In this document: one piece after another, positions 1 to 64,000 of the stretch
Position numbering within the stretch: position 1 is the first letter of the stretch
Layout: every line of letters starts with the position of its first letter
Program-made: the position numbers and the translations under genes
NCBI GenBank assembly: GCA_031292515.1
Contig: JARLGZ010000034.1
Coordinates: 1-64,000, forward strand
DNA: 64,000 bases
Direction: 5' to 3'
Origin: Puia sp.
Lineage (GTDB): Bacteria; Bacteroidota; Bacteroidia; Chitinophagales; Chitinophagaceae
Notes under the pieces: generated by a model
What the model saw: the letters and a program-made list of their open reading frames with translations, nothing else
Databases searched by the model: none
Told to the model about the DNA's origin: nothing

Positions 1-285
1 GAGATCGCCTGAAATTAAATATATAAAACAACAACTCGTAGTCAAATGATTTTTTGCACAGCATCGTTAGAATATAGCCAGGCCACATATCGTCAAAACA
101 TCATTTGCCAACGAGCCTGACACACTTTATGGAATACACCCGTTTGCATAGCGGTGTACCTCGTCCAGCAGGAGATATAGCCCACCCTGTTGGCGAAATT
201 TCACCGCCAGATCGTACAACCTGTTTTCATCCCCCCCAAAAAAACTGCTCTGCCTGACGAAATCGCCCCCCTACCCCAACTCTAT
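1..285. other. Non-coding window edge
   Basis: This stretch lies downstream of the leftward macroglobulin gene that ends at 286. It is AT-rich at the left edge and C-rich near 230-270. I see no convincing frame, hairpin with a T-run or RNA gene. A short frame beginning at 190 runs antisense into the macroglobulin gene and has no family features. Confidence 0.5.
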
Positions 286-3200
286 TTAAAACTCACCACT
301 CACTACAATCACTCCCGCCCCATTATACGAATGATACTCTCCATTATACATGGCATCGGCGCTCACGGGCCCCATATGATAAACCCCCGGTGAGACGGCC
401 CGAACGGCATAGTAATAGGTCTGCCGGTTGCTGTGAGCATCCACAAACAGGTTGATCCGGTCATCCCGTACATCGATCGCCGTCGGCGAATCGTCATTCT
501 TGATCCAGTCCATGCCGGGAATGTCCTTGGTCCGCGGATTCTCGATTTCGAAACCGGCGGGCAGCAAGTCCGTGATCACCACGTTATCGATATTCGTACT
601 ATATGATTTTTCAAGGGTCAGCTCGATAATGACCAGTTCGTTCTGCCGGAAGCTATTTCCTATTATCGGCTTGCCATACCGGTCGAAGAAACGCTTGCGT
701 ATCTTCAGGTAGCTATCCTCCTCTTTGTAGACACCGGTAGCACTGATACCCTCCGCCTGCCAGAAATAGTAAAGCCGGCCATCGCCTTTCGAAACGATCT
801 CGGGATCCACACCCTTCAGCTGCGCCGCGCTGAGACGCAGATCGGCGCCGTTCATCGTAGCCACCGTCCGTCCCCCTACCCGTATATCTGCCGTCACACT
901 GGACCTGGCGGCGTCACGGGCGATTTTTCCAAGCGCGAGGAAACTAAAAGCCAGTTCCTGCGTACTATACCAATAACGCTGCTTCAGCTTGTCGGCGACA
1001 TGACGGGCCATAACGGGCACCTGGCTATTGCCCGGATCCACATCCACCAGCACATCGAGGGCGATCGACTCATCGCGGATATCGGAATAGAAACTACCTC
1101 CCGTCTGCGCCACGGATTCCTCACCCGCAAACTGGGAAGGCAGCAGCTGCCGGAAGCTGTTCTTGTCACCCGCCTGCGCAAAAGCCGCAGAAAGCAGGTA
1201 TTTCTCGTCCAGGCTCAGCAAACCCGGGTTGGCCTTATAGTAGTTCATCACGCTGGTATTGGGACGACCCGCCAGCGACAGGACATATAACCCATAGATC
1301 ACCTCTTTCGGCACGATCTTCCGGTTTTGATCCCGGTTGTAGAAATAGGTGATCGTCTCCCGGTTCTTCAACCGGTTGTTGACATATCCCAGCATCGTCG
1401 TGAGCAGCCCCTTGTCGACATCGAAGCCGGCCTTCTGTGCTTCCAGCAGGAAATGAGCGGAATAGATCGTTGCCCACCAGTTCTCCGTGTCCTCGTTATC
1501 CCACAGCGTCACGGCCCCGTTGTACAACTGACGCATCTTGATCTTCCGGATCGCCTCCAGCACATTGGTATTTGCACTGGCTGCCACTGCCCCATTCCGC
1601 CCTCCGCCATTGGAGACATTGATGACCCCATTACCCGCCCGGCCATTCAACAGCTCGGCCATATCTCCATAATAAAGTTGCGGAAAGGCAGCCGATACCG
1701 TCTGCTCGGTACAGCCATACGGATATTGCACCAGCAGATTGAGATACTTGGAAAGTTCTATCGCCGGCGAACGGCTCACCACGAGGTCATAAGCGATACT
1801 GGAAGGAATAAAATCGCTGGTATTCAGATGTAGCTGCTGGGTCCCGCCGGCAAGGGAGCCGCTGCCCGTGATCTTCTGCAACGAAGAAGGCGGCCTCACG
1901 CTGATCTCCGTTTCGTCGGTGAATTTCTCTCCCATGCTGCTCACTTCTACCGTCACCTTTCCGACACCGGTAGTAGCGGGCGCCACTACCTGGAACACGG
2001 CACGCCCTTCACTATTGGGGGAGAGGCTCACTGTCTGGCGATCCGCTCCCGCCGCCTGTAAGGGTCCGCTCAAACGCATCACGGCTTCCGCAGTTGCCGT
2101 CTTTGCAGTCGTATTAGTGAGGGTGACCGGTACCGTGATCGTATCCCGTGGGCTCAGGAACCGCGGGAGCGCCGTACTCAACACCAGCGGATCGGCCACC
2201 TTCATCGAAGTCTCGGCAGAACCAAACCGCTCGTTTTTATAGGAGACCGCCATCAGCCTGACCTCTCCCGAAAACTGGGGGATGTCGAATTCAAAAACCG
2301 CTTCGCCGCTGCCATTGGCCTGTACGATGCCACTCCAATAGGAGACGATTTTGAATCGTTTCGCCGGCATGGGATTCACCCGCTTCTTCATATCCGACTC
2401 GCCGTCGCCACCCGTACTACTCAACGAAGCCTTGACCTCGGGGAATAGCAGCGGATAAAGATCATAGCCATTGACCTCCAGCGCCCGGCGGGAATAGAAA
2501 TGTTCATAGGGGTCGGGTGTCCCGAAATCGGTGATCTGCAACACCCCGTTATCTACGGCGGCCAGCGTGACCAGGCTGTTCGGCGCCGCCTTGACACGGA
2601 CCTTTTGATGCGTATGGGACCGGACCGACTTTTCAGCCACGATCTCCAAAGGGATCCTCCGCTCCTTTTCTTCCACCTTCACACTCTCAAAACCATGCGC
2701 CACCGTAAGCGGTATATCGGACAACTCATGGGGCTTTATCAGCGTGGCGGTGATATATACATTGGGCAGATCATCGGCCGTGAGCTTCAGATCCACAGAA
2801 GCCGTCCGCTTGTCGACATTTACATATTGCCAGGAGACCACTTTGTCCGTCTCGAGAGTAACCAGCATCCGGCCGCTGAAAGGCGTCTTGAAAAGAGCCT
2901 TGACGCTCTCCCCGGTATAATAGGAGGACTTGTCCAGGTCAATGCTGATATTGCCTTCGTTATTGACCTCAAAGGAAGAGTTCTCCCCGCCCCAATACCC
3001 ATAGCTGTAAAAACGTTTGCTGACATAGCTATTGGCGCCGGGAATCGAGACCCGCAGTTCATAATTGCCGGGAGACCGCGGAACAAATGAATAGCGGGTA
3101 TTCTCTCCGCTCACAGAGACTACGCCCGTCGAGATGAGCTTGTCCTCCTGCTGGGATTGATACCGGAAATAGTTGCCGTTCTTGCTAAGCACCGTCCGGT

Positions 3201-5772
3201 ACTCGTGTTTGACCACCTGTATCTGCGCACGTGCGCCATTGAGCAGATTTTCGTTCTTATCCAGCGCAATAACCGGAAACTGGATAGCCTGGTTGAGCGC
3301 GTAATAAGAATAGCCATCGTCGGAGATCCCGAAAAACAATGACTGTGTATAGATATCGGCCGTCGCCTTACGGCTGACCGGCCGGCCGGTTTCATCGAAA
3401 ACCGTGGCGAAGAAGTTGGCCTGTAAAAGACCTATATTCTTATACAGCTCCGGGACCTCGTATTTCTCGACGGCATCCCCCTTTTCGTCCGTCTTGCCCT
3501 CCCGGACCACCTTGTCAAAGAAAGAATTCTGGTTAGCCAGCCCGAAATTATATTGTCTGTATTTCTTTGGATTGAAAGTCTTTTGTTTAACCTGGATCTC
3601 ACACTCATAGTTGCGGTTGGCAGCCGGCGGCCCAAAGAAATTTACCGCATTGATGCTGAGATGAGAAATGTCTCCTGCTTCGAGGAAGGGCTTGTCCAGC
3701 TTTGCCGTGACCTTGATCCGATCGGGCACAAACTCTTCGATACGGAAGGCCTGGGTCGTTAGCAGGACATCGTTCGCCGTATAGACTTCCAGCGAATAAC
3801 TGCCGGTGATAGCCGTCGTAGCGAGATCGATACTGCCTTCCAGCGACCCCTGCTCGTTGAGGCTCTTTCGGAATGTCTTCAGCTCCTTTCCATTCGGAAA
3901 CAGGAATTTCAGCTTCACGGGTATATCACCCGGGGACTTCCACTGCCGGTCACGCACGATCACGGAGAAATTGACCTTCTCTCCCGGCCGGTAGATATCC
4001 CGCTCCTCATACACATACGCATCCAGCCCGGTACTATTGCTTCGCCGTCCACCCACCTCGAAACGGGAAGTATTGACCCGCGTCGAACTAAAAGGAAGAT
4101 AGTTGAAGTCTTCCGCTGTCTTGGCAATGATCATGGCCGGGCGAAATCCGGAAAACTCCGTCCGGGAATAGGCGATCTCGGCAACCCCGTCCGCCGTCGT
4201 AGCGCCCATCCCGAGCACCTGGTTGTTGGCGCCATAGGCAATCATGTTGACACCTGACAAGGGAGCTGCATTCTTTATCGAATTGGCAAAGACCAGGATC
4301 TTCTCTTTGCCTTCTTTCGCGATCAGCCCGATATCGGAGAGCGATACAAAACGGCTGTCCCGTACCCAATAGTCCGTCGTCGACCGGATCATGACATGAT
4401 AGATGCCCTTAAAATCCGGCAGACGGTCCGCGATATTAAAGTTGAAAATACGGTTGTTACCCGATCCGGACAGCGGCAGCGAACGGGTCTCTACCTCCTG
4501 TTCATAGATCACATCCCCAAACTGGATATCCACACCGTTGTCCATTGCGACAGACCCCTCTCCATCTTCTTCCTCGCCGCCCCCGGTATTGGAAGAGGCC
4601 TGCGGACCCGTCGTCTCCTTTGGATCATACCCATAACGCTGGGCAGCCAGCAGGTTGTTCTCATAAATCCTGGAGACGACCACCTTGACCTTTGGCACAT
4701 TGACGATCTTTACCTCTATATTTTGTGCGCCCTTGCCCGAGAGGTAGACACCCTTGCTATTCGAAAAACCGATCGAGGGCTCCAGCTGACCAAACACGAC
4801 ATTGGACTTATATTCCTCGTGCAGCGTTCCACCGATACGCCCCCGCAAACCCTTGCCAATTGTAAGGGCATAACTCTTCTCCTGGTCGAAGTGATCGCTC
4901 CGGATCACAAATCCATTCTCGGCCGCCTCCACGGTGAATTTGACCGCCGGATCCAGGCTGATATACGAAGCCAGACCGGCGGCCACCACCTGCTGACTCG
5001 TGGAAACCCGGACAGTACCGCCGACTCCGTCATGCTCCGCGGAGACATCGTTGATGCTGAGTACAAAGGGCGAAGGAATACTGGTTTTAAATTCCGTCGC
5101 GACCTGCGTACCCTTTACCCCCCCTTCGGGAACCAGCCCTTTATCGATCGTAATCTTTGCGTCATAATCCTTATCTTCCATTTTCAGGTTCAGCAGCCGC
5201 ACGGAGATCTTGTCATCGGCCGAAAGACTCTGGATATTGAAGCTGGCAGCCTGCCCCCCTACTTCGATCTTTAGCCGGTCTTTAAGATTTGCGGGATTGA
5301 CCGGGTAATTGAACTGCAGATCGATCTGAGGAAGCGCCGTATTGCTGTTCTCATCCTGGAGCACCCAGGTCGTATTGCTGTTCTCCAGTTTGAGATCGGG
5401 AGTATGAAAGCTCAGTTCCCCCCCTTTACCGATACGCCCGAAACCACTGCCCCGGAGCAGCGATTTCGTCAGGACAGCCTTATAACTGGTGGCAGGCGCC
5501 AGGGGACCCGTGGGGGAGAATACAAGTTCATCCGGATGCTCCCAACGAAAACGACCCGGGATCCTCGGCTCAAAATCCACATAATCGGTGGAATCCCAGC
5601 GGTCGAGCAGCGAGTCTTTTACAAGGGCCTGCGAGAAGCGAAATATGAGGTTGCCCAGGGGAGGCACTTCCTCCCGGGCATTCGTATATTCGAGACTGAC
5701 TGTACTTCGGTTACAGGCAGACAAAAAAATAACAACCGAAAGGGTTGCCAGGAAACAGGGAGTATTACGCAT
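286..5772 (-). CDS. Alpha-2-macroglobulin family lipoprotein (YfhM type)
   Basis: The 1828-residue product is a bacterial alpha-2-macroglobulin, thought to trap proteases in the periplasm. I start it at the ATG at 5772 because that gives a lipoprotein signal (FLATLSVVIFLSAC, lipid Cys20); the longer frame begins at a TTG. An MG2-like segment (YRPGEKVNFSV) lies in the first half. The thioester site is YGCTEQ, with Cys1354 and Gln1357, so it looks able to form the bond. An acidic Gly-rich loop is coded near 4540-4610. The gene diverges from pbpC, the same partnership seen for yfhM-pbpC in Escherichia coli, which suggests a role in defending the envelope when the wall is breached. Family assignment is firm; the target proteases are unknown. 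Confidence 0.93.
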   Translation of the reverse strand: MRNTPCFLATLSVVIFLSACNRSTVSLEYTNAREEVPPLGNLIFRFSQALVKDSLLDRWDSTDYVDFEPRIPGRFRWEHPDELVFSPTGPLAPATSYKAVLTKSLLRGSGFGRIGKGGELSFHTPDLKLENSNTTWVLQDENSNTALPQIDLQFNYPVNPANLKDRLKIEVGGQAASFNIQSLSADDKISVRLLNLKMEDKDYDAKITIDKGLVPEGGVKGTQVATEFKTSIPSPFVLSINDVSAEHDGVGGTVRVSTSQQVVAAGLASYISLDPAVKFTVEAAENGFVIRSDHFDQEKSYALTIGKGLRGRIGGTLHEEYKSNVVFGQLEPSIGFSNSKGVYLSGKGAQNIEVKIVNVPKVKVVVSRIYENNLLAAQRYGYDPKETTGPQASSNTGGGEEEDGEGSVAMDNGVDIQFGDVIYEQEVETRSLPLSGSGNNRIFNFNIADRLPDFKGIYHVMIRSTTDYWVRDSRFVSLSDIGLIAKEGKEKILVFANSIKNAAPLSGVNMIAYGANNQVLGMGATTADGVAEIAYSRTEFSGFRPAMIIAKTAEDFNYLPFSSTRVNTSRFEVGGRRSNSTGLDAYVYEERDIYRPGEKVNFSVIVRDRQWKSPGDIPVKLKFLFPNGKELKTFRKSLNEQGSLEGSIDLATTAITGSYSLEVYTANDVLLTTQAFRIEEFVPDRIKVTAKLDKPFLEAGDISHLSINAVNFFGPPAANRNYECEIQVKQKTFNPKKYRQYNFGLANQNSFFDKVVREGKTDEKGDAVEKYEVPELYKNIGLLQANFFATVFDETGRPVSRKATADIYTQSLFFGISDDGYSYYALNQAIQFPVIALDKNENLLNGARAQIQVVKHEYRTVLSKNGNYFRYQSQQEDKLISTGVVSVSGENTRYSFVPRSPGNYELRVSIPGANSYVSKRFYSYGYWGGENSSFEVNNEGNISIDLDKSSYYTGESVKALFKTPFSGRMLVTLETDKVVSWQYVNVDKRTASVDLKLTADDLPNVYITATLIKPHELSDIPLTVAHGFESVKVEEKERRIPLEIVAEKSVRSHTHQKVRVKAAPNSLVTLAAVDNGVLQITDFGTPDPYEHFYSRRALEVNGYDLYPLLFPEVKASLSSTGGDGESDMKKRVNPMPAKRFKIVSYWSGIVQANGSGEAVFEFDIPQFSGEVRLMAVSYKNERFGSAETSMKVADPLVLSTALPRFLSPRDTITVPVTLTNTTAKTATAEAVMRLSGPLQAAGADRQTVSLSPNSEGRAVFQVVAPATTGVGKVTVEVSSMGEKFTDETEISVRPPSSLQKITGSGSLAGGTQQLHLNTSDFIPSSIAYDLVVSRSPAIELSKYLNLLVQYPYGCTEQTVSAAFPQLYYGDMAELLNGRAGNGVINVSNGGGRNGAVAASANTNVLEAIRKIKMRQLYNGAVTLWDNEDTENWWATIYSAHFLLEAQKAGFDVDKGLLTTMLGYVNNRLKNRETITYFYNRDQNRKIVPKEVIYGLYVLSLAGRPNTSVMNYYKANPGLLSLDEKYLLSAAFAQAGDKNSFRQLLPSQFAGEESVAQTGGSFYSDIRDESIALDVLVDVDPGNSQVPVMARHVADKLKQRYWYSTQELAFSFLALGKIARDAARSSVTADIRVGGRTVATMNGADLRLSAAQLKGVDPEIVSKGDGRLYYFWQAEGISATGVYKEEDSYLKIRKRFFDRYGKPIIGNSFRQNELVIIELTLEKSYSTNIDNVVITDLLPAGFEIENPRTKDIPGMDWIKNDDSPTAIDVRDDRINLFVDAHSNRQTYYYAVRAVSPGVYHMGPVSADAMYNGEYHSYNGAGVIVVSGEF

Positions 5773-5970
5773 ATGGAGGCCAGTTAAAGATTTGACGATC
5801 TTATTTTTGAAGACACTGTTAAAATACAAAAAGACTTGAAAAAAAGAAGGACTGTTCTCTTGCAGGGGAAAAAGAAAAACAGAAATTAGTGGAAGAAAGC
5901 TAAGGAGGGTGACCCGACGAGCCCATTTGAATAAAAGATTTGCATACGAAAATTACATTGCGGAACACCG

Positions 5971-5982
5971 TATTTGCAAATA
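5971..5982. promoter_or_regulatory. 12-bp palindrome before pbpC
   Basis: TATTTGCAAATA is a perfect 12-bp palindrome 32 bp before the pbpC ATG, in the divergent gap with the macroglobulin gene. A related half, TTTGCATA, lies at about 5938. It could be an operator for the divergent pair. There is no direct proof, and AT-rich DNA gives some palindromes by chance. Confidence 0.3.
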
Positions 5983-6014
5983 TCCTTCTGTAAGAAATTG
6001 TTAATTCGCGGCAT

Positions 6015-8546
6015 ATGAACACCACCCGCTATTTGCCCTGGCTTCCCTGGCGCAGGGAGTTTCTCCCCGGTCACCCTTTCTTAAGACGGATGGCAAGGGC
6101 GGCAGCCGTCCTCGCCGGTTTGTTCGGGTTATTCCTGCTGGGAAACTATCTCTTTCCGCTCCCCGACAAAATCGAATATTCCACCATCGTCACCGACAAC
6201 AAAGGAGAAGTGATCCATGCCTACCTGACCCGTGATCAGCAATGGCGGATGAAAACATCGCTGAACGAGATCTCTCCCCTGCTTCGCAAGACGATCATCG
6301 CAAAGGAAGACAAGTACTTTTACTATCACCCCGGCATCAATCCCCTGGCAATAGGCAGGGCGCTGGTGAGAAACATCTTCCGGATGCGTCGCACCTCCGG
6401 CGCTTCTACCATCACCATGCAGGTGGCACGGGCGCTCGAACCGAAGAAACGCACCTACCTGCACAAACTGGAGGAGACATTCCGTGCCTTCCAGCTCGAA
6501 TGGAAATACAGTAAAGACGAGATCCTGCAACTTTATCTCAACCTGGTCCCCTACGGTGGTAATATCGAAGGCGTAAAATCCGCGTCCGTACTCTATTTTG
6601 GCAAGAACCCCGACCACCTGTCCCTGGGCGAGATCACCGCCCTGTCAATCATCCCCAACCGCCCCTCCTCGCTGGTGATGGGGAAGAACAATGACCGGAT
6701 CGTCCCCGAGAGAAATAAATGGCTCCGGAAATTCGCAAAGGACAAAGTCTTCGACGAAAAAGAGATCCGCGACGCGCTTGACGAACCGCTGACAGCCACC
6801 CGCGGCTCCGTACCCGGCTTCATCCCCCACCTGGCCTATAAGCTAAAGAGAAGGAACGGCGACCTCATCCAGACCTTTATCGACCTGAACAGACAGCGGA
6901 AAGTGGAGAAACTGGTCGCGGACTATTCCCGGACCCTCTATGGAAAGAACATACGTAACGCGGCCGTGATCGTACTGGACAACGCTACCCACCAGGTAGT
7001 GACCTATATCGGCTCCGCAGACTTCAGGGATACCATCGACGCCGGCCAGGTGAACGGGGCGGCGTCGATCCGCCAGCCGGGGAGCACCCTCAAACCCCTG
7101 CTATATGGACTGTGTATGGACGACGGCCTGCTGACACCCAAAATGGTCATCACCGATGTCGCCGTGAACTATGCAGGATATGCGCCGGAAAACTATGACA
7201 GGACCTTTAACGGATACGTGACGATGGAATACGCCCTCGAACACTCTCTGAATATCCCCGCAGTAAAAAGCCTGGAGGCCCTGGGCACCGACAGGCTGAT
7301 CCAGGCCCTCGCTGCCTGCGATTTCAGACAGATAAAAAAAGACCAGCGAAAATTAGGACTATCCATGATCCTCGGCGGCTGCGGAGCCACCCTGGAAGAA
7401 CTGACAGGCCTCTATTCCATCTTCGCCAACGAAGGCAGATATGTATCACCGAAATATTGCCAGCCTCCCGCGACCCCTGGAACAGGATCCACCGGCCGGC
7501 CAGACCAGGATATTCCTGAAAACCCTGCCCCCCCCGGCCCCCGCCAAACCCCCGAACACCCTGGAAACCCCGAAAACCCCGGCACCCCTGGAAACCCGGG
7601 AAACCCGGGAAACCCCGATGGAATGCCTGCATCCGGCCGACCCAAACAGGACCCCGGAAAACCCATCCTCAGCCAGGCCTCGGCCTATATGATCAACGAG
7701 ATCCTCTCAAAAGTCAATCGCCCCGACTTCCCGCTAAACTGGGAGAGCACCCTGCACCTGCCAAAGATCGCCTGGAAGACGGGCACCTCCTATGGCCGCC
7801 GCGACGCCTGGAGCATCGGCTATAACCGCCGCTTCACCGTCGGCATCTGGATAGGCAACTTCTCCGCCGTTGGCGTCCCCGAACTCAGCGGCGCCAACGT
7901 AGCCACCCCTTTGCTATTCAAGATCTTTAACACGATCGACTACGACGACGATCAGCCCTGGTTCCGCCAGCCCAAAGACTGCGATATCCGCACGGTATGC
8001 TCGGAAACGGGAATGCCACCCTCCGACCAATGCACCGACCTCGTCACAGACTACTTTATCCCCATGGTCTCCCCCTCCTCAAAATGCAATAACAGGACAG
8101 AAGTCCTCGTCTCCCCCGACGAAAAAATATCCTACTGCCGAAGCTGCATGCCCGAAAACGGCTACAAGAAAAAATGGTATAAGATCATCCCCCCGGAAAT
8201 GCAGGCCTATTATGAAGACCACCGGATCGCCTACCAGAAGATCCCACCGCACAACCCCGACTGCGGGAAAATATTCCGGGAGAACGCCCCCGTCGTGGTA
8301 TCCCCCTCCCCGGGAAGCGAATACCTGATCAACCGAAAAGACCCGGAGCCCCTTCAGCTGAGCTGCCAGGTCGGCAATGACGTCAGCAAGGTATATTGGT
8401 ACATAAACAACAAATTCTATAAATCCGGCGAGGCACGCAGCAAACAGTTCTTTATCCCCGAAGAAGGCCCCATAAAAATATCCTGCACCGACGACAAAGG
8501 CCGCAACCGCAACATCTTCATCCGGGTCAGATACGTAAACCTCTAA
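6015..8546 (+). CDS. pbpC: Penicillin-binding protein 1C
   Basis: An 843-residue bifunctional peptidoglycan synthase anchored by one membrane segment (about residues 28-48). The glycosyltransferase domain carries EDKYFYYHPG (catalytic Glu98) and ASTITMQVARAL. The transpeptidase has Ser357 in PGSTLK (Lys360), an SLN motif, and K588-T-G-T591. A BiPBP_C-type domain with paired cysteines closes the protein. Residues about 484-550 (7465-7665) are an unusual Pro/Gly/Asn-rich run with 9-bp repeats, placed between the SLN and KTGT motifs; this is absent from typical PBP1C as I know it. It diverges from the macroglobulin gene that usually accompanies pbpC. Identification is firm; whether the insert affects activity is unknown. 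Confidence 0.95.
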   Translation: MNTTRYLPWLPWRREFLPGHPFLRRMARAAAVLAGLFGLFLLGNYLFPLPDKIEYSTIVTDNKGEVIHAYLTRDQQWRMKTSLNEISPLLRKTIIAKEDKYFYYHPGINPLAIGRALVRNIFRMRRTSGASTITMQVARALEPKKRTYLHKLEETFRAFQLEWKYSKDEILQLYLNLVPYGGNIEGVKSASVLYFGKNPDHLSLGEITALSIIPNRPSSLVMGKNNDRIVPERNKWLRKFAKDKVFDEKEIRDALDEPLTATRGSVPGFIPHLAYKLKRRNGDLIQTFIDLNRQRKVEKLVADYSRTLYGKNIRNAAVIVLDNATHQVVTYIGSADFRDTIDAGQVNGAASIRQPGSTLKPLLYGLCMDDGLLTPKMVITDVAVNYAGYAPENYDRTFNGYVTMEYALEHSLNIPAVKSLEALGTDRLIQALAACDFRQIKKDQRKLGLSMILGGCGATLEELTGLYSIFANEGRYVSPKYCQPPATPGTGSTGRPDQDIPENPAPPGPRQTPEHPGNPENPGTPGNPGNPGNPDGMPASGRPKQDPGKPILSQASAYMINEILSKVNRPDFPLNWESTLHLPKIAWKTGTSYGRRDAWSIGYNRRFTVGIWIGNFSAVGVPELSGANVATPLLFKIFNTIDYDDDQPWFRQPKDCDIRTVCSETGMPPSDQCTDLVTDYFIPMVSPSSKCNNRTEVLVSPDEKISYCRSCMPENGYKKKWYKIIPPEMQAYYEDHRIAYQKIPPHNPDCGKIFRENAPVVVSPSPGSEYLINRKDPEPLQLSCQVGNDVSKVYWYINNKFYKSGEARSKQFFIPEEGPIKISCTDDKGRNRNIFIRVRYVNL
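7465..7665 (+). repeat. Collagen-like Pro/Gly/Asn repeat inside pbpC
   Basis: The DNA carries repeated GGAAACCCSG-like 9-bp units, coding G-N-P triplets (for example PGNPGNPGNP). The run stays in frame and interrupts the transpeptidase domain between conserved motifs. It matches the pattern of in-frame micro-duplications seen elsewhere in the window. Confidence 0.8.
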
Positions 8547-8666
8547 AGCGGCCATACATGAACAAATCGTTAGCACGGCAGATTCATAGCGGTAAATAGT
8601 ACAGACATTGTAAATTAGCACGATCTTTAAATCGGCAGGCCTGAAACCCGCTTTTAACCATTTACA

Positions 8667-9746
8667 ATGAGAAGATATATCGCCATCCTTCTTTTCCTTT
8701 TCTCGCTATCCGCTTTCGCACAGCCCCACAAGACAAAAAATATAGTCATCTTCTCCATGGATGGCTACCGCTGGAAGGAACTTTTCGGAGGAGCCGACTC
8801 CAGCCTGCTTTTCAATAAGAGATATACCTCGCAGGATTCCCTTTGGGTGACCGGAAAATATTGGGCAACGGACGCAAAGACCCGGCGGGAAAAACTGATG
8901 CCCTTCGTATGGGGACAAATAGCGAAGAAGGGACAATTGTATGGCAACAGGGATCTGGGGAGCTATGTAAACGTCAAAAACAAATATTGGTTTTCTTATC
9001 CCGGCCGAAGCGAAACTTTCTGCGGGTACTATGACTCCCTCGTCAATTCGAACGAATACCCCGATAACCCCAACGAGAACGTCCTGGAGTTTATCGACAG
9101 ACAAAAAGATTATCACGGCCGCGTCGTCACCTTCGCCTCCTGGGATGCCGTTGCCAGAATCATAAACCGCGACAGGAACGGAATGCTCGTGAATATCTAC
9201 AACGAGGATGTAAAAGGACCGGGCCTCACGACCCTGCAACAGGAATTGAATACCCTTCAGCACACCATGCCCGAAGTCTTCGGCCAGGGAGAAAGACTCG
9301 ATGCGGTCACCTTCGCAATGGCAAAAGCCTATGTAATGGCCGATCATCCGCGTGTACTGTACGTCGACTTCGGAGATCCGGATGATTTCGCCCACGAAGG
9401 CAAATATGATATGTACCTGGACGCCGCTAATAAGATAGACGCGATGATCGGCGACCTCTGGAAATACATGCAGCAGGATCCGTTCTATAAGGACAACACG
9501 ACTTTCTTAATTTGCCCGGACCACGGGCGCGGATACGGCGACCAGTGGACCAGCCACGGAGCCAGGATCCCGCACGCCAACGAAACCTACCTGATGGTCA
9601 TGGGACCCGATACCCCTCCGCTCGGAGAAGTCCGGACAAACCCGCAAATTTATCAGGATCAGTTCGCCCAAACCCTCGCTCATTTGCTCGGATTTCATTT
9701 TACCGCCAACCACCCGGTTGGAGATCCGGTGAAAAGTGTCCGGTAA
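8667..9746 (+). CDS. Secreted alkaline-phosphatase-superfamily protein
   Basis: A 359-residue protein with a clear signal peptide (RRYIAILLFLFSLSAFAQ). It belongs to the alkaline phosphatase/phosphodiesterase fold: the metal-binding Asp of FSMDG near residue 31, the DPDDFAHEGKYD segment, and the late CPDHGRG and SHGARIPH motifs. The position equivalent to the Ser/Thr nucleophile is not obvious, so the exact reaction (phosphatase, phosphodiesterase or sulfatase-like) is open. It reads convergently towards the ThuA operon with only 41 bp between the stops, and may act in the same periplasmic breakdown pathway, but that is only positional. Confidence 0.8.
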   Translation: MRRYIAILLFLFSLSAFAQPHKTKNIVIFSMDGYRWKELFGGADSSLLFNKRYTSQDSLWVTGKYWATDAKTRREKLMPFVWGQIAKKGQLYGNRDLGSYVNVKNKYWFSYPGRSETFCGYYDSLVNSNEYPDNPNENVLEFIDRQKDYHGRVVTFASWDAVARIINRDRNGMLVNIYNEDVKGPGLTTLQQELNTLQHTMPEVFGQGERLDAVTFAMAKAYVMADHPRVLYVDFGDPDDFAHEGKYDMYLDAANKIDAMIGDLWKYMQQDPFYKDNTTFLICPDHGRGYGDQWTSHGARIPHANETYLMVMGPDTPPLGEVRTNPQIYQDQFAQTLAHLLGFHFTANHPVGDPVKSVR

Positions 9747-9787
9747 ATCACTTTGCCTCGACACAACGACAGCAGCAAGACAGCGGA

Positions 9788-10573
9788 TCATTTCTTCGAG
9801 CCAAGCCATAGCAGCCCGTTGGCGATGAGCCGGTTTTGAACGGAACTGGTAAAAATCTGGTCCCCATGCCCCATGTTCATATAGAGCATCCGGTACTTCG
9901 TATTCGTCCAGACGACGGGAAGGTCGCCCTTCAGGATCAAGTCCTTTTTCCCCAATGGGTAATTGGAAGAATCCAGCGTGACCAGCACTTTCACGTCCTT
10001 GTTTAACCGCGGACTCGGTTCCCAGATATACCATTCATTGATGGGAGCGACAAAATCGGCGGGCAGTCCCTTCGTCACGGGATGCTTCCGGTCGTCCACC
10101 GTCAGCCGGGCACGCAGAGGCGGCCAGTTATTGGTATAGAATACTCCCCCTCCCAGGAATTCGACAAACCAGGGCCAATGACTATACTTGTCATTATACG
10201 CAGATACATGGAAACCCAGCCAGGCCCCTCCCCGCTCCATATACCTACGGAAGGCGGTCCGCTGAACCTCGTTCTGGGGGAACTCATTGAGCCAGATCAC
10301 AACCTGGTACCGCGCCAGGTCGGTATCGTTGTGTTTACCCCAGTCGGAAGTCGTGTCGAAGATAAAATGCGCCGCCTTCGCCAGCGAATCATAAAAGCGG
10401 ATCGCATCAAAGGCAAAATCGACATGATCGCGTTCGACATGCGTGGAATAAAAAGCAAGCGCCCGGAAGACCGGAGGCGCATTTCGGACAGGCGACTGAC
10501 CCAATACCGGCAAGGCCAATACCGGCAATAGCGTTCCCAGGATAAGCAGAAAAGGACAAAAGAATTTTCTCAT
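9788..10573 (-). CDS. Secreted ThuA-domain protein (third in operon)
   Basis: A 261-residue protein with a signal peptide ending near ALPVLGQ, followed by a single ThuA domain. ThuA proteins share the class I glutamine-amidotransferase fold and were named from trehalose utilisation in rhizobia; their chemistry is poorly defined. Visible family landmarks are GGAWLGFH, WPWFVEFLGGG, HPVTKGLP and VVWTNTKYRMLYMNMGHG. It is last in a leftward operon of three ThuA genes, 49 bp after the second. The paralogues differ strongly in sequence, so they are old duplicates rather than recent copies. Confidence 0.85.
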   Translation of the reverse strand: MRKFFCPFLLILGTLLPVLALPVLGQSPVRNAPPVFRALAFYSTHVERDHVDFAFDAIRFYDSLAKAAHFIFDTTSDWGKHNDTDLARYQVVIWLNEFPQNEVQRTAFRRYMERGGAWLGFHVSAYNDKYSHWPWFVEFLGGGVFYTNNWPPLRARLTVDDRKHPVTKGLPADFVAPINEWYIWEPSPRLNKDVKVLVTLDSSNYPLGKKDLILKGDLPVVWTNTKYRMLYMNMGHGDQIFTSSVQNRLIANGLLWLGSKK

Positions 10574-10622
10574 GGTGTTTCTATTTCGTCAGGCTCCCGA
10601 TTCCGTTAATGCCGCGATTCCG

Positions 10623-11510
10623 TTAGCGCTTCGTTTTCCCGGCGGCGGCCGTTTTCCGCGTGGCCGCGGCCCAGAAGATGGCATTCCGGAAAATACGGGT
10701 ATACACCGGATCGTCGAACAGGATGGGATCGTGCCCCATAAAAATATATACATTCCGTGCCTTCACCCGTTCGTTCGTCCAGATCACGGGATGGTCCCCC
10801 ATCTTGATGGTAGTATCCGGGGAATAGGAAGCCTCGTCGACATGCGCCAGGACATGGACATTGGGACGGGGGCTCTTGTCATAGGTATACCATTCTTCCT
10901 TTTGCACCGCAAAGGTCTTCGGCACCCCACGCAGGACGGGATGCATGGCATCCTCCACCGATACATCAGCCTTCGCAAAACGGGCGATATAATTTTTGAA
11001 CCGAATGCCCCCCATAAAATCCTGGAACCAGGGCCAGATCGGATAGCCGTCAAACTCGCCCAAAAGCGTAGCGTGATGAAAACCGATCCAGCCGCCCCTG
11101 CCTTCGTCGATATAATGTTGAAAGGCCGTCACCGCCTCCGGCTTCCAGGCATAAGGAGCATAGTCCAATTGAATAAACAGCTGGTACTTCGACAGGTAAT
11201 GATCGTCGATACTGTCCGTACGGGTGATATAATCGATCGTGAAGTTGCTGTCAGCCGCCAGTTGATCCAGCCAAGGTTTCGCCCGCAGCGAATACGCGAT
11301 GTGATGACCGCCGTTCTCGTAGAGCACCAGCACATGGAAACGCGGCGGTTTCGCAGTTCCAGTTCCGCCGACCCCCTCTATCCCTGCATTCTTTATACTT
11401 TCCGGCAAAGAACAAAGGGGGCTTTTGGCGGATAAGCCTGACCAGGCGACCATTAGGAACAGGCACAGGCCGAAAGCAAAATTGAAACGAAGGACAGATC
11501 TTGTATGCAT
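10623..11510 (-). CDS. Secreted ThuA-domain protein (second in operon)
   Basis: A 295-residue ThuA-domain protein. I place the start at the ATG at 11510, which gives a basic N-terminus and hydrophobic signal (FAFGLCLFLMVAWSGLSA); the longer frame would overlap the upstream gene. The domain shows VLVLYENGGHHIAYS, GGWIGFHHATLLGEF, WPWFQDFMGG and HPVIWTNERVKARNVYIFMGHD. Its start lies 8 bp after the stop of the ThuA-GH9 gene, so the two are surely co-transcribed. Substrate unknown; the operon context points to a sugar or glycoside. Confidence 0.85.
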   Translation of the reverse strand: MHTRSVLRFNFAFGLCLFLMVAWSGLSAKSPLCSLPESIKNAGIEGVGGTGTAKPPRFHVLVLYENGGHHIAYSLRAKPWLDQLAADSNFTIDYITRTDSIDDHYLSKYQLFIQLDYAPYAWKPEAVTAFQHYIDEGRGGWIGFHHATLLGEFDGYPIWPWFQDFMGGIRFKNYIARFAKADVSVEDAMHPVLRGVPKTFAVQKEEWYTYDKSPRPNVHVLAHVDEASYSPDTTIKMGDHPVIWTNERVKARNVYIFMGHDPILFDDPVYTRIFRNAIFWAAATRKTAAAGKTKR

Positions 11511-11518
11511 GGTTTTTC

Positions 11519-14089
11519 TTATTTGTCTTCTTCGGCCATCGCCGAGATAGCCTGCAGAAACCAGGCCGCATGGGGTATCCATTGCTCCGTCCACCGCCAT
11601 TCATTGCCCTCCGCGTCGGTGCGGAAATCGATCCCGCTGCCATCCCCATGCCCATCCCCGCCCGTGATCCCGTTCGAGACCCCGCCCCGCTCGGAACCAT
11701 GACCGAAATTGGAATGCATATACGGGACATTGCTTTTGCCAAAGCCATAGAGAAAACACATACTATAAGGATTGCAACCGAGTATCCAGGATATTTGGTT
11801 CGACGCAAAAACAGCCAGCGGCGCCTTTACACCCCAGCCGCCGGGAGCAGGATCGACCAGCCTTCCACCTACCAGCGCGGCCGTGGCCAGCGAGCCCAGA
11901 CGGGCATCCTCGCCCTGCCACCACCAGCCCGTCTCATTCTCATGAGGGATAAAGAAGCCGTCTTTCACAGCGCCCTTGTACAGGAAGCTCTGCCGCGCAT
12001 ACCCAAAGGGGTTGCTGACCTTCCCCGTAACCCGGAGGTTATAGTCCAGGGCCTTTTTTATGACGGCCAGCGCCTGCGACCGCTGCGCGGGATCCGTCTC
12101 TTTCTTCAGGTAACGCGCCAGCGCCACGACCGGCAGCCCCGCGTCGGAAGCATGCCAGAAAGGACGATCCGCGTCGTTAGCCCGGAAATATCCATCCGGA
12201 GTAAGACGACTTTCCAGGTTCTGCGCTCTCTTACGCGCTTCCTCACGATAGAGGGAGCTGTCTGTCGCAATCCATAGTTCGGTGGCAGCCATTAACGCGC
12301 AGTAATCATCGATCACGTTTTCCTTACCATCATCGTCATACCGCGTGTTGTTCACCAGCAAATGGGCAAAAGCGCGTTCAGCGCCTTCCAGGTACTGCCG
12401 GGAAGTAAATACCCCGTCCTTCTTCCAGCGGGAAATACGCGCCAGGGCAGCAATAGCCATCCCCCCTCCCTCCCGGAATGCACACTGGTAATCGGATGTC
12501 GTGACACTATTGGCGAGCAGGCCCACCACCCTCCGGGCATTCGGGTCTTTATTAAAATAGCTGAAGACGATCATCCTGAAATAGTCCTCCGGCGCCAGCG
12601 CCCGCATCATATAATCGGCCCCCCAAAGGGACTCGTCGACGATGGAATCCGTCAACCCCAACTCCTTCAATAAACCGGGCAATGCCTCCCTGGCGCTTAC
12701 CAGCGACCAGGTGACCAGCGGCGTCTGCTGGGGCGAAACATAATTCGCGTAGGCCAGGTGCGAAAAATACTTGGAGACATCTCCTGAAGCATCGCACCAG
12801 CCTCCGCGCATGTCGACGGTCCGGTTGCTGCCGAATAAGATCAATTTCTCATCGGCAGCCCATTCCGCCGGCGTGTTCGCACGTTGTTTTTGATAGTAGT
12901 GAAGGATTGCAGGAAGGGTGATCCTGGCCAGTGCGTTGTCCAGGATCTTAAATTCTTCGGAACTGTATGTCGTAAAGAGGGTCCGGCTCACGCCCTGGCT
13001 GTCGGCCGCCCCCGCTCTGATAGTCAATTTGTATGTCCCGGGCTTCCGCAAGCCGGAATAATCCGCCTGGTAGAAGTATTTGCCCGGCGCCCATTCGGGG
13101 ATCTGCTGAACGCCGCCCAGCACGCCCTTATAAGCCACCTTCCCCGAAGAGACATCCGCCACCTCGAAGAGACTGCCCTTTGCCAGCGGCATATCCGCCC
13201 CTACCACCGCGATCTTGGCGCCCCGGCTGTCCAGTGCTACCTGGTTGGCATAGATCACCACCGGTGGGGTGGCCGCCCAAAAAATGGCGTCATGGATCAG
13301 GATCTTGTAGCTCGGGTTTTTGAACAGGGTCGAATCATGCCCGATCCCGATATAAATCATCCGCCGGTACTTCTCGTTGGCCCACATAATCGGGTGATCC
13401 CCCATCGGCTTGTTCTGGTGATAGGTCGACTCGTCGGCCGAAGCCAACACCCGCACATTCGGTCGCGGGCTCTTGTCAAATTCATACCACTCGTCGGATA
13501 CCTCGAACCGGTCCGGCAGGTTCCGCATGGCCGGGTGCGTGTGATCTTCTACGACCACAGTGCCCTTTTGAAAAGCCGGGTGCGGAGAATAGATCACACC
13601 CCCCATAAAATCCTCGAACCACTGCCAGTAACGGCTATTCGGGCCATGAAACTGCCTCCCGGTAAGCCCGCCGGCGTGGATCCCTACCCAACCCTTCCCC
13701 TGCTTCACAAATCGCTCCAATGCCTCCTGCTGGGCCTCGGACATGTCAAAAGGCGCTTGTTGCAAGGGTATAAAAACCTGATAATCAGCAAGATTCTTAT
13801 CATTGATCAGGCTCGTGTCATCACTGATGGTAATCTCAAAATTGTTCTCCGCCGCCATCTTTTCAAAGAAAGGCCGGGCATTCCTCATCATCTTACTATG
13901 ATCCTTCGCCCGGGACTCGATGGCAAGCACCCTGAACCGGGGATTACTGCCGGCGCGGCTCATAACCCGTTCCGGAAAATCTCCATCCGATTGTGCAATA
14001 GTATGACAGCCAAACTCCAACAGAAATGTCAATGTCAATAAGCCCCTGAACGTTGCCAGACTCGATAAACCGGATAAGCTTTTTCTCAT
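11519..14089 (-). CDS. ThuA - CelD_N - glycoside hydrolase family 9 fusion
   Basis: An 856-residue secreted protein with three parts. Residues about 35-280 are a ThuA domain (GWVGIHAGG, WQWFEDFMGG, HPIMWANEKYRRMIYIGIGH). Residues about 280-380 are an Ig-like CelD_N domain (VVIYANQVALDSRGAKIAVV). The rest is a GH9 catalytic domain with GGWCDASGDVSKYFSH, ILGCNPYSMCFLYGFG and a late NEWRWTEQWIPH stretch holding the likely acid Glu. The ATG at 14089 gives a signal peptide; the longer frame starts at a TTG. GH9 enzymes cut beta-glucans. Joining ThuA to a hydrolase suggests that ThuA acts on, or senses, the released sugar. It is the first gene of the operon. Confidence 0.87.
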   Translation of the reverse strand: MRKSLSGLSSLATFRGLLTLTFLLEFGCHTIAQSDGDFPERVMSRAGSNPRFRVLAIESRAKDHSKMMRNARPFFEKMAAENNFEITISDDTSLINDKNLADYQVFIPLQQAPFDMSEAQQEALERFVKQGKGWVGIHAGGLTGRQFHGPNSRYWQWFEDFMGGVIYSPHPAFQKGTVVVEDHTHPAMRNLPDRFEVSDEWYEFDKSPRPNVRVLASADESTYHQNKPMGDHPIMWANEKYRRMIYIGIGHDSTLFKNPSYKILIHDAIFWAATPPVVIYANQVALDSRGAKIAVVGADMPLAKGSLFEVADVSSGKVAYKGVLGGVQQIPEWAPGKYFYQADYSGLRKPGTYKLTIRAGAADSQGVSRTLFTTYSSEEFKILDNALARITLPAILHYYQKQRANTPAEWAADEKLILFGSNRTVDMRGGWCDASGDVSKYFSHLAYANYVSPQQTPLVTWSLVSAREALPGLLKELGLTDSIVDESLWGADYMMRALAPEDYFRMIVFSYFNKDPNARRVVGLLANSVTTSDYQCAFREGGGMAIAALARISRWKKDGVFTSRQYLEGAERAFAHLLVNNTRYDDDGKENVIDDYCALMAATELWIATDSSLYREEARKRAQNLESRLTPDGYFRANDADRPFWHASDAGLPVVALARYLKKETDPAQRSQALAVIKKALDYNLRVTGKVSNPFGYARQSFLYKGAVKDGFFIPHENETGWWWQGEDARLGSLATAALVGGRLVDPAPGGWGVKAPLAVFASNQISWILGCNPYSMCFLYGFGKSNVPYMHSNFGHGSERGGVSNGITGGDGHGDGSGIDFRTDAEGNEWRWTEQWIPHAAWFLQAISAMAEEDK

Positions 14090-14420
14090 ATTCGTTGGCT
14101 GTCTTTTTATTGGTTGATCTTTCTCGCTCAATACTCCTTTTCTTGCTGATTACCCCCTGTTGCTCATCGTCCCATTCTTTGCGGATTACTCTTTTTGCTG
14201 GTTAGTCCTTTATTAGCTATTAGCGTGTCTGGTTATTAGCCTGTCTGGTCTTTTGCAGGTCAATTTTTTTCGATCTGCCAGGATCAGATTCATCTTCAAA
14301 TTTCCTGTTTTACCGCTTCATTCTGTTTTTTTCACCACTACATTATCCCTACAATCTGATAAAACTCGCCTGATTTTAAGTATTTTAGACCCTACATTGC
14401 CCTATCAGGGATTCCTACAA
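14090..14420. other. Divergent control region of the ThuA operon and its likely regulator
   Basis: This 331-bp gap separates the leftward ThuA-GH9 operon from the rightward sensor-regulator gene. It has no gene with family features. It holds a 16-bp tandem repeat at 14218-14249 and further ATTA-rich short repeats. Regulator binding sites for both directions would be expected here. Confidence 0.5.
14218..14249. repeat. Tandem 16-bp repeat in the divergent gap
   Basis: TATTAGCGTGTCTGGT is followed directly by TATTAGCCTGTCTGGT, a second copy with one change; a third TATTAG lies just upstream at 14211. Tandem direct repeats next to a LuxR-type regulator gene are candidate binding sites, but they could equally be another case of the micro-duplication seen across the window. 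Confidence 0.6.
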
Positions 14421-17354
14421 ATGAAAATACCCCGTCTTTCATATTTTTTATTGCTGCCGGTAACGTGGCTATCCGCGACGACCGGTCACAGTCAAAACAC
14501 CATCGGTTTGCCTGCGGTCACCAACTATAGCAGCCAGTCCTTTCATGCGGGTATACAAACCCGGCGGATCGACGAGGACAGGAATGGCGTCCTCTTCTTT
14601 GCCAACAGCGAAGGGCTGCTAACCTTTAACGGGAACTATTGGAATCTTTTCCCCCTCCCCAACAAGACCATCGTCAGGTCGGTGGCATCGGACTCTTCCG
14701 GAAAGATCTATGTCGGCGGCCAGGATGAATTGGGCTATTTTTACCCCGATGCGCGGGGAAGCCTGCAATATCACTCTCTGAGAAGCCTGGTGCCTTCTCA
14801 TGAAAAAGGGTTCGGCGAGCTGTGGGAAATCTCCTTCTACGGTGACGAAGTCTTTTTTCAATCCTCGGGAACCATTTTCCAGTTGAAGGACAACGCCATC
14901 AGGGCTTATGACGCGCCGCAGGAATGGCGATTGCTGACGGTGGCGGGTGGACGCCTGTTTGCAGAAGACAAAGTCCGGGGACTGCTGGTATTTAAAGAAG
15001 ACCTCTGGCAGCCGGTCTGCGGCGCCAAAAACACGGCCACACTCGGGATTGTCGCCATAACAGGATATGATGCGGATACCCTGCTGGTCGCCACCCAGCG
15101 AAACGGCCTCTTTCTCCTGCACGATTCCACGCTGACCCCGAAAATCACGGCGGCCGACGCCCTTCTCCCCAATGACCGGATCACCTGCCTGAGACAGATC
15201 GAACCGCAAAGCTGGATCATCGGCACCAGCACAAACGGTTGCTGCCTCCTGACTGACCACGGCGCCCGCGCGGAGCGACTATCCCGGACAGAGGGCCTCC
15301 AGAACAACAATATCCTGCAGACATTTATAAGCCGGGACGGCAATCTTTGGATCGGCGAAGCCAATGGGATAGACCGGGTAGACCGGAACACCGCCATCAG
15401 ACAGATCGTTCCCGACAGGAATAATCGCCAGGCCGGCTACGCGATCCGGGTATTTGACGGGCAACTCTTTATCGGCACATCCGCCGGCTTGTACCACGCG
15501 CCGCTGGACCCTTCCGAAAAAGACCTGAGTGCAAACCGGACACCCTTTACCGAAGTCCCTGGCACCAAAGGACAGGTGTGGGGCCTTTCGGAGGTGAACC
15601 ACCGTCTTTTCGCCGGTCATTTGGAGGGAGCCCTGCTCATCGATAAAAACCGGGCCGTCAGCCTCGCCGGTGGCCAGGGCTATTGGCTTTATGCGCCCCT
15701 CTCCTCTTTCTTCCCGTCCCGCCAGATCATCGCAGGCACCTACACCGGTCTCGAATTGCTAACGGACGAGGGAGAAACGATCCGTGATGCGGGAAAGGTC
15801 ACGGGACTGTTCGAATCGCTCCGTTTCCTGGTAGCGGAAGACGACCTGATATGGACCTCCCATCCCTACAGGGGTGTTTTTAAAGCACAGCTTTCGGCGG
15901 ACCGGAGATCCATCGTCAGCAGCCGGCTATATACGGAAAAAGACGGCCTGCCTTCCACCTTGAATAACTATGTGTACTCCGTTAAGAACAGGGTGGCGAT
16001 CGCGACGGAGAAAGGCATCTATGAATACGACGCCGCAACCGACCGGTTCCGGCCTTCTTCTTTTTTCCAGCCTTTCTTTCACGACCGTCCCGTCCGGTAT
16101 TTGACAGAAGACGATCAGGGAAACATCTGGTTTATCAGCAACCACCAGGTAGGAGTCCTCGATTTCCAACGGCCTGCTGCTGAAACGGCTTATTCAGTGA
16201 TCCTTTTTCCTGAGCTTGACGGCTCAGCGGTAAAAGGCTACGAGTCCATCTATCCCTATAACAGACAGAATATTTTTATAGGATCCAATACAGGGGTCCT
16301 TCATCTCGATTACTCCCGGTATACCCGGAAGATACCGGCTCCTACGGTCTTGCTGAGCATGGTCAAAGCCACCGGCGACGGAGACAGCCTCCTCTTCGGA
16401 GGATACCTTCCCGGCAATGCCCGCCTGACCAAAACAGATCCCGCAGCCCGGGTCGTCCTGCCCAACAGTTGGAGCTCATTCCATTTCGAATACGCATCTC
16501 CACAGATCAATGGACAAGGCGCCCGCCCCGCTTTTAGCTACCGGCTGGAGGGCTTTGACAAGGACTGGTCGGACTGGTCGGAGAAAACGGAAAAAGATTA
16601 TACCAACCTGCCCTATGGCAATTACACCTTCCGGGTGAAAGTCCGAAACAACGCAGGCAACGTTTCCATGCCCGCCGGCTACGGCTTCGTCATCCGCCCT
16701 GCCTGGTACCAGACAAACGGCGCCCGGGTTTGTTACGGGCTCCTGATCGCCGCATGCTTCTACCTGCTGCGGTCAAGACGCGAAAAGAAATTCGCCCGGC
16801 AACGCAGCCAATACAAAGAGGAACAGGAGCGTCTGAGATACCTGCAGCAACTGGAACTGGACCGCAATGAAAAGGAGATCATCGCCCTCCAAAACGACAA
16901 GATGGCGACTACCATCAATTTCAAGAACAAGGAATTGGCAATGGCCACCATGCACCTGGTCGAAAGAGGAAAGATCCTGGCAAAAATCCGCGAAGAACTG
17001 GTCCAACGGCTCAAAAATATTCAAGCCCCGGCCGTGAGCGAAGAGTTCAAACCGATCCTGCGAATGCTCGACGAGGTTGAAAAAAGCGATGCGGACTGGG
17101 ACCGGTTCTCAAACCACTTCGACGAAGTACACAACAATTTTCTGTCCACCCTGAAAAAGAAATTCCCCGTGCTCAGCGCCACGGACCTCAAATTATGCGC
17201 CTACCTCCGCATGAACCTGAGCTCAAAAGAGATCGCCCAACTGATGAATATTTCCGTAAAAGGAGTCGAGGTCAGCCGCTACCGGCTTCGTAAAAAACTG
17301 GCATTGCCCACAGAAGTGAACCTCTTCGATTTCCTGATCAAGGAGACCGCATAA
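14421..17354 (+). CDS. Membrane sensor-regulator: beta-propeller, Y_Y_Y, LuxR-type HTH
   Basis: A 977-residue one-piece sensor. I start it at the ATG at 14421, giving a signal peptide (SYFLLLPVTWLSATTGHSQ). A long periplasmic two-component-regulator-type propeller follows (repeats such as DGNLWIGEANGI), then a Y_Y_Y domain at about 710-755 (NLPYGNYTFRVKV), one membrane helix at about 765-782, a cytosolic coiled coil, and a LuxR-like helix-turn-helix in the last 60 residues (LSSKEIAQLMNISVKGVEVS). There is no histidine kinase or receiver domain, so signal and DNA binding would be joined in one protein. Its divergent placement makes it the likely regulator of the ThuA/GH9 operon. Confidence 0.87.
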   Translation: MKIPRLSYFLLLPVTWLSATTGHSQNTIGLPAVTNYSSQSFHAGIQTRRIDEDRNGVLFFANSEGLLTFNGNYWNLFPLPNKTIVRSVASDSSGKIYVGGQDELGYFYPDARGSLQYHSLRSLVPSHEKGFGELWEISFYGDEVFFQSSGTIFQLKDNAIRAYDAPQEWRLLTVAGGRLFAEDKVRGLLVFKEDLWQPVCGAKNTATLGIVAITGYDADTLLVATQRNGLFLLHDSTLTPKITAADALLPNDRITCLRQIEPQSWIIGTSTNGCCLLTDHGARAERLSRTEGLQNNNILQTFISRDGNLWIGEANGIDRVDRNTAIRQIVPDRNNRQAGYAIRVFDGQLFIGTSAGLYHAPLDPSEKDLSANRTPFTEVPGTKGQVWGLSEVNHRLFAGHLEGALLIDKNRAVSLAGGQGYWLYAPLSSFFPSRQIIAGTYTGLELLTDEGETIRDAGKVTGLFESLRFLVAEDDLIWTSHPYRGVFKAQLSADRRSIVSSRLYTEKDGLPSTLNNYVYSVKNRVAIATEKGIYEYDAATDRFRPSSFFQPFFHDRPVRYLTEDDQGNIWFISNHQVGVLDFQRPAAETAYSVILFPELDGSAVKGYESIYPYNRQNIFIGSNTGVLHLDYSRYTRKIPAPTVLLSMVKATGDGDSLLFGGYLPGNARLTKTDPAARVVLPNSWSSFHFEYASPQINGQGARPAFSYRLEGFDKDWSDWSEKTEKDYTNLPYGNYTFRVKVRNNAGNVSMPAGYGFVIRPAWYQTNGARVCYGLLIAACFYLLRSRREKKFARQRSQYKEEQERLRYLQQLELDRNEKEIIALQNDKMATTINFKNKELAMATMHLVERGKILAKIREELVQRLKNIQAPAVSEEFKPILRMLDEVEKSDADWDRFSNHFDEVHNNFLSTLKKKFPVLSATDLKLCAYLRMNLSSKEIAQLMNISVKGVEVSRYRLRKKLALPTEVNLFDFLIKETA

Positions 17355-17439
17355 CTACCAACCTCTTTCGCTGCCGGCCCCGGCGTCTGCCCTGCTCCCT
17401 TCTTACCAACATCACCCTGCGCATGGTCCCCTGCCTGTC

Positions 17440-18114
17440 TCACCAATTCTGCTTCCGGCCCGCCAGCCGCCAGCCCTTATCCGTCTTCCTGAAAAGACAG
17501 GTGCTGCCTATCCCGCAAAGCCGGTTGTCACAACGAAAATCCATGTCCAGGATCGCATAATTCCCGTCATCGGTGAACAAAGGCCTGGAGAAATAAAAAA
17601 CCGTCTTTCGCTCCGGGAGAATCTTAACCCGGCTCTTTCGGCCTCCGGTATTCGCACCAACACCGGCATTTCCGGCATTCCCGCCATTTACCGCCGGATC
17701 GAGCACCGAATCTACCTGCTCCTCTCCAATGCAAATAGCATGCACAAGGCCATCGCATCTCCAGGTACAGGTGTCCCTGTCCGCAAAAGATTTTGCCGCG
17801 AGTTCGTTGAGCACATAAATGGGTACGTCTTCGTGCAGGGCATATTTCACCCATTCGTCGTATTCGAACCTGATAAAACTGCAGGGATAAGCATTGTCCA
17901 CCAACAAATAAGTAGAAAAACTGCTATCGACAATCGTCCGGAAAACCTGGTTGACAAATGCTTCCCTGCTTTCAACAAGATCCATCCGGGCTTCACCCGC
18001 GGCCGGCACTATAGCCGGCATAGCGGAACAGGCCACCATGTATGCCTGAGAGAGGCCAGGATTATGTCGGGCATATAACACAAAGAGGAACGTAAACAGC
18101 ATGAGTCTGCACAT
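17440..18114 (-). CDS. Hypothetical secreted protein
   Basis: A 224-residue protein of unknown function. The ATG at 18114 gives a hydrophobic signal segment (CRLMLFTFLFVLYA); the longer frame starts at a TTG. The mature part has paired cysteines (DRDTCTWRCDG, CDNRLCGIGSTC), which fits export to the periplasm, and a C-terminal region resembling SnoaL/NTF2-like ends (FRKTDKGWRLAG), though that is weak. It begins 39 bp after the MarR gene and may share its transcript. I do not recognise the family. Confidence 0.6.
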   Translation of the reverse strand: MCRLMLFTFLFVLYARHNPGLSQAYMVACSAMPAIVPAAGEARMDLVESREAFVNQVFRTIVDSSFSTYLLVDNAYPCSFIRFEYDEWVKYALHEDVPIYVLNELAAKSFADRDTCTWRCDGLVHAICIGEEQVDSVLDPAVNGGNAGNAGVGANTGGRKSRVKILPERKTVFYFSRPLFTDDGNYAILDMDFRCDNRLCGIGSTCLFRKTDKGWRLAGRKQNW

Positions 18115-18153
18115 AATCTTACTTAATCTATTGATGTTTCTCAAACAATTTTG

Positions 18154-18654
18154 TCATATCCATGAAAGAGTCTCTCCGGCGCCCTTTTCTCGTTTGGAGG
18201 CGAGCCGGGCGGGACGTGGATCCACATCAGAGAGCAATTCCTTTGCGGCCCTCCGCATAGCCTGCATAAAACCCGGACCTTGCTCACCCCCAAACGCAAG
18301 CAGGTATTTTCGGGAGATTATTTCGTGCCAATCGGCCAATCGCATAGCAAGACCCTGCCCGGCGGCTGTCGCGCAGACAATTTTGTGCTTGTCATACTGT
18401 TCCGGCTGAACCAGACCTTTCTCCTTGAGCGTTTGCACCATCCGGGTTATCATAGCGTGGCTCATCATCATATTTTCAGATAACTCACGGTGATCTCTGA
18501 ACGGATAATCAAGAACAAATAACAAAAGATAAGCCATCCCGGGAGAAACCCCTAGCGGCTTACACGCCTTTTGAGCCATTTTCTCCATTGACCTCGCCAT
18601 GGTTCCGACGCATAGATAAGGAGAATCCAGGTAGTAATGCTCGGGTTCATACAT
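18154..18654 (-). CDS. MarR-family transcriptional regulator
   Basis: A 166-residue winged-helix repressor-like protein. The recognition region is seen in DYPFRDHRELSENMMMSHAMITRMVQ followed by the wing start LKEKGLVQPEQYD (given here in parts). MarR proteins bind DNA as dimers and often respond to small aromatic compounds. It is followed at once by the gene for a secreted hypothetical protein, which may be its target or passenger. The ligand is unknown. Confidence 0.85.
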   Translation of the reverse strand: MYEPEHYYLDSPYLCVGTMARSMEKMAQKACKPLGVSPGMAYLLLFVLDYPFRDHRELSENMMMSHAMITRMVQTLKEKGLVQPEQYDKHKIVCATAAGQGLAMRLADWHEIISRKYLLAFGGEQGPGFMQAMRRAAKELLSDVDPRPARLASKREKGAGETLSWI

Positions 18655-18972
18655 ATTGTCCGTTTTTGAAAATATTATCAGATAGCATCAAGACAGTCCA
18701 CCTGTGCAGTAACGCTGATATGTGAACATCGCCTGATAGGGGTATATCAAAAATAAAAAAAACGGTTTACTAGTAAACCGTTTTTTCTGAAAAATAATAT
18801 ACTCCCTCCCGGGAAATCCGAGTCTTCGACGAAATGTTCACCCCTCATGCATTAACCCCTCACGCATCCCGCTCGCATGCATCCTATCAGCCTGCATCTC
18901 CTCTGCCTACAGGCAGTCTGCATGTAGTCTCCCTTCATCTGCGCATTCTCACTGCAAACACCCCCGCCGTGT
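18655..18972. other. Intergenic region with a palindromic terminator
   Basis: This 318-bp gap lies upstream of the MarR gene and downstream of the head-GIN gene. It holds the long palindrome at 18757-18786 and, at 18840-18900, several ATGCAT/GCATGC-type words with CACGCATCCC-like repeats. Short frames here lack codon or family support. The MarR promoter and its own operator should lie within 18655-18740 but I cannot point to a clear site. Confidence 0.45.
18757..18786. terminator. 30-bp palindromic bidirectional terminator
   Basis: Six A, then ACGGTTTACTAGTAAACCG-type core (CGGTTTACTAGTAAACCG), then six T, form a perfect 30-bp palindrome. A stable stem flanked by A-run and T-run would stop transcription in both directions. 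It lies 187 bp after the head-GIN stop, so it probably ends that leftward transcript. Nearly the same stem appears at 51792-51819. Confidence 0.8.
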
Positions 18973-19698
18973 CTAATCCGCCTTCCTCACACTCCCGGCG
19001 CCGCTCACGTGCTGATTGATGCTGGTGGCGCCTCCCCGATAGCTCACGCTTCCCGCACCACTTACGTCGGCGTCGAGCTTCACGCTGGCATAGACCTCCG
19101 CGTCACCGGCTCCCGAGATGTCAATTTTCGTATTTTCAGCCAGCAGTTCATAGCAATGAGCATGACCGGCCCCCGAAATTCCCAGCCCGACGTCCCGGGT
19201 CTGTCCCTTCAGATAGATCGATCCGCTGCCCGATATTTCCGCTTCCAGTTCCGGAGCGTCTACCTCCATCTTGATATCTCCCGCGCCGCTCACATGCAGA
19301 CGCATCTTGTCCGGGTTGCTGATCTTCTCCTGCCCGATAATATTGCAGGCCCCGGAGACACTTATATCATGGAATACCGGCGCCTTCGCATAAATACGAA
19401 GCTCGTGCGTGGGGTCCAGGTTCACGCCCTGCCGGGGCCGGATATAGATCTTGTCGCCTTCCTGGGTGACTTCGATCAGCGGCAGCAGGTTCTCATCGCC
19501 TTCTATTCGCAGCGAAGAGGTCTCACCCTGCGAGATATATACGTTTTCATCACCCCCCACCTCGATGTTTTTAAAATTGCCGACAGACCGGTCCTCCGTT
19601 TTTATGATCCCGTTGCCCCGCACCCTTCTCCCCCCAAAGTTCCAGCAGGAACCCAGCGTAAGCGAAAAAGCGGATAAAATGAACAGATATTTTCTCAT
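18973..19698 (-). CDS. Head-GIN-domain lipoprotein (DUF2807)
   Basis: A 241-residue lipoprotein with signal FILSAFSLTLGSC. The body is a DUF2807 beta-helix seen as repeated turns: VSGACN, VSGAGD, ISGSGS, ISGAGH, ISGAGD, VSGAGS. This family is common in Bacteroidota and is placed in the cell envelope; no enzyme activity is known. It stands alone, reading away from guaA with which it shares a short gap. Identification by repeat pattern is firm. Confidence 0.88.
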   Translation of the reverse strand: MRKYLFILSAFSLTLGSCWNFGGRRVRGNGIIKTEDRSVGNFKNIEVGGDENVYISQGETSSLRIEGDENLLPLIEVTQEGDKIYIRPRQGVNLDPTHELRIYAKAPVFHDISVSGACNIIGQEKISNPDKMRLHVSGAGDIKMEVDAPELEAEISGSGSIYLKGQTRDVGLGISGAGHAHCYELLAENTKIDISGAGDAEVYASVKLDADVSGAGSVSYRGGATSINQHVSGAGSVRKAD

Positions 19699-19799
19699 GT
19701 TGGTATTTTATGGTATGAAAATATAAAACTTTTTTGTCCCCCCTTCGACGCAGATCCGGCAAACAGGTTACAGCCAAAATATTTACCTTCGCAGCATCT

Positions 19800-21332
19800 A
19801 TGACCGAAAAGATTCTGATTCTCGACTTTGGATCGCAATATACTCAATTGATTGCCAGAGCTGTACGCGAGGCAAATGTCTACTGCGAGATCATCCCCTA
19901 CCACAAACCCATCGAATTCGGACCCGAACTGAAAGGCATCATTCTTTCCGGCTCTCCTTTTTCCGTGAACGACGCGAATGCGCCCATCGTGAATATCAGT
20001 GAGTTACACGGCCAGTTACCGGTATTGGGGATCTGCTACGGCGCCCAGCTGACAGCCAAGCAGTTCGGCGGACAGGTACAGAACAGCAGCAAAAGGGAGT
20101 ATGGCAGGGCCCTCCTCCATAAACAGAAGAACGACAGGCTATTGGAAGACGTCATCGAACGCTCGCAGGTATGGATGAGCCATGCCGATACCATCCTGGA
20201 ACTGCCGCAGGGTTTTGAAGTGCTGGCGACGACGGAAAATATCCCCTATGCTGCCTTCGCGACAACAGACGGAGGCCACCCGCTCTATTGCCTGCAGTTT
20301 CACCCCGAAGTCTACCACTCCATAGAAGGCAAGAAAATACTAAAAAACTTCCTGGTGACGGTCTGTGGCTGCTCGCAAAATTGGACGCCGGCCCATTTCG
20401 TCAGCGACACCGTCGCGCAGCTAAAGACACAAATCGGGAACCGAAAAGTAATCATGGCGCTCAGCGGCGGCGTAGACTCCACCGTAGCAGCCACCCTCAT
20501 CCACAGAGCGATCGGAGACCGCCTCTTTGGAGTCTTTGTAGACAACGGAGTGCTGAGAAAAGATGAATTCCAACAGGTGCTGGATACCTATAAAAAGATC
20601 GGACTGAATGTAAAGGGCATCGATGCGAAGCAGCTCTTCTACAGCCAGCTGAAAGGCCAGACGGATCCCGAAGCAAAACGCAAGACGATCGGGCGGCTCT
20701 TCATAGAAGTATTCCAGGAAGAAGCAGGCAAGATCGAAGGCATCGGGCTGCTCGGGCAAGGCACCATCTATCCCGACGTCATAGAAAGCGTTTCGGTGCA
20801 CGGCCCTTCGGTGACGATAAAATCACATCATAACGTAGGCGGTCTGCCCGACACCATGCACCTCGAACTCGTCGAACCCCTCAGATATCTTTTCAAAGAC
20901 GAAGTGCGGCGCGTAGGCCACGAACTGGGTATCCCCGAAGACATGCTTCAGCGTCACCCCTTTCCGGGGCCGGGCCTGGCTATCCGCATCCTGGGCGAAG
21001 TCAATGAGGAAAAGGTCCGGCTTTTGCAGGAAGCAGATTATATCTATACGAAAGGCCTGAAGGATCACAACCTCTATGCCAGCGTGTGGCAGGCAGGAGC
21101 TATTCTTTTGCCGGTGAAGAGCGTCGGCGTCATGGGCGACGAAAGGACCTATGAGTTTACGGTAGCCTTGCGGGCAGTCACCTCCGTCGACGGAATGACC
21201 GCTGACTGGGCTCACCTGCCCTATTCCTTTCTCGCCGATATCTCCAACGAGATCATCAACAATGTCAAAGGAATCAACCGCGTCGTCTATGACATCAGCA
21301 GCAAACCTCCGGCGACGATAGAGTGGGAGTAG
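19800..21332 (+). CDS. guaA: GMP synthase (glutamine-hydrolysing)
   Basis: A 510-residue enzyme that converts XMP to GMP in purine synthesis. The class I amidotransferase part has GICYGAQ with Cys79 and the FHPEV motif; the ATP-pyrophosphatase part has [13 protein letters not shown]; the C-terminal dimerisation part has [16 protein letters not shown] and ends in [12 protein letters not shown], as in the family. I start at the ATG at 19800, which gives the usual [16 protein letters not shown]; the longer frame begins at a TTG. The next gene starts 20 bp downstream and may be co-transcribed. Confidence 0.97.
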
Positions 21333-21352
21333 CCCTACCCGCAGCGAAAAAA

Positions 21353-22696
21353 ATGAAAAATAAACTCCGATATTTCCTATTACCGGTCCTGCTATCGGCC
21401 CTTGTTATGCCAGGCAGGACTCAGACCTCTCCTGCGCCCCAAACGCCGGTGCAGCCCTCAACCCATACCCCGTTACAGCCACCGACGTCGACGCAGACGC
21501 CCCTCCAGTCCCAACCCGGGACACCCACCCTGCCGGCACCTGGCACGCGCACGGACACAGGCGCCGCACAGATAGCCATCTTCGTCCCCTTATACCTGGA
21601 TTCGGCGTTCGACGCGACGGGAAATTATCGCTATGACAATAACTTCCCGAAATTCCTGAACCCCGGACTGGAATTCTATGAAGGCGCCCAAATGGCTCTC
21701 GACTCGCTGCAGAAAGAAAAGCTGAGGCTCGATGTTCATCTCTACGATACCCGCTCCTCCGCCCAAGGGATCGCCGATGTCCTGCACAGCCCGGATTTTC
21801 AAAACACCGGTCTCATCATCGGCCTCGTAGAAAACGGGGAGTTACAGCAGCTGGCAAATGCCGCCGCCGCCAGACATATCCCCTTTATCAATGTGAACTT
21901 CCCCAATGACGGAGGCATCACCAACAACCCCGAACTCGTCATCCTGAACTCTACCCTAAGGACACACTGTGAAGGGATCTACAAGTTCCTGCAAAAGAAC
22001 TACCCCACCCGCCCGATCGTGCTGTTCCGAAAGAGCGGATCACAGGAAGACAGGCTGCTTCGCTACTTCACGGAGATCGGAAAAACGACGGCTTCGGTAC
22101 CCTTAAAAATAAAGATCGTTACCCTCGACGAAAACTTTGACACGGAGAAACTCGTGCCTTCCCTGGACAGCGAGCGTACGACGCTCTGCATCGCAGGCAG
22201 CCTGGATGAAAATTTCGGCGTCCGCCTCTGCCAGCAGCTTAGCTCCCTCAACAAGACCTACCCGTCGATCATACTCGGCATGCCGAACTGGGACAATATC
22301 ACCGATTTCTCAAAACCGGATTATGCGGGAGAAGACATCCTCTTTACCACCCCTTTCTACATGAACCCGGCAGACAATCTCGTCATCTCTCTTACCCAGG
22401 ACTTCAGGACACGCTTTTTTTCAAGACCCAGTGATATGGTGTTTCGCGGATATGAGACCACGTACCGGTTCGCAAAATTGCTCCTGCAATATGGCGCCGG
22501 CATCAACGGTAGCATCGGTGAAAAAAAATACAGGGTTTTCAATGATTTTGACATCGAGCCGGTCTTTTTGAACCGCCAGAACATGGTGCTGGATTATTTC
22601 GAGAACAAGAAATTGTACTTTGTCCAGGCCGGGGACCACAACCTGTTTGAACCCGGCGGCAAAAAACCGGCAGCCCCGAAAGAAGCCGCCCGGTAG
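21353..22696 (+). CDS. Periplasmic-binding-protein-like (Peripla_BP_6) protein
   Basis: A 447-residue exported protein with a signal peptide (YFLLPVLLSALVMPGRTQ), then a Pro/Thr/Gln-rich linker (about residues 25-65), then a two-lobed type I periplasmic-binding fold beginning IAIFVPLYLDSAF with PGLEFYEGAQMALDSL. Related Bacteroidota proteins often carry LysM domains in front of this fold; here the low-complexity linker takes that place. It follows guaA by 20 bp. The ligand is not known, and no ABC permease lies nearby, so it may be a sensor or structural protein rather than a transporter part. Confidence 0.75.
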   Translation: MKNKLRYFLLPVLLSALVMPGRTQTSPAPQTPVQPSTHTPLQPPTSTQTPLQSQPGTPTLPAPGTRTDTGAAQIAIFVPLYLDSAFDATGNYRYDNNFPKFLNPGLEFYEGAQMALDSLQKEKLRLDVHLYDTRSSAQGIADVLHSPDFQNTGLIIGLVENGELQQLANAAAARHIPFINVNFPNDGGITNNPELVILNSTLRTHCEGIYKFLQKNYPTRPIVLFRKSGSQEDRLLRYFTEIGKTTASVPLKIKIVTLDENFDTEKLVPSLDSERTTLCIAGSLDENFGVRLCQQLSSLNKTYPSIILGMPNWDNITDFSKPDYAGEDILFTTPFYMNPADNLVISLTQDFRTRFFSRPSDMVFRGYETTYRFAKLLLQYGAGINGSIGEKKYRVFNDFDIEPVFLNRQNMVLDYFENKKLYFVQAGDHNLFEPGGKKPAAPKEAAR

Positions 22697-22728
22697 CTGT
22701 CGAAAAGGGGGTAAATTTACGGTACTTT

Positions 22729-24264
22729 ATGAAAAAAATATTTGCCCTTTTGTCTGTAGGAACCGTCTGTATGGCCTTTACCGCCATCACGCGGTATCGC
22801 TTCATTCCGGAACAAACATCCTTTCCGGAACAACCCTACCTTCGGGAAATCTCCTCTCTTCCGGGAACCCGTTCCTTCCGGGACGGCCCGCCCCTTCAAG
22901 AGAGCCTTTTAGCCGGCGAACCTCGCTTCGACACCGCATACCCGGCAGGCCTTGACGGACAAAAACCCGTCCCCATCCCTGCCAGTCTCCAGCGGACAGG
23001 CGATGCCGGACAGGGATATAAATATCTTATCACAGGCGATTACCTCAAGAGCGGCATCCCCTATGGCTATTTTCTCCTGGGCTTCGGCAAAGACCAGCAC
23101 AACTACTTGCAGCGCGACAGCATCAACAACGGTATCAGTCACGACTACACCGCTGTCAGAGCCCCGAATGGAGAAGTAGTCGTGGCGCCCAATTGCCTGC
23201 AATGCCATTCCCAGATCTTCGATAACAAATTATATATCGGCCTCGGCAATTCGATGATCGACTTCTCCGATCGGAAAAAGCTGAACACCCGCAACGCCGC
23301 CCTGGCGGAGACGATGCTGCAAAAAGGGGATCCCCGGAAATACGAAGCGGCAGCCCCCTTCCTGCAGACGATGAAAGTCATCGCCGGCAGCCTCTACACA
23401 CAGGTGCGTGGCGTCAATTCCGCCGATAGGCTGGCAGACCTCCTGGTGGCCCATCGGGACCCGGCTACCTTGCGCTGGAGGAACCAGCCGGTAATTGCCG
23501 TTTCCGGGCAGGTGATCCCAACGGACACCCCTCCCTGGTGGTTGCTGAAAAAGAAAAACGCCATGTTCTACAATGGCTTCGGACGCGGGGATTTTGGAAG
23601 ATTCCTGATGGCTTCCAATCTCCTGACGGTCAATGACAGCTCCGAGGCCCGCGAAGTTGACGGCCACTTCAACGATGTCCTCGCCTATATTTATTCGCTG
23701 ACCCCACCGAAATATCCCCATCCCGTCAATGCATCGCTCGCCAGGCAAGGAGGGACGGTATTCGTACAACATTGTTCAAAATGTCATGGCAACTACGGCA
23801 GCGAAGGGAAATACCCGAACCTGCTGATCCCCGAATCACTGATCGGAACGGATTCCGCGCTTTACAAAAGCAACTACCAGACACCCCAGTTCATAGAATG
23901 GTTTAACAAAAGCTGGTTTTCAAAGGGAGACCACCCCGCCCGGCTGGAGCCCTATAACGGCTATATCGCTCCGCCCCTGGATGGAATCTGGATCACCGCT
24001 CCCTACCTGCATAACGGATCCGTACCGACGCTGGAAGCTTTGCTGGACAGTAAGACAAGACCAGCCTACTGGTCCCGGGATTTCAACAACCAGCAATATG
24101 ACTATGCACAGGTCGGCTGGAAATACACTACCGAAACCGGCCCTCGTGGAACAGACGTCTATGACACCTCCCTTCCCGGTTATGGCAACTACGGGCATAC
24201 CTTCGGTGACAGGCTGACCCCCAAAGAGAGAAAGGCAGTGATCGAATACCTCAAGACACTCTGA
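22729..24264 (+). CDS. Di-haem c-type cytochrome
   Basis: A 511-residue exported protein with two haem c sites: Cys156-x-x-Cys159-His160 (NCLQCHSQ) and Cys349-x-x-Cys352-His353 (HCSKCHG). The late PPLDGIWITAPYLHNGSVPT stretch and KERKAVIEYLKTL end resemble the cytochrome c peroxidase/RoxA-like superfamily. The N-terminal signal is followed by a short repeat rich in FPEQ and LPGTRSF words. It sits 32 bp after the binding-protein-like gene and 43 bp before the GH31 gene, so all may lie on one transcript. The exact reaction is unknown; peroxide reduction or oxidative cleavage are both possible. Confidence 0.82.
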   Translation: MKKIFALLSVGTVCMAFTAITRYRFIPEQTSFPEQPYLREISSLPGTRSFRDGPPLQESLLAGEPRFDTAYPAGLDGQKPVPIPASLQRTGDAGQGYKYLITGDYLKSGIPYGYFLLGFGKDQHNYLQRDSINNGISHDYTAVRAPNGEVVVAPNCLQCHSQIFDNKLYIGLGNSMIDFSDRKKLNTRNAALAETMLQKGDPRKYEAAAPFLQTMKVIAGSLYTQVRGVNSADRLADLLVAHRDPATLRWRNQPVIAVSGQVIPTDTPPWWLLKKKNAMFYNGFGRGDFGRFLMASNLLTVNDSSEAREVDGHFNDVLAYIYSLTPPKYPHPVNASLARQGGTVFVQHCSKCHGNYGSEGKYPNLLIPESLIGTDSALYKSNYQTPQFIEWFNKSWFSKGDHPARLEPYNGYIAPPLDGIWITAPYLHNGSVPTLEALLDSKTRPAYWSRDFNNQQYDYAQVGWKYTTETGPRGTDVYDTSLPGYGNYGHTFGDRLTPKERKAVIEYLKTL

Positions 24265-24307
24265 GACATCCAAAACACACTGGCAGAACAAACCCAACAG
24301 CATCAAC

Positions 24308-26551
24308 ATGTTCAACTTTAAAACAGACCTGAGATCCCGATCGGCTTTTTTCATCTCAACGGTATTTTTTTATCTCCTTGTGGCCTCGACGCAAGCCTGG
24401 TCGCAGGTTCGTGTGGAAGACCTCGCAGCCGGCGTAAAAAAATGCAGCATCGGCACGCCCGATCCGTTCACGCCCTATCATTTCTGCGCGGAGAAGCCTT
24501 TGTACGAGGCGCTCGCCAACATGCCGGCAGCAACGTTGCCCTTCGACCTGCAACGGATCAGCTTGCGCGTCACGGACCGGGGAGCCGTCGTGGAAATACC
24601 GCTGGGCGGAGACGAACAGATCTACGGCTTCGGCATGCAGATCAACTCGTTTAACGAACGGGGCCTGCGGAAACGACCCATCGTGAACGACAATCCGCTT
24701 AACGACCTGGGATATACGCATGCACCCGCTACTTTTTATGTGACGACACACGGGTATGGGATCCTCATAAACACATCCAGGTATACTACTTTCTATTGTG
24801 GTACCACCCAAAAATTGAACCCTTCGTCGAACGGCTCCGGCAACACGACAGCAAAGGCCAATGCACAATCGGTCGAAGAACTCTACAAAAAAGACGATCC
24901 GGGCGCCGGCATGGTTACGGTGGACATCCCCGGCGCCAAAGGAATCGAAGTGTTTATATTCGAAGGTCCCGACATGAAGAGCGCCGTGCAACGATATAAC
25001 CTTTTCTCGGGCGGCGGCTGCCTCCCCGCAATCTGGGGCCTGGGAATAAAATATCGCGTCAAGGCGGATTTCAAACAGTCACAGGTCTACCGTATGGCCG
25101 GTTACTTTAGAGATCATAAGATTCCCTGTGACGTGCTGGGACTGGAACCGCGCTGGCAGACGGCTGCCTATTCCTGCTCCTATGTGTGGAACCGGGAATT
25201 TTTCCCGGATCCCCAACAGCTGATAGACAGCATGCAGGCAAGCCATTTTCACCTGAATCTATGGGAACATGCCTTCGTCGCACCGGTGTCGCCGTTGCGG
25301 CAGGCGCTAAAGAGCAAGGCGGGTGACTACCTGGTCTGGAATGGATTGGTACCGGATTTCGCAGACAGCTCCGCGGCGAATATTTTTGCCGCTTACCACA
25401 AGACTGTTTTTGCCGACAAAGGAATTTCAGGATTTAAGCTGGACGAGTGCGACAACTCTAATATCGCCACCGGCGGATCCACCTGGAGCTTTCCCGAACT
25501 GAGCCGTTTTCCCTCAGGCATCGATGGCGAACAGATGCACCAGCAATTCGGCCTGCTGTATCAAAAGACTATTTACGGGATCTTTAAAAAATCCAATAAA
25601 CGTACCTATCTCGATGTGCGGGCTTCCAGCGACTTTGCTTCTTCTTATCCCGCCGCACTCTATAGCGACACCTACGATCACGCCGCTTACATCCGGATGA
25701 TCGGCAACGCGGGCTTCGCCGGCCTCCTCTGGTCCCCGGAAGTCAGGGAATCCCACTCCACCCGCGAACTCCTGCGCCGGACACAGACCGCCATCCTCTC
25801 CGCCCAGACACTGTTCAATAGCTGGTATTTGCAATATCCCCCCTGGCTGCAGGTAGATATTGACAAGAACAACAAGGGCATCCTGCAAGACGATGCAAAC
25901 GCCGCGGAAGCCAGCATCAAAACGCTCCTCGACTTCAGGATGAGCATCGTACCTTACCTGTACAACGCCTTTGCAGAGTATGCAAGAAAAGGTGAGCCTC
26001 CATTCAGGGCGCTGGTCATGGATTATCCGCAGGACAAAAACACCTGGAACATTTCTGATGAATACCTGATCGGCGACTGCATGCTGGCAGCACCCTTGCT
26101 GGCAGACTCCGATCATCGACAGGTTTATTTGCCGGCAGGCGCCTGGTTCGATTACAACTCCCATCAGAAATTTGAAGGAGGCAAGACCTATACCTTTGAA
26201 AACGGTCTTACGCAAATACCGGTATTTATAAAAGAAGGAAGTATATTGCCGCTGGCCAAGCCCCTCGGATTTATCGCACCCGATACGAAATTTGAAATCA
26301 CCTGCTATGTCTATGGAGACAAACCCGCCCATGCCCAACTCTTTGAAGACGACGGCACGACCTTTGACTATGAAAAAGGCCGCTATAACGTGATCGACTT
26401 GTACAACGATATTCCGGACAGCACTATTTCGAAAACAAAGAAAAATGCCGTTTCGAAAAATAAAACCACATTTTCAAAGACGAGATCCACCCGGACCGGC
26501 AACTACAAAAACGAGAAATATATTATCAGCAGATGGGTTCACATTCAGTAA
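24308..26551 (+). CDS. Glycoside hydrolase family 31
   Basis: A 747-residue exported alpha-glycosidase-type enzyme. The signal peptide is SAFFISTVFFYLLVASTQAW. The GH31 barrel shows YRMAGYFRDHKIPCDVLGLE, the nucleophile region GFKLDECDN (Asp379), and LYSDTYDHAAYIRMIGNAGF with the likely acid/base region; the C-terminal sandwich includes VYLPAGAWFDYNS and FEDDGTTFDYEKG. The final 50 residues are odd: a Lys/Thr/Ser run with repeated TTTCGAAAA words (26427-26500) sits before the end. The stop lies inside the start of the helicase gene, an overlap of 19 bp. Substrate may be an alpha-glucan or xyloglucan sugar; this cannot be told from sequence. Confidence 0.9.
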   Translation: MFNFKTDLRSRSAFFISTVFFYLLVASTQAWSQVRVEDLAAGVKKCSIGTPDPFTPYHFCAEKPLYEALANMPAATLPFDLQRISLRVTDRGAVVEIPLGGDEQIYGFGMQINSFNERGLRKRPIVNDNPLNDLGYTHAPATFYVTTHGYGILINTSRYTTFYCGTTQKLNPSSNGSGNTTAKANAQSVEELYKKDDPGAGMVTVDIPGAKGIEVFIFEGPDMKSAVQRYNLFSGGGCLPAIWGLGIKYRVKADFKQSQVYRMAGYFRDHKIPCDVLGLEPRWQTAAYSCSYVWNREFFPDPQQLIDSMQASHFHLNLWEHAFVAPVSPLRQALKSKAGDYLVWNGLVPDFADSSAANIFAAYHKTVFADKGISGFKLDECDNSNIATGGSTWSFPELSRFPSGIDGEQMHQQFGLLYQKTIYGIFKKSNKRTYLDVRASSDFASSYPAALYSDTYDHAAYIRMIGNAGFAGLLWSPEVRESHSTRELLRRTQTAILSAQTLFNSWYLQYPPWLQVDIDKNNKGILQDDANAAEASIKTLLDFRMSIVPYLYNAFAEYARKGEPPFRALVMDYPQDKNTWNISDEYLIGDCMLAAPLLADSDHRQVYLPAGAWFDYNSHQKFEGGKTYTFENGLTQIPVFIKEGSILPLAKPLGFIAPDTKFEITCYVYGDKPAHAQLFEDDGTTFDYEKGRYNVIDLYNDIPDSTISKTKKNAVSKNKTTFSKTRSTRTGNYKNEKYIISRWVHIQ

Positions 26552-29115
26552 AGAAGACCTTTGGATATACCGTCATCCGCGAATGGATGGCTGGCAAGGG
26601 TCAGCATCCCTTTGCCTTCCAGGAGACCGCCTGGCAGGAGCTCATCCTCGGCCAGTCGGGTTTGGTCAATGCACCCACCGGCTGCGGGAAGACTTTCTCC
26701 ATCTTCCTCGGAGCCCTGATAGAATTCATAAACGACCATCCAACCGATTACAAGACCCGCTCAAATAATAAACTACAATTACTCTGGCTGACGCCGTTAC
26801 GGGCCCTGGCAAAGGATCTCGGCCGCGCCATGGAGGAAGTCATCGGGGAACTGGGCATGAGCTGGCAGGTCGGCATCCGCAACGGCGACACAGAGATCAG
26901 CGAAAGACAAAAACAGAAGCGCCGGATGCCGGAGGTGCTGATCATCACGCCGGAGAGCCTCCACCTGCTCCTGGCGCAAAAGGGATACCCCGAACTCTTT
27001 CAACCCCTCCGGATACTGGCCGTAGACGAATGGCACGAGCTGCTGGGAAGCAAGCGCGGCGTATTGGTGGAACTGGCACTGTCGCGGATCGTGGCGGTGA
27101 CAAAGACTTCATCCGGCATTTCGCCTATTTCCTCTGCCAAAAGACCGCCTCCAAATCATGGTCTCAGGATCTGGGGTATCAGCGCCACCATCGGCAACCT
27201 CGACCAGGCCCGGGAAGTCCTGCTCGCATCCCTCAACCAGCATTCGCCGGGAGACCAATTCCCCGGCGACACCGCTCCCGGAGACAAAATCCCGGGCGCC
27301 ATCGTCAAAGCACAGATAGACAAACCCATCCATGTAGAATCGGTCATTCCCGACGAGATCGAAAAATATCCCTGGGCCGGTCACCTGGGCATCAAACTCG
27401 TCGACAAGGTCCTTCCCATCCTGGAAAGAAGCAAGACGACCCTGATCTTTATAAACACCCGGGGCATGAGCGAGACCTGGTACCAGACCCTGCTGTCCGT
27501 CAACCCGGAGTTGGCCGGGATCATAGCCCTCCATCACGGATCCATCGACCGGGAACTGCGGACCTGGGTGGAGGAGAACCTCCATACAGGCAAGCTAAAA
27601 GCCGTGGTGACAACCGCCAGCCTGGACCTCGGCGTCGATTTTCGGCCAGTTGACACTGTTATACAAGTCGGATCCCCCAAAGGCGTAGCCAGGTTCCTGC
27701 AGAGGGCGGGCAGGAGCGGTCACCAACCCGGAGAAGTCAGCACCATCTATTTCCTCCCCACCCACTCCCTCGAACTGGTGGAAGCCGCCGCGTTGAAAGC
27801 CGCGATGAAGATCAACTTCATCGAAAGCCGGGAACCCATGCTGTTGTGCTTTGACGTCCTGGTGCAATATCTTTCGACCCTGGCCATTTCCGAGGGATTC
27901 GACCCTGCCGAAATACTGGGCGAAGTCCGTTCGACCTACTGCTACAAACATATGACGGAAGATGAGTGGCGGGAGCTCCTTCATTTTATCACCGAAGGGG
28001 GGAGCGCCCTGAATCAATACGACGAATTCAAAAAGGTGGAGATCATCGGGGGTCTTTATAAAATTAACAGCCGCCGGGTAGCCATGCGTCACCGCCTGCA
28101 TATCGGCACCATCGTCAGCGATGCGATGCTGAAGGTGAAGTTTATGAGTGGCGGCTATATCGGGGTGATAGAAGAATATTTCATCTCCCGTTTGACTCCA
28201 GGAGATGTATTTACCCTGGCGGGAAGAAACCTCGAGTTCGTAATGATCAAGGATATGTCGGTGCTCGTCCGCAAGTCAAACTCGAAGAAGTCCATCGTTC
28301 CGAGTTGGAACGGCGGCCGGATGCCGCTCTCCTCGAACCTGGGACTGATGCTGCGCAAGAAACTCGACGAAGCAGGGACAGGAAAATCAAAAGACATCGA
28401 ACTGATAGCCCTTCGTCCTCTATTCGATCTGCAGGAGCAGTTGTCGGCCGTGCCCCGGGAAAATGAATTGCTGATCGAACAAATAGAGACAAAGGACGGC
28501 TTCCATCTTTTCGTATATCCCTTCGAAGGGAGGTTGGTACACGAGGCAATGGCAGCCTTACTGGCTTACCGCATCAGCCGGATCACACCGATCACCTTCT
28601 CGTTTGCGATGAACGACTATGGGTTCGAACTGCTCAGCGACCGGCCCATTCCGGTAGACGATACAAACGTCTATGAGCTCTTCTCGCCGGAAGGGCTCAC
28701 GGCCGATATACAACGCAGCGCCAACAGCACGGAGATGGCCAAAAGGAAGTTCCGCGATATCGCGGTCATCGGCGGGTTGATCTTCCAGGGCTATCCCGGC
28801 GAACATACAAAAGCCAGGCACCTCCAGTCTTCCGCCTCCCTGCTCTTCAATGTATTTGCCGAATATGACCCTAACAACCTCCTGGTCCGGCAGGCCTACC
28901 GGGAAGTGATGGAACAGCAAATGGAAGAAGCCCGCCTGCGGAATATGCTGGAACGGATCGGCGCGGGTCGCATTTTGCTCCGCTTCCCCCGGCGTCTCAC
29001 CCCATTCTGCTTCCCCCTCAAAGTCGATAGCATGCGGGAAAACCTCACCTCCGAGAAACTCGAGGACCGCGTAAAACGAATGCAATCACAATTAAACAAG
29101 GCGACCGCCCGCTAA
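26533..29115 (+). CDS. Ligase-associated DNA damage response DEXH-box helicase
   Basis: An 860-residue Lhr-type superfamily 2 helicase. Walker A is NAPTGCGKT (residues 46-54), the DEXH box is D165-E-W-H168, and motif VI is QRAGRSGH. The family usually neighbours an ATP-dependent DNA ligase, an exonuclease-like protein and PdeM; here only PdeM is present. Residues about 236-257 (27241-27303) hold an in-frame run of four P-G-D-like 5-residue units absent from typical members. The start overlaps the end of the GH31 gene by 19 bp, suggesting coupled translation, although the two functions are unrelated. Confidence 0.92.
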   Translation: MGSHSVKKTFGYTVIREWMAGKGQHPFAFQETAWQELILGQSGLVNAPTGCGKTFSIFLGALIEFINDHPTDYKTRSNNKLQLLWLTPLRALAKDLGRAMEEVIGELGMSWQVGIRNGDTEISERQKQKRRMPEVLIITPESLHLLLAQKGYPELFQPLRILAVDEWHELLGSKRGVLVELALSRIVAVTKTSSGISPISSAKRPPPNHGLRIWGISATIGNLDQAREVLLASLNQHSPGDQFPGDTAPGDKIPGAIVKAQIDKPIHVESVIPDEIEKYPWAGHLGIKLVDKVLPILERSKTTLIFINTRGMSETWYQTLLSVNPELAGIIALHHGSIDRELRTWVEENLHTGKLKAVVTTASLDLGVDFRPVDTVIQVGSPKGVARFLQRAGRSGHQPGEVSTIYFLPTHSLELVEAAALKAAMKINFIESREPMLLCFDVLVQYLSTLAISEGFDPAEILGEVRSTYCYKHMTEDEWRELLHFITEGGSALNQYDEFKKVEIIGGLYKINSRRVAMRHRLHIGTIVSDAMLKVKFMSGGYIGVIEEYFISRLTPGDVFTLAGRNLEFVMIKDMSVLVRKSNSKKSIVPSWNGGRMPLSSNLGLMLRKKLDEAGTGKSKDIELIALRPLFDLQEQLSAVPRENELLIEQIETKDGFHLFVYPFEGRLVHEAMAALLAYRISRITPITFSFAMNDYGFELLSDRPIPVDDTNVYELFSPEGLTADIQRSANSTEMAKRKFRDIAVIGGLIFQGYPGEHTKARHLQSSASLLFNVFAEYDPNNLLVRQAYREVMEQQMEEARLRNMLERIGAGRILLRFPRRLTPFCFPLKVDSMRENLTSEKLEDRVKRMQSQLNKATAR

Positions 29116-29225
29116 AGGACCGCTGACGGGTTCTCTTCCTGGCCTTGTTCCAGGCTTTCTTCTTCCCGGCTTGTCAGGAACCTGGTTTTCCCAATATTTT
29201 TAGCGTAGTTCCGCCGGGATCGGTT

Positions 29226-29233
29226 TATCTTTG
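29226..29233 (+). promoter_or_regulatory. Candidate promoter -7 element (TAnnTTTG) for pdeM
   Basis: TATCTTTG exactly matches the Bacteroidota -7 consensus, 12 bp before the pdeM ATG. A T-rich tract at 29197-29201 may serve as a weak -33 region, but its spacing is longer than usual. If real, the mRNA would have almost no leader. A three-codon mini frame (ATG AAA TGA) starts at 29240, overlapping the true start. Confidence 0.4.
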
Positions 29234-29244
29234 CAGCTCATGAA

Positions 29245-30018
29245 ATGAAACCGCCCTTCCCTCATCGGATCAAAAAACAACAATTATGGCTCTCACCGGG
29301 CCGCTGCGTCTTCTGGGAAGAAGAAAAAGCCCTGATCGTTTCCGACCTTCATTTTGGCAAGACCGGGCACTTTCGGAAATCGGGTATCGCCGTGCCGGCT
29401 ACCGTATACCGCGATGATCTCCAAAGGCTGGTCGCGCAGATACAATATTTTCAACCCCGGCAGCTGCTCATCGTCGGCGACCTTTTTCACAGCCGTGAGA
29501 ACAGGGAACTGGAGCTCTTTCAAAAGTGGAGAGCGGACCTCCCCGACCTGGCCTTCCGCCTCATCAAAGGCAACCATGACATCCTCCACGATGACTGGTA
29601 CGCGGCCGCCGGGATCGAGCTCAGCGAAAAGAAATTGAGGATCGGAGAATTCCTCTTCATGCACGATATCGGGGACCTCACCCACCCTGATCTTGATACA
29701 GCGGTGTGCGACACAGGGCTCAGCGACACACCCCTGAGCGATTCCCCCGGTGCCACCCCTAACCCCACTCCAGTTGATCCCAGTCCGGCTGACCTCAGTC
29801 CGACAGACGGCTATGTCTTCTCCGGTCATATCCATCCCGGCATCCGCATCAATGGAGTAGCCAAGCAGGCACTCCAATTCCCTTGCTTCTATTTTGGAGG
29901 CGCCCATGCGATCCTGCCCGCCTTCAGCCGTTTTACCGGCATGGTGTCCATCTATCCGAAACCGGATGAGAACGTCTTTGCCATCATTCAATACGACAGC
30001 ATTCTCCAGATTCAATGA
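29245..30018 (+). CDS. pdeM: Ligase-associated DNA damage response endonuclease PdeM
   Basis: A 257-residue metallophosphoesterase. The metal ligands are visible: Asp34 and His36 in SDLHFGK, Asp79 in GDLFHS, Asn110-His111 in KGNHD, and His195/His197 in SGHIHPG. An insert of about 38 residues (151-188) rich in Asp, Pro and Ser lies just before the last motif; it contains 15-bp repeats. PdeM-like enzymes belong to the same repair cluster as the helicase upstream. The last bases overlap the start of the HDAC-like gene (ATGA), indicating translational coupling. Confidence 0.9.
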   Translation: MKPPFPHRIKKQQLWLSPGRCVFWEEEKALIVSDLHFGKTGHFRKSGIAVPATVYRDDLQRLVAQIQYFQPRQLLIVGDLFHSRENRELELFQKWRADLPDLAFRLIKGNHDILHDDWYAAAGIELSEKKLRIGEFLFMHDIGDLTHPDLDTAVCDTGLSDTPLSDSPGATPNPTPVDPSPADLSPTDGYVFSGHIHPGIRINGVAKQALQFPCFYFGGAHAILPAFSRFTGMVSIYPKPDENVFAIIQYDSILQIQ

Positions 30019-30929
30019 GTACGCTAAAAATCGCCTACGACCCTATCTATGCGCATCCCCTGCCGGAAGGCCACCGCTTCCCGATGCTGAAATACGAGCT
30101 GATCCCCGGGCAGTTGCTCTATGAAGGCAGCATCATACCCGGAAATCTTTTCTCACCCGGGCTCTGCGACGACCAGGTCGTGCTGCTAACGCATACCCAC
30201 GAATACCTCCAAAAACTAAAAAACCAGACCCTCTCCGCGAGGGAGCAGCGGCAGATCGGGTTTCCGCAGTCACCGGCTCTCACACAGCGCGAACTCGTGA
30301 TCACACAAGGGACGATCGATTGCTGCGCCCACGCCCTTACCAATGGCGTCTCTTTAAATGTTGCCGGCGGCACTCACCACGCTTTTGCGGACCGGGGAGA
30401 AGGCTTCTGTTTCTTAAACGATTTCGCGGTGGCAGCAAATTGGCTCCTGCATCAAAAAACAGCAGACAAGATCCTGATCATCGACCTCGACGTACACCAG
30501 GGCAACGGCACAGCCAGCCTCTTCGCCCATGAACCGCGCGTTTTCACCTTCAGCATGCACGGCAAACACAACTACCCCTTTCGTAAGGAGCATTCCGACC
30601 TGGACCTCGAACTCGAAGATGGACTGGAAGACGCCGGCTATCTCGCTCTGCTGCGGGACACGCTCCCGGCTATCCTCGAAAAGACCAGGCCCTCTTTCGC
30701 CTTCTTTCTTTCCGGGGTGGACATCCTCGCTACGGACAAATTCGGGAAACTGAAAGTTTCGATAGAAGGCTGCCGCCAAAGGGATGCATTCGTATTCTCG
30801 TCGCTGCGACAGCACTCGATCCCCTGCGTAGTCGCCATGGGCGGCGGCTACTCGCCCGATATCCGGACGATCGTCGAAGCTCATTGCAATACCTTCCGCA
30901 CCGCGAAGGAGATGTATGGGTTAGATTGA
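30015..30929 (+). CDS. Histone-deacetylase-family (HDAC/AcuC-like) hydrolase
   Basis: A 304-residue zinc amidohydrolase of the histone deacetylase/acetoin-utilisation family. The catalytic pair His121-His122 is in GGTHHAF, the zinc ligands include Asp159 and His161 in DLDVHQGNGT, and Asp in FLSGVDIL, with the final GGGYSPD loop. In bacteria these enzymes remove acetyl groups from polyamines, small amides or lysines; the substrate here is unknown. The 4-bp ATGA overlap with pdeM shows a shared transcript. Confidence 0.92.
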   Translation: MSTLKIAYDPIYAHPLPEGHRFPMLKYELIPGQLLYEGSIIPGNLFSPGLCDDQVVLLTHTHEYLQKLKNQTLSAREQRQIGFPQSPALTQRELVITQGTIDCCAHALTNGVSLNVAGGTHHAFADRGEGFCFLNDFAVAANWLLHQKTADKILIIDLDVHQGNGTASLFAHEPRVFTFSMHGKHNYPFRKEHSDLDLELEDGLEDAGYLALLRDTLPAILEKTRPSFAFFLSGVDILATDKFGKLKVSIEGCRQRDAFVFSSLRQHSIPCVVAMGGGYSPDIRTIVEAHCNTFRTAKEMYGLD

Positions 30930-30942
30930 ATCAGTCTTTTTT

Positions 30943-31095
30943 TCGTCGGCCTCCCCAACTTGAATTCGCAAATTGCGACTTCAAATTCTCAAACCCATCG
31001 TCCGCTAGCTGGAACATAAAGTCCTTCGGAAAACGTCCAATATTCCGTTTAACTTCTTCATTTAATCTTTTTGTTGGTATCTGATACAATTCCAT
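30943..31095 (-). pseudogene. ORF6N-domain gene remnant
   Basis: On the minus strand, about 51 codons read MELYQIPTKRLNEEVK then RFPKDFMFQL and FENLKSQFANSSWGGRR, the signature core of the ORF6N domain found in phage antirepressor-like proteins. The usual N-terminal part (an EVVINKIYYIRGQKVMLDSDLA-like stretch) is replaced by unrelated sequence, and after WGGRR the frame ends almost at once instead of continuing. The fragment lacks a credible start and a C-terminal half. It lies between the HDAC-like gene and a CI-like repressor, consistent with a decayed phage or mobile element. Motif match is clear; loss of function is inferred from truncation. Confidence 0.8.
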
Positions 31096-31194
31096 ATCAC
31101 CCCTATCTGCATCCACCTCCCAAAAACAGCAATAGGCCTGCCCCCTACCGGGAAACAAGCCTATCGACTTCATTTATCAGAAATTATTTCAGTC

Positions 31195-31947
31195 TCAATT
31201 CATTTTCTTCTTCAGCGAACTCACCTGCTCCTGGAGATTGTTTACCAGTCCGGCCAATTGGTTCACATCCCATCTTTGCTGGGTATTGGCCTTACTGATG
31301 ATCATCTGCGCCTTCCAGACTTCCAGCACATCGTCTGAATTCACGCTGTAGGGCTGATAAGCCGTATTGTCGCTGACGAGTGTGAGCTTGTTCTTCGACT
31401 TATTGTTTTTCATGACCCTTTTATAGACGATACCTTCATTTCGGGAAACTACCACATAAGTCTGGTTGCTCTTCACCTCCTCCAGGTCGTCCACCTTCTC
31501 CCCGACAATCACCGAACCACTCGCAGTAGGCAACATCGAATCCCCGACGATCTCAAAAGCGCGGTAGGTGCCCGATGCCAGCATCGGTAAGGTAAAAGTA
31601 TTCAACTCGTCCAGGAATTCCGGGTCCGCATATCCCGCCAGGTAGCCGGCAGCCGCCTTGACAGGAACCAATTGGATCTCATTGGTGGCCGAACCCAGTT
31701 TCTGCGCCCGCCTCTTGGCGAGATAATTATTGCCCTTCGTATCCGCCAGTTCCTTCCGCAACAATTCGTCCAGCGTAAGCTTGAACATGTCACCCGCCGT
31801 CTCCAGAACATCGATCCGGGGTTCGGCCCTCTCCTCTTCATAAGCCCCCAGTAAAGACCGCTTGATCCCGAGTTTGGCAGAGAATTCTTCCTGGGTCCAT
31901 CCCCGCAGCTTGCGAAGATATTTTAGGTTTTTTCCGGCTGTAGACAT
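31195..31947 (-). CDS. XRE-family repressor with S24 (LexA/CI-like) domain
   Basis: A 250-residue repressor. Residues 5-65 form a helix-turn-helix (GWTQEEFSAKLGIKRSLLGAYE). Residues about 95-215 are an S24 domain with Ser137 (GDSMLP) and Lys176 (IVYKRV) as the peptidase pair, and an Ala100-Gly101 step in VKAAAGYLAGY that could be the self-cleavage point. The last 25 residues form a short coiled coil. Such proteins act as SOS or phage repressors, or as stable regulators without cleavage. Candidate half sites lie just upstream of its own start, so self-control is likely. Confidence 0.9.
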   Translation of the reverse strand: MSTAGKNLKYLRKLRGWTQEEFSAKLGIKRSLLGAYEEERAEPRIDVLETAGDMFKLTLDELLRKELADTKGNNYLAKRRAQKLGSATNEIQLVPVKAAAGYLAGYADPEFLDELNTFTLPMLASGTYRAFEIVGDSMLPTASGSVIVGEKVDDLEEVKSNQTYVVVSRNEGIVYKRVMKNNKSKNKLTLVSDNTAYQPYSVNSDDVLEVWKAQMIISKANTQQRWDVNQLAGLVNNLQEQVSSLKKKMN

Positions 31948-32298
31948 AGACTAACTTATTTAGTTTATACGTAAAAATACTAATTTTTTTAACAAGTCAA
32001 AAAAAACCTTTCTATTTGACGGAAATTTCCCTGATTTTTATCGTAGCTTACCTGCACAGCGCGCCTCCCCCCCAATAACCTGACTTCCTATCGCCCTGAA
32101 GCGCCGCCTTCCGCATCCCTGATAATTCCGGCTGCCCGTCTTCTTCCGTTCCTTCCGTTCCCGGATCTTTCCGTTCCTTAGCCCGTATCGAAGATTACTC
32201 CGTTAGATATTGATCGCAGTGCAAAAGCCGCGGTGCAAAAAGTTCTCCTGGCTACCCATTCTCTTATAACCCTTCATAAAACCAATAAAATACCCGAT
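31948..32298. other. Divergent control region between repressor and lipoprotein genes
   Basis: This 351-bp gap is AT-rich near the repressor start and C/T-rich towards the lipoprotein gene. It contains the half-site array at 31950-31983 and three copies of TTCCGTTCC (32144-32152, 32153-32161 and 32169-32177). I see no gene in it. Confidence 0.5.
31950..31983. promoter_or_regulatory. Candidate operator half-sites for the CI-like repressor
   Basis: ACTAA at 31950-31954, TTAGT at 31960-31964 and ACTAA at 31979-31983 form two overlapping inverted repeats starting 3 bp before the repressor ATG. Alternating half sites next to an XRE-S24 gene are what autoregulation would need. The match is short, so chance is possible. 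Confidence 0.45.
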
Positions 32299-32892
32299 AT
32301 GCAAGCCCCCATCTTTCCCCCCGGATCTTTCGCTGCCAATCGCAGACTGTTGCTTTACGCAGCCTTCTTCCTCATAATCGTCGTTTTTCTGTCTTCCTGT
32401 AAGAACCCCGATGCCAAACCAGCCGCCGCGGATCAACCGGCTGCAACCGCCCCGAAACCGGCAGGCCCCACCAACAAGGATATCTATAAAGTCTTCAACA
32501 CAGGAAACGACAAAGGACTCGACACCCTTGTCGCAAAAGATGCTATCGACCACAGCCCCTTTGGCACCAGCTACGGGCTGGATTCATTGAAACTGAATGT
32601 GGCCGCATCGAGAGCAGCCTTCCCCGATTTGAAAATAGAGGCGCTGGAAGAAATAGTCCAGGGAGACATGATCATGACCCGGTTTCGATTCACGGGGACT
32701 AATACGGGGCCCATGAACGGGAAACCCGCTACCGGCAGAAAGATCGATGTCACAGGCGTGGACGTTACCCGGACAAAAGACGGGAAATTATATGAACACT
32801 GGGACTACACCGACTATATGACCTTTTTTAAACAGCTGGGGATCGATCCGCTTGCCCCCGTTTCTGATAAAAAGACAGGTAAATCCAGGTAG
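32299..32892 (+). CDS. SnoaL-like (ester cyclase-type) lipoprotein
   Basis: A 197-residue lipoprotein. I start at the ATG at 32299, giving signal LLLYAAFFLIIVVFLSSC with the lipid cysteine; the longer frame begins at a GTG. The mature part has an Ala/Pro-rich linker and then a SnoaL/NTF2-like domain (VFNTGNDKGLDTLVAKDAID, AFPDLKIEALEEIVQGD, GVDVTRTKDGKLYEHWDY). SnoaL-like proteins include polyketide cyclases, but most bacterial members have unknown roles; membrane anchoring suggests a binding or scavenging role. Confidence 0.82.
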   Translation: MQAPIFPPGSFAANRRLLLYAAFFLIIVVFLSSCKNPDAKPAAADQPAATAPKPAGPTNKDIYKVFNTGNDKGLDTLVAKDAIDHSPFGTSYGLDSLKLNVAASRAAFPDLKIEALEEIVQGDMIMTRFRFTGTNTGPMNGKPATGRKIDVTGVDVTRTKDGKLYEHWDYTDYMTFFKQLGIDPLAPVSDKKTGKSR

Positions 32893-32945
32893 TAAAGGGT
32901 TCTCTTTAGGCTGCCGCTTTTTCTGCTCATCCCGTTGCTTTTTCG

Positions 32946-32953
32946 TAACTTTG
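32946..32953 (+). promoter_or_regulatory. Candidate promoter -7 element (TAnnTTTG) for secA
   Basis: TAACTTTG matches the Bacteroidota -7 consensus and lies 93 bp before the secA ATG, after the lipoprotein stop. A T-run at 32918-32922 is the only -33-like element and its spacing is long. This would leave a leader of about 85 nt before secA. Confidence 0.4.
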
Positions 32954-33046
32954 CCGCTCTGTCAATTTGGCTGGGTCCGTACTATAGCACCATATTTGAC
33001 ATTGAACCGTTTACGATCGAAATAATCAAAAAATAAGCAACGAAAT

Positions 33047-36000
33047 ATGTTAGGTTTCATCTCAAAAATATTCGGGGGCAACAAGTCTGAAAAAGATATC
33101 AAAACAATCCTGCCACTGGTCGAAAAGATCAACCAGCACTTTGCCTCTTACCAGTCATTGACAAATGACCAGCTTAGAGCCAAGACAGCCGAGTTCAAAC
33201 AAAGGATCCTGGACCATCTCAGCAATATCGATTCGGAAATTGCCGCGCTGAATACAAAGGCCGGGGAACTCCCTTTCAGCGATATCTCCGGAAAGGACAC
33301 CATTTACCAGGAAGTAGATCAGCTGCAAAAAGACAGGGACAAACAGATCGAGGAAATCCTGGACGAACTCCTGCCGGAAGCCTTCGCCGTGGTAAAAGAG
33401 ACGGCCCGCCGCTTCAAGGAGAATACCACCATCGGGGTCACCGCCAGCCAGCTGGACAAGGATCTGAGCGTCGCCAAAAAAGACCTCGTAAGGATCGAAG
33501 GAGATCAGGCCATCTATAAGAACAGCTGGATGGCTGCCGGAAGCCTGGTCACGTGGAATATGGTTCATTACGATGTTCAGCTGATCGGCGGTTCCGTACT
33601 GCACCAGGGCAAGATCGCCGAAATGGCGACCGGGGAAGGAAAGACCCTCGTGTCTACTCTCCCGGCCTACCTGAATGCCCTCGCCGGACAAGGAGTTCAT
33701 ATCGTAACCGTGAATGACTACCTGGCCCGTCGTGACTCCGAATGGAACGGCCCCATTTTCGAATTCCTGGGACTGACCGTAGATTGCATCGACAAACACG
33801 AGCCCAATAGCGAAGCCCGCCGCAAAGCCTACCAGGCGGATATCACCTACGGAACGAATAACGAATTCGGGTTTGACTACCTGCGCGATAACATGGTGCA
33901 TAGCCCCGACGAGATGGTTCAGCGCAAACATCATTACGCCATGGTCGATGAAGTGGACAGCGTCCTTATCGACGATGCCCGGACGCCGTTGATCATATCC
34001 GGCCCCGTACCAAAAGGCGAAGACCAGCAATATCATATCCTCAAAGGCCGCGTCGAAAAACTGGTCGACGCCCAGAAAAGAGTGGTTAACCAGTTCCTCA
34101 ACGAAGCAAAAAAGAAAATTGCCGACGGCAACGATGATCCCAAAGATGGCGGACTGGCCCTGTTCAGGGCTTTCCGCGGTCTTCCCAAGACAGGCGCGCT
34201 GATCAAATTCCTCAGCGAACCGGGCATCAAAGTCAAGCTGCAGAAATCGGAGAACTATTATCTCGCGGATCAGCAGAAGGAGATGCCGAAAGTAGACGCC
34301 GAACTCTTCTTCCAGATCGACGAGAAGAACAATTCCGTAGACCTCACCGACAAGGGGATCCAGATGATCACCCGCGAAGGAGAAGATCCCGACTTCTTCG
34401 TCCTCCCCGACATCGGCGTAAAACTCGCCGACATCGAAAAGGATACCGTATCCTCCCAGGAAGACAGACTCCAACGCAAGGAAGCCCTCTTAAATGAATA
34501 CGCGATAAAAGCGGACCGTATACACACCGTGCAGCAACTGCTGAAAGCCTATACCCTGTTCGACAAGGACATCGAATACGTCGTCCTGGACGGGCAGGTG
34601 AAGATCGTAGATGAACAGACCGGCCGTATCCTGGACGGACGCCGTTACAGCGACGGACTCCACCAGGCGATCGAAGCCAAAGAAAATGTGAAGATCGAAG
34701 CCGCCACACAGACTTATGCCACCGTGACCTTGCAGAATTTCTTCCGCATGTACCACAAGCTGGCAGGGATGACCGGTACCGCCGAAACCGAAGCAGCCGA
34801 ACTATGGGATATCTATAAGCTGGATGTGGTAACCATCCCCACCAACGTCCCGGCTATCCGTAAAGACTTCCAGGACCTCGTATACAAGACAAAAAGAGAA
34901 AAGTACAAAGCCGTCATCGATGATATCGAGAAACTTCGTGCCGAAGGCCGGCCCTCACTGGTCGGTACGACCTCGGTCGAAGTCAGCGAACTGCTGAGCA
35001 AAATGCTGCAGGTGAAGAAAATCCCGCATAACGTTCTGAACGCCAAACAACATGCCCGTGAGGCGCAGGTCGTGGCGGAAGCAGGATTGGCGGGTGCGGT
35101 GACCATCGCAACCAATATGGCCGGTCGCGGTACGGATATCAAACTGGGAGCCGGTGTAAAAGAATCGGGAGGCCTGGCGATCATCGGCACAGAAAGACAC
35201 GAGAGCCGTCGTGTGGACAGACAGCTGCGCGGACGTTCGGCCCGGCAGGGCGACCCCGGCACCACACAGTTCTATGCCTCGCTGGAAGACGACCTGATGC
35301 GTATGTTTGGCAGCGAACGGATAGCCTCCCTCATGGACAAGATGGGCTACAAGGAAGGCGAAGTGATCCAGCACGGCATGGTCACCAAAAGCATTGAAAG
35401 AGCACAAAAGAAAGTAGAAGAAAACAACTTCGGTATCCGCAAACGCCTCCTGGAATACGATGACGTGATGAACAAACAGCGCAACGTGGTCTACCGGAAG
35501 AGGAACCACGCCCTGTTTGGCGACAGGCTTGCCCTGGATCTCGACAACGCCTTCTATATTGTTGCCGAAGACCTCGTAAATTCATTTCGCCAGCAGGACG
35601 ACTACGAAGGCTTCAAGTTAGCTACCATCGTAAATTTCGGAATCGACACCGGCATCGAACAGGAAGAATTTATGAAAGGCGATCTGCCCTCGCTCTCCGG
35701 GAAACTATACCAGGAGGCTACGCAAAACTATCAGCGCAAACTCGAAGAACTTCGCAAACAGGCCGTCCCGGTCTTTAAGAATATCAGGCAGACCCAGGGC
35801 AGCCATGTAGAAAAAGTAGTGGTACCTTTTACCGACGGTAAAAAAGCCATCAATGTACTGGCGAATCTCGACAAAACCCTCGGCACCGATGGCAGGGAAC
35901 TCATGAATGCGGTGGAAAGACAGATCACCCTCGCCATCATCGACGATGCCTGGAAAGAACATCTGCGCTCGATGGATGACCTGAAGCAAAGCGTTCAAAC

Positions 36001-36391
36001 AGCTTACCTGGAACAGAAAGACCCCCTCGTAATCTATAAAATGGAGGCCTTCGACCTGTTCCGCCGCATGGATAGCGATATGAACCGCGAAATCGTCAGC
36101 TTCCTTTGCCACTGCAGCATCCCCATCGAAGGCAATGCGCCGATTCGGGAAGGCAGGGAACAAAAGACCGACATGAGCCGGATGAAAGTCCGCAAGGACG
36201 AAATGGTGGCGGCCGGAACCCCTGGCGACGGCGGCATCGTCAACGAAGGCAACGACTACTACGAGCCCTCCGGTCCCCCGGTAAAACAGGAGCCGGTGAA
36301 AGTAGGACCCAAGATCGGCCGCAACGACCTCTGCCCCTGCGGAAGCGGAAAAAAATACAAAAACTGCCACGGAAAAGACGCCGTAGCATAG
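33047..36391 (+). CDS. secA: Preprotein translocase subunit SecA
   Basis: A 1114-residue ATPase that drives proteins through SecYEG. Walker A is in MATGEGKTL (about residues 194-201); the second nucleotide-binding fold has TNMAGRGTDI and the RQLRGRSARQGDPG segment. The C-terminus is a SEC-C zinc motif: Cys1096, Cys1098, Cys1107 and His1108. The length is typical of Bacteroidota, which carry extra helices in the DEAD region. It is followed by a strong terminator at 36470-36499. Confidence 0.97.
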   Translation: MLGFISKIFGGNKSEKDIKTILPLVEKINQHFASYQSLTNDQLRAKTAEFKQRILDHLSNIDSEIAALNTKAGELPFSDISGKDTIYQEVDQLQKDRDKQIEEILDELLPEAFAVVKETARRFKENTTIGVTASQLDKDLSVAKKDLVRIEGDQAIYKNSWMAAGSLVTWNMVHYDVQLIGGSVLHQGKIAEMATGEGKTLVSTLPAYLNALAGQGVHIVTVNDYLARRDSEWNGPIFEFLGLTVDCIDKHEPNSEARRKAYQADITYGTNNEFGFDYLRDNMVHSPDEMVQRKHHYAMVDEVDSVLIDDARTPLIISGPVPKGEDQQYHILKGRVEKLVDAQKRVVNQFLNEAKKKIADGNDDPKDGGLALFRAFRGLPKTGALIKFLSEPGIKVKLQKSENYYLADQQKEMPKVDAELFFQIDEKNNSVDLTDKGIQMITREGEDPDFFVLPDIGVKLADIEKDTVSSQEDRLQRKEALLNEYAIKADRIHTVQQLLKAYTLFDKDIEYVVLDGQVKIVDEQTGRILDGRRYSDGLHQAIEAKENVKIEAATQTYATVTLQNFFRMYHKLAGMTGTAETEAAELWDIYKLDVVTIPTNVPAIRKDFQDLVYKTKREKYKAVIDDIEKLRAEGRPSLVGTTSVEVSELLSKMLQVKKIPHNVLNAKQHAREAQVVAEAGLAGAVTIATNMAGRGTDIKLGAGVKESGGLAIIGTERHESRRVDRQLRGRSARQGDPGTTQFYASLEDDLMRMFGSERIASLMDKMGYKEGEVIQHGMVTKSIERAQKKVEENNFGIRKRLLEYDDVMNKQRNVVYRKRNHALFGDRLALDLDNAFYIVAEDLVNSFRQQDDYEGFKLATIVNFGIDTGIEQEEFMKGDLPSLSGKLYQEATQNYQRKLEELRKQAVPVFKNIRQTQGSHVEKVVVPFTDGKKAINVLANLDKTLGTDGRELMNAVERQITLAIIDDAWKEHLRSMDDLKQSVQTAYLEQKDPLVIYKMEAFDLFRRMDSDMNREIVSFLCHCSIPIEGNAPIREGREQKTDMSRMKVRKDEMVAAGTPGDGGIVNEGNDYYEPSGPPVKQEPVKVGPKIGRNDLCPCGSGKKYKNCHGKDAVA

Positions 36392-36469
36392 AAGGATAGC
36401 CAAAAATGGAGGCATAGCATATAGACGCATAACACATAGAAATATCCCTGTTAAAAAGAATGTCCCCCA

Positions 36470-36499
36470 AAGCATCTGCCTTACAAGCAGATGCTTCTT
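36470..36499 (+). terminator. Rho-independent terminator after secA
   Basis: AAGCATCTGC and GCAGATGCTT form a 10-bp stem with loop CTTACAA, followed by CTTT. It lies 78 bp after the secA stop. Confidence 0.8.
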
Positions 36500-36511
36500 T
36501 AGTTTGGCCTC

Positions 36512-36549
36512 TTTCATCAAGATGATTTGCCCCTATCATCTTGATGAAA
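36512..36549. promoter_or_regulatory. 15-bp perfect inverted repeat before deoC
   Basis: TTTCATCAAGATGAT and ATCATCTTGATGAAA form a perfect 15-bp stem around an 8-nt loop, ending 16 bp before the deoC ATG. No T-run follows, so it is not a normal terminator for secA. A near-consensus -7 element (TAATTTCG, 36555-36562) follows it. It could be an operator sitting inside the deoC promoter, or an RNA hairpin masking the ribosome site. Confidence 0.6.
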
Positions 36550-36565
36550 TGAAGTAATTTCGGGT

Positions 36566-37240
36566 ATGGCTCCGATCGCCTCTCATATAGACCACACCTT
36601 CCTCAGGCCGACAACCACCTACGCGGACATAAAGAAGCTTTGCGAAGAAGCGCTGCAATACCAATTCGCCGCCGTATGCATTCCGCCCCCGATGGTAAAA
36701 CAGGCCCGCGAACTCCTGGAAGGCTCCTCCGTAAAAGTGGCAACCGTTATCGGCTTTCCCTTCGGCTACAGCGTCGCAAAAGCCAAACTCGCCGAAACAG
36801 AACGGGCCTTGCTCGATGGCGCAGAAGAATTGGATGTGGTCATCAACCTGGTCGCACTGAAAGGCGGCGTCTGGAACTACCTGGAAACGGAGATGCAGCC
36901 GCTCATCAACCTGGCCCACGGACAGAACCGGATCGTAAAAGTGATCATCGAAAGCGGCTTGCTGACCGACGGGGAGATCATTCACTGCTGCACCCTGTAC
37001 GCGAAAACCGGAGCCGACTTTCTAAAAACATCGACAGGCTACGCGGAGAAAGGCGCCAGCGTGGAAGCAGTCAGACTGATGCGGGAGCACCTGCCGCCAG
37101 GCATTAAAATAAAGGCGTCAGGGGGTATCCGGACCTATGATTTTGCGAGGCAACTGCTGGATGCCGGAGCAGAACGACTGGGTTGCAGCGCCGGCGTGGA
37201 AATCATCCGGGGCGCCGAAGCCGCAGCAAACACGTATTAA
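36566..37240 (+). CDS. deoC: Deoxyribose-phosphate aldolase
   Basis: A 224-residue TIM-barrel aldolase that splits 2-deoxyribose 5-phosphate into glyceraldehyde 3-phosphate and acetaldehyde in nucleoside breakdown. The Schiff-base lysine is Lys154 in FLKTSTGY, the second conserved lysine is in GIKIKASGG. It begins IDHTFLRPTTTYADIKKLC as in the family. No other deo genes flank it; a long inverted repeat lies directly upstream and a 22-bp triple repeat directly downstream. Confidence 0.95.
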   Translation: MAPIASHIDHTFLRPTTTYADIKKLCEEALQYQFAAVCIPPPMVKQARELLEGSSVKVATVIGFPFGYSVAKAKLAETERALLDGAEELDVVINLVALKGGVWNYLETEMQPLINLAHGQNRIVKVIIESGLLTDGEIIHCCTLYAKTGADFLKTSTGYAEKGASVEAVRLMREHLPPGIKIKASGGIRTYDFARQLLDAGAERLGCSAGVEIIRGAEAAANTY

Positions 37241-37242
37241 AA

Positions 37243-37308
37243 ATAGCTTATATAAAAGATCATTATAGCTTATGCAAAAGATCGTTATAGCTTATACAAA
37301 AGATCCTT
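37243..37308. repeat. Three tandem 22-bp repeats after deoC
   Basis: Units at 37243-37264, 37265-37286 and 37287-37308 share ATAGCTTAT..AAAAGATC..T with two or three changes each. There are no spacers, so it is not a CRISPR array. It fills most of the 102-bp gap between deoC and the SPOR gene. Confidence 0.85.
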
Positions 37309-37342
37309 GTCAATATCAATAAAGAACAGATCAAATAGCAAT

Positions 37343-37831
37343 ATGAATATACCAAACATAAAGAATGCCTGGTTCCTCCCGCTGCTGCTGAGTGGGCGAC
37401 TGCTTGCGCAGACCGATTCTTCCGCCCCCGCTTCCCCTGTCACAGTTATTACGATTGCCGGCCCGGGCGCCAACACATCGGCTGCCGGCACGGTGGTCGT
37501 CCACAAAGATCCCCGGATCGAGACCCTGATAAAAAAACAGGCACAGATCAACGAAGTCACCACCCGCGACAGCCGCCGCAACGTGCCGGGCTTCCGCATA
37601 CAGGTCATACAGTCCCGGGACCGTAACAAAGTCTTCGCCGAAAAGACCAAAATATACCAGCAATTCCCTGACTTACAGCCCTACCTGGTCTACCAGCAAC
37701 CCTACTATAAACTCAAAGTAGGGAATTTCAAAACCCAGGAAGAAGCGGAAGACTTTCAGAAACAATTGACAAAACTGTTTCCTACCGGCTTGTTCGTCGT
37801 CCGCGATATCATCGACGTGAAACCGGATTGA
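37343..37831 (+). CDS. SPOR-domain exported protein
   Basis: A 162-residue protein with a signal peptide (WFLPLLLSGRLLAQ) and a C-terminal SPOR domain (GFRIQVIQSRDRNKVFAEK to VRDIIDV, in parts), which binds denuded peptidoglycan glycans at division sites. The ATG at 37343 is used because the longer frame begins at a TTG. A Ser/Ala/Pro-rich linker joins the two parts. Role: wall-associated, probably periplasmic. Confidence 0.88.
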   Translation: MNIPNIKNAWFLPLLLSGRLLAQTDSSAPASPVTVITIAGPGANTSAAGTVVVHKDPRIETLIKKQAQINEVTTRDSRRNVPGFRIQVIQSRDRNKVFAEKTKIYQQFPDLQPYLVYQQPYYKLKVGNFKTQEEAEDFQKQLTKLFPTGLFVVRDIIDVKPD

Positions 37832-37914
37832 GCGGAAGAGAGCCGGCCCCGGCATCAAACCAGCCTCTGCCTGAACTATCTGAAGACAGATCCCTCGCCC
37901 CGCAGAAAGAAATA

Positions 37915-37960
37915 AGAAGCCTGAACGAAGAAAAACGAGAAGCCTGAACAGACAAAAACA
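37915..37960. repeat. Two tandem 23-bp repeats before the amidohydrolase gene
   Basis: AGAAGCCTGAAC starts both units (37915-37937 and 37938-37960); the remaining bases share about 7 of 11, and AGAACGCC begins a third. This is a non-coding repeat with a period that is not a multiple of three. Confidence 0.6.
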
Positions 37961-37973
37961 AGAACGCCGACTT

Positions 37974-39164
37974 ATGCTAAAAGATAAAATCAAAGAACTG
38001 GCAACCCGGTACACCCCGGAACTCATCTCGATCCGGCATCACCTGCACGAAAACCCAGAACTAAGCTACCAGGAATTCGAAACCTCCCGGTTTGTCCGGG
38101 ACCGTCTCGCCGGATGGAAGATACCCTTTCAGGTCATGGCGACCACCGGCGTCGTCGGCCTGATAAAAGGAAAGAACCCCGACACACGCATCCTCGCCCT
38201 GCGGGCTGATATGGACGCACTGCCGATCAAAGAAGAGAACGAGGTTCCCTACAAATCAAAAAAAGACGGTCTGATGCATGCATGCGGACACGATGTGCAT
38301 ACGACCGTGCTGCTAGGCGCCGCCCGCATTCTCGAAGAACTGAAAGACCAGTGGGAAGGCACCGTCAAGCTCATATTCCAACCCGGAGAAGAGAAGAACC
38401 CCGGCGGAGCCAGCCTGCTGATCAGGGATGGCGTCCTGGAAAACCCGAAACCCCAGGCCATCCTTGGATTGCATGTCCACCCGGGCCTCGAAGTGGGGAA
38501 ACTGAGCTTCCGGGGGGGCATGGTCATGGCCAGCGCCGACGAGATCTATATCACGATAAAAGGCAAGGGCGGTCACGCAGCAGCCCCCCATTCGACGGTA
38601 GACACGATCCTGGTTGCCTCCCAGCTGATCGTCGCGTTGCAGCAGATCATCAGCCGCAACCGTAACCCGCTCTCCCCTTCCGTATTATCCATCACTTCCT
38701 TCCAGGGTGGTTCTACGACCAACGTCATCCCCAGCGAAGTGAAACTCATGGGCACCTTCCGGGCCATGGACGAACAATGGCGCTTCAAAGCCCATGACCT
38801 GATCCGCAAACTGGCCACCGAACTGGTCCATAGCATGGGTGCGGAAATCGACCTCCATATCGACGTCGGCTACCCGGTGGTCTATAACAACGAAGCCCTG
38901 AACACAATCGCCAAATCAGCAGCCGCCGATTTTCTGGGCGTCGGCAATGTCGGAGAGACGGAAATACGACTGGGAGCGGAAGACTTCGGCTACTATACCC
39001 GTCAAATACCGGGGTGCTTCTACCGGCTCGGCGTCATGAACACAGAAAAAGGGATCACCTCCGGCGTGCATACCCCCACTTTCAACATCGACGAATCGGC
39101 CATCGGGATCGGCGCCGGCATGATGGCATGGCTGGGAAGCCAACTCGACTTTAAAACACCCTGA
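37974..39164 (+). CDS. M20-family amidohydrolase (N-acyl-amino acid type)
   Basis: A 396-residue metallopeptidase of the M20D/hippurate hydrolase type. Metal-site motifs are ALRADMDALPIKEE, MHACGHDVHTTVLLG and FQPGEEKNPGG, with the late GAEDFGYYTRQIPG segment and the dimerisation lid (GKGGHAAAPHSTVD). It cleaves an acyl group from an amino acid or similar amide; the natural substrate is unknown. No signal peptide, so cytosolic. It stands alone. Confidence 0.92.
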   Translation: MLKDKIKELATRYTPELISIRHHLHENPELSYQEFETSRFVRDRLAGWKIPFQVMATTGVVGLIKGKNPDTRILALRADMDALPIKEENEVPYKSKKDGLMHACGHDVHTTVLLGAARILEELKDQWEGTVKLIFQPGEEKNPGGASLLIRDGVLENPKPQAILGLHVHPGLEVGKLSFRGGMVMASADEIYITIKGKGGHAAAPHSTVDTILVASQLIVALQQIISRNRNPLSPSVLSITSFQGGSTTNVIPSEVKLMGTFRAMDEQWRFKAHDLIRKLATELVHSMGAEIDLHIDVGYPVVYNNEALNTIAKSAAADFLGVGNVGETEIRLGAEDFGYYTRQIPGCFYRLGVMNTEKGITSGVHTPTFNIDESAIGIGAGMMAWLGSQLDFKTP

Positions 39165-39228
39165 AAAGCCGTTTGACCGCATTTTCGTATTTTGCATCGG
39201 TTTTTGATCGGTGGGCCAAAATTCCTGT

Positions 39229-41586
39229 ATGCAAAAAAAACAGATCCGTAAAGAACAGGCGCTTGAATATCACTCAAAGGGAAGACCCGGCAAAATAGAG
39301 GTCGTTCCTACCAAGGAGGCCAAGACCCAGCGGGATCTGTCCCTGGCCTATTCCCCGGGGGTAGCGGAACCCTGCAAAGAGATCTTCAAAAATCCCGACG
39401 ACGTTTATAAGTATACCGCCAAGGGCAACCTGGTGGCCGTCATCACAAATGGCACGGCCGTTTTGGGCCTGGGCGATATCGGACCGGAAGCTTCCAAACC
39501 CGTCATGGAAGGCAAGGGCGTTCTCTTCAAGATCTTCGCCGACATCGATGTTTTCGACATCGAAATAAACGAAAAAGATCCCGCGCGGTTCGTCCAGATC
39601 GTAAAAGCACTGGAACCCACCTTTGGCGGTATCAACCTCGAAGATATCAAAGCGCCGGAATGCTTCTACATCGAACAGCATCTGAGGGAAACGCTGAAGA
39701 TCCCGGTCATGCACGACGACCAGCACGGCACCGCCATCATTAGCAGCGCAGCCCTGCTCAACGCGCTGGAAGTACAGAAGAAGAAAATCGACCGGGTAAG
39801 GATCGTCGTCAACGGCGCCGGCGCCGCCGCCATGGCCTGCTCACAACTATACGTGGCCCTGGGCGCCAAATATGAGAACTTCATCCTCTTCGATAAAGAC
39901 GGCGTCCTGCACGAAGGCAGAACCGACCTCGACGAGACAAAAAAGAAATTCGCCGTCCGGGCTGCCGACTGGACCCTCGAAAAAGCCCTGAAGGAAGCAG
40001 ACGTCTTCGTAGGCCTTAGCGTAGGGAACGTCGTCACCCCGGAGATGGTTAAAAGCATGGCTAAAAAACCGATCGTCTTCGCCATGGCCAACCCGGATCC
40101 CGAAATCAGCTATGAAGCCGCGACGGAAGTGCGCGACGATATCATCATGGCCACGGGACGCAGCGATTATCCCAACCAGGTGAACAATGTCCTGGGGTTC
40201 CCCTTTATCTTCAGGGGAGCGCTGGATGTCCGCGCTACCCAAATCAACGAAGCCATGAAACTGGCCGCCGTCAAAGCATTGGCAGAACTGGCCAGGAGCC
40301 CCGTACCCGATATCGTAAACATGGCCTATAATGAAAAGAATATCGTTTTCGGCCCCTCCTATATCATCCCCAAACCCCTGGATCCCAGACTGCTCGCCAC
40401 CGTAGCCCCGGCAGTAGCCCGGGCCGCCATCGAAAGCGGCGTCGCCCAGACCTTGATAGACAACTGGGATGCTTACGCGATCGAACTGAACAAGAGACTC
40501 GGCCTGGACAACCAGCTCATCCGCCTCCTGGGAAGCAAAGCCCGCATGGACCCCAGGCGCATCGTCTTCGCGGAAGCCGATAACCTCAAAATCCTAAAGA
40601 CCGCACAGATCCTTTACGATGAAGAAGTAGCCTACCCCATCTTACTGGGAGATGAAAAAAAGATACGGCATATAGCCGCCCTCAACAATATCGACGTCGA
40701 CGAGCTCCCGATCATCGACCCCCGCAGCGATGCATGCGAAGAACAGCGGAAACGATATAGCGAACTCTTCTTCCGGAAAAGACAGCGCCGCGGTGTCAAT
40801 AAATATGAATCCCAAAAGATCATGCGCGACCGGAACTATTTCGGCTGCATGATGGTTGAAACCGGAGAGGCGGACGCCATGATCTCGGGACTGACGAAGA
40901 ACTATCCCGATACGATCCGGCCCGCGATCCAGGTCATCGGAACGGAGACGGGCGTGAAAAAGATCGCCGGCATGTACCTGATGCTGACAAAGAAAGGCCC
41001 GCTATTCCTCGCGGACACGACCGTCAACTTCAATCCTACGGCCGAGGAACTCGCCGACATCACCCTGATGGCAGCCAAAGAGGTGAGGAGCTTTAGCCTG
41101 ACGCCGCGCATCGCCATGCTGAGCTATTCGAATTTCGGCACCAGCGATTCCCCGGAAGCCAGACTGGTGGCAGCCGCCAGGGCGATCGTCAAACAGAAGG
41201 ACCCTACCCTGATCGTAGACGGGGAAATGCAGGCCAGCATCGCACTCAGCAATGACCTGCTGAAAGAGAACTATCCTTTCAGCGAACTCGTTGACCAGGA
41301 AGTGAATACCCTGATCTTCCCGAACCTGGCGGCAGGCAACGTGGCCTACAACCTCCTGAAAGAAGTGGGCGCCGCCGATGCCATCGGCCCCATCCTGCTG
41401 GGATTGAAGAAGCCGGTGCACGTGTTGCAGCTCGGAAGTTCGGTTCGCAGCATCTACAATATGGCGCTGATAGCGATCGTAGACGCACAGATAAAATGCA
41501 GCAATTCCCCCGAGGAGACCGAGGCCCTGAAGAAATCACCCTGGTGGAAACGCCGGAAAAACCCCGAAAACAAAGCCGGGAAATAA
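39229..41586 (+). CDS. maeB: NADP-dependent malic enzyme with phosphotransacetylase-like domain
   Basis: A 785-residue fusion. Residues 1-430 are the malic enzyme, making pyruvate from malate ([46 protein letters not shown]). Residues 440-780 resemble phosphate acetyltransferase ([28 protein letters not shown]) but in this family act in regulation by acetyl-CoA rather than catalysis. I start at the ATG at 39229; the longer frame begins at a GTG. The mlaE gene begins 15 bp after its stop, so the two are close enough to share transcription. Confidence 0.95.
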
Positions 41587-41601
41587 ATTGTATTTTGAAT
41601 T

Positions 41602-42339
41602 ATGAAGCTATTTACTGAGTTTGGTCGCTTTCTGCTTATGTTGAGAGGAATGTTCTCCAGGCCGGAGAACGGAAAGATGTACTGGAAAGAATTCATGCAT
41701 CAATGTTCTGAGATCGGGATCGGCTCGCTTGGCATCGTCGTCATCATCTCCGTCTTTATGGGCGCTGTATCCACCCTGCAGACGGCCTACCAGTTGGTAA
41801 GCCCCTTCATTCCCCTTTCGACGATCGCCCAGATCGTACGCGACACCGTGATCCTCGAATTCTCACCTACCCTTGTCTGTATCGTCCTGGCCGGCGTCGT
41901 CGGCAGCAAGATCGCGAGCGAATTGGGAAACATGCGGGTAAGCGAGCAGATCGATGCACTCGAGATCATGGGGATCAATACAAAAACCTACCTGATCCTT
42001 CCAAAACTGCTGGCCGCCATGCTGGTCATCCCGATGCTCGTGGTAATTTCGGCAGTACTGGGAATATGGGGCGGCCGCCTGGCAGGGACCCTGACGGGCA
42101 TTCTTTCCGGAGCCGCCTTCGACAAAGGACTGCACCAGTTCTTCAAACCATACAACGTATTTTTCGCCCTGGCGAAAGCATATACCTTCGCCTTTATCAT
42201 TTCCAGCATACCCGCCTACTACGGATATTACGTGAAAGGAGGAGCTTTGGAGATCGGTCGCGCCAGTACCAAGTCCGTTGTCGTCAGTTGCGTCTTGGTC
42301 TTGTTTTCCGATTACTTGCTGGCAGCACTCTTATTGTAA
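41602..42339 (+). CDS. MlaE-type ABC transporter permease
   Basis: A 245-residue membrane protein with five or six hydrophobic segments and the MlaE signature GNMRVSEQIDALEIMGI. The Mla system moves phospholipids between the outer and inner membranes. The ATPase gene follows after 99 bp. No MCE (MlaD) gene is within the window next to the pair, so that part must lie elsewhere. Confidence 0.92.
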   Translation: MKLFTEFGRFLLMLRGMFSRPENGKMYWKEFMHQCSEIGIGSLGIVVIISVFMGAVSTLQTAYQLVSPFIPLSTIAQIVRDTVILEFSPTLVCIVLAGVVGSKIASELGNMRVSEQIDALEIMGINTKTYLILPKLLAAMLVIPMLVVISAVLGIWGGRLAGTLTGILSGAAFDKGLHQFFKPYNVFFALAKAYTFAFIISSIPAYYGYYVKGGALEIGRASTKSVVVSCVLVLFSDYLLAALLL

Positions 42340-42438
42340 CCGCCCACAATACGAACCAACCGGCGTTTATCGGTTTCCCGTCGAAATCACGGGAATCGAA
42401 AACCGGATTGAAAAAATGAAAAAACCGATCGACACAAT

Positions 42439-43248
42439 ATGATAGAAGTAAAAGATATCAGGAAGGGATTCGGCGACAAGATCGTGATTCAGGATGTCAG
42501 TGCCATCATGCAGACCGGCAAATGCAACCTGATCATAGGTACCAGCGGAAGCGGAAAAACGGTGATGATGAAATGCCTGGTCGGACTGTTCGAGCCCGAT
42601 AGCGGGGAGATCTATTATGACGGGCAGGCACTCTCCGAAATGAACGAAGAACAACGCAAGGAACTCCGGCAACAGATCGGCATGCTCTTCCAGGGATCCG
42701 CTCTGTTCGATAGCATGACCGTCGAACAAAATATCATGTTCCCCCTCGACATGTTCACAAAAAAAACCTATCCCGAAAAACTGAAAAGGGTCAACGAGGT
42801 CCTGGACCGGGTAAACCTGAAGGATGCCAATAAGAAATTCCCGGCCGAGATTTCCGGGGGCATGAAGAAAAGAGTGGGGATCGCCAGGGCCATCGTATTA
42901 AATCCCAAATATCTGTTTTGCGATGAACCCAACTCGGGCCTGGACCCCCAGACCTCCCTGCTGATCGACAAACTGATCAAGGAAATTACCACCGAATACA
43001 ATATTACCACCGTTGTCAACACACACGACATGAATAGCGTGATGGAGACCGGCGACAATATTATCTATATGTACCAGGGCCTCAAAGAATGGGAAGGAAG
43101 CAATAAAGAGATCATATTCAGCAAGAACCAGCGGTTAAACGATTTTATCTTTGCCTCCGACTTCCTGAAAGACGCCAAGGACATGCGTATGCTCGAAATG
43201 AAGGGAAAAATAGATAATAATCGTAATATGGACGAGCTTTTAAAATAA
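42439..43248 (+). CDS. MlaF-type ABC transporter ATPase
   Basis: A 269-residue ATPase. Walker A is [12 protein letters not shown], the signature motif [15 protein letters not shown], Walker [13 protein letters not shown], and the switch histidine lies in NTHDMNSVM. The GMKKR form of the signature is typical of MlaF/Ttg2A. It pairs with the permease upstream to energise lipid transport at the inner membrane. A C-terminal extension of about 30 residues follows the core. Confidence 0.93.
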
Positions 43249-43267
43249 GCAAATCAAGATTTTCCCC

Positions 43268-43275
43268 TATTTTTG
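43268..43275 (+). promoter_or_regulatory. Candidate promoter -7 element (TAnnTTTG) for sucD
   Basis: TATTTTTG matches the Bacteroidota -7 consensus exactly, in the 50-bp gap between the MlaF-like gene and sucD, 24 bp before the sucD ATG. The -33 box is not clear. Confidence 0.45.
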
Positions 43276-43298
43276 CCCACCGATTCAAATTAATCCAA

Positions 43299-44174
43299 AT
43301 GGCAATCCTAGTTAATAAGAGTTCACGGATCATCGTACAAGGCTTCACAGGAACGGAAGGAACATTTCACGCGACACAAATGATAGAATATGGCAGCAAC
43401 GTCGTAGGAGGCGTAACACCCGGCAAGGGAGGCAGCTCCCACCTCGACAGACCCGTATTCAATACGGTTGCCGACGCGGTAAATGCCACGCAGGCGAATG
43501 TCTCCATCATCTTCGTTCCGCCTGCCTTTGCGGCCGACGCCATCCTGGAATCTACCGAGGCGGGTGTCGAACTCGTAGTCTGTATCACCGAAGGAATCCC
43601 CGTCCAGGACATGGTAAAGGTTAAACAGTACCTGAAAGGGTCAAATACCAGACTGATCGGGCCAAATTGCCCCGGAGTGATCACGGCCGGAGAATGTAAA
43701 GTCGGGATCATGCCCGGTTTCGTATTCATACCCGGCAAAATTGGTATCGTTTCGAAATCCGGCACCCTGACCTATGAAGCCGCCGACCAGGTCGCCAAAG
43801 CCGGTCTGGGTATTTCCACAGCCGTAGGCATCGGTGGCGACCCCATCATCGGAACGACCACAAAAGAAGCCGTGGAATTGCTGATGAATGACCCGGGAAC
43901 GGAAGGCATCGTCATGATCGGCGAAATCGGCGGGAGCATGGAAGCCGAAGCCGCCCGTTGGATAAAAGAGAACTCCAGGAAACCCGTTGTCGGGTTCATA
44001 GCCGGCCAGACGGCCCCTCCGGGACGCCGCATGGGCCACGCCGGCGCCATCGTAGGCGGTGCGGATGATACGGCCGCCGCAAAAATGAAGATCATGGCGG
44101 AATGCGGCATCCACGTCGTGCAGAGCCCGGCCGATATAGGCGCCACGATGGCTAAAGTCATGAAGAAAAGCTAG
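43299..44174 (+). CDS. sucD: Succinate-CoA ligase, alpha subunit
   Basis: A 291-residue subunit of succinyl-CoA synthetase in the citric acid cycle. The CoA-binding Rossmann part has [16 protein letters not shown] and GGVTPGKGG, the ligase part [20 protein letters not shown], and the phosphohistidine lies in [11 protein letters not shown]. The beta subunit gene (sucC) is not adjacent, as is common in this phylum. A strong terminator follows at 44273. Confidence 0.97.
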
Positions 44175-44227
44175 CCCATCCACCCGCGACTCAACCACAG
44201 GACCGGCTCACAAGCAGCCGCCAAATC

Positions 44228-44251
44228 AACTCATAGGCCAACTCATAGGCC
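44228..44251. repeat. 12-bp tandem duplication after sucD
   Basis: AACTCATAGGCC occurs twice in a row, followed by a third partial AACT. It precedes the sucD terminator. Confidence 0.7.
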
Positions 44252-44272
44252 AACTTACTGTTTATATGCGAA

Positions 44273-44304
44273 GAAGCCCCCGCACAAACGGGGGCTTCAC
44301 TTTT
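44273..44304 (+). terminator. Rho-independent terminator after sucD
   Basis: GAAGCCCCCG and CGGGGGCTTC form a 10-bp GC-rich stem with loop CACAAA, followed by ACTTTTCC. It ends rightward transcription of sucD. Confidence 0.85.
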
Positions 44305-44377
44305 CCTGTTCACCTGGACCCTTCAAAGTTTATATTGAATTTATATTTCTGTTCGTATAAATCCGCAGTTTCCGGAT

Positions 44378-44671
44378 CTACCAGCACCGGTTGTCCCGGA
44401 TATCCCTGCGAAGATCATAACGGTCGTGAAAAAAATCCCTCCGGTCTACGCGCAGGTCATGACGATCATGAAAGTAATCCCTCCGATCACCAACCATGCG
44501 GTCATAACGGATATCGGCACGATCATGCCTGATATCATTACGGTCATGACGCACATCTACGCGATCATGATGAATCTCGCCGGGATGGGTTGCTGCCTTA
44601 TATGTTTCAGCCTGCGTTCCTACTGCAAAAAACAAGGCGACTGCGATGAGTATTGTAAATTTCGTTGTCAT
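44378..44671 (-). CDS. Small secreted His/Asp/Arg-repeat protein
   Basis: A 97-residue protein with a clear signal peptide (FTILIAVALFFAVGTQA). The mature 75 residues are built from a repeated pattern H/R-D-R-x-D-h-R-x-D-R (for example HDRVDVRHDRNDIRHDRAD), about every seven residues. The strict alternation of Asp, Arg and His suggests a charged helix or a metal- or polyanion-binding coat protein; related short proteins occur in Bacteroidota without assigned function. It diverges from the giant macroglobulin gene with a shared 260-bp control region. The frame is real: ATG start, signal peptide and periodic repeat. Confidence 0.75.
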   Translation of the reverse strand: MTTKFTILIAVALFFAVGTQAETYKAATHPGEIHHDRVDVRHDRNDIRHDRADIRYDRMVGDRRDYFHDRHDLRVDRRDFFHDRYDLRRDIRDNRCW

Positions 44672-44931
44672 AACATTTTTTTTATTGTTAATGAATATCG
44701 AACTCGCATATAAGAACCTGGCAGGAAGGGTTTGTTTAAGCCCTAATCGTTATAACCCTGTTAAAAACCCCTTTTACCGGCCTGAATAGAGCATACACAA
44801 GCTGCATTTTCATCGCTGTTCTTGTCCTGGGACGGGCATTCTGTTATTCGGCTGCGGCTATTCTCCTTGATTTCCGTATGTAATTTCGAAGGACGCCGCA
44901 TCTTATCCCTAACTTTAAAAAAAATTGTCCT

Positions 44932-47900
44932 ATGATCTTCAAAAAGATCGACTCCCAATCCAGGACCAAGACCTCAGCCCTGACCAAATCTACCGCCAGG
45001 CTCACCGTCATCACTGCGCTCGCCGCCTCCGCCCTCTGCGCGACCGCCCAGCAGAAACCGGCAAGCCATCAACCGACCGACGACTATGCATCCGCATGGA
45101 AGCCGATCGACTCGCTGATCAACAAAAAGGGGCTCCCACAATCGGCCCTCACCGAAATAGACAAACTCTGCAACCGCGCAAAAAAAGAACACAACGATCC
45201 GCAACTTATCAAAACCCTCCTCTATCGCATGAACCTGCAGGAGAGCCGGGAGGAAGATGCCACCGTAAAAAATGCCGCCGCCCTGGAAAAAGAGATCGAC
45301 TCCGCCCGCGAACCCGCCAGGTCCATCCTGCTCAGCATCCTGGCAGAAACCTATTGGAATTATTTTCAGGCCAACCGGTATAAACTATACAACAGATCGG
45401 CTACCGGCGACAATACTACCGTCGACAACACCAGCAGGATCAATATCGACAACACCAGCAGGATCAATATCGGCGACGCCAACGACAGGAATAAAAAGAC
45501 AGACATGCAAACCTGGGACCGGGACCAATTCCACAAAAGAATCGGCGAATTGTACCTGGCCTCATTAAAAAACGAACGGATACTGGAGCAGACGGATCTA
45601 TCGGCGTTCGATGCGATTCTCATAAAAGGCAATTCCCGCAGGCTCCGCCCTACCCTCTATGACCTGTTAGGGAACCGGGCATTGGAATATTTCAAGACCG
45701 ACGAAACCGACATCAATAAACCGGCCTATGTATTCGAACTGGATGATCCGCTCGCCTTCTCGGATGCAACTAGTTTTGCAGGTTATCCCTTTGCAAACGC
45801 AGATACCCTCTCTTTCAAATTACAAGCCTTAAAATTATATCAGCGACTAATTCGCTTCCACCTGCCCGATGCAAGACCAGATGCATTACTGGACGTAAAT
45901 ATCGACAGGTTGAGATTCGTCTGCGCCAATGCGGTCATGGAAGATAAGGATAGCCTGTATATGGCTGCGCTTACCCGCATCACGGACCGCTATGGCAATG
46001 AAAAGCAAGCGCTGACTGCCTGGAGCATCAAGGCAGAGCAATATGCCGATCGGGCAGCAGCATATGCGTCTTCGAAAGATCCGGCTGATCAGTATGGATA
46101 TGTCAAAGCCAAAGCGATCTGCGACCAGGTGCTGGCCAACTCCGCAGAAAAGGATAGCAGCGAGGGCAGGAACAATTGCCAGGAACTATTGAAACGTATC
46201 CTGCAAAAAGAGCTGTCCATGAATATGGAAAAAGTCAACCTGCCCGGTCAGCCCATGCGCAACCTCGTAAGCTGGCGCAATATCCCGCAAATATACTTTC
46301 GGCTCCTGCGAGTAGATCATACCCTGCAGGAAAGCCTGGGAACCAATTCTTATTCCGATGAGTACTGGCAGAAACTTTTGCAGTTGCCTGTCCTGAAGCT
46401 CCTTTCACAGGCCCTGCCGGAAACGGGAGATTATCAGCAACACCGGACGGAGATCAGGATCGATGCCCTGCCGGTGGGAGACTATGCATTGGTGGTGAGT
46501 AGCAGCAAGGACTTCAGCCTGGCCGGCCCGATACTGGCCGTGCAGTATTTCTCCGTATCCGGTATTGCCTATGTCAATACGGACCGGGATTATTTCGTGG
46601 TGAACAGGGAAAGCGGCCAGCCGCTGGCGGGTGCTTCGGTACAGATCTGGAACCGGACCTATGAGTATAAGACGAATAAGTTCATCCTGTCAAAGGCCGG
46701 GACCTATACTGCAGATGAACACGGCCATTTCCTGATGAAGAAAAAAGCCCTCAGCGACGGCAGCATACAACAATGGCTGGAGATCAGCACGACGGGAGAC
46801 CACCTGTTCCCCGACGGACAATCGACAGCCTACTATCTCCGGTATCGGGGAAACGAAGAAGAGGATCCCTCGGACAAGCCCGCTTATGAAAGAAAGTACC
46901 GCAGGACCTTCTTCTTTACCGACCGCGCCATCTACCGGCCGGGGCAGACCCTGTATTTCAAAGGGATTGTCGTGACACGGGACAAGGACAGCCGGCAGTC
47001 AAAAGTGCTATCCTCCTTCCAGACAAGGGTGAGGCTGCTGAATGCCAATGGACAACCGGTAGATTCCCTCGATATGGTCACGAACGAATTCGGGTCCTAT
47101 CATGGCAAATTCACCCTTCCCGGGAACGGCTTGAATGGAGAGTTCAGTATTGCCGACGACTCGGCAGATGGAAGGCAGTCCTTCTCAGTTGAAGAATATA
47201 AGCGTCCGAAATTCTATCTAGACTATGATAAACTAAAAGGCAGCTACCGCGTGGGCGATACGATCAAGGTAATAGGAAATGCTAAGGCCTATGCCGGCAA
47301 CCTGATCGACGGAGCGAAAGTAAAATACCGCGTAGTGCGGCAGGCCAGGTTCCCCTACACCTGGCTATACCGGCGTTGGGGCAGACCTGCTGTCAGTGAG
47401 CAGGAGATCGCGCATGGTGAGACGACTACCGCTCCGGATGGTAAATTCATCGTCTCCTTTGCTGCAATCCCTGACCGGAAGGTCAGTAAAGACCTGGACC
47501 CGGTCTTCGGGTACAACATTTCCGCTGACGTAACCGATATCAATGGGGAAACGAGGAGCGCTCAGACGACCGTATCGGCAGGATATAAAGCCATCCAACT
47601 GGCCATTAACCTGCCCGAAGGGGGACAGCACATGCCGGCCGACAGTCTGAAGCAGCTGATAGTCAGAACAACCAACCTATCGGGGGAGCCCGAGCCTGCA
47701 GCCATTCATATGACGATCTATTCCCTGCAGTGCCCGGACCGGATGATCCGGAAACGTTATTGGGAAATGCCGGATCAATTCGTAATCGACAAAAAAGACT
47801 ACCTGGAAGCCTTCCCGCATGACGAATACAAGGACGAGACCCAGGTAGGGACCTGGCAACATACAGGCAAAGTAGCCGAGCGGCTGGATTCCAGCGGCGT

Positions 47901-50900
47901 CGTCCCCATCTTCAGGGGAGAATTCCCAACCGGGATGCGCACGGGCGGAAAGGTCAACGACCAACGGCTGCTGCCGGGATGGTATGCGATCGAAGTAACG
48001 ACGACGGATAAATATGGCGCCGAAATAAGGGACATCAAATACGTGGAATTATATGAGGGTAAGACGGGTCAACCTCTCTACCCTCAATATAACTGGGGCG
48101 TGGAGGATAATACGATGGCGGAGCCGGGTAGCAATGCCAGTGTCGATATCGGGTCCTCAGCCGGGAATGTATTCGTCATCCGCAAGAGGGTTGACAAGAT
48201 AGCCGGCAAACCGATGCACCCTTCGATAGGGGGAGGGGCCGACGATGAGGATGCGGCGGGAGCGTTCAATTTCCTTCCCCTGAACAAGGAGCGGAAGACA
48301 ACGACCCTGCCGGTTACCGGGAATGACCGGGGTGGTTTCGGAGTCCTGGATGTCTTTGTAAAAGACAATCGCGTCTATACGAATGTCCATACTATCCTGG
48401 TGCCCTGGTCCAATAAAGAGTTAAAGATCAATTATACCAGCTTCCGGGATAAGACCCGGCCCGGCGGCGAAGAGCGTTGGTCGGTCAATATCAGCGGATA
48501 TAAGGGCGACCGCGTAACAGCCGAAGTCCTGGCCTCCATGTATGATGCTTCGCTGGATCAGTTCAAAATGCAATATTGGAATAAACCGGATCTGTATCCC
48601 CGATACTACCCGGAGAGTGGCTGGATGAGCAATGATAATTTCTCGATGGTCAATTCCTGGCAGAAATACTTTGCCGGTCCCGACAATGTGACCTATGTCA
48701 AACAATATGATCAGATCATGACAGAACCCGTTCCGGTGATGATGAATCATCTGCTTTCCGGACGTGTGAGCCGGCCGGGCGCTCCTGAAGCAATGAATGC
48801 GGTCATGTATAAAACTTCCGTACCTGCACCGTCGATGGCCCTTGCCGGCAGAGCAGCAGGGGTTACCATCAGAGGCGCCGCCAGCATGGATGCGGGCAAC
48901 CAACCGCTGTATATCATAGATGGCGTCGTCCAAACTGCGGTCGAAGCAAAAAGTCTCGACCCCGGGGAGATCGAAGCTGTCCGGGTACTGAAAGATGCAG
49001 CAGCGAGCAGTCTCTATGGAGCCGCTGGAGCTAACGGCGTAGTGATGATTACCACCAAAAAGGGGGGACAAGCGACTAAACAGGAAGTGCAGGTGAGAAA
49101 GAATTTTAATGAGACGGCATTCTTCTTCCCCGATCTCCAAACGGATGCGGCCGGAGATGTCAGCTTCTCCTTTACCATGCCGGAGGCACTGACGAACTGG
49201 CGACTCCTGACCCTGGCGCATACACGCGACCTGGCCTTTGGCTTTAGCGAAAAGACCACCGTCACCCAAAAACAACTCATGGTCCAGCCGAACGCTCCGC
49301 GGTTTCTCCGGGAAGGCGACCGGATCGAACTCAGCGCCAGGATCGTCAACCTCAGCGATTCCGAACTGACGGGACAAGTGGAACTGCAACTCACCGACGC
49401 TACCACCAACCAGTCCGTGGACGGATGGTTGAGTAACCGGCAGGCGAACCAATACTTTACCGTAGCCGCCGGACAAAGCACCGCCGTCCGTTTCCCCATG
49501 GAAATACCCTACCAGTTTAACAGGCCCGTCACTTATCGAATTGTCGCTCACGCGAAGTCTTCCTGCGAAGGAGAGTTTGGCGATGGCGAGGAAGACATGC
49601 TGCCCGTCGTCAGCAACCGCGTACTGGTCACTGAGAGCCTGCCCCTTACTATCCGTGGAAACGGCACCCGCGACTTCCGTTTTGAAGGACTCCTGCGGAG
49701 CGGATCCAGCGAGACCCTCAACCACCATGCCCTGACCGTCGAATTTAGCAGCAACCCCGCCTGGTACGCCGTGCAAGCCCTTCCCTATCTGACCGAATAC
49801 CCCTACGAATGTGCCGAACAGACCTTCGAACGATACTTTGCGAACGCACTGGCCGCCTCAATTGTGAAAAACGCACCCCGCATCCGGGAGATCTTCCCGA
49901 CCTGGAAGACGGTGGATACCAGCGCCCTGCTCAGCAATCTCGAAAAGAACCCCGAACTGAAATCGGTACTCCTCGAAGAGACACCCTGGGTGCTCGAAGC
50001 AAAAACCGAATCGCAGCAAAAGAAGAACATAGCCCTCCTCTTCGACATGACAAGAATGACGCGCGAGCTCGGCGCCGCCCTCAACAAACTGCAGGATATG
50101 CAGGCTCCGAACGGAGGCTTTGTCTGGTTCAAGGGCGGACCCGATGACCGCTACATCACCCAAACCATCCTCTCGGGGATCGGCCACCTGAAGAAACTGA
50201 AAGCCCTGCCATCCGAAGATGCCCAAAAAATAGACAGGATCGTCAAAGCAGGGCTCGACTATCTCGACAAAAAGATGATAGCCGACTATGAATCAGCCAA
50301 AAAACTGGCAGGAGGGGCAATATCGGCAGCCCACCCCTCCGCAAACCGCCCCGGCACAACTCACCCCGGTGGCCAGGCGGCAGCATCTCCCGGAAAATCT
50401 CCCACAGCTCGTCGGGGAATCCGCCCGATAGAGCCTGACCTCGGCAGCCTCCGGATACAATACCTCTACCTGCGAAGCCTGTTTAGCGACTACGACCTGC
50501 CCGGGACCGTATTCCCTGCCATGAATTTTTATCGCAACCTGGCCCGGCAACACTGGCTCGAACAAAATCGCTATATGCAGGGCATGATCGCCCTGGCCCT
50601 CTTCCGCACCGGCGACATCCAAACGGCAAAGGACATCCTGAAATCCCTCAAACAGAACGCACTGACCAACGAAGAGACCGGTATGTACTGGAAGAATATG
50701 GCAGGCGGCTATTACTGGTACCAGGCCCCCATCGAAACGCAGTCCCTGCTCATCGAAGCCTTCCGCGAGATCACCCGCGACACCGCCATCGACCAGGGCT
50801 TGAAGACCTGGCTGCTGAGACAGAAACAAACCCAAAACTGGTCCACGACAAAGGCCACCGCGGATGCCTGCTATGCGCTGCTCCTCGGCGGCAGCGATTG

Positions 50901-51786
50901 GCTGGCCGCTAACCCAAAAGTCACCATCCGGCTGGGGAACGAGACGATCGTTTCCGACCCCGGCTCCCCCTCCCCGCCTACATCCCTGGAATCAGAAAAT
51001 ACGTCAAATTCGTCCGTCAACCCATCAAACCCGGCAGCACCCATACCCACCCCCGAAGCAGGCACAGGCTATTTCAAGAGGGTTATCCCCGGCAACACCG
51101 TGAAACCGGAGATGGGCAATATCTCGGTGACCCTCTCTTCCTCAACACCCCGATCGGCCAATATCGCCTGGGGCGCTGTCTATTGGCAATATTTTGAAAA
51201 TGCCGACAAAGTCTCAGCCTCCGGATCCTCAACACCCGAAACAGGAACATCCGGAACAGGAACACCCGAAACAGGAACATCCGGAAGATCAACGCGCGGA
51301 ACGGGAACATCCGGTGAAACTCCCGGAGAACCTAAACCGGAGGAAACCGCCTCCACGCCGCTGAAACTGACAAAGAAACTGTTCATCACCCGAAACACAG
51401 ACCGCGGGCCGGCGCTCGAACCCCTGGAGGAAAATGCCGAAATGCATATAGGCGATAAAATAACGGTGCGCGTCGAATTACATGCCGACCGGGAGATGGA
51501 GTATGTCCACATGAAAGATATGCGGGCATCCTGCATGGAACCCGTAAATGTGCTGAGCGCATACAAATGGCAGGACGGGCTGGGCTATTATGAGACGACG
51601 AAAGATGCAAGCACGAATTTCTTTTTTGACAGGATACCCCGGGGCGTCTATGTCTTCGAATATCCTATGTTCGTATCCCAGGCAGGGAATTTCAGCAACG
51701 GCATCACGACCATCCAATGCATGTACGCACCGGAATTTGGCGCACACAGCGAAGGGATCCGCGTGAGTGTAGCATCCGAACCATAA
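44932..51786 (+). CDS. Giant alpha-2-macroglobulin with TonB plug-like insert
   Basis: A 2284-residue exported macroglobulin (signal VITALAASALCATAQQ). An unassigned helical N-terminal region is followed by an MG2-like segment (DRAIYRPGQTLYFKGI), then further MG domains. At residues about 1306-1378 lies a SusC-like plug motif (NQPLYIIDGVV, EAVRVLKDAAASSLYG, ANGVVMITTKKGG). The A2M domain follows directly (NFNETAFFFPDLQTD), so the insert occupies the bait-region position. The thioester region is YECAEQ (Cys1627, Gln1630), apparently intact. Several low-complexity inserts are present at about residues 160-187, 1795-1830, 2008-2045 and 2097-2140, two with exact or near-exact tandem DNA repeats (24 bp x2, 30 bp x3). 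Unlike the first macroglobulin it has no lipobox, so it may be free in the periplasm or surface-linked. Confidence 0.92.
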   Translation: MIFKKIDSQSRTKTSALTKSTARLTVITALAASALCATAQQKPASHQPTDDYASAWKPIDSLINKKGLPQSALTEIDKLCNRAKKEHNDPQLIKTLLYRMNLQESREEDATVKNAAALEKEIDSAREPARSILLSILAETYWNYFQANRYKLYNRSATGDNTTVDNTSRINIDNTSRINIGDANDRNKKTDMQTWDRDQFHKRIGELYLASLKNERILEQTDLSAFDAILIKGNSRRLRPTLYDLLGNRALEYFKTDETDINKPAYVFELDDPLAFSDATSFAGYPFANADTLSFKLQALKLYQRLIRFHLPDARPDALLDVNIDRLRFVCANAVMEDKDSLYMAALTRITDRYGNEKQALTAWSIKAEQYADRAAAYASSKDPADQYGYVKAKAICDQVLANSAEKDSSEGRNNCQELLKRILQKELSMNMEKVNLPGQPMRNLVSWRNIPQIYFRLLRVDHTLQESLGTNSYSDEYWQKLLQLPVLKLLSQALPETGDYQQHRTEIRIDALPVGDYALVVSSSKDFSLAGPILAVQYFSVSGIAYVNTDRDYFVVNRESGQPLAGASVQIWNRTYEYKTNKFILSKAGTYTADEHGHFLMKKKALSDGSIQQWLEISTTGDHLFPDGQSTAYYLRYRGNEEEDPSDKPAYERKYRRTFFFTDRAIYRPGQTLYFKGIVVTRDKDSRQSKVLSSFQTRVRLLNANGQPVDSLDMVTNEFGSYHGKFTLPGNGLNGEFSIADDSADGRQSFSVEEYKRPKFYLDYDKLKGSYRVGDTIKVIGNAKAYAGNLIDGAKVKYRVVRQARFPYTWLYRRWGRPAVSEQEIAHGETTTAPDGKFIVSFAAIPDRKVSKDLDPVFGYNISADVTDINGETRSAQTTVSAGYKAIQLAINLPEGGQHMPADSLKQLIVRTTNLSGEPEPAAIHMTIYSLQCPDRMIRKRYWEMPDQFVIDKKDYLEAFPHDEYKDETQVGTWQHTGKVAERLDSSGVVPIFRGEFPTGMRTGGKVNDQRLLPGWYAIEVTTTDKYGAEIRDIKYVELYEGKTGQPLYPQYNWGVEDNTMAEPGSNASVDIGSSAGNVFVIRKRVDKIAGKPMHPSIGGGADDEDAAGAFNFLPLNKERKTTTLPVTGNDRGGFGVLDVFVKDNRVYTNVHTILVPWSNKELKINYTSFRDKTRPGGEERWSVNISGYKGDRVTAEVLASMYDASLDQFKMQYWNKPDLYPRYYPESGWMSNDNFSMVNSWQKYFAGPDNVTYVKQYDQIMTEPVPVMMNHLLSGRVSRPGAPEAMNAVMYKTSVPAPSMALAGRAAGVTIRGAASMDAGNQPLYIIDGVVQTAVEAKSLDPGEIEAVRVLKDAAASSLYGAAGANGVVMITTKKGGQATKQEVQVRKNFNETAFFFPDLQTDAAGDVSFSFTMPEALTNWRLLTLAHTRDLAFGFSEKTTVTQKQLMVQPNAPRFLREGDRIELSARIVNLSDSELTGQVELQLTDATTNQSVDGWLSNRQANQYFTVAAGQSTAVRFPMEIPYQFNRPVTYRIVAHAKSSCEGEFGDGEEDMLPVVSNRVLVTESLPLTIRGNGTRDFRFEGLLRSGSSETLNHHALTVEFSSNPAWYAVQALPYLTEYPYECAEQTFERYFANALAASIVKNAPRIREIFPTWKTVDTSALLSNLEKNPELKSVLLEETPWVLEAKTESQQKKNIALLFDMTRMTRELGAALNKLQDMQAPNGGFVWFKGGPDDRYITQTILSGIGHLKKLKALPSEDAQKIDRIVKAGLDYLDKKMIADYESAKKLAGGAISAAHPSANRPGTTHPGGQAAASPGKSPTARRGIRPIEPDLGSLRIQYLYLRSLFSDYDLPGTVFPAMNFYRNLARQHWLEQNRYMQGMIALALFRTGDIQTAKDILKSLKQNALTNEETGMYWKNMAGGYYWYQAPIETQSLLIEAFREITRDTAIDQGLKTWLLRQKQTQNWSTTKATADACYALLLGGSDWLAANPKVTIRLGNETIVSDPGSPSPPTSLESENTSNSSVNPSNPAAPIPTPEAGTGYFKRVIPGNTVKPEMGNISVTLSSSTPRSANIAWGAVYWQYFENADKVSASGSSTPETGTSGTGTPETGTSGRSTRGTGTSGETPGEPKPEETASTPLKLTKKLFITRNTDRGPALEPLEENAEMHIGDKITVRVELHADREMEYVHMKDMRASCMEPVNVLSAYKWQDGLGYYETTKDASTNFFFDRIPRGVYVFEYPMFVSQAGNFSNGITTIQCMYAPEFGAHSEGIRVSVASEP
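45424..45471 (+). repeat. Exact 24-bp duplication in the macroglobulin gene
   Basis: GACAACACCAGCAGGATCAATATC is found twice without a single change, coding two copies of D-N-T-S-R-I-N-I. The lack of any substitution marks a recent in-frame duplication. Confidence 0.9.
48850..49065 (+). other. TonB-receptor plug-like module inside the macroglobulin
   Basis: The encoded segment VTIRGAASMDAGNQPLYIID, then EIEAVRVLKDAAASSLYG and ANGVVMITTKKG, follows the plug consensus of SusC-type receptors (PLYVIDG...IEVLKDAsAtaiYGsrgANGVilITTKkG) in order and spacing. No TonB box or barrel follows; the protein returns directly to the A2M domain. The call rests on motif order seen by eye. Confidence 0.82.
51231..51320 (+). 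repeat. Three 30-bp in-frame repeats near the macroglobulin C-terminus
   Basis: Units 51231-51260, 51261-51290 and 51291-51320 share AACACCCGAAACAGGAACAT followed by CCGG, with changes mostly in the third. They encode S-T-P-E-T-G-T-S-G-type decapeptides that form a flexible linker. Confidence 0.85.
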
Positions 51787-51791
51787 TCCGG

Positions 51792-51819
51792 ACGGTTTAC
51801 AAGTAAACCGTTTTTTTTT
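51792..51819. terminator. Terminator with the same stem as at 18.76 kb
   Basis: ACGGTTTAC-AA-GTAAACCGT followed by nine T lies 6 bp after the macroglobulin stop. Its stem differs from the palindrome at 18757-18786 only in the middle (AA for TA). It should stop rightward transcription before the oxidoreductase gene. Confidence 0.85.
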
Positions 51820-51859
51820 GAAAAAAAGATACCCCACCCATTATAAATAAAAACTCTTA

Positions 51860-53059
51860 ATGAAAACAAACACCCTCATCATCGGACAAGGTATCAGCGG
51901 AACCTTTCTCAGCCATTGGCTCGGAAAGGAGGGGATCGCCCATCTCGTAATCGATGAGGAACGCCCCGGCACACCCTCAAAATCGGCCGCCGGCATCATC
52001 AACCCGGTAACAGGCAGAAGGATCGTCAAAACCTGGATGATCGACAAACTCCTGCCCTTCGCGCTTGAGGCCTACCGGCAGTTGAATACGGAACTATCGA
52101 TCTCCTGTCTCACGATCACCGAGACCATAGAATTCTTCCCGACCGCCCAAATGAGAAATGCCTTCGTAGAGCGGATACACCCGGCCGGCGGCAAAGACAC
52201 CACAAAAAGCGAAAATCCAACGGCAACCGAAAATCCAACGGCAAGCGAAAACCCGTCAGCAATCGGCGACGGCTCCGAATACCTGAAACTGGCGACCCGT
52301 GAATCCGGCCTCCCCGACGATCCTGCCGACCCACGCGGACCCGCCCGCGAAGACGCCTGGAGCGACTATTTCCGCTACGATCTCGGATACGGCACCATCA
52401 GCCCCTGCGCCATCGTCGATCTCCATAGCCTCCTGGCGGCCTACAGAAAAAAGCTGCGGGACAGTGGCCGCCTGCTCGAAGAGCTATTCGATCCCTCAGC
52501 CTTACAGATACCGGCCGACCATACCCCCATCCGGTATAAAGACATCGAGGCAGACCGGATTGTCTTCTGCGATGGCGCCGCCAGCTTCGAAAATCCTTAC
52601 TTCAGGAACCTGCCCTTTGCCCCGAATAAAGGAGAAGCCCTGATCCTGGAGATCGACGGGCTCCCGCCGGAAAACCCGATCTTCAAAAAAGGGATGGTGC
52701 TGGCCCCCTGGCGCGAAGGCCTCTTCTGGGTAGGCTCTTCCTATGAATGGTCGTTTACGAACAAACAGCCGACAGACGTTTTCCGGAGGAGGACGGAAGC
52801 CGCGCTGCAGGAATGGCTGAAGCTTCCTTTCCGGGTAATGGATCATATCGCCTCCGTACGACCGGCGACCCTTGAACGCAGACCCTTTGTGGGCTTCCAC
52901 CCGCAACAACCGCGGATCGGGATCTTTAACGGGATGGGAACCAAAGGATGCTCCCTGGCGCCCTATTTCGCGGAGCAACTCGCCGCATATATCGGCAACG
53001 GCCAGCCTATACCGCCGGACGTGGATGTCAGAAGGTTTGAAAAGGTGCTGATCAGATGA
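51860..53059 (+). CDS. FAD-dependent oxidoreductase (DAO family)
   Basis: A 399-residue flavoprotein. The dinucleotide-binding motif is IIGQGISGTFLSHWL at the N-terminus, with the DAO pattern SKSAAGIINPVTGRRIVKTW and the late IGIFNGMGTKGCSLAPYFA flavin-site loop. It would oxidise an amino acid or amine; the substrate is not known. Residues about 117-136 are a low-complexity insert made by three 18-bp repeats (52211-52264). It has no signal peptide. It stands between the macroglobulin terminator and the convergent peptidase genes. Confidence 0.88.
   Translation: MKTNTLIIGQGISGTFLSHWLGKEGIAHLVIDEERPGTPSKSAAGIINPVTGRRIVKTWMIDKLLPFALEAYRQLNTELSISCLTITETIEFFPTAQMRNAFVERIHPAGGKDTTKSENPTATENPTASENPSAIGDGSEYLKLATRESGLPDDPADPRGPAREDAWSDYFRYDLGYGTISPCAIVDLHSLLAAYRKKLRDSGRLLEELFDPSALQIPADHTPIRYKDIEADRIVFCDGAASFENPYFRNLPFAPNKGEALILEIDGLPPENPIFKKGMVLAPWREGLFWVGSSYEWSFTNKQPTDVFRRRTEAALQEWLKLPFRVMDHIASVRPATLERRPFVGFHPQQPRIGIFNGMGTKGCSLAPYFAEQLAAYIGNGQPIPPDVDVRRFEKVLIR
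52211..52264 (+). repeat. Three 18-bp in-frame repeats in the oxidoreductase gene
   Basis: GAAAATCCAACGGCAACC, GAAAATCCAACGGCAAGC and GAAAACCCGTCAGCAATC lie head to tail, coding E-N-P-T/S-A-x three times. The first two differ by one base, so the copy event is recent. Confidence 0.9.
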
Positions 53060-53062
53060 TCT

Positions 53063-53902
53063 CTATGCCCCCATTTCCTCAGGCATCCGCAACGCCGAAC
53101 GCCAGATCAGCGTCGTATTGCCCTTGGCAAAATTCAGGGGATCCTGGTTTAACACACGGCTCATGGCCTCATAAAGCGTAGGCAACTCATGCTGGAACTG
53201 GACGGGATTCTCAAAATAGACCTCGACAGCGACCGCCCAGAACTCATGATAATTAGTAGCCGCATAGTCACCCAGCAGGTTGCGGGCGCCTTCCTGCATA
53301 GACGTGAAGATGGGACGCGCCACCTTGGAGAAATTCGTGAACTCCTTTTTGAAATGCTTGTCCTCTTCGGTCTGCATGATAAAATTCACATAAGCCAACG
53401 CATGCGCCATCTCATGCAAACCGACATTGCAATTCGGCGCCTGGCCGGAGACGCCCTTTATGAAATTGTCCCAGGAGAGATAGATGCCGCTTTGGTCCAC
53501 ATGCCCCATAAACGGACGGGAGTAGAACCCATAATGATAGTCATCCCGGAGAATAAAGATATCGTCGAAATAGTTCAACTTGAATTTTTCCAGACCGAAG
53601 GTGAGCTGCACGGCGACCGCACTGACCAGGATCGGCATCTCCGCCGTCTCTTTTACCTCGATAAAATGGAAGTTTTTGGACTGCTGGAACTGGAAGGTAC
53701 GGAACAGGAATTTCCGCTGCTCTTCAAGCGTCAGCCGGTTGTAATATCTCATGTAACGGGAAACGACGGAATGATAAAAGGTTTCCCTGGCGATGAATTG
53801 CTTAAACTGGTGCCGGGTGTAGATCTTTTGCAGCAAGGCAGTCAGTGGACCATGGAGTACGAGGATCCCCATAACCAATGCAGAAATGATAACAATTTCC
53901 AT
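53063..53902 (-). CDS. MtfA-like zinc peptidase (copy 1)
   Basis: A 279-residue M90-type peptidase with an N-terminal membrane helix. The zinc site is His163-Glu164-x-x-His167 (GLHEMAHAL), with a further Glu in EFWAVAVEVYFENP. MtfA in Escherichia coli cleaves peptides and affects the glucose phosphotransferase regulator Mlc; Bacteroidota lack that circuit, so the role here is probably different. It is a divergent duplicate of the next gene, sharing SAVAVQLTFGLE. It is convergent with the oxidoreductase gene, 3 bp between stops. Confidence 0.88.
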   Translation of the reverse strand: MEIVIISALVMGILVLHGPLTALLQKIYTRHQFKQFIARETFYHSVVSRYMRYYNRLTLEEQRKFLFRTFQFQQSKNFHFIEVKETAEMPILVSAVAVQLTFGLEKFKLNYFDDIFILRDDYHYGFYSRPFMGHVDQSGIYLSWDNFIKGVSGQAPNCNVGLHEMAHALAYVNFIMQTEEDKHFKKEFTNFSKVARPIFTSMQEGARNLLGDYAATNYHEFWAVAVEVYFENPVQFQHELPTLYEAMSRVLNQDPLNFAKGNTTLIWRSALRMPEEMGA

Positions 53903-54129
53903 AAGGGTGAAATTTTCTTGTGATTCAACAGTTCGATCAGTAAAATGGGGTCTTACATTGGTCTTGGATAGAACTGCTACGGTTTTCTGAGTAGAAGGAA
54001 AAACCTATAGGTGGGTTTAATCACGAGGAATGAATTGTACGGATGGAGAACAAGATAGAAAGAATTTCCAGAAAGTAAAAGCCCCGGGAGAAAGATTTCT
54101 TAACTCATATATAAGTATATTAAAATCAA
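53903..54129. other. Gap between the two peptidase genes
   Basis: A 227-bp AT-rich region holding the promoter of the first peptidase gene copy. I see no gene or strong hairpin. It means the two paralogues are not tightly coupled in translation although they read in the same direction. Confidence 0.4.
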
Positions 54130-55005
54130 CTATATAGAACACCCTTCCAGGGGTATCAGAAGCTTGTCCGGGGTCAACGGATCCTGGTTTAACAGCCGGC
54201 AGAGCGCCCCGTAAACCTCCGGGAGCTGTACTTGAAAAATGCCGGGTCGCTCAAAGAAATTCTCAATCGACACCGCCCAGAACTCCTCGTAATTGGTGGC
54301 GGCATAAGGATCCAGCAGATTCACCCCTCCTGCCTGCATCCCCTCGAACACAGGCCGGGCAATCGCGGAGAAATCCCGGAATTTATGATAGAACTCGTCG
54401 TCCCGGCCATCTCCGTCCCTGAAATTTACATAAGTCAACGCATGCGCCATCTCATGCAGCCCCAGATTCTGTCCGTCCGTATAGTCGCTCAATTCCCGCA
54501 GGAAGTTGCTCCAGGACAGGTAGATGCCATCCTCGCTGACATGGCCTTCAAACGGGACATTGTATAGCCCAAACCGGTAGTTGTCCTTCAGGACATAGAT
54601 AATGTCAAAGTAATCGAGCAGATAATTTTCCAGCCCGAAGGTCAGTTGCACAGCCACCGCACTGATGAGCAGCGGCATCCGCGTCTCGGGCTCGAGAGCT
54701 ATATATCGAAATTCCTTGCTGTCCATAAACGCCAGCACCCTTTTTAGAAAGCGTTCCCTGCCCACGGAGCCCAGACTGCCATAGTAAGGATTGCTGTCCA
54801 GCAGGATCCCGTCGAAAACTGCCTGCTTTTCCCCAAACAAGCGCTCCAGCCGTTGACGCCTGAGAATACCCCTTATCGTCTTGACCCAAAATGGGGACAG
54901 CAATACGGCGAAAATCAGGATCAGCACGAACGGGTCCTTGTTATTAATATACAGAATCGACAGTTGGTTCCGGAGCATCTCCGAAAATACATATTTTGGC
55001 GCCAT
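54130..55005 (-). CDS. MtfA-like zinc peptidase (copy 2)
   Basis: A 291-residue paralogue of the preceding gene with an N-terminal membrane helix (FVLILIFAVLLSPFW). The zinc site is His184-Glu185-x-x-His188 in GLHEMAHALTYVNF, the third region EFWAVSIENFFERPG. A second ATG nine codons in is also possible. It diverges from aspS with only 55 bp between start codons, so the promoters overlap. Confidence 0.88.
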   Translation of the reverse strand: MAPKYVFSEMLRNQLSILYINNKDPFVLILIFAVLLSPFWVKTIRGILRRQRLERLFGEKQAVFDGILLDSNPYYGSLGSVGRERFLKRVLAFMDSKEFRYIALEPETRMPLLISAVAVQLTFGLENYLLDYFDIIYVLKDNYRFGLYNVPFEGHVSEDGIYLSWSNFLRELSDYTDGQNLGLHEMAHALTYVNFRDGDGRDDEFYHKFRDFSAIARPVFEGMQAGGVNLLDPYAATNYEEFWAVSIENFFERPGIFQVQLPEVYGALCRLLNQDPLTPDKLLIPLEGCSI

Positions 55006-55022
55006 CCGATACCCCTTTTAGT

Positions 55023-55030
55023 TACCTTTG
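55023..55030 (+). promoter_or_regulatory. Candidate promoter -7 element (TAnnTTTG) for aspS
   Basis: TACCTTTG matches the -7 consensus 31 bp before the aspS ATG; AAAGGA at 55055-55060 is a good ribosome site directly before the ATG. TTTG at 54995-54998 is a possible -33 box but the 24-bp gap is longer than usual. Confidence 0.5.
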
Positions 55031-55060
55031 CCCCTCTTAATAAATGAAAATCTGAAAGGA

Positions 55061-56887
55061 ATGTATAGGACACATACCTGCGGGGAACTAAGGAAGAGCC
55101 ATATCGGTCAGGAGATCAGGCTGGCCGGCTGGGTACAGACAATACGTAAATTCGGCAGTATCACATTCGTAGACCTGCGTGATCGCTACGGCATCACACA
55201 GCTGCTCTTTGGAGAAGAATTGAATAAAGAATTGACAGACAATCCATTAGGAAGAGAATTTGTGCTGCAGGTCAACGGCATCGTCGCCGAAAGAAGTAAT
55301 AAAAACGCCAACCTCCCCACCGGGGATATAGAGGTCAAAGTGATGAACTTCACCATCCTCAACAAATCGATTACGCCTCCGTTTACCATACAGGACGACA
55401 CCGACGGCGGAGACGACCTCCGCATGAAGTTCCGCTACCTCGACCTCAGGCGCCAGGCCGTCAAAAAAAATATGGAACTCCGTTACGCCGTCAACCGCGC
55501 CGCCAGGAACTATCTGCATGAACACGATTTCATGGACATTGAGACCCCGTTTTTGATCAAATCGACCCCCGAAGGGGCCAGGGATTTTGTCGTGCCCTCA
55601 AGGATGAACGCCGGCCAGTTCTATGCGCTGCCGCAGTCTCCGCAGACTTTCAAACAGCTGCTGATGGTGAGCGGGTATGATCGCTATTACCAGGTCGTAA
55701 AATGCTTCCGTGACGAAGACCTTCGCGCCGACAGACAGCCCGAATTCACACAGATCGACTGCGAGATGAGCTTCGTGGAACAGGAAGATATCCTGACCAT
55801 GTTCGAAGGCCTGATCCGCTATGTGTTCCGGGAAGTGAAAGGGATCGACTACTCCGACCAGATAGAACGCATGACCTGGGAAGACGCCATGTGGAACTAT
55901 GGAAACGACAAGCCCGATATTCGATTCGGCATGAAGCTCGCAAACCTGAAATCCGCCTTCCGCAAAGACGGAAAGATAAAGGCCACCGGAGATCTCATCA
56001 ACGAAGCCGGCTTCGGCGTATTCGACAAAGCCGAAACAGTCGTCGCCATCGCCGTGCCGGGCGCCGCCGAATACACCCGGAAGCAACTGGACGAGCTGAC
56101 CGACTGGGTGAAAAGACCGCAGATCGGCATGCAGGGGCTGGTCTCTATCAAATGCAACGCCGACGGAAGCTTTAAAAGCAGCGTCGACAAATTCTATACG
56201 GAAGAGCGTCTGAAAAAGATCGCCGAAGCGGTCGGAGCATCCGCCGGCGACCTCATCCTGATACTGGCCGGCGCCGAAGAAAGGACACGAAAGGGGATGA
56301 GCGAGTTGAGGCTCGAACTGGGCGAAAGACATGGCTTCCGGAAAAAAGATCAGTTTCGCCTGCTCTGGGTGCTGGACTTCCCGCTCTTCGAATACAGCGA
56401 AGAAGGCAATCGCTGGGTCGCCCGTCATCATCCCTTTACGGCGCCAAAACCCGATCATATCCGGATGATGATAGAAAACGACCCGGTCATAAAAAACCCC
56501 GCACAATACCTGCAACATCCCTATTCCGATATCAAGGCCAATGCCTATGACCTGGTGCTGAACGGCAATGAATTGGGAGGCGGCTCCATACGCATCTTCC
56601 AGCGCGACCTCCAAGAGAAGATGTTCACCGCCCTTGGTATGAGCCGGGAAGAAGCCATGCACAAATTCGGTTTCCTGCTGGGAGCCTTCGAATACGGCGC
56701 CCCGCCCCACGGAGGGCTCGCCTTTGGCATGGACCGCCTGTGCGCAATCCTGGGTGGCAGCGAAAGCATACGTGACTTTATCGCCTTCCCAAAAAACAAC
56801 AGCGGTCGCGACGTGATGCTCGATGCGCCTTCCACCATCGATGAACAGCAGTTAAAAGAACTCTCTATCAGGCTGGCCGGCGAATAA
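55061..56887 (+). CDS. aspS: Aspartate-tRNA ligase
   Basis: A 608-residue class II aminoacyl-tRNA synthetase. The OB-fold anticodon domain comes first ([20 protein letters not shown]), motif 2 region [18 protein letters not shown], the bacterial GAD insertion in the middle, and motif 3 [16 protein letters not shown] start at the ATG at 55061, after AAAGGA; the longer frame begins at a TTG. The small membrane protein gene starts 10 bp later. Confidence 0.97.
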
Positions 56888-56897
56888 ATTTAAATGA

Positions 56898-57440
56898 ATG
56901 AAAAAACTATTGATAATTTCGGGTGTCCTTTCCTGGTTCAATCTCATCGTATGGGGTTTCATAATCCTCGTCGGCGCGATGCTGGCGCTGGCATCTTCCA
57001 GCATACAATTGTTTATTATCGTCTTCCTGATGAGCGGCATCCTGCTGCAAGGCTACGCCGCTTTAAAACTACGGAAAAGCATCAAAAATCCGGGAATTCC
57101 CCTGGGAACCCAGACCCCGATCGGCATTCGCCTCATGGGCTCTCTGGCCTTATTTATCGGCATTATGCTGATCAGTCAGGGGATCGCCGTCCTGCAAAAT
57201 ATACAGGAGTTCATAAAAGGCCTGCGGGATATGTCGGAAACCCTCTACCAGGGAAACACAAAAAACATGAATCTCACGAGAGCAGCTTGGGAGACCGGTA
57301 TCTTCTCCATAATAGTGGGGCTCTGCTGCGCCGCCAACGCGGTCATAAACTTCCGCCTGCTCCGTTGGCATCTGTTTGCGAAGAGCAATGAGCAGGATCC
57401 GACAAAACAGGATTCGTCAAAACAAGACCCGGCAGCATAG
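56898..57440 (+). CDS. Hypothetical four-helix membrane protein
   Basis: A 180-residue protein with about four membrane segments (LLIISGVLSWFNLIVWGFII, IQLFIIVFLMSGILL, MGSLALFIGIMLISQGIAVL, FSIIVGLCCAANAVINF). No family is recognised. It ends in a hydrophilic tail made of three 15-bp repeats (57393-57437) coding Q-D-P-T-K, Q-D-S-S-K and Q-D-P-A-A. It follows aspS by 10 bp and is probably co-transcribed. Confidence 0.72.
   Translation: MKKLLIISGVLSWFNLIVWGFIILVGAMLALASSSIQLFIIVFLMSGILLQGYAALKLRKSIKNPGIPLGTQTPIGIRLMGSLALFIGIMLISQGIAVLQNIQEFIKGLRDMSETLYQGNTKNMNLTRAAWETGIFSIIVGLCCAANAVINFRLLRWHLFAKSNEQDPTKQDSSKQDPAA
57393..57437 (+). repeat. Three 15-bp in-frame repeats at a gene end
   Basis: CAGGATCCGACAAAA, CAGGATTCGTCAAAA and CAAGACCCGGCAGCA are consecutive, ending at the TAG stop. 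They extend the tail of the membrane protein. Confidence 0.8.
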
Positions 57441-57466
57441 GTCGCAGCCAAACGGTGATCGGCTCT

Positions 57467-58852
57467 CTATCCCCGCCTTCTGTCTGTTCCCGGCTTTCTG
57501 AAGAGGAACCATCTGACCAACAGGATGCCGGCTGCCGCCATACAAAGCAGCAAAAAAACGAAAAGCAGTCGTTCCACCGGCCCGGTCCCCCTGTTATGAC
57601 CGGTGCCGATCAGGGACTTAGTCTCATGAACATAGCTGTCCAGGCTGGGATACGCGGCGTCCAGCCCTTGCACTTCCTCGAACTTCCTCAGGGCGCTCCG
57701 GTAATGTTCGTTCCGGAAATACAGCAACCCCTCCATAAATAACTTCGAAGCGGTGCTCATCGCGGGGGTAATGCCTGCCGTGTCGAGATATTCGTACAGG
57801 ATCGTCACCGGTATCGCAAAATTCAAACCGGCGGCAAGGCCGCCCGTATTCTCGATACTTCCAAAAGTCGTCAGGCCGACGACCTCCCCCCGCTCATTAC
57901 AGACAGGCCCTCCGCTGCTGCCGTGATTGATATTGGCATCCATCTGGATGACCGGCCAGCCACCGACGGAATTCTTGATCGCACTCACGATACCCGTGGT
58001 CAGCGTGGGTTCCAGGGCCGACTCTGCCGAGACAAAATCGTTATTGGTGACAGGACCGGGATATCCATAGACATACAATTGCTCTCCGACCCTCGGCAAT
58101 ACGCCGGAAGCGATCCTAAGGGTGGGCCGGTTGGTATCTCCGTCTATCTTGAGAATGGCGATATCTTTCCCGGGCATGGGCTGTCCTGTGATGACGATAC
58201 TGGCAAGCTTCTTCTCGCTGACAGCCCCCCTTCCGTCCCGGTCTGAACGAAAGACGATATATATGTTTTTCTTGAGATCATATAACTCCATGGAGAACAG
58301 CCGCGAATAGACGGAAGCATAGGTATTGTAGAGCAGGTTCCGCTGCTGCTCATTAAAACTGGTGGCCCAGGCGCCTTCCAAAGCCAGGATATTCGCCTCC
58401 GTGATCTGTCTGAAAGCCGAGAGAATAAACTGCCTCCGTATAAAGGCATTTTCCCGCTCTATCAGGTGACAGTTAGTGGCTACATACCCGTCCCCGGTAA
58501 TAAAAAAGCCCGTCCCCGTGGAAGTGATCTCTTCTTCCTGCTTGATATAATCAAAAGTACTCTTAAAGTAACGGGCCGGATTGCCGTTCATTTCCTTTAG
58601 GACGATATCCAGCTTCTGTTCGGAGGCGATCGCACCACTGGTGTCCAGCCTTTGTATCGAATCGAGCAAAGAATTGAAAGCCCTGTTGTCCATCTTCATC
58701 CGGTTCACATACACGTTCGCTGTAAACTCCGTCCGGACCATCACGACGCCCGGTCTGTTTGCCGAATAGTTCTCCACACCGCTGAGTTTCTGGCCCATCA
58801 CCGGCCCGGCCGCCAAAACGACCATCATCCCCAATACGACCCACCGATCCAT
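57467..58852 (-). CDS. Trypsin-like serine protease with C-terminal membrane anchor
   Basis: A 461-residue S1-type protease. The signal peptide is VVLGMMVVLAAGPVMG. The catalytic triad is visible as His129 (VATNCHLIE), Asp230 (GKDIAILKIDGD) and Ser313 (NHGSSGGPV). There is no PDZ domain; instead a helical region is followed by one membrane helix (LLFVFLLLCMAAAGILLVRW) and a basic tail, which would hold the protease domain on the periplasmic side of the inner membrane. It is convergent with the aspS pair and divergent from rarA. Substrates unknown; stress quality control is plausible. Confidence 0.9.
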   Translation of the reverse strand: MDRWVVLGMMVVLAAGPVMGQKLSGVENYSANRPGVVMVRTEFTANVYVNRMKMDNRAFNSLLDSIQRLDTSGAIASEQKLDIVLKEMNGNPARYFKSTFDYIKQEEEITSTGTGFFITGDGYVATNCHLIERENAFIRRQFILSAFRQITEANILALEGAWATSFNEQQRNLLYNTYASVYSRLFSMELYDLKKNIYIVFRSDRDGRGAVSEKKLASIVITGQPMPGKDIAILKIDGDTNRPTLRIASGVLPRVGEQLYVYGYPGPVTNNDFVSAESALEPTLTTGIVSAIKNSVGGWPVIQMDANINHGSSGGPVCNERGEVVGLTTFGSIENTGGLAAGLNFAIPVTILYEYLDTAGITPAMSTASKLFMEGLLYFRNEHYRSALRKFEEVQGLDAAYPSLDSYVHETKSLIGTGHNRGTGPVERLLFVFLLLCMAAAGILLVRWFLFRKPGTDRRRG

Positions 58853-58920
58853 GCGAGCTTGTTTTGAATTAAAACAGGAAAAGAGCTAACTTGTTGTACT
58901 ATTGCCGTTTAAATTTTTTT

Positions 58921-60186
58921 ATGACTTCCTCCCAGATACCGCTGGCAGAGCGGCTGCGTCCACAAACACTCGATCAGCTAGTCGGGCAGCAACACCTAAC
59001 CGGTAAAGGCAGCATGTTGAGGACCGCCATCAGCCAGGGGACACTCCCCTCCATGATCCTGTGGGGACCACCCGGAACAGGGAAGACGACGATCGCAAAT
59101 ATCATTGCCCATACCCTCCAATCACCCTTTTATACCCTCAGCGCTATTTCGTCCGGCGTAAAAGAAGTCCGGGAAGTCATCGCCGAAGCCAGGGAACGCG
59201 AAAAAGCCATCCTCTTTATAGACGAAATCCACCGGTTCAACAAAGGGCAACAGGATGCCCTGCTGGGTGCGGTAGAAAAAGGCATTGTCACCCTCATCGG
59301 CGCGACAACGGAAAACCCCTCCTTCGAGGTGAACAGCGCCTTGTTGAGCCGCTGCCAGGTCTACGTATTAAAGCCCCTCGATGAGGAAGACCTCGTGACC
59401 CTCCTCCATCATGCCATAGAAACAGACGAGATCCTCTCAAAGAATCAGCCGGTGCTGAAAGAGACGGCCGCGCTTATCCGTATTTCAGGGGGAGATGCCC
59501 GTAAACTGCTAAACCTGCTTGAGATCGTCTGTAATGTCTCCGGTAAGGGCGCCGTTATCACGGACAAAATGGTAATGGAGATAGCCCAGCAAAGGATCGC
59601 CTTGTATGACAAGAGCGGTGAACAACATTACGATATCATCTCGGCCTTTATAAAATCCATGCGCGGAAGCGACCCCAATGCAGCCGTCTACTGGCTCGCA
59701 CGTATGATAGAAGGCGGAGAGGATGTGAAGTTCATCGCGAGAAGGATGGTCATACTCGCCAGCGAAGACATCGGCAATGCGAACCCCAATGCCCTGCTGC
59801 TCGCCAACGCCTGCTTCGAGGCAGTCAATAAGATCGGCTATCCCGAAGCACGCATCATCCTCTCTCAATGCGCGACCTACCTGGCATCCTCTCCCAAAAG
59901 CAACGCCTCCTATAAAGCGATCGGTGAGGCCCTCGCCGCCGTAAAGCAACACGGCGACCTGCCCGTCCCCCTGGCAATCCGGAACGCGCCGACCACACTG
60001 ATGAAAAATATGGACTACGGCAAAGGCTATCAGTACAGCCACGATTACGACAATAATTTCTCAAAGCAGGAATACCTGCCCGCCGAACTCTCCGGCAGGA
60101 AATTCTACGATCCCGGTAAAAACGCACGCGAAGAAGAACTCCGGAAATTCCTGCGTGCCCGCTGGGAAGAGAAGTATGGGTACTGA
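58921..60186 (+). CDS. rarA: Replication-associated recombination protein A (RarA/MgsA)
   Basis: A 421-residue clamp-loader-like AAA+ ATPase that acts at stalled forks. Walker A is [15 protein letters not shown], Walker [19 protein letters not shown], sensor 1 [14 protein letters not shown]; the C-terminal tetramerisation part has [21 protein letters not shown] use the ATG at 58921 because the longer frame starts in the upstream region at a non-ATG codon. An acetyltransferase gene follows after 59 bp. Confidence 0.95.
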
Positions 60187-60245
60187 TACGTCAAGACAAA
60201 AACACCTCAGGACAGAAACACAGTAATACATATTAACACCAGCGC

Positions 60246-60698
60246 ATGAACCTCACCTGGACCTCCGCCCCCTTCGATCAACTGACGCCCGCGGAACTCT
60301 ACCGCATCCTTACACTTCGCAGCGAAGTATTTGTCGTCGAACAGAACTGCCTATTCCTCGACATGGATAATAAAGATCAGCGAGCGGTTCATCTCATGGG
60401 TAGACGACAGGATGAACTCCTGGCCTATGCGCGGATCCTCCCGCCGGGAATATCCTATGCGGAATCTTCTATCGGCCGGATCGTAGTTTCCCCAATATCA
60501 AGGGGCATGGGTCTCGGCCGGCCCCTTCTCACAAAGGCTATCAATACCCTCTATCAGCTCTATGGACAGGTCGATATAAAAATCGGCGCCCAACTTTATT
60601 TAAAAAACTTTTATGAGTCTTTCGGTTTTGTCCAATCCGGGGAAATGTACCTGGAAGATGGCATTCAACACATTGAAATGATAATGCCCGCCAAATAG
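60246..60698 (+). CDS. ElaA-like GNAT acetyltransferase
   Basis: A 150-residue N-acetyltransferase. It opens with WTSAPFDQLTPAELYRILTL and RSEVFVVEQNC, the ElaA pattern, and has the acetyl-CoA loop IGRIVVSPISRGMGLGRPL. The substrate is unknown. It sits 59 bp after rarA in the same direction and may share its transcript. Confidence 0.88.
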   Translation: MNLTWTSAPFDQLTPAELYRILTLRSEVFVVEQNCLFLDMDNKDQRAVHLMGRRQDELLAYARILPPGISYAESSIGRIVVSPISRGMGLGRPLLTKAINTLYQLYGQVDIKIGAQLYLKNFYESFGFVQSGEMYLEDGIQHIEMIMPAK

Positions 60699-60847
60699 TC
60701 TCCTTTTCCTCAAATGGGAATTTTTCCCGCCAAAAATCTTGATTTATAACACACAATTAAAGAAAGATTCTTCGTTTCTTGTTGGTAACCCAGTATTTTC
60801 TTTTTGAGGACTGGAATCCAAACCATCGGAAAACTAAATCTATATTC

Positions 60848-61831
60848 ATGAAACAGAGTTTACACTCCTTGTGGCGGAAGTGTTTCTATTTGAGTGTCGT
60901 AGCCCTATCATCACATCTCACTTCCTTCTGTCAATCAGACGAAACAAGCAATTTCGAGGGAGGCTTCACGGCAGGCCCGATGGCCTTCATGGGCGATCTC
61001 GGAGGCCATTCAGGCAAAGGGACCACATTCCTGAAAGACTATAATATGAATGAAACGAAGATGTCTTTCGGCGCTTTTGTAGCTACCTATCCGCAACCCT
61101 GGCTCGGCTTTCGCCTCGCTCTCAATTTCGGCGCGCTGTCCGGAGACGACGCAGACATCCATTACAAGGCCGAAAGCGCCAGCCTTGAACAGGCCCGCCT
61201 GGCTCGTAACCTGGACTTCCGCACCAATATCGTCGAAGGTTTCGTGGCAGCCGAAATCTATCCCACCGTATTTCTCGAAGATGAGCCCGACGATGTCGTC
61301 GGAAGGCTCAGACCCTATGGTCTCATCGGCCTGGGCGTCTTCCATTTCAATCCCCAGGGCCTTTACCATGATGCCACCAACAACACGAGCTATTGGGTAG
61401 ACCTGAAACCCCTCCATACGGAAGGAGAAGGATTTGCCGAGTATCCTAACAGGAAAAACTACTCGCTTACGCAGCTCAACATCCCAATGGGAGTAGGCCT
61501 GAAATACTATATCAGCGAAAATGTGAACGTCTCTTTCGAGATCGTATACCGTAAAACATTTACCGACTATATCGACGACGTCAGCACAACATTTATCGAC
61601 CCCAATCTCTTCTATAAATATCTTTCTCCCGCACAGGCGAAGATAGCCGACTATATGTCGAACAAGAGCCCATACAGGACTTCGACGCCTGGCCCTTACG
61701 GACCCGGCGGGATAAGAGGAGACGCCAGCCAGAAAGACGCCTATTTCACGACAGGCATTAAGATGGCCTTCAAGATCGGCAATCACGACCGCTGGAGGAA
61801 TTCAACACACTGTCCGCTGCTGAGGTTTTAG
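60848..61831 (+). CDS. Outer-membrane beta-barrel protein (DUF6089-like)
   Basis: A 327-residue exported protein. The ATG at 60848 gives a signal (CFYLSVVALSSHLTSFCQ); the longer frame begins at a TTG. Alternating strands follow, with GGFTAGPMAFMGDLGGHSGK, RPYGLIGLGVFHFNP, NIPMGVGLKYYISENVNVSF and FTDYIDDVSTTFID, a set typical of DUF6089 proteins of this phylum. The protein should lie in the outer membrane. Function is unknown. Confidence 0.83.
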   Translation: MKQSLHSLWRKCFYLSVVALSSHLTSFCQSDETSNFEGGFTAGPMAFMGDLGGHSGKGTTFLKDYNMNETKMSFGAFVATYPQPWLGFRLALNFGALSGDDADIHYKAESASLEQARLARNLDFRTNIVEGFVAAEIYPTVFLEDEPDDVVGRLRPYGLIGLGVFHFNPQGLYHDATNNTSYWVDLKPLHTEGEGFAEYPNRKNYSLTQLNIPMGVGLKYYISENVNVSFEIVYRKTFTDYIDDVSTTFIDPNLFYKYLSPAQAKIADYMSNKSPYRTSTPGPYGPGGIRGDASQKDAYFTTGIKMAFKIGNHDRWRNSTHCPLLRF

Positions 61832-61868
61832 TAGCAGCTAAGATATTTGTAATCCGTACCCTATTTTA

Positions 61869-61889
61869 TATTGATTGATTAAATCAATA
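61869..61889. promoter_or_regulatory. Inverted repeat before the small secreted protein gene
   Basis: TATTGATT-GATTA-AATCAATA is an 8-bp perfect stem, ending next to the AGGA ribosome site and 7 bp before the ATG at 61897. It could be an operator or an RNA hairpin that controls access of the ribosome. Confidence 0.45.
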
Positions 61890-61896
61890 GGACCTT

Positions 61897-62328
61897 ATGA
61901 ACAAAACTGTACCCCGAACAAAAAAATCCCTGACCAGGTTAAAAAGACTGGCGGCGCTGGGCCTGCTGCTGATGACGATGACGGCTGGCGCATCCTACGC
62001 ATCGGAAAACACACCGGAATCCCGCAAGGAGGCATCCCGCAAGGATACCATCCTCTCAATCCGGATGAACCGGACCTCGGGCAACAAAAAATATAAGATC
62101 CGGTTGTATCCTGACGCAAAAAAACAGGTACTCTTCTTTTCCGCAAACGGCGGCACTCAAAATATCTACCAGCTGTACATGTTTGATATGGATGGAAAAC
62201 TGGTCAACCAGACCAGTATCCGTAACCACGAGACCACCGTGCTGACCAACCTGTCGGAAGGCAACTATTTAATCGAAGTTTTCAGTAATGACCAGCGTAT
62301 AGTAAACGGCCAGATGACCGTGAACTAA
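61897..62328 (+). CDS. Small secreted protein with sorting-domain-like C-terminus
   Basis: A 143-residue protein with a signal peptide (LAALGLLLMTMTAGASYAS). The last 80 residues resemble the type IX secretion C-terminal (Por tail) fold: IYQLYMFDMDGKLVNQ, TVLTNLSEGNYLIEVFSN and a final QMTVN. The protein is almost nothing but this domain, so it may be a stand-alone version and not cargo. A 5' inverted repeat lies before the start. Confidence 0.72.
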   Translation: MNKTVPRTKKSLTRLKRLAALGLLLMTMTAGASYASENTPESRKEASRKDTILSIRMNRTSGNKKYKIRLYPDAKKQVLFFSANGGTQNIYQLYMFDMDGKLVNQTSIRNHETTVLTNLSEGNYLIEVFSNDQRIVNGQMTVN

Positions 62329-62643
62329 TGCCGCAAATCGACACCATTAATCGACACCATACCATTAATCGACACGACAACACCGGGAAACGACACGCTG
62401 AACAACACTGTAAACAAAACCGTGAATATAGTAAAACCGTGAATATAGACCGCCCATGAAGCGTTAGCTCTTATACCTTATAGCCAATAAGCAAGCATTG
62501 ATATCAATAAAATCCGAATATCCGAGGTTTGAATAAAGCCTGATCCGTTCCCTATTGTTTAGTACCCTACAAAGATTTTATTGATCCCTCTGTGCACCTG
62601 CTTATTGGTTTTTTTATTTCCTCTGCACCCCCCGGTCTGCGGA
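62329..62643. other. Repeat-rich non-coding region
   Basis: This 315-bp gap lies between convergent genes. It opens with AATCGACACCATT-type units (62336-62375) and has AAAACCGTGAATATAG twice (62416-62431 and 62433-62448). The rest is AT-rich, including TTGATATCAA near 62500. I see no gene or clear terminator. Confidence 0.6.
62336..62448. repeat. Cluster of short tandem repeats
   Basis: Units AATCGACACCATT (62336-62348), AATCGACACCATACCATT (62349-62366) and a partial AATCGACAC (62367-62375) are followed by two copies of AAAACCGTGAATATAG separated by one base. The periods are 13, 18 and 17, as expected where frame does not matter. Confidence 0.8.
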
Positions 62644-63171
62644 TCATCCCAGAAAAATCTCCCCGGCCTCTTTCCAGTTGTTGATCCGGTCATACCCCCT
62701 CACACTGAGATTGTGAGCGGTCGTATACAGGTACTTCTTCCCGTTGAAACCCTCGAGGTTCCAGATATGGTCATCGATCATATAATCGCCGTAGACATGA
62801 CTCTTATCCCCGCAGAGCGTCAGTTGTTTCCAGGTGAAGAACGGAAAGTGCTCAAGCAGCCATTCCAGCTTATCTTTCAGCGAATTGGGGAATTCCATCG
62901 CAGCCGACACGATAAAGATCTTATAGCGTTTGTTCATCTCCCGCAACACCTCTGCACTGTCTTCCATGACAGGCAGGTTCCTGAAAAAACCGGGCGACAG
63001 TAAACGCTCCCTCACGAGCGGCTGGTGCTCTTCCGGGAATCCCTTGGTCCATGAACCCACCAGCATCTTCTCATAGTTGATATCCCCTTCATAGTTCTTT
63101 TTATACCACGCTATCATATCCCCCATAGGGTCCGCAATCACTTCGTCCATGTCAATAATTACTCTTTCCAT
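62644..63171 (-). CDS. 5'(3')-deoxyribonucleotidase
   Basis: A 175-residue HAD-fold phosphatase of the NT5C type. The nucleophile motif is VIIDMDEVIADP (Asp7, Asp9), motif II IFIVSAAMEFP, and motif IV GDYMIDDHIWNLEGF. It would remove phosphate from deoxynucleoside monophosphates in the cytosol and help balance dNTP pools. No neighbours share its pathway. Confidence 0.88.
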   Translation of the reverse strand: MERVIIDMDEVIADPMGDMIAWYKKNYEGDINYEKMLVGSWTKGFPEEHQPLVRERLLSPGFFRNLPVMEDSAEVLREMNKRYKIFIVSAAMEFPNSLKDKLEWLLEHFPFFTWKQLTLCGDKSHVYGDYMIDDHIWNLEGFNGKKYLYTTAHNLSVRGYDRINNWKEAGEIFLG

Positions 63172-63260
63172 ATTCTTATTTGCATCTTATTTAATCCGCA
63201 TTGATTTTTGTCCCCCGCTTCGCGCCCATGCATGCTCCCGCGTTCCTCATTTCGCCTTCC

Positions 63261-64000
63261 TCATTTCACCTTCCTTCGCGTCCCCAACTCCTCCTTCAAA
63301 AACCTGGCCGTAAAACTCTCCTTATTCCCCACCATCTCTTCGGGGCTGCCTTCGAAAAGGATCCTGCCCCCGCCGTCGCCACCCTCCGGGCCCAGATCGA
63401 TGATATGATCCGCCACTTTTATCACGTCCAGGTTATGCTCGATGACCAGCACGGTATTGCCACGGTCCACCAGTTTATTGAGAACATCCAGCAGATGCCG
63501 GATATCTTCAAAATGAAGACCTGTAGTAGGCTCATCCAATATATAAAAAGTCTTACCCGTGTCCTTCTTGGAAAGCTCCGTTCCGAGTTTTACACGTTGC
63601 GCCTCCCCGCCGCTAAGCGTCACGGCGGATTGTCCGAGGGTGATATAGCCCAGTCCCACCTCCTGCAAAACCTTTATCTTCCGGTAAAGCCAGGGGATAT
63701 TCTGGAAGAACTCCACCGCCTCGTCGACCGTCATATCCAGCACATCACTGATCGACTTGCCCTTGTACCGGATCTCGAGGGTCTCGCGGTTATACCTTTT
63801 GCCATTGCATTTCTCGCAGTGCACATAGACATCCGGCAGGAAATTCATTTCAATAACGCGCATGCCGCCGCCTTCACAGACATCACAGCGACCGCTTTTG
63901 ACATTGAAAGAGAACCGGCCCGCATTATACCCCCGGATCTTCGCCTCGGGTATCGAAGCAAACAACGTCCGGATATCGGTGAAAAAACCGCAATAGGTAG
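63261..64000 (-). CDS. uvrA: Excinuclease ABC subunit A, C-terminal part (cut by window end)
   Basis: The frame runs off the right edge; codons up to 64000 continue the gene ([20 protein letters not shown]). UvrA finds damaged DNA in nucleotide excision repair. Visible are the zinc module CDVCEGGG...CEKCNGKRY, the ABC signature [17 protein letters not shown], Walker [17 protein letters not shown], and the switch histidine in [11 protein letters not shown]. The start lies outside the window. Confidence 0.95.

Follow-up and report, generated by a model that had tools for sequence, protein, structure and literature searches.

The window (the whole stretch of DNA analysed, 64,000 nucleotides of a Puia sp. 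contig) carries two genes for alpha-2-macroglobulins (A2M), the subject of this analysis (hereafter the window macroglobulin) and an ECAM-like protein that was used as a control (Table 1). The window macroglobulin possesses the MG2, A2M and bMG10 domains in the order found in bacterial alpha-2-macroglobulins (Pfam), and has sucD and an FAD oxidoreductase as neighbours, without pbpC. This protein is matched at E ≤ 1 neither by Pfam TED_complement nor by the bait-domain model PF07703, the latter of which does match the other macroglobulin of the window. At positions 14253-17354 of the window we also observed a protein of the two-component-regulator propeller and Y_Y_Y type that weakly matches the BT3442 family.

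Table 1. Features of the window, with nucleotide positions and the evidence for each.
Feature	Residues	Position	Strand	Evidence
ECAM-like macroglobulin (control without segments of the kind described below)		286..5829	-	Pfam bMG3, bMG5, bMG6, A2M_BRD; CTEQ in translation
pbpC		6015-8546		beside ECAM-like macroglobulin
Alpha-2-macroglobulin (A2M) gene	2284 aa	44932..51786	+	ORF; Pfam MG2, A2M, bMG10
Signal-peptide-like N-terminal stretch of the window macroglobulin				by eye
MG2 domain	659-749	46906..47178	+	Pfam PF01835, E 3.4e-17
Hypervariable bait, with one conserved flank on either side	1233-1380	48628..49071	+	orthologue alignment, extraction
LAGRAAGV, resembling the SusC LQGRVAGV segment		48841..48864	+	translation against SusC consensus
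SusC plug-like segment	1305-1378	48844..49065	+	own-genome SusC HMM, Pfam Plug
SusC/RagA 31-residue signature	1346-1376	48967..49059	+	TIGR04057, 53.3 bits (cut-off 46.2)
A2M domain	1395-1485	49114..49386	+	Pfam PF00207, E 8e-22
Thioester motif CAEQ	1627-1630	49810..49821	+	read in translation
Bacterial MG10 domain (bMG10)	2144-2268	51361..51735	+	Pfam PF17973, E 8.5e-31

A plug-like segment at the position of the bait

A sequence-only reading of this DNA had placed a SusC plug-like sequence at the position of the bait, directly ahead of the A2M domain, and the profile searches confirmed this: Pfam Plug matches residues 1303-1370 (E 1.2e-9, 39.1 bits, cut-off 23.9), TIGR04057 lies within the same segment, and the A2M domain follows from residue 1395. 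The thioester motif is present in the translation as the reading had it (first residue 1627), and the words picked out by it start at residues 1325 (PLYIIDG), 1350 (VRVLKDAAASSLYG), 1367 (ANGVVMITTKKGG) and 1391 (NFNETAFFFPDL). Since the Plug profile is covered at positions 40-107 of 107 only, the window copy holds just the C-terminal part of a plug. TIGR04056 reached 97.6 bits at its positions 135-220 of 981 (far under the whole-protein cut-off of 368.25), and an HMM trained on the N-terminal regions of 23 SusC proteins from the same genome (no bait being used) gave 84.4 bits for the whole window bait and 81.2 bits for the plug-like stretch, at HMM positions 159-251 only. The best matches among PDB sequences were to homologues of RagA and SusC, with E values down to 5.5e-15. 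No barrel, Ton box or carboxypeptidase-D-like domain was found in the window macroglobulin by Pfam, NCBIfam and the SusC HMM, and a word search of its bait likewise found no Ton-box word.

Within the own genome the SusC signature stands above cut-off at 44 of the 53 listed places, namely in 43 receptor-sized frames (1010-1352 aa) and in the window macroglobulin. A DNA search of this genome with the plug yielded 15 matches outside its own gene (best E 0.496), three of which lie at SusC signature places (C195, C238 and C145; 20-82 bases, 68-95% identical), so that the DNA likeness to the susC genes of the same genome is a faint trace only.

The reading had also proposed a plug-like fold, and of this only a part was borne out: AlphaFold2 modelled the C-terminal plug part, and returned the greater part of the bait as disordered (pLDDT below 50). 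For residues 1100-1500 (alignment of 40 rows) the mean pLDDT was 66, with most of model residues 140-244 (protein 1239-1343) under 50, the strand and helices of 1350-1367 at about 72 and the last strand at about 54; with the plug-bearing rows only (4 rows) the mean was 40 and the plug part reached 58-64. In a Foldseek search with this low-confidence 4-row model, the first 11 of 22 rows were TonB-dependent receptors (10 SusC/RagA and one Cir), and the model superposed on SusC plugs, in the best row at 2.0 A over 55 columns with E 0.013 (no row having an E value below 0.001). That the window copy holds a complete plug domain was accordingly rejected (C-terminal part only, bait mostly predicted disordered); the segment may form part of a plug, and the models do not predict a firm domain.

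Hypervariability of the bait among orthologues

Whole-protein matches were obtained in 53 of 58 genomes (own genome included), a part of which apparently concern only SusC genes, and many orthologues align up to approximately residue 1262 and again from approximately residue 1385. We compiled 110 loci in total, with 80 from named genomes (the best 80 of at least 574 confirmed stretches; the names include Chitinophaga, Niastella, Niabella, Dyadobacter, Aquimarina and Saprospiraceae). The bait was cut out between fixed anchors in 105 of these (leaving out L011, L024, L098, L102 and L147), and after dropping four identical sequences a set of 101 baits was used. Identities of bait and flanks were compared in 16 pairs chosen by eye, the two sharpest of which (L117/L120 and L132/L133) are both 88% identical upstream and 94% downstream of the bait, and only 17% and 12% identical, respectively, within it. 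Other pairs are less changed (L113/L116: 96% and 98%, bait 67%; L114/L119: 95% and 97%, bait 66%). Frame shifts within the bait were observed in two of the 110 loci, L011 (reverse strand, approximately 5000-5290; near a run of nine A) and L147 (approximately 5552-6016; at a Ton-box-like segment); phase variation, decay or a sequencing error may lie behind them.

SusC segments in the baits

At 10 bits or more the SusC HMM matched 23 of the 101 baits. The controls at this level gave no match among 5050 shuffled and 101 reversed baits, one among 1511 tiles cut from other parts of the same proteins, and four among 1192 tiles from neighbouring frames. The segments are of several kinds (the Ton box of LNEVVVVGYGTQKK type, the LQGRVAGV segment, the IRIRG word and the plug), and in 6 of 10 baits with two separate SusC segments (at least 2 bits each) their SusC order is broken. 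Ton-box-like words (EVVVxG) stand in a number of baits; in a SusC homologue the Ton box is 82-DEVVVTG-88 and flexible, as stated in the available part of the source (PMC7782687). When all 101 baits were scanned against Pfam (24736 families), Plug alone matched more than one bait (6 of 101), while 22 further families matched one bait each (best E 0.0034). In the NCBIfam scan five families matched more than one bait, all of them of TonB-dependent receptors (TIGR04056 at the top, with 15 of 101 baits at E ≤ 0.1). The baits of L099 and L110 contain words like LKKLPGVQVDKDG, known from other TonB-dependent receptors, which are a further possible source.

TonB, OmpA-type, GldN and LptD segments

An all-against-all comparison of the baits revealed recurring words other than those of SusC. 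A model of the TonB linker (built from 22 TonB sequences) reached at least 15 bits in 5 of 101 baits (L017, L097, L107, L129 and L144) and in none of the four control sets, and short letter-for-letter TonB matches occur in further baits, e.g. in L027 (VVQDVQLEDV) and L132 (TTNQEGAKDLG). At 8 bits or more the same model picked up 3 of 101 reversed baits (probably through proline runs) as compared to 8 of 101 real ones, and therefore our claims on TonB use only matches of at least 15 bits or letter for letter; the union count at 8 bits (below) still includes weak TonB rows, e.g. L137.

Whole-genome searches were carried out with the pieces of the baits that had remained unexplained, the rows being assigned by query stretch and frame length (with some of the genes read). 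Eight baits against six genomes (E ≤ 10) returned 21 rows, i.e. 6 A2M, 7 OmpA-type, 4 GldN, 3 LptD and 1 other (a 413-aa frame, E 0.3). The SusC-masked pieces of 24 baits against 21 genomes (E ≤ 1; own genome among them for 20 of the 24) returned 67, i.e. 23 A2M, 18 GldN, 19 TonB, 5 LptD and 2 others (a 414-aa frame at E 0.13, by our reading an FAD enzyme, and a 62-aa frame with stops at E 0.39). Out of the 44 non-A2M rows in this set, the 42 that belong to GldN, TonB or LptD come from 4 of the 24 baits (L002, L008, L012 and L017), each meeting orthologues in many genomes, and should not be counted as 42 separate events. In a further search, pieces of 28 baits against 21 genomes (the own genome being among them for 21 of the 28) returned 25 A2M rows and five others, four of which stem from three baits (OmpA-type in L120, two GldN in L088, LptD in L127), the fifth being a stray 79-aa frame. 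Apart from four weak stray rows, the non-SusC sources recovered by the whole-genome searches are thus TonB, GldN, LptD and OmpA-type proteins, with the rows of both masked sets deriving from 7 baits only.

The identity of the sources was verified by a family scan of one example each (GldN, TIGR03523, 178.7 bits against a cut-off of 85.9; LptD, PF19838, 466 bits; OmpA, PF00691, 37.1 bits), and further source genes were identified by reading. As the GldN, LptD and OmpA models were built from genes found with the baits, their scores are not independent, whereas the whole-genome searches are. The same spots of GldN, LptD, OmpA and TonB are matched by different baits, and the GldN, LptD and OmpA segments presumably face the periplasm, judging from those families. 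Twelve other proteins of the window, taken as sources in single-sequence models (a weaker control), gave no score of 8 bits or more with the real baits. The bait of the ECAM-like macroglobulin gave negative scores with four source models and no match with the fifth (LptD), in keeping with the earlier statement that the first macroglobulin of the window has no plug insert.

The genome of the window has only 5 TonB_C matches. In one of its regions (G000:C114:34494-36505, L157-L159) we observed three tandem TonB C-terminal domains, two of them in long-linker proteins. TSP3-like repeats were recognized by eye in the OmpA-type proteins L197-L202 and L211, of which L198 (the only one scanned) also resembles the type IX secretion system (T9SS) protein PorG (39.1 bits, cut-off 130); through this resemblance several of the sources may be linked to the T9SS.

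Overall counts and occurrence across the phylum

With a threshold of 8 bits, one or more of the five sources are recognized in 41 of the 101 baits (nine of them through the GldN, LptD or OmpA models alone) and none in the other 60, as compared to matches in 1 of 2480 shuffled sequences and 10 of 1511 same-protein tiles (by our reading beta-sandwich or signal-peptide stretches); this detection favours conserved sources. At 5 bits or more the matches are 55 of 101 baits, 17 of 23 baits of a second set, 16 of 2480 shuffles and 52 of 1511 tiles. Chance likeness was rejected on the strength of the shuffled, reversed, same-protein and neighbouring-frame controls.

The second set was obtained by drawing 148 genomes from the phylum (own genome included), 26 of which hold the macroglobulin at E ≤ 1e-30; together with four stretches from the 58-genome search this gave 30 stretches, with 24 readable baits (not L217, L232, L233, L237, L238 and L241; four without the upstream anchor). 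One of these repeats L144, leaving 23 in use (20 from the draw and 3 from the 58-genome search). At least one source was matched at 8 bits or more by 13 of the 23, all from the phylum draw, and none of the 23 reached 5 bits with the OmpA, GldN or LptD models. At E ≤ 0.1 CarbopepD_reg_2 was present in 10 of 23 and Plug in 3 of 23, nearly the whole SusC N-terminal region was found in L220 (177.6 bits) and L229 (149.2 bits), and L219 combines a carboxypeptidase-D-like stretch with a piece of TonB linker (17.9 bits). In class-level relatives (L220, L229, L215, L226, L230 and L231) we observed a carboxypeptidase-D-like stretch and a Ton box in the bait, and in two of them the plug as well (SusC N-terminal extension).

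Turnover, lineage fit and codon use

For 100 proteins a tree was computed from 606 alignment columns outside the bait (short search; L126 left out as too short). Of its 97 inner branches 33 are weak, which can inflate the counts of change. On this tree the SusC state (34 rows at 5 bits or more) involves at least 25 changes, and the TonB state (13 rows at 5 bits or more, with five proline-rich or doubtful rows set aside) at least 13. The minimum is 5 for OmpA (5 rows, at least 8 bits), 3 for GldN (3 rows, at least 8 bits) and 3 for LptD (3 rows, at least 3.5 bits).

In all 6 baits examined, the GldN or LptD version of the bait's own lineage fits better: L002 and L008 score 83-125 with GldN of the genus of the window versus 19-25 with the other type, L088 scores 77-80 with that other type versus 23-29 with the one from the window's genus, and with LptD of their own type L012 and L009 score 46-87 and L127 scores 77 (wrong type 19-37). 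Within a lineage the copy of the own genome is not always the best (L002: 114 with its own, 125 with that of a relative).

Codons were compared in 10 hand-chosen ungapped pairs (8 with the bait's own genome; Met and Trp excluded), and at 53 of 130 identical residues the same codon is used, versus 55.6 expected from codon usage; a separate, partly misaligned comparison gave 56 of 128, versus 50.7 expected. Codon agreement at about the level of chance lends no support to recent DNA copying, and a recent copy of the plug from a susC gene was rejected on this ground and on that of the best DNA match (E 0.496). At the amino-acid level the identity to LptD of the own genome is 14/15 in L012 and 15/16 in L127. 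Such likeness would either have been kept by selection or have arisen through convergence.

Discussion

These comparisons show that the window protein belongs to a group of thioester-motif macroglobulins of Bacteroidota in which the bait often carries short stretches similar to parts of the cell's own envelope machines that face the periplasm, or in some relatives of the same class nearly the entire N-terminal region of SusC; the set of segments (SusC, TonB, OmpA-type, GldN, LptD) differs between close relatives. For these segments we infer, at roughly even odds, a role as integrated decoys, by which proteases that attack the envelope machines would spring the trap. A protease entering the periplasm would cut the transporters or secretion machines of the cell, would meet the matching sequence in the bait (in the window copy, the SusC plug) and cut there as well, and the cut would lead through the conformational change known for macroglobulins to binding of the protease by the thioester. 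Selection would keep the amino acids of the decoy similar to those of its target, and the turnover would result from an arms race. The available part of a study on ECAM describes its bait as largely disordered, its cutting as resulting in a conformational change, opening of the trap and exposure of the thioester (PMC4498604). Periplasmic predators are a candidate source of the protease, as exemplified by a predator's prey-lytic protease (PMC12546842, a paper in which the word macroglobulin does not occur). The wider proposal, a periplasmic immune system of integrated decoys in which a patchwork bait would track, lineage by lineage, the cell's own protease-sensitive loops (SusC, TonB, OmpA-type, GldN, LptD), is put forward more tentatively, with chances somewhat short of even. 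We know of no protease that cuts the SusC, TonB, GldN, LptD or OmpA targets.

Three alternatives, each unlikely and in our estimation about equally so, deserve to be weighed against the decoy interpretation. According to the first, the bait accepts almost any unfolded, export-compatible peptide, and pieces of abundant envelope genes would be recruited by chance recombination without selection for similarity. This improbable course of events is consistent with the hypervariable loop and with the 44 places of the own genome that hold the SusC signature above cut-off, but TonB segments recur in the baits in spite of the few TonB_C matches there, the repeated use of the same spots of GldN, LptD, OmpA and TonB by different baits speaks against it, and the near-complete identity to LptD with codon agreement close to chance suggests a constraint on the protein sequence.

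The second regards the SusC pieces as remains of a fusion, by which the bait of an ancestor acquired the N-terminal region of SusC in full, with its carboxypeptidase-D-like domain, Ton box and plug. Given the nearly complete region in L220 and L229, an old and later broken-up fusion is possible for the SusC part, and the CarbopepD_reg_2 matches in the second set agree with it; as an account of the baits in general it is nonetheless doubtful, for the SusC order is broken in the majority of two-segment baits, the TonB, GldN, LptD and OmpA pieces are left unexplained, and the SusC-like state needs its 25 or more changes for 34 rows (a third of the inner branches being weak).

As the third we consider self-monitoring, in which the cell's own periplasmic proteases would cut the bait when the Ton, T9SS or LPS-export machines are damaged, and the macroglobulin would restrain quality-control proteases or report envelope stress. 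The same anatomy fits this idea, the identified segments being from self proteins; by itself it leaves the rapid turnover between some sisters unexplained, and we hold it to be improbable.

Triggering or tethering of the trap by a TonB or receptor partner that binds or pulls a plug or Ton-box-like bait, which the sequence-only reading had raised, agrees with the EVVVxG words but is very unlikely, and was rejected as a general function, since the window bait has no Ton-box word and the TonB-linker, GldN, LptD and OmpA-linker pieces of sister baits share no known TonB partner. The suggestion that the protein has lost its bait logic did not hold up well either: the thioester motif and the A2M domain are retained and the loop is variable and mostly unstructured in the models, which makes such a loss unlikely.

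Should the wider proposal be correct, the bait would amount to a readable list of the sites cut by invading proteases. Under the decoy interpretation bacterial macroglobulins, few of whose natural target proteases are known, would have a specificity that could be read from sequence. This interpretation predicts that proteases which reach the Bacteroidota periplasm from predators, rivals or hosts have cleavage sites in the Ton box or plug, in the TonB linker, in the OmpA-type linker and in one named loop each of GldN and LptD. Human A2M has been turned into selective inhibitors through engineering of its bait region (PMC8267569, available part).

In the open-access literature searched we found no prior account of plug-bearing or self-segment baits in bacterial macroglobulins (mention elsewhere being possible), in agreement with the sequence-only reading. 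Plug-containing macroglobulins are, we assume, already annotated in databases. With the type I alpha-2-macroglobulins (E. coli ECAM/YfhM and Salmonella SaA2M) the window protein shares MG2, A2M, bMG10 and the CxEQ thioester motif, and also the bait directly ahead of the A2M domain (PMC4498604, available part); it differs from them by a hypervariable bait with self-envelope segments, the lack of a PF07703 match and neighbours other than pbpC. With the SusC/RagA receptors it has in common the C-terminal part of the plug and the 31-residue signature, and unlike them it has no barrel, Ton box or carboxypeptidase-D-like domain. In human alpha-2-macroglobulin and complement C3 an insert (bait region or anaphylatoxin) likewise lies ahead of the thioester part, and to our knowledge neither insert copies a protease target of the host. 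A further analogy would be with the integrated decoys of plant NLRs, in which a piece of an immune protein resembles the attacker's target in the host (PMC4246468, PMC10195085 and PMC4759852, in their available parts). Compared with these, the protein described here would be a bacterial protease trap with putative decoys of peptide size and direct capture in place of signalling and, if the interpretation is true, would represent in bacteria what integrated decoys are in plant immunity.
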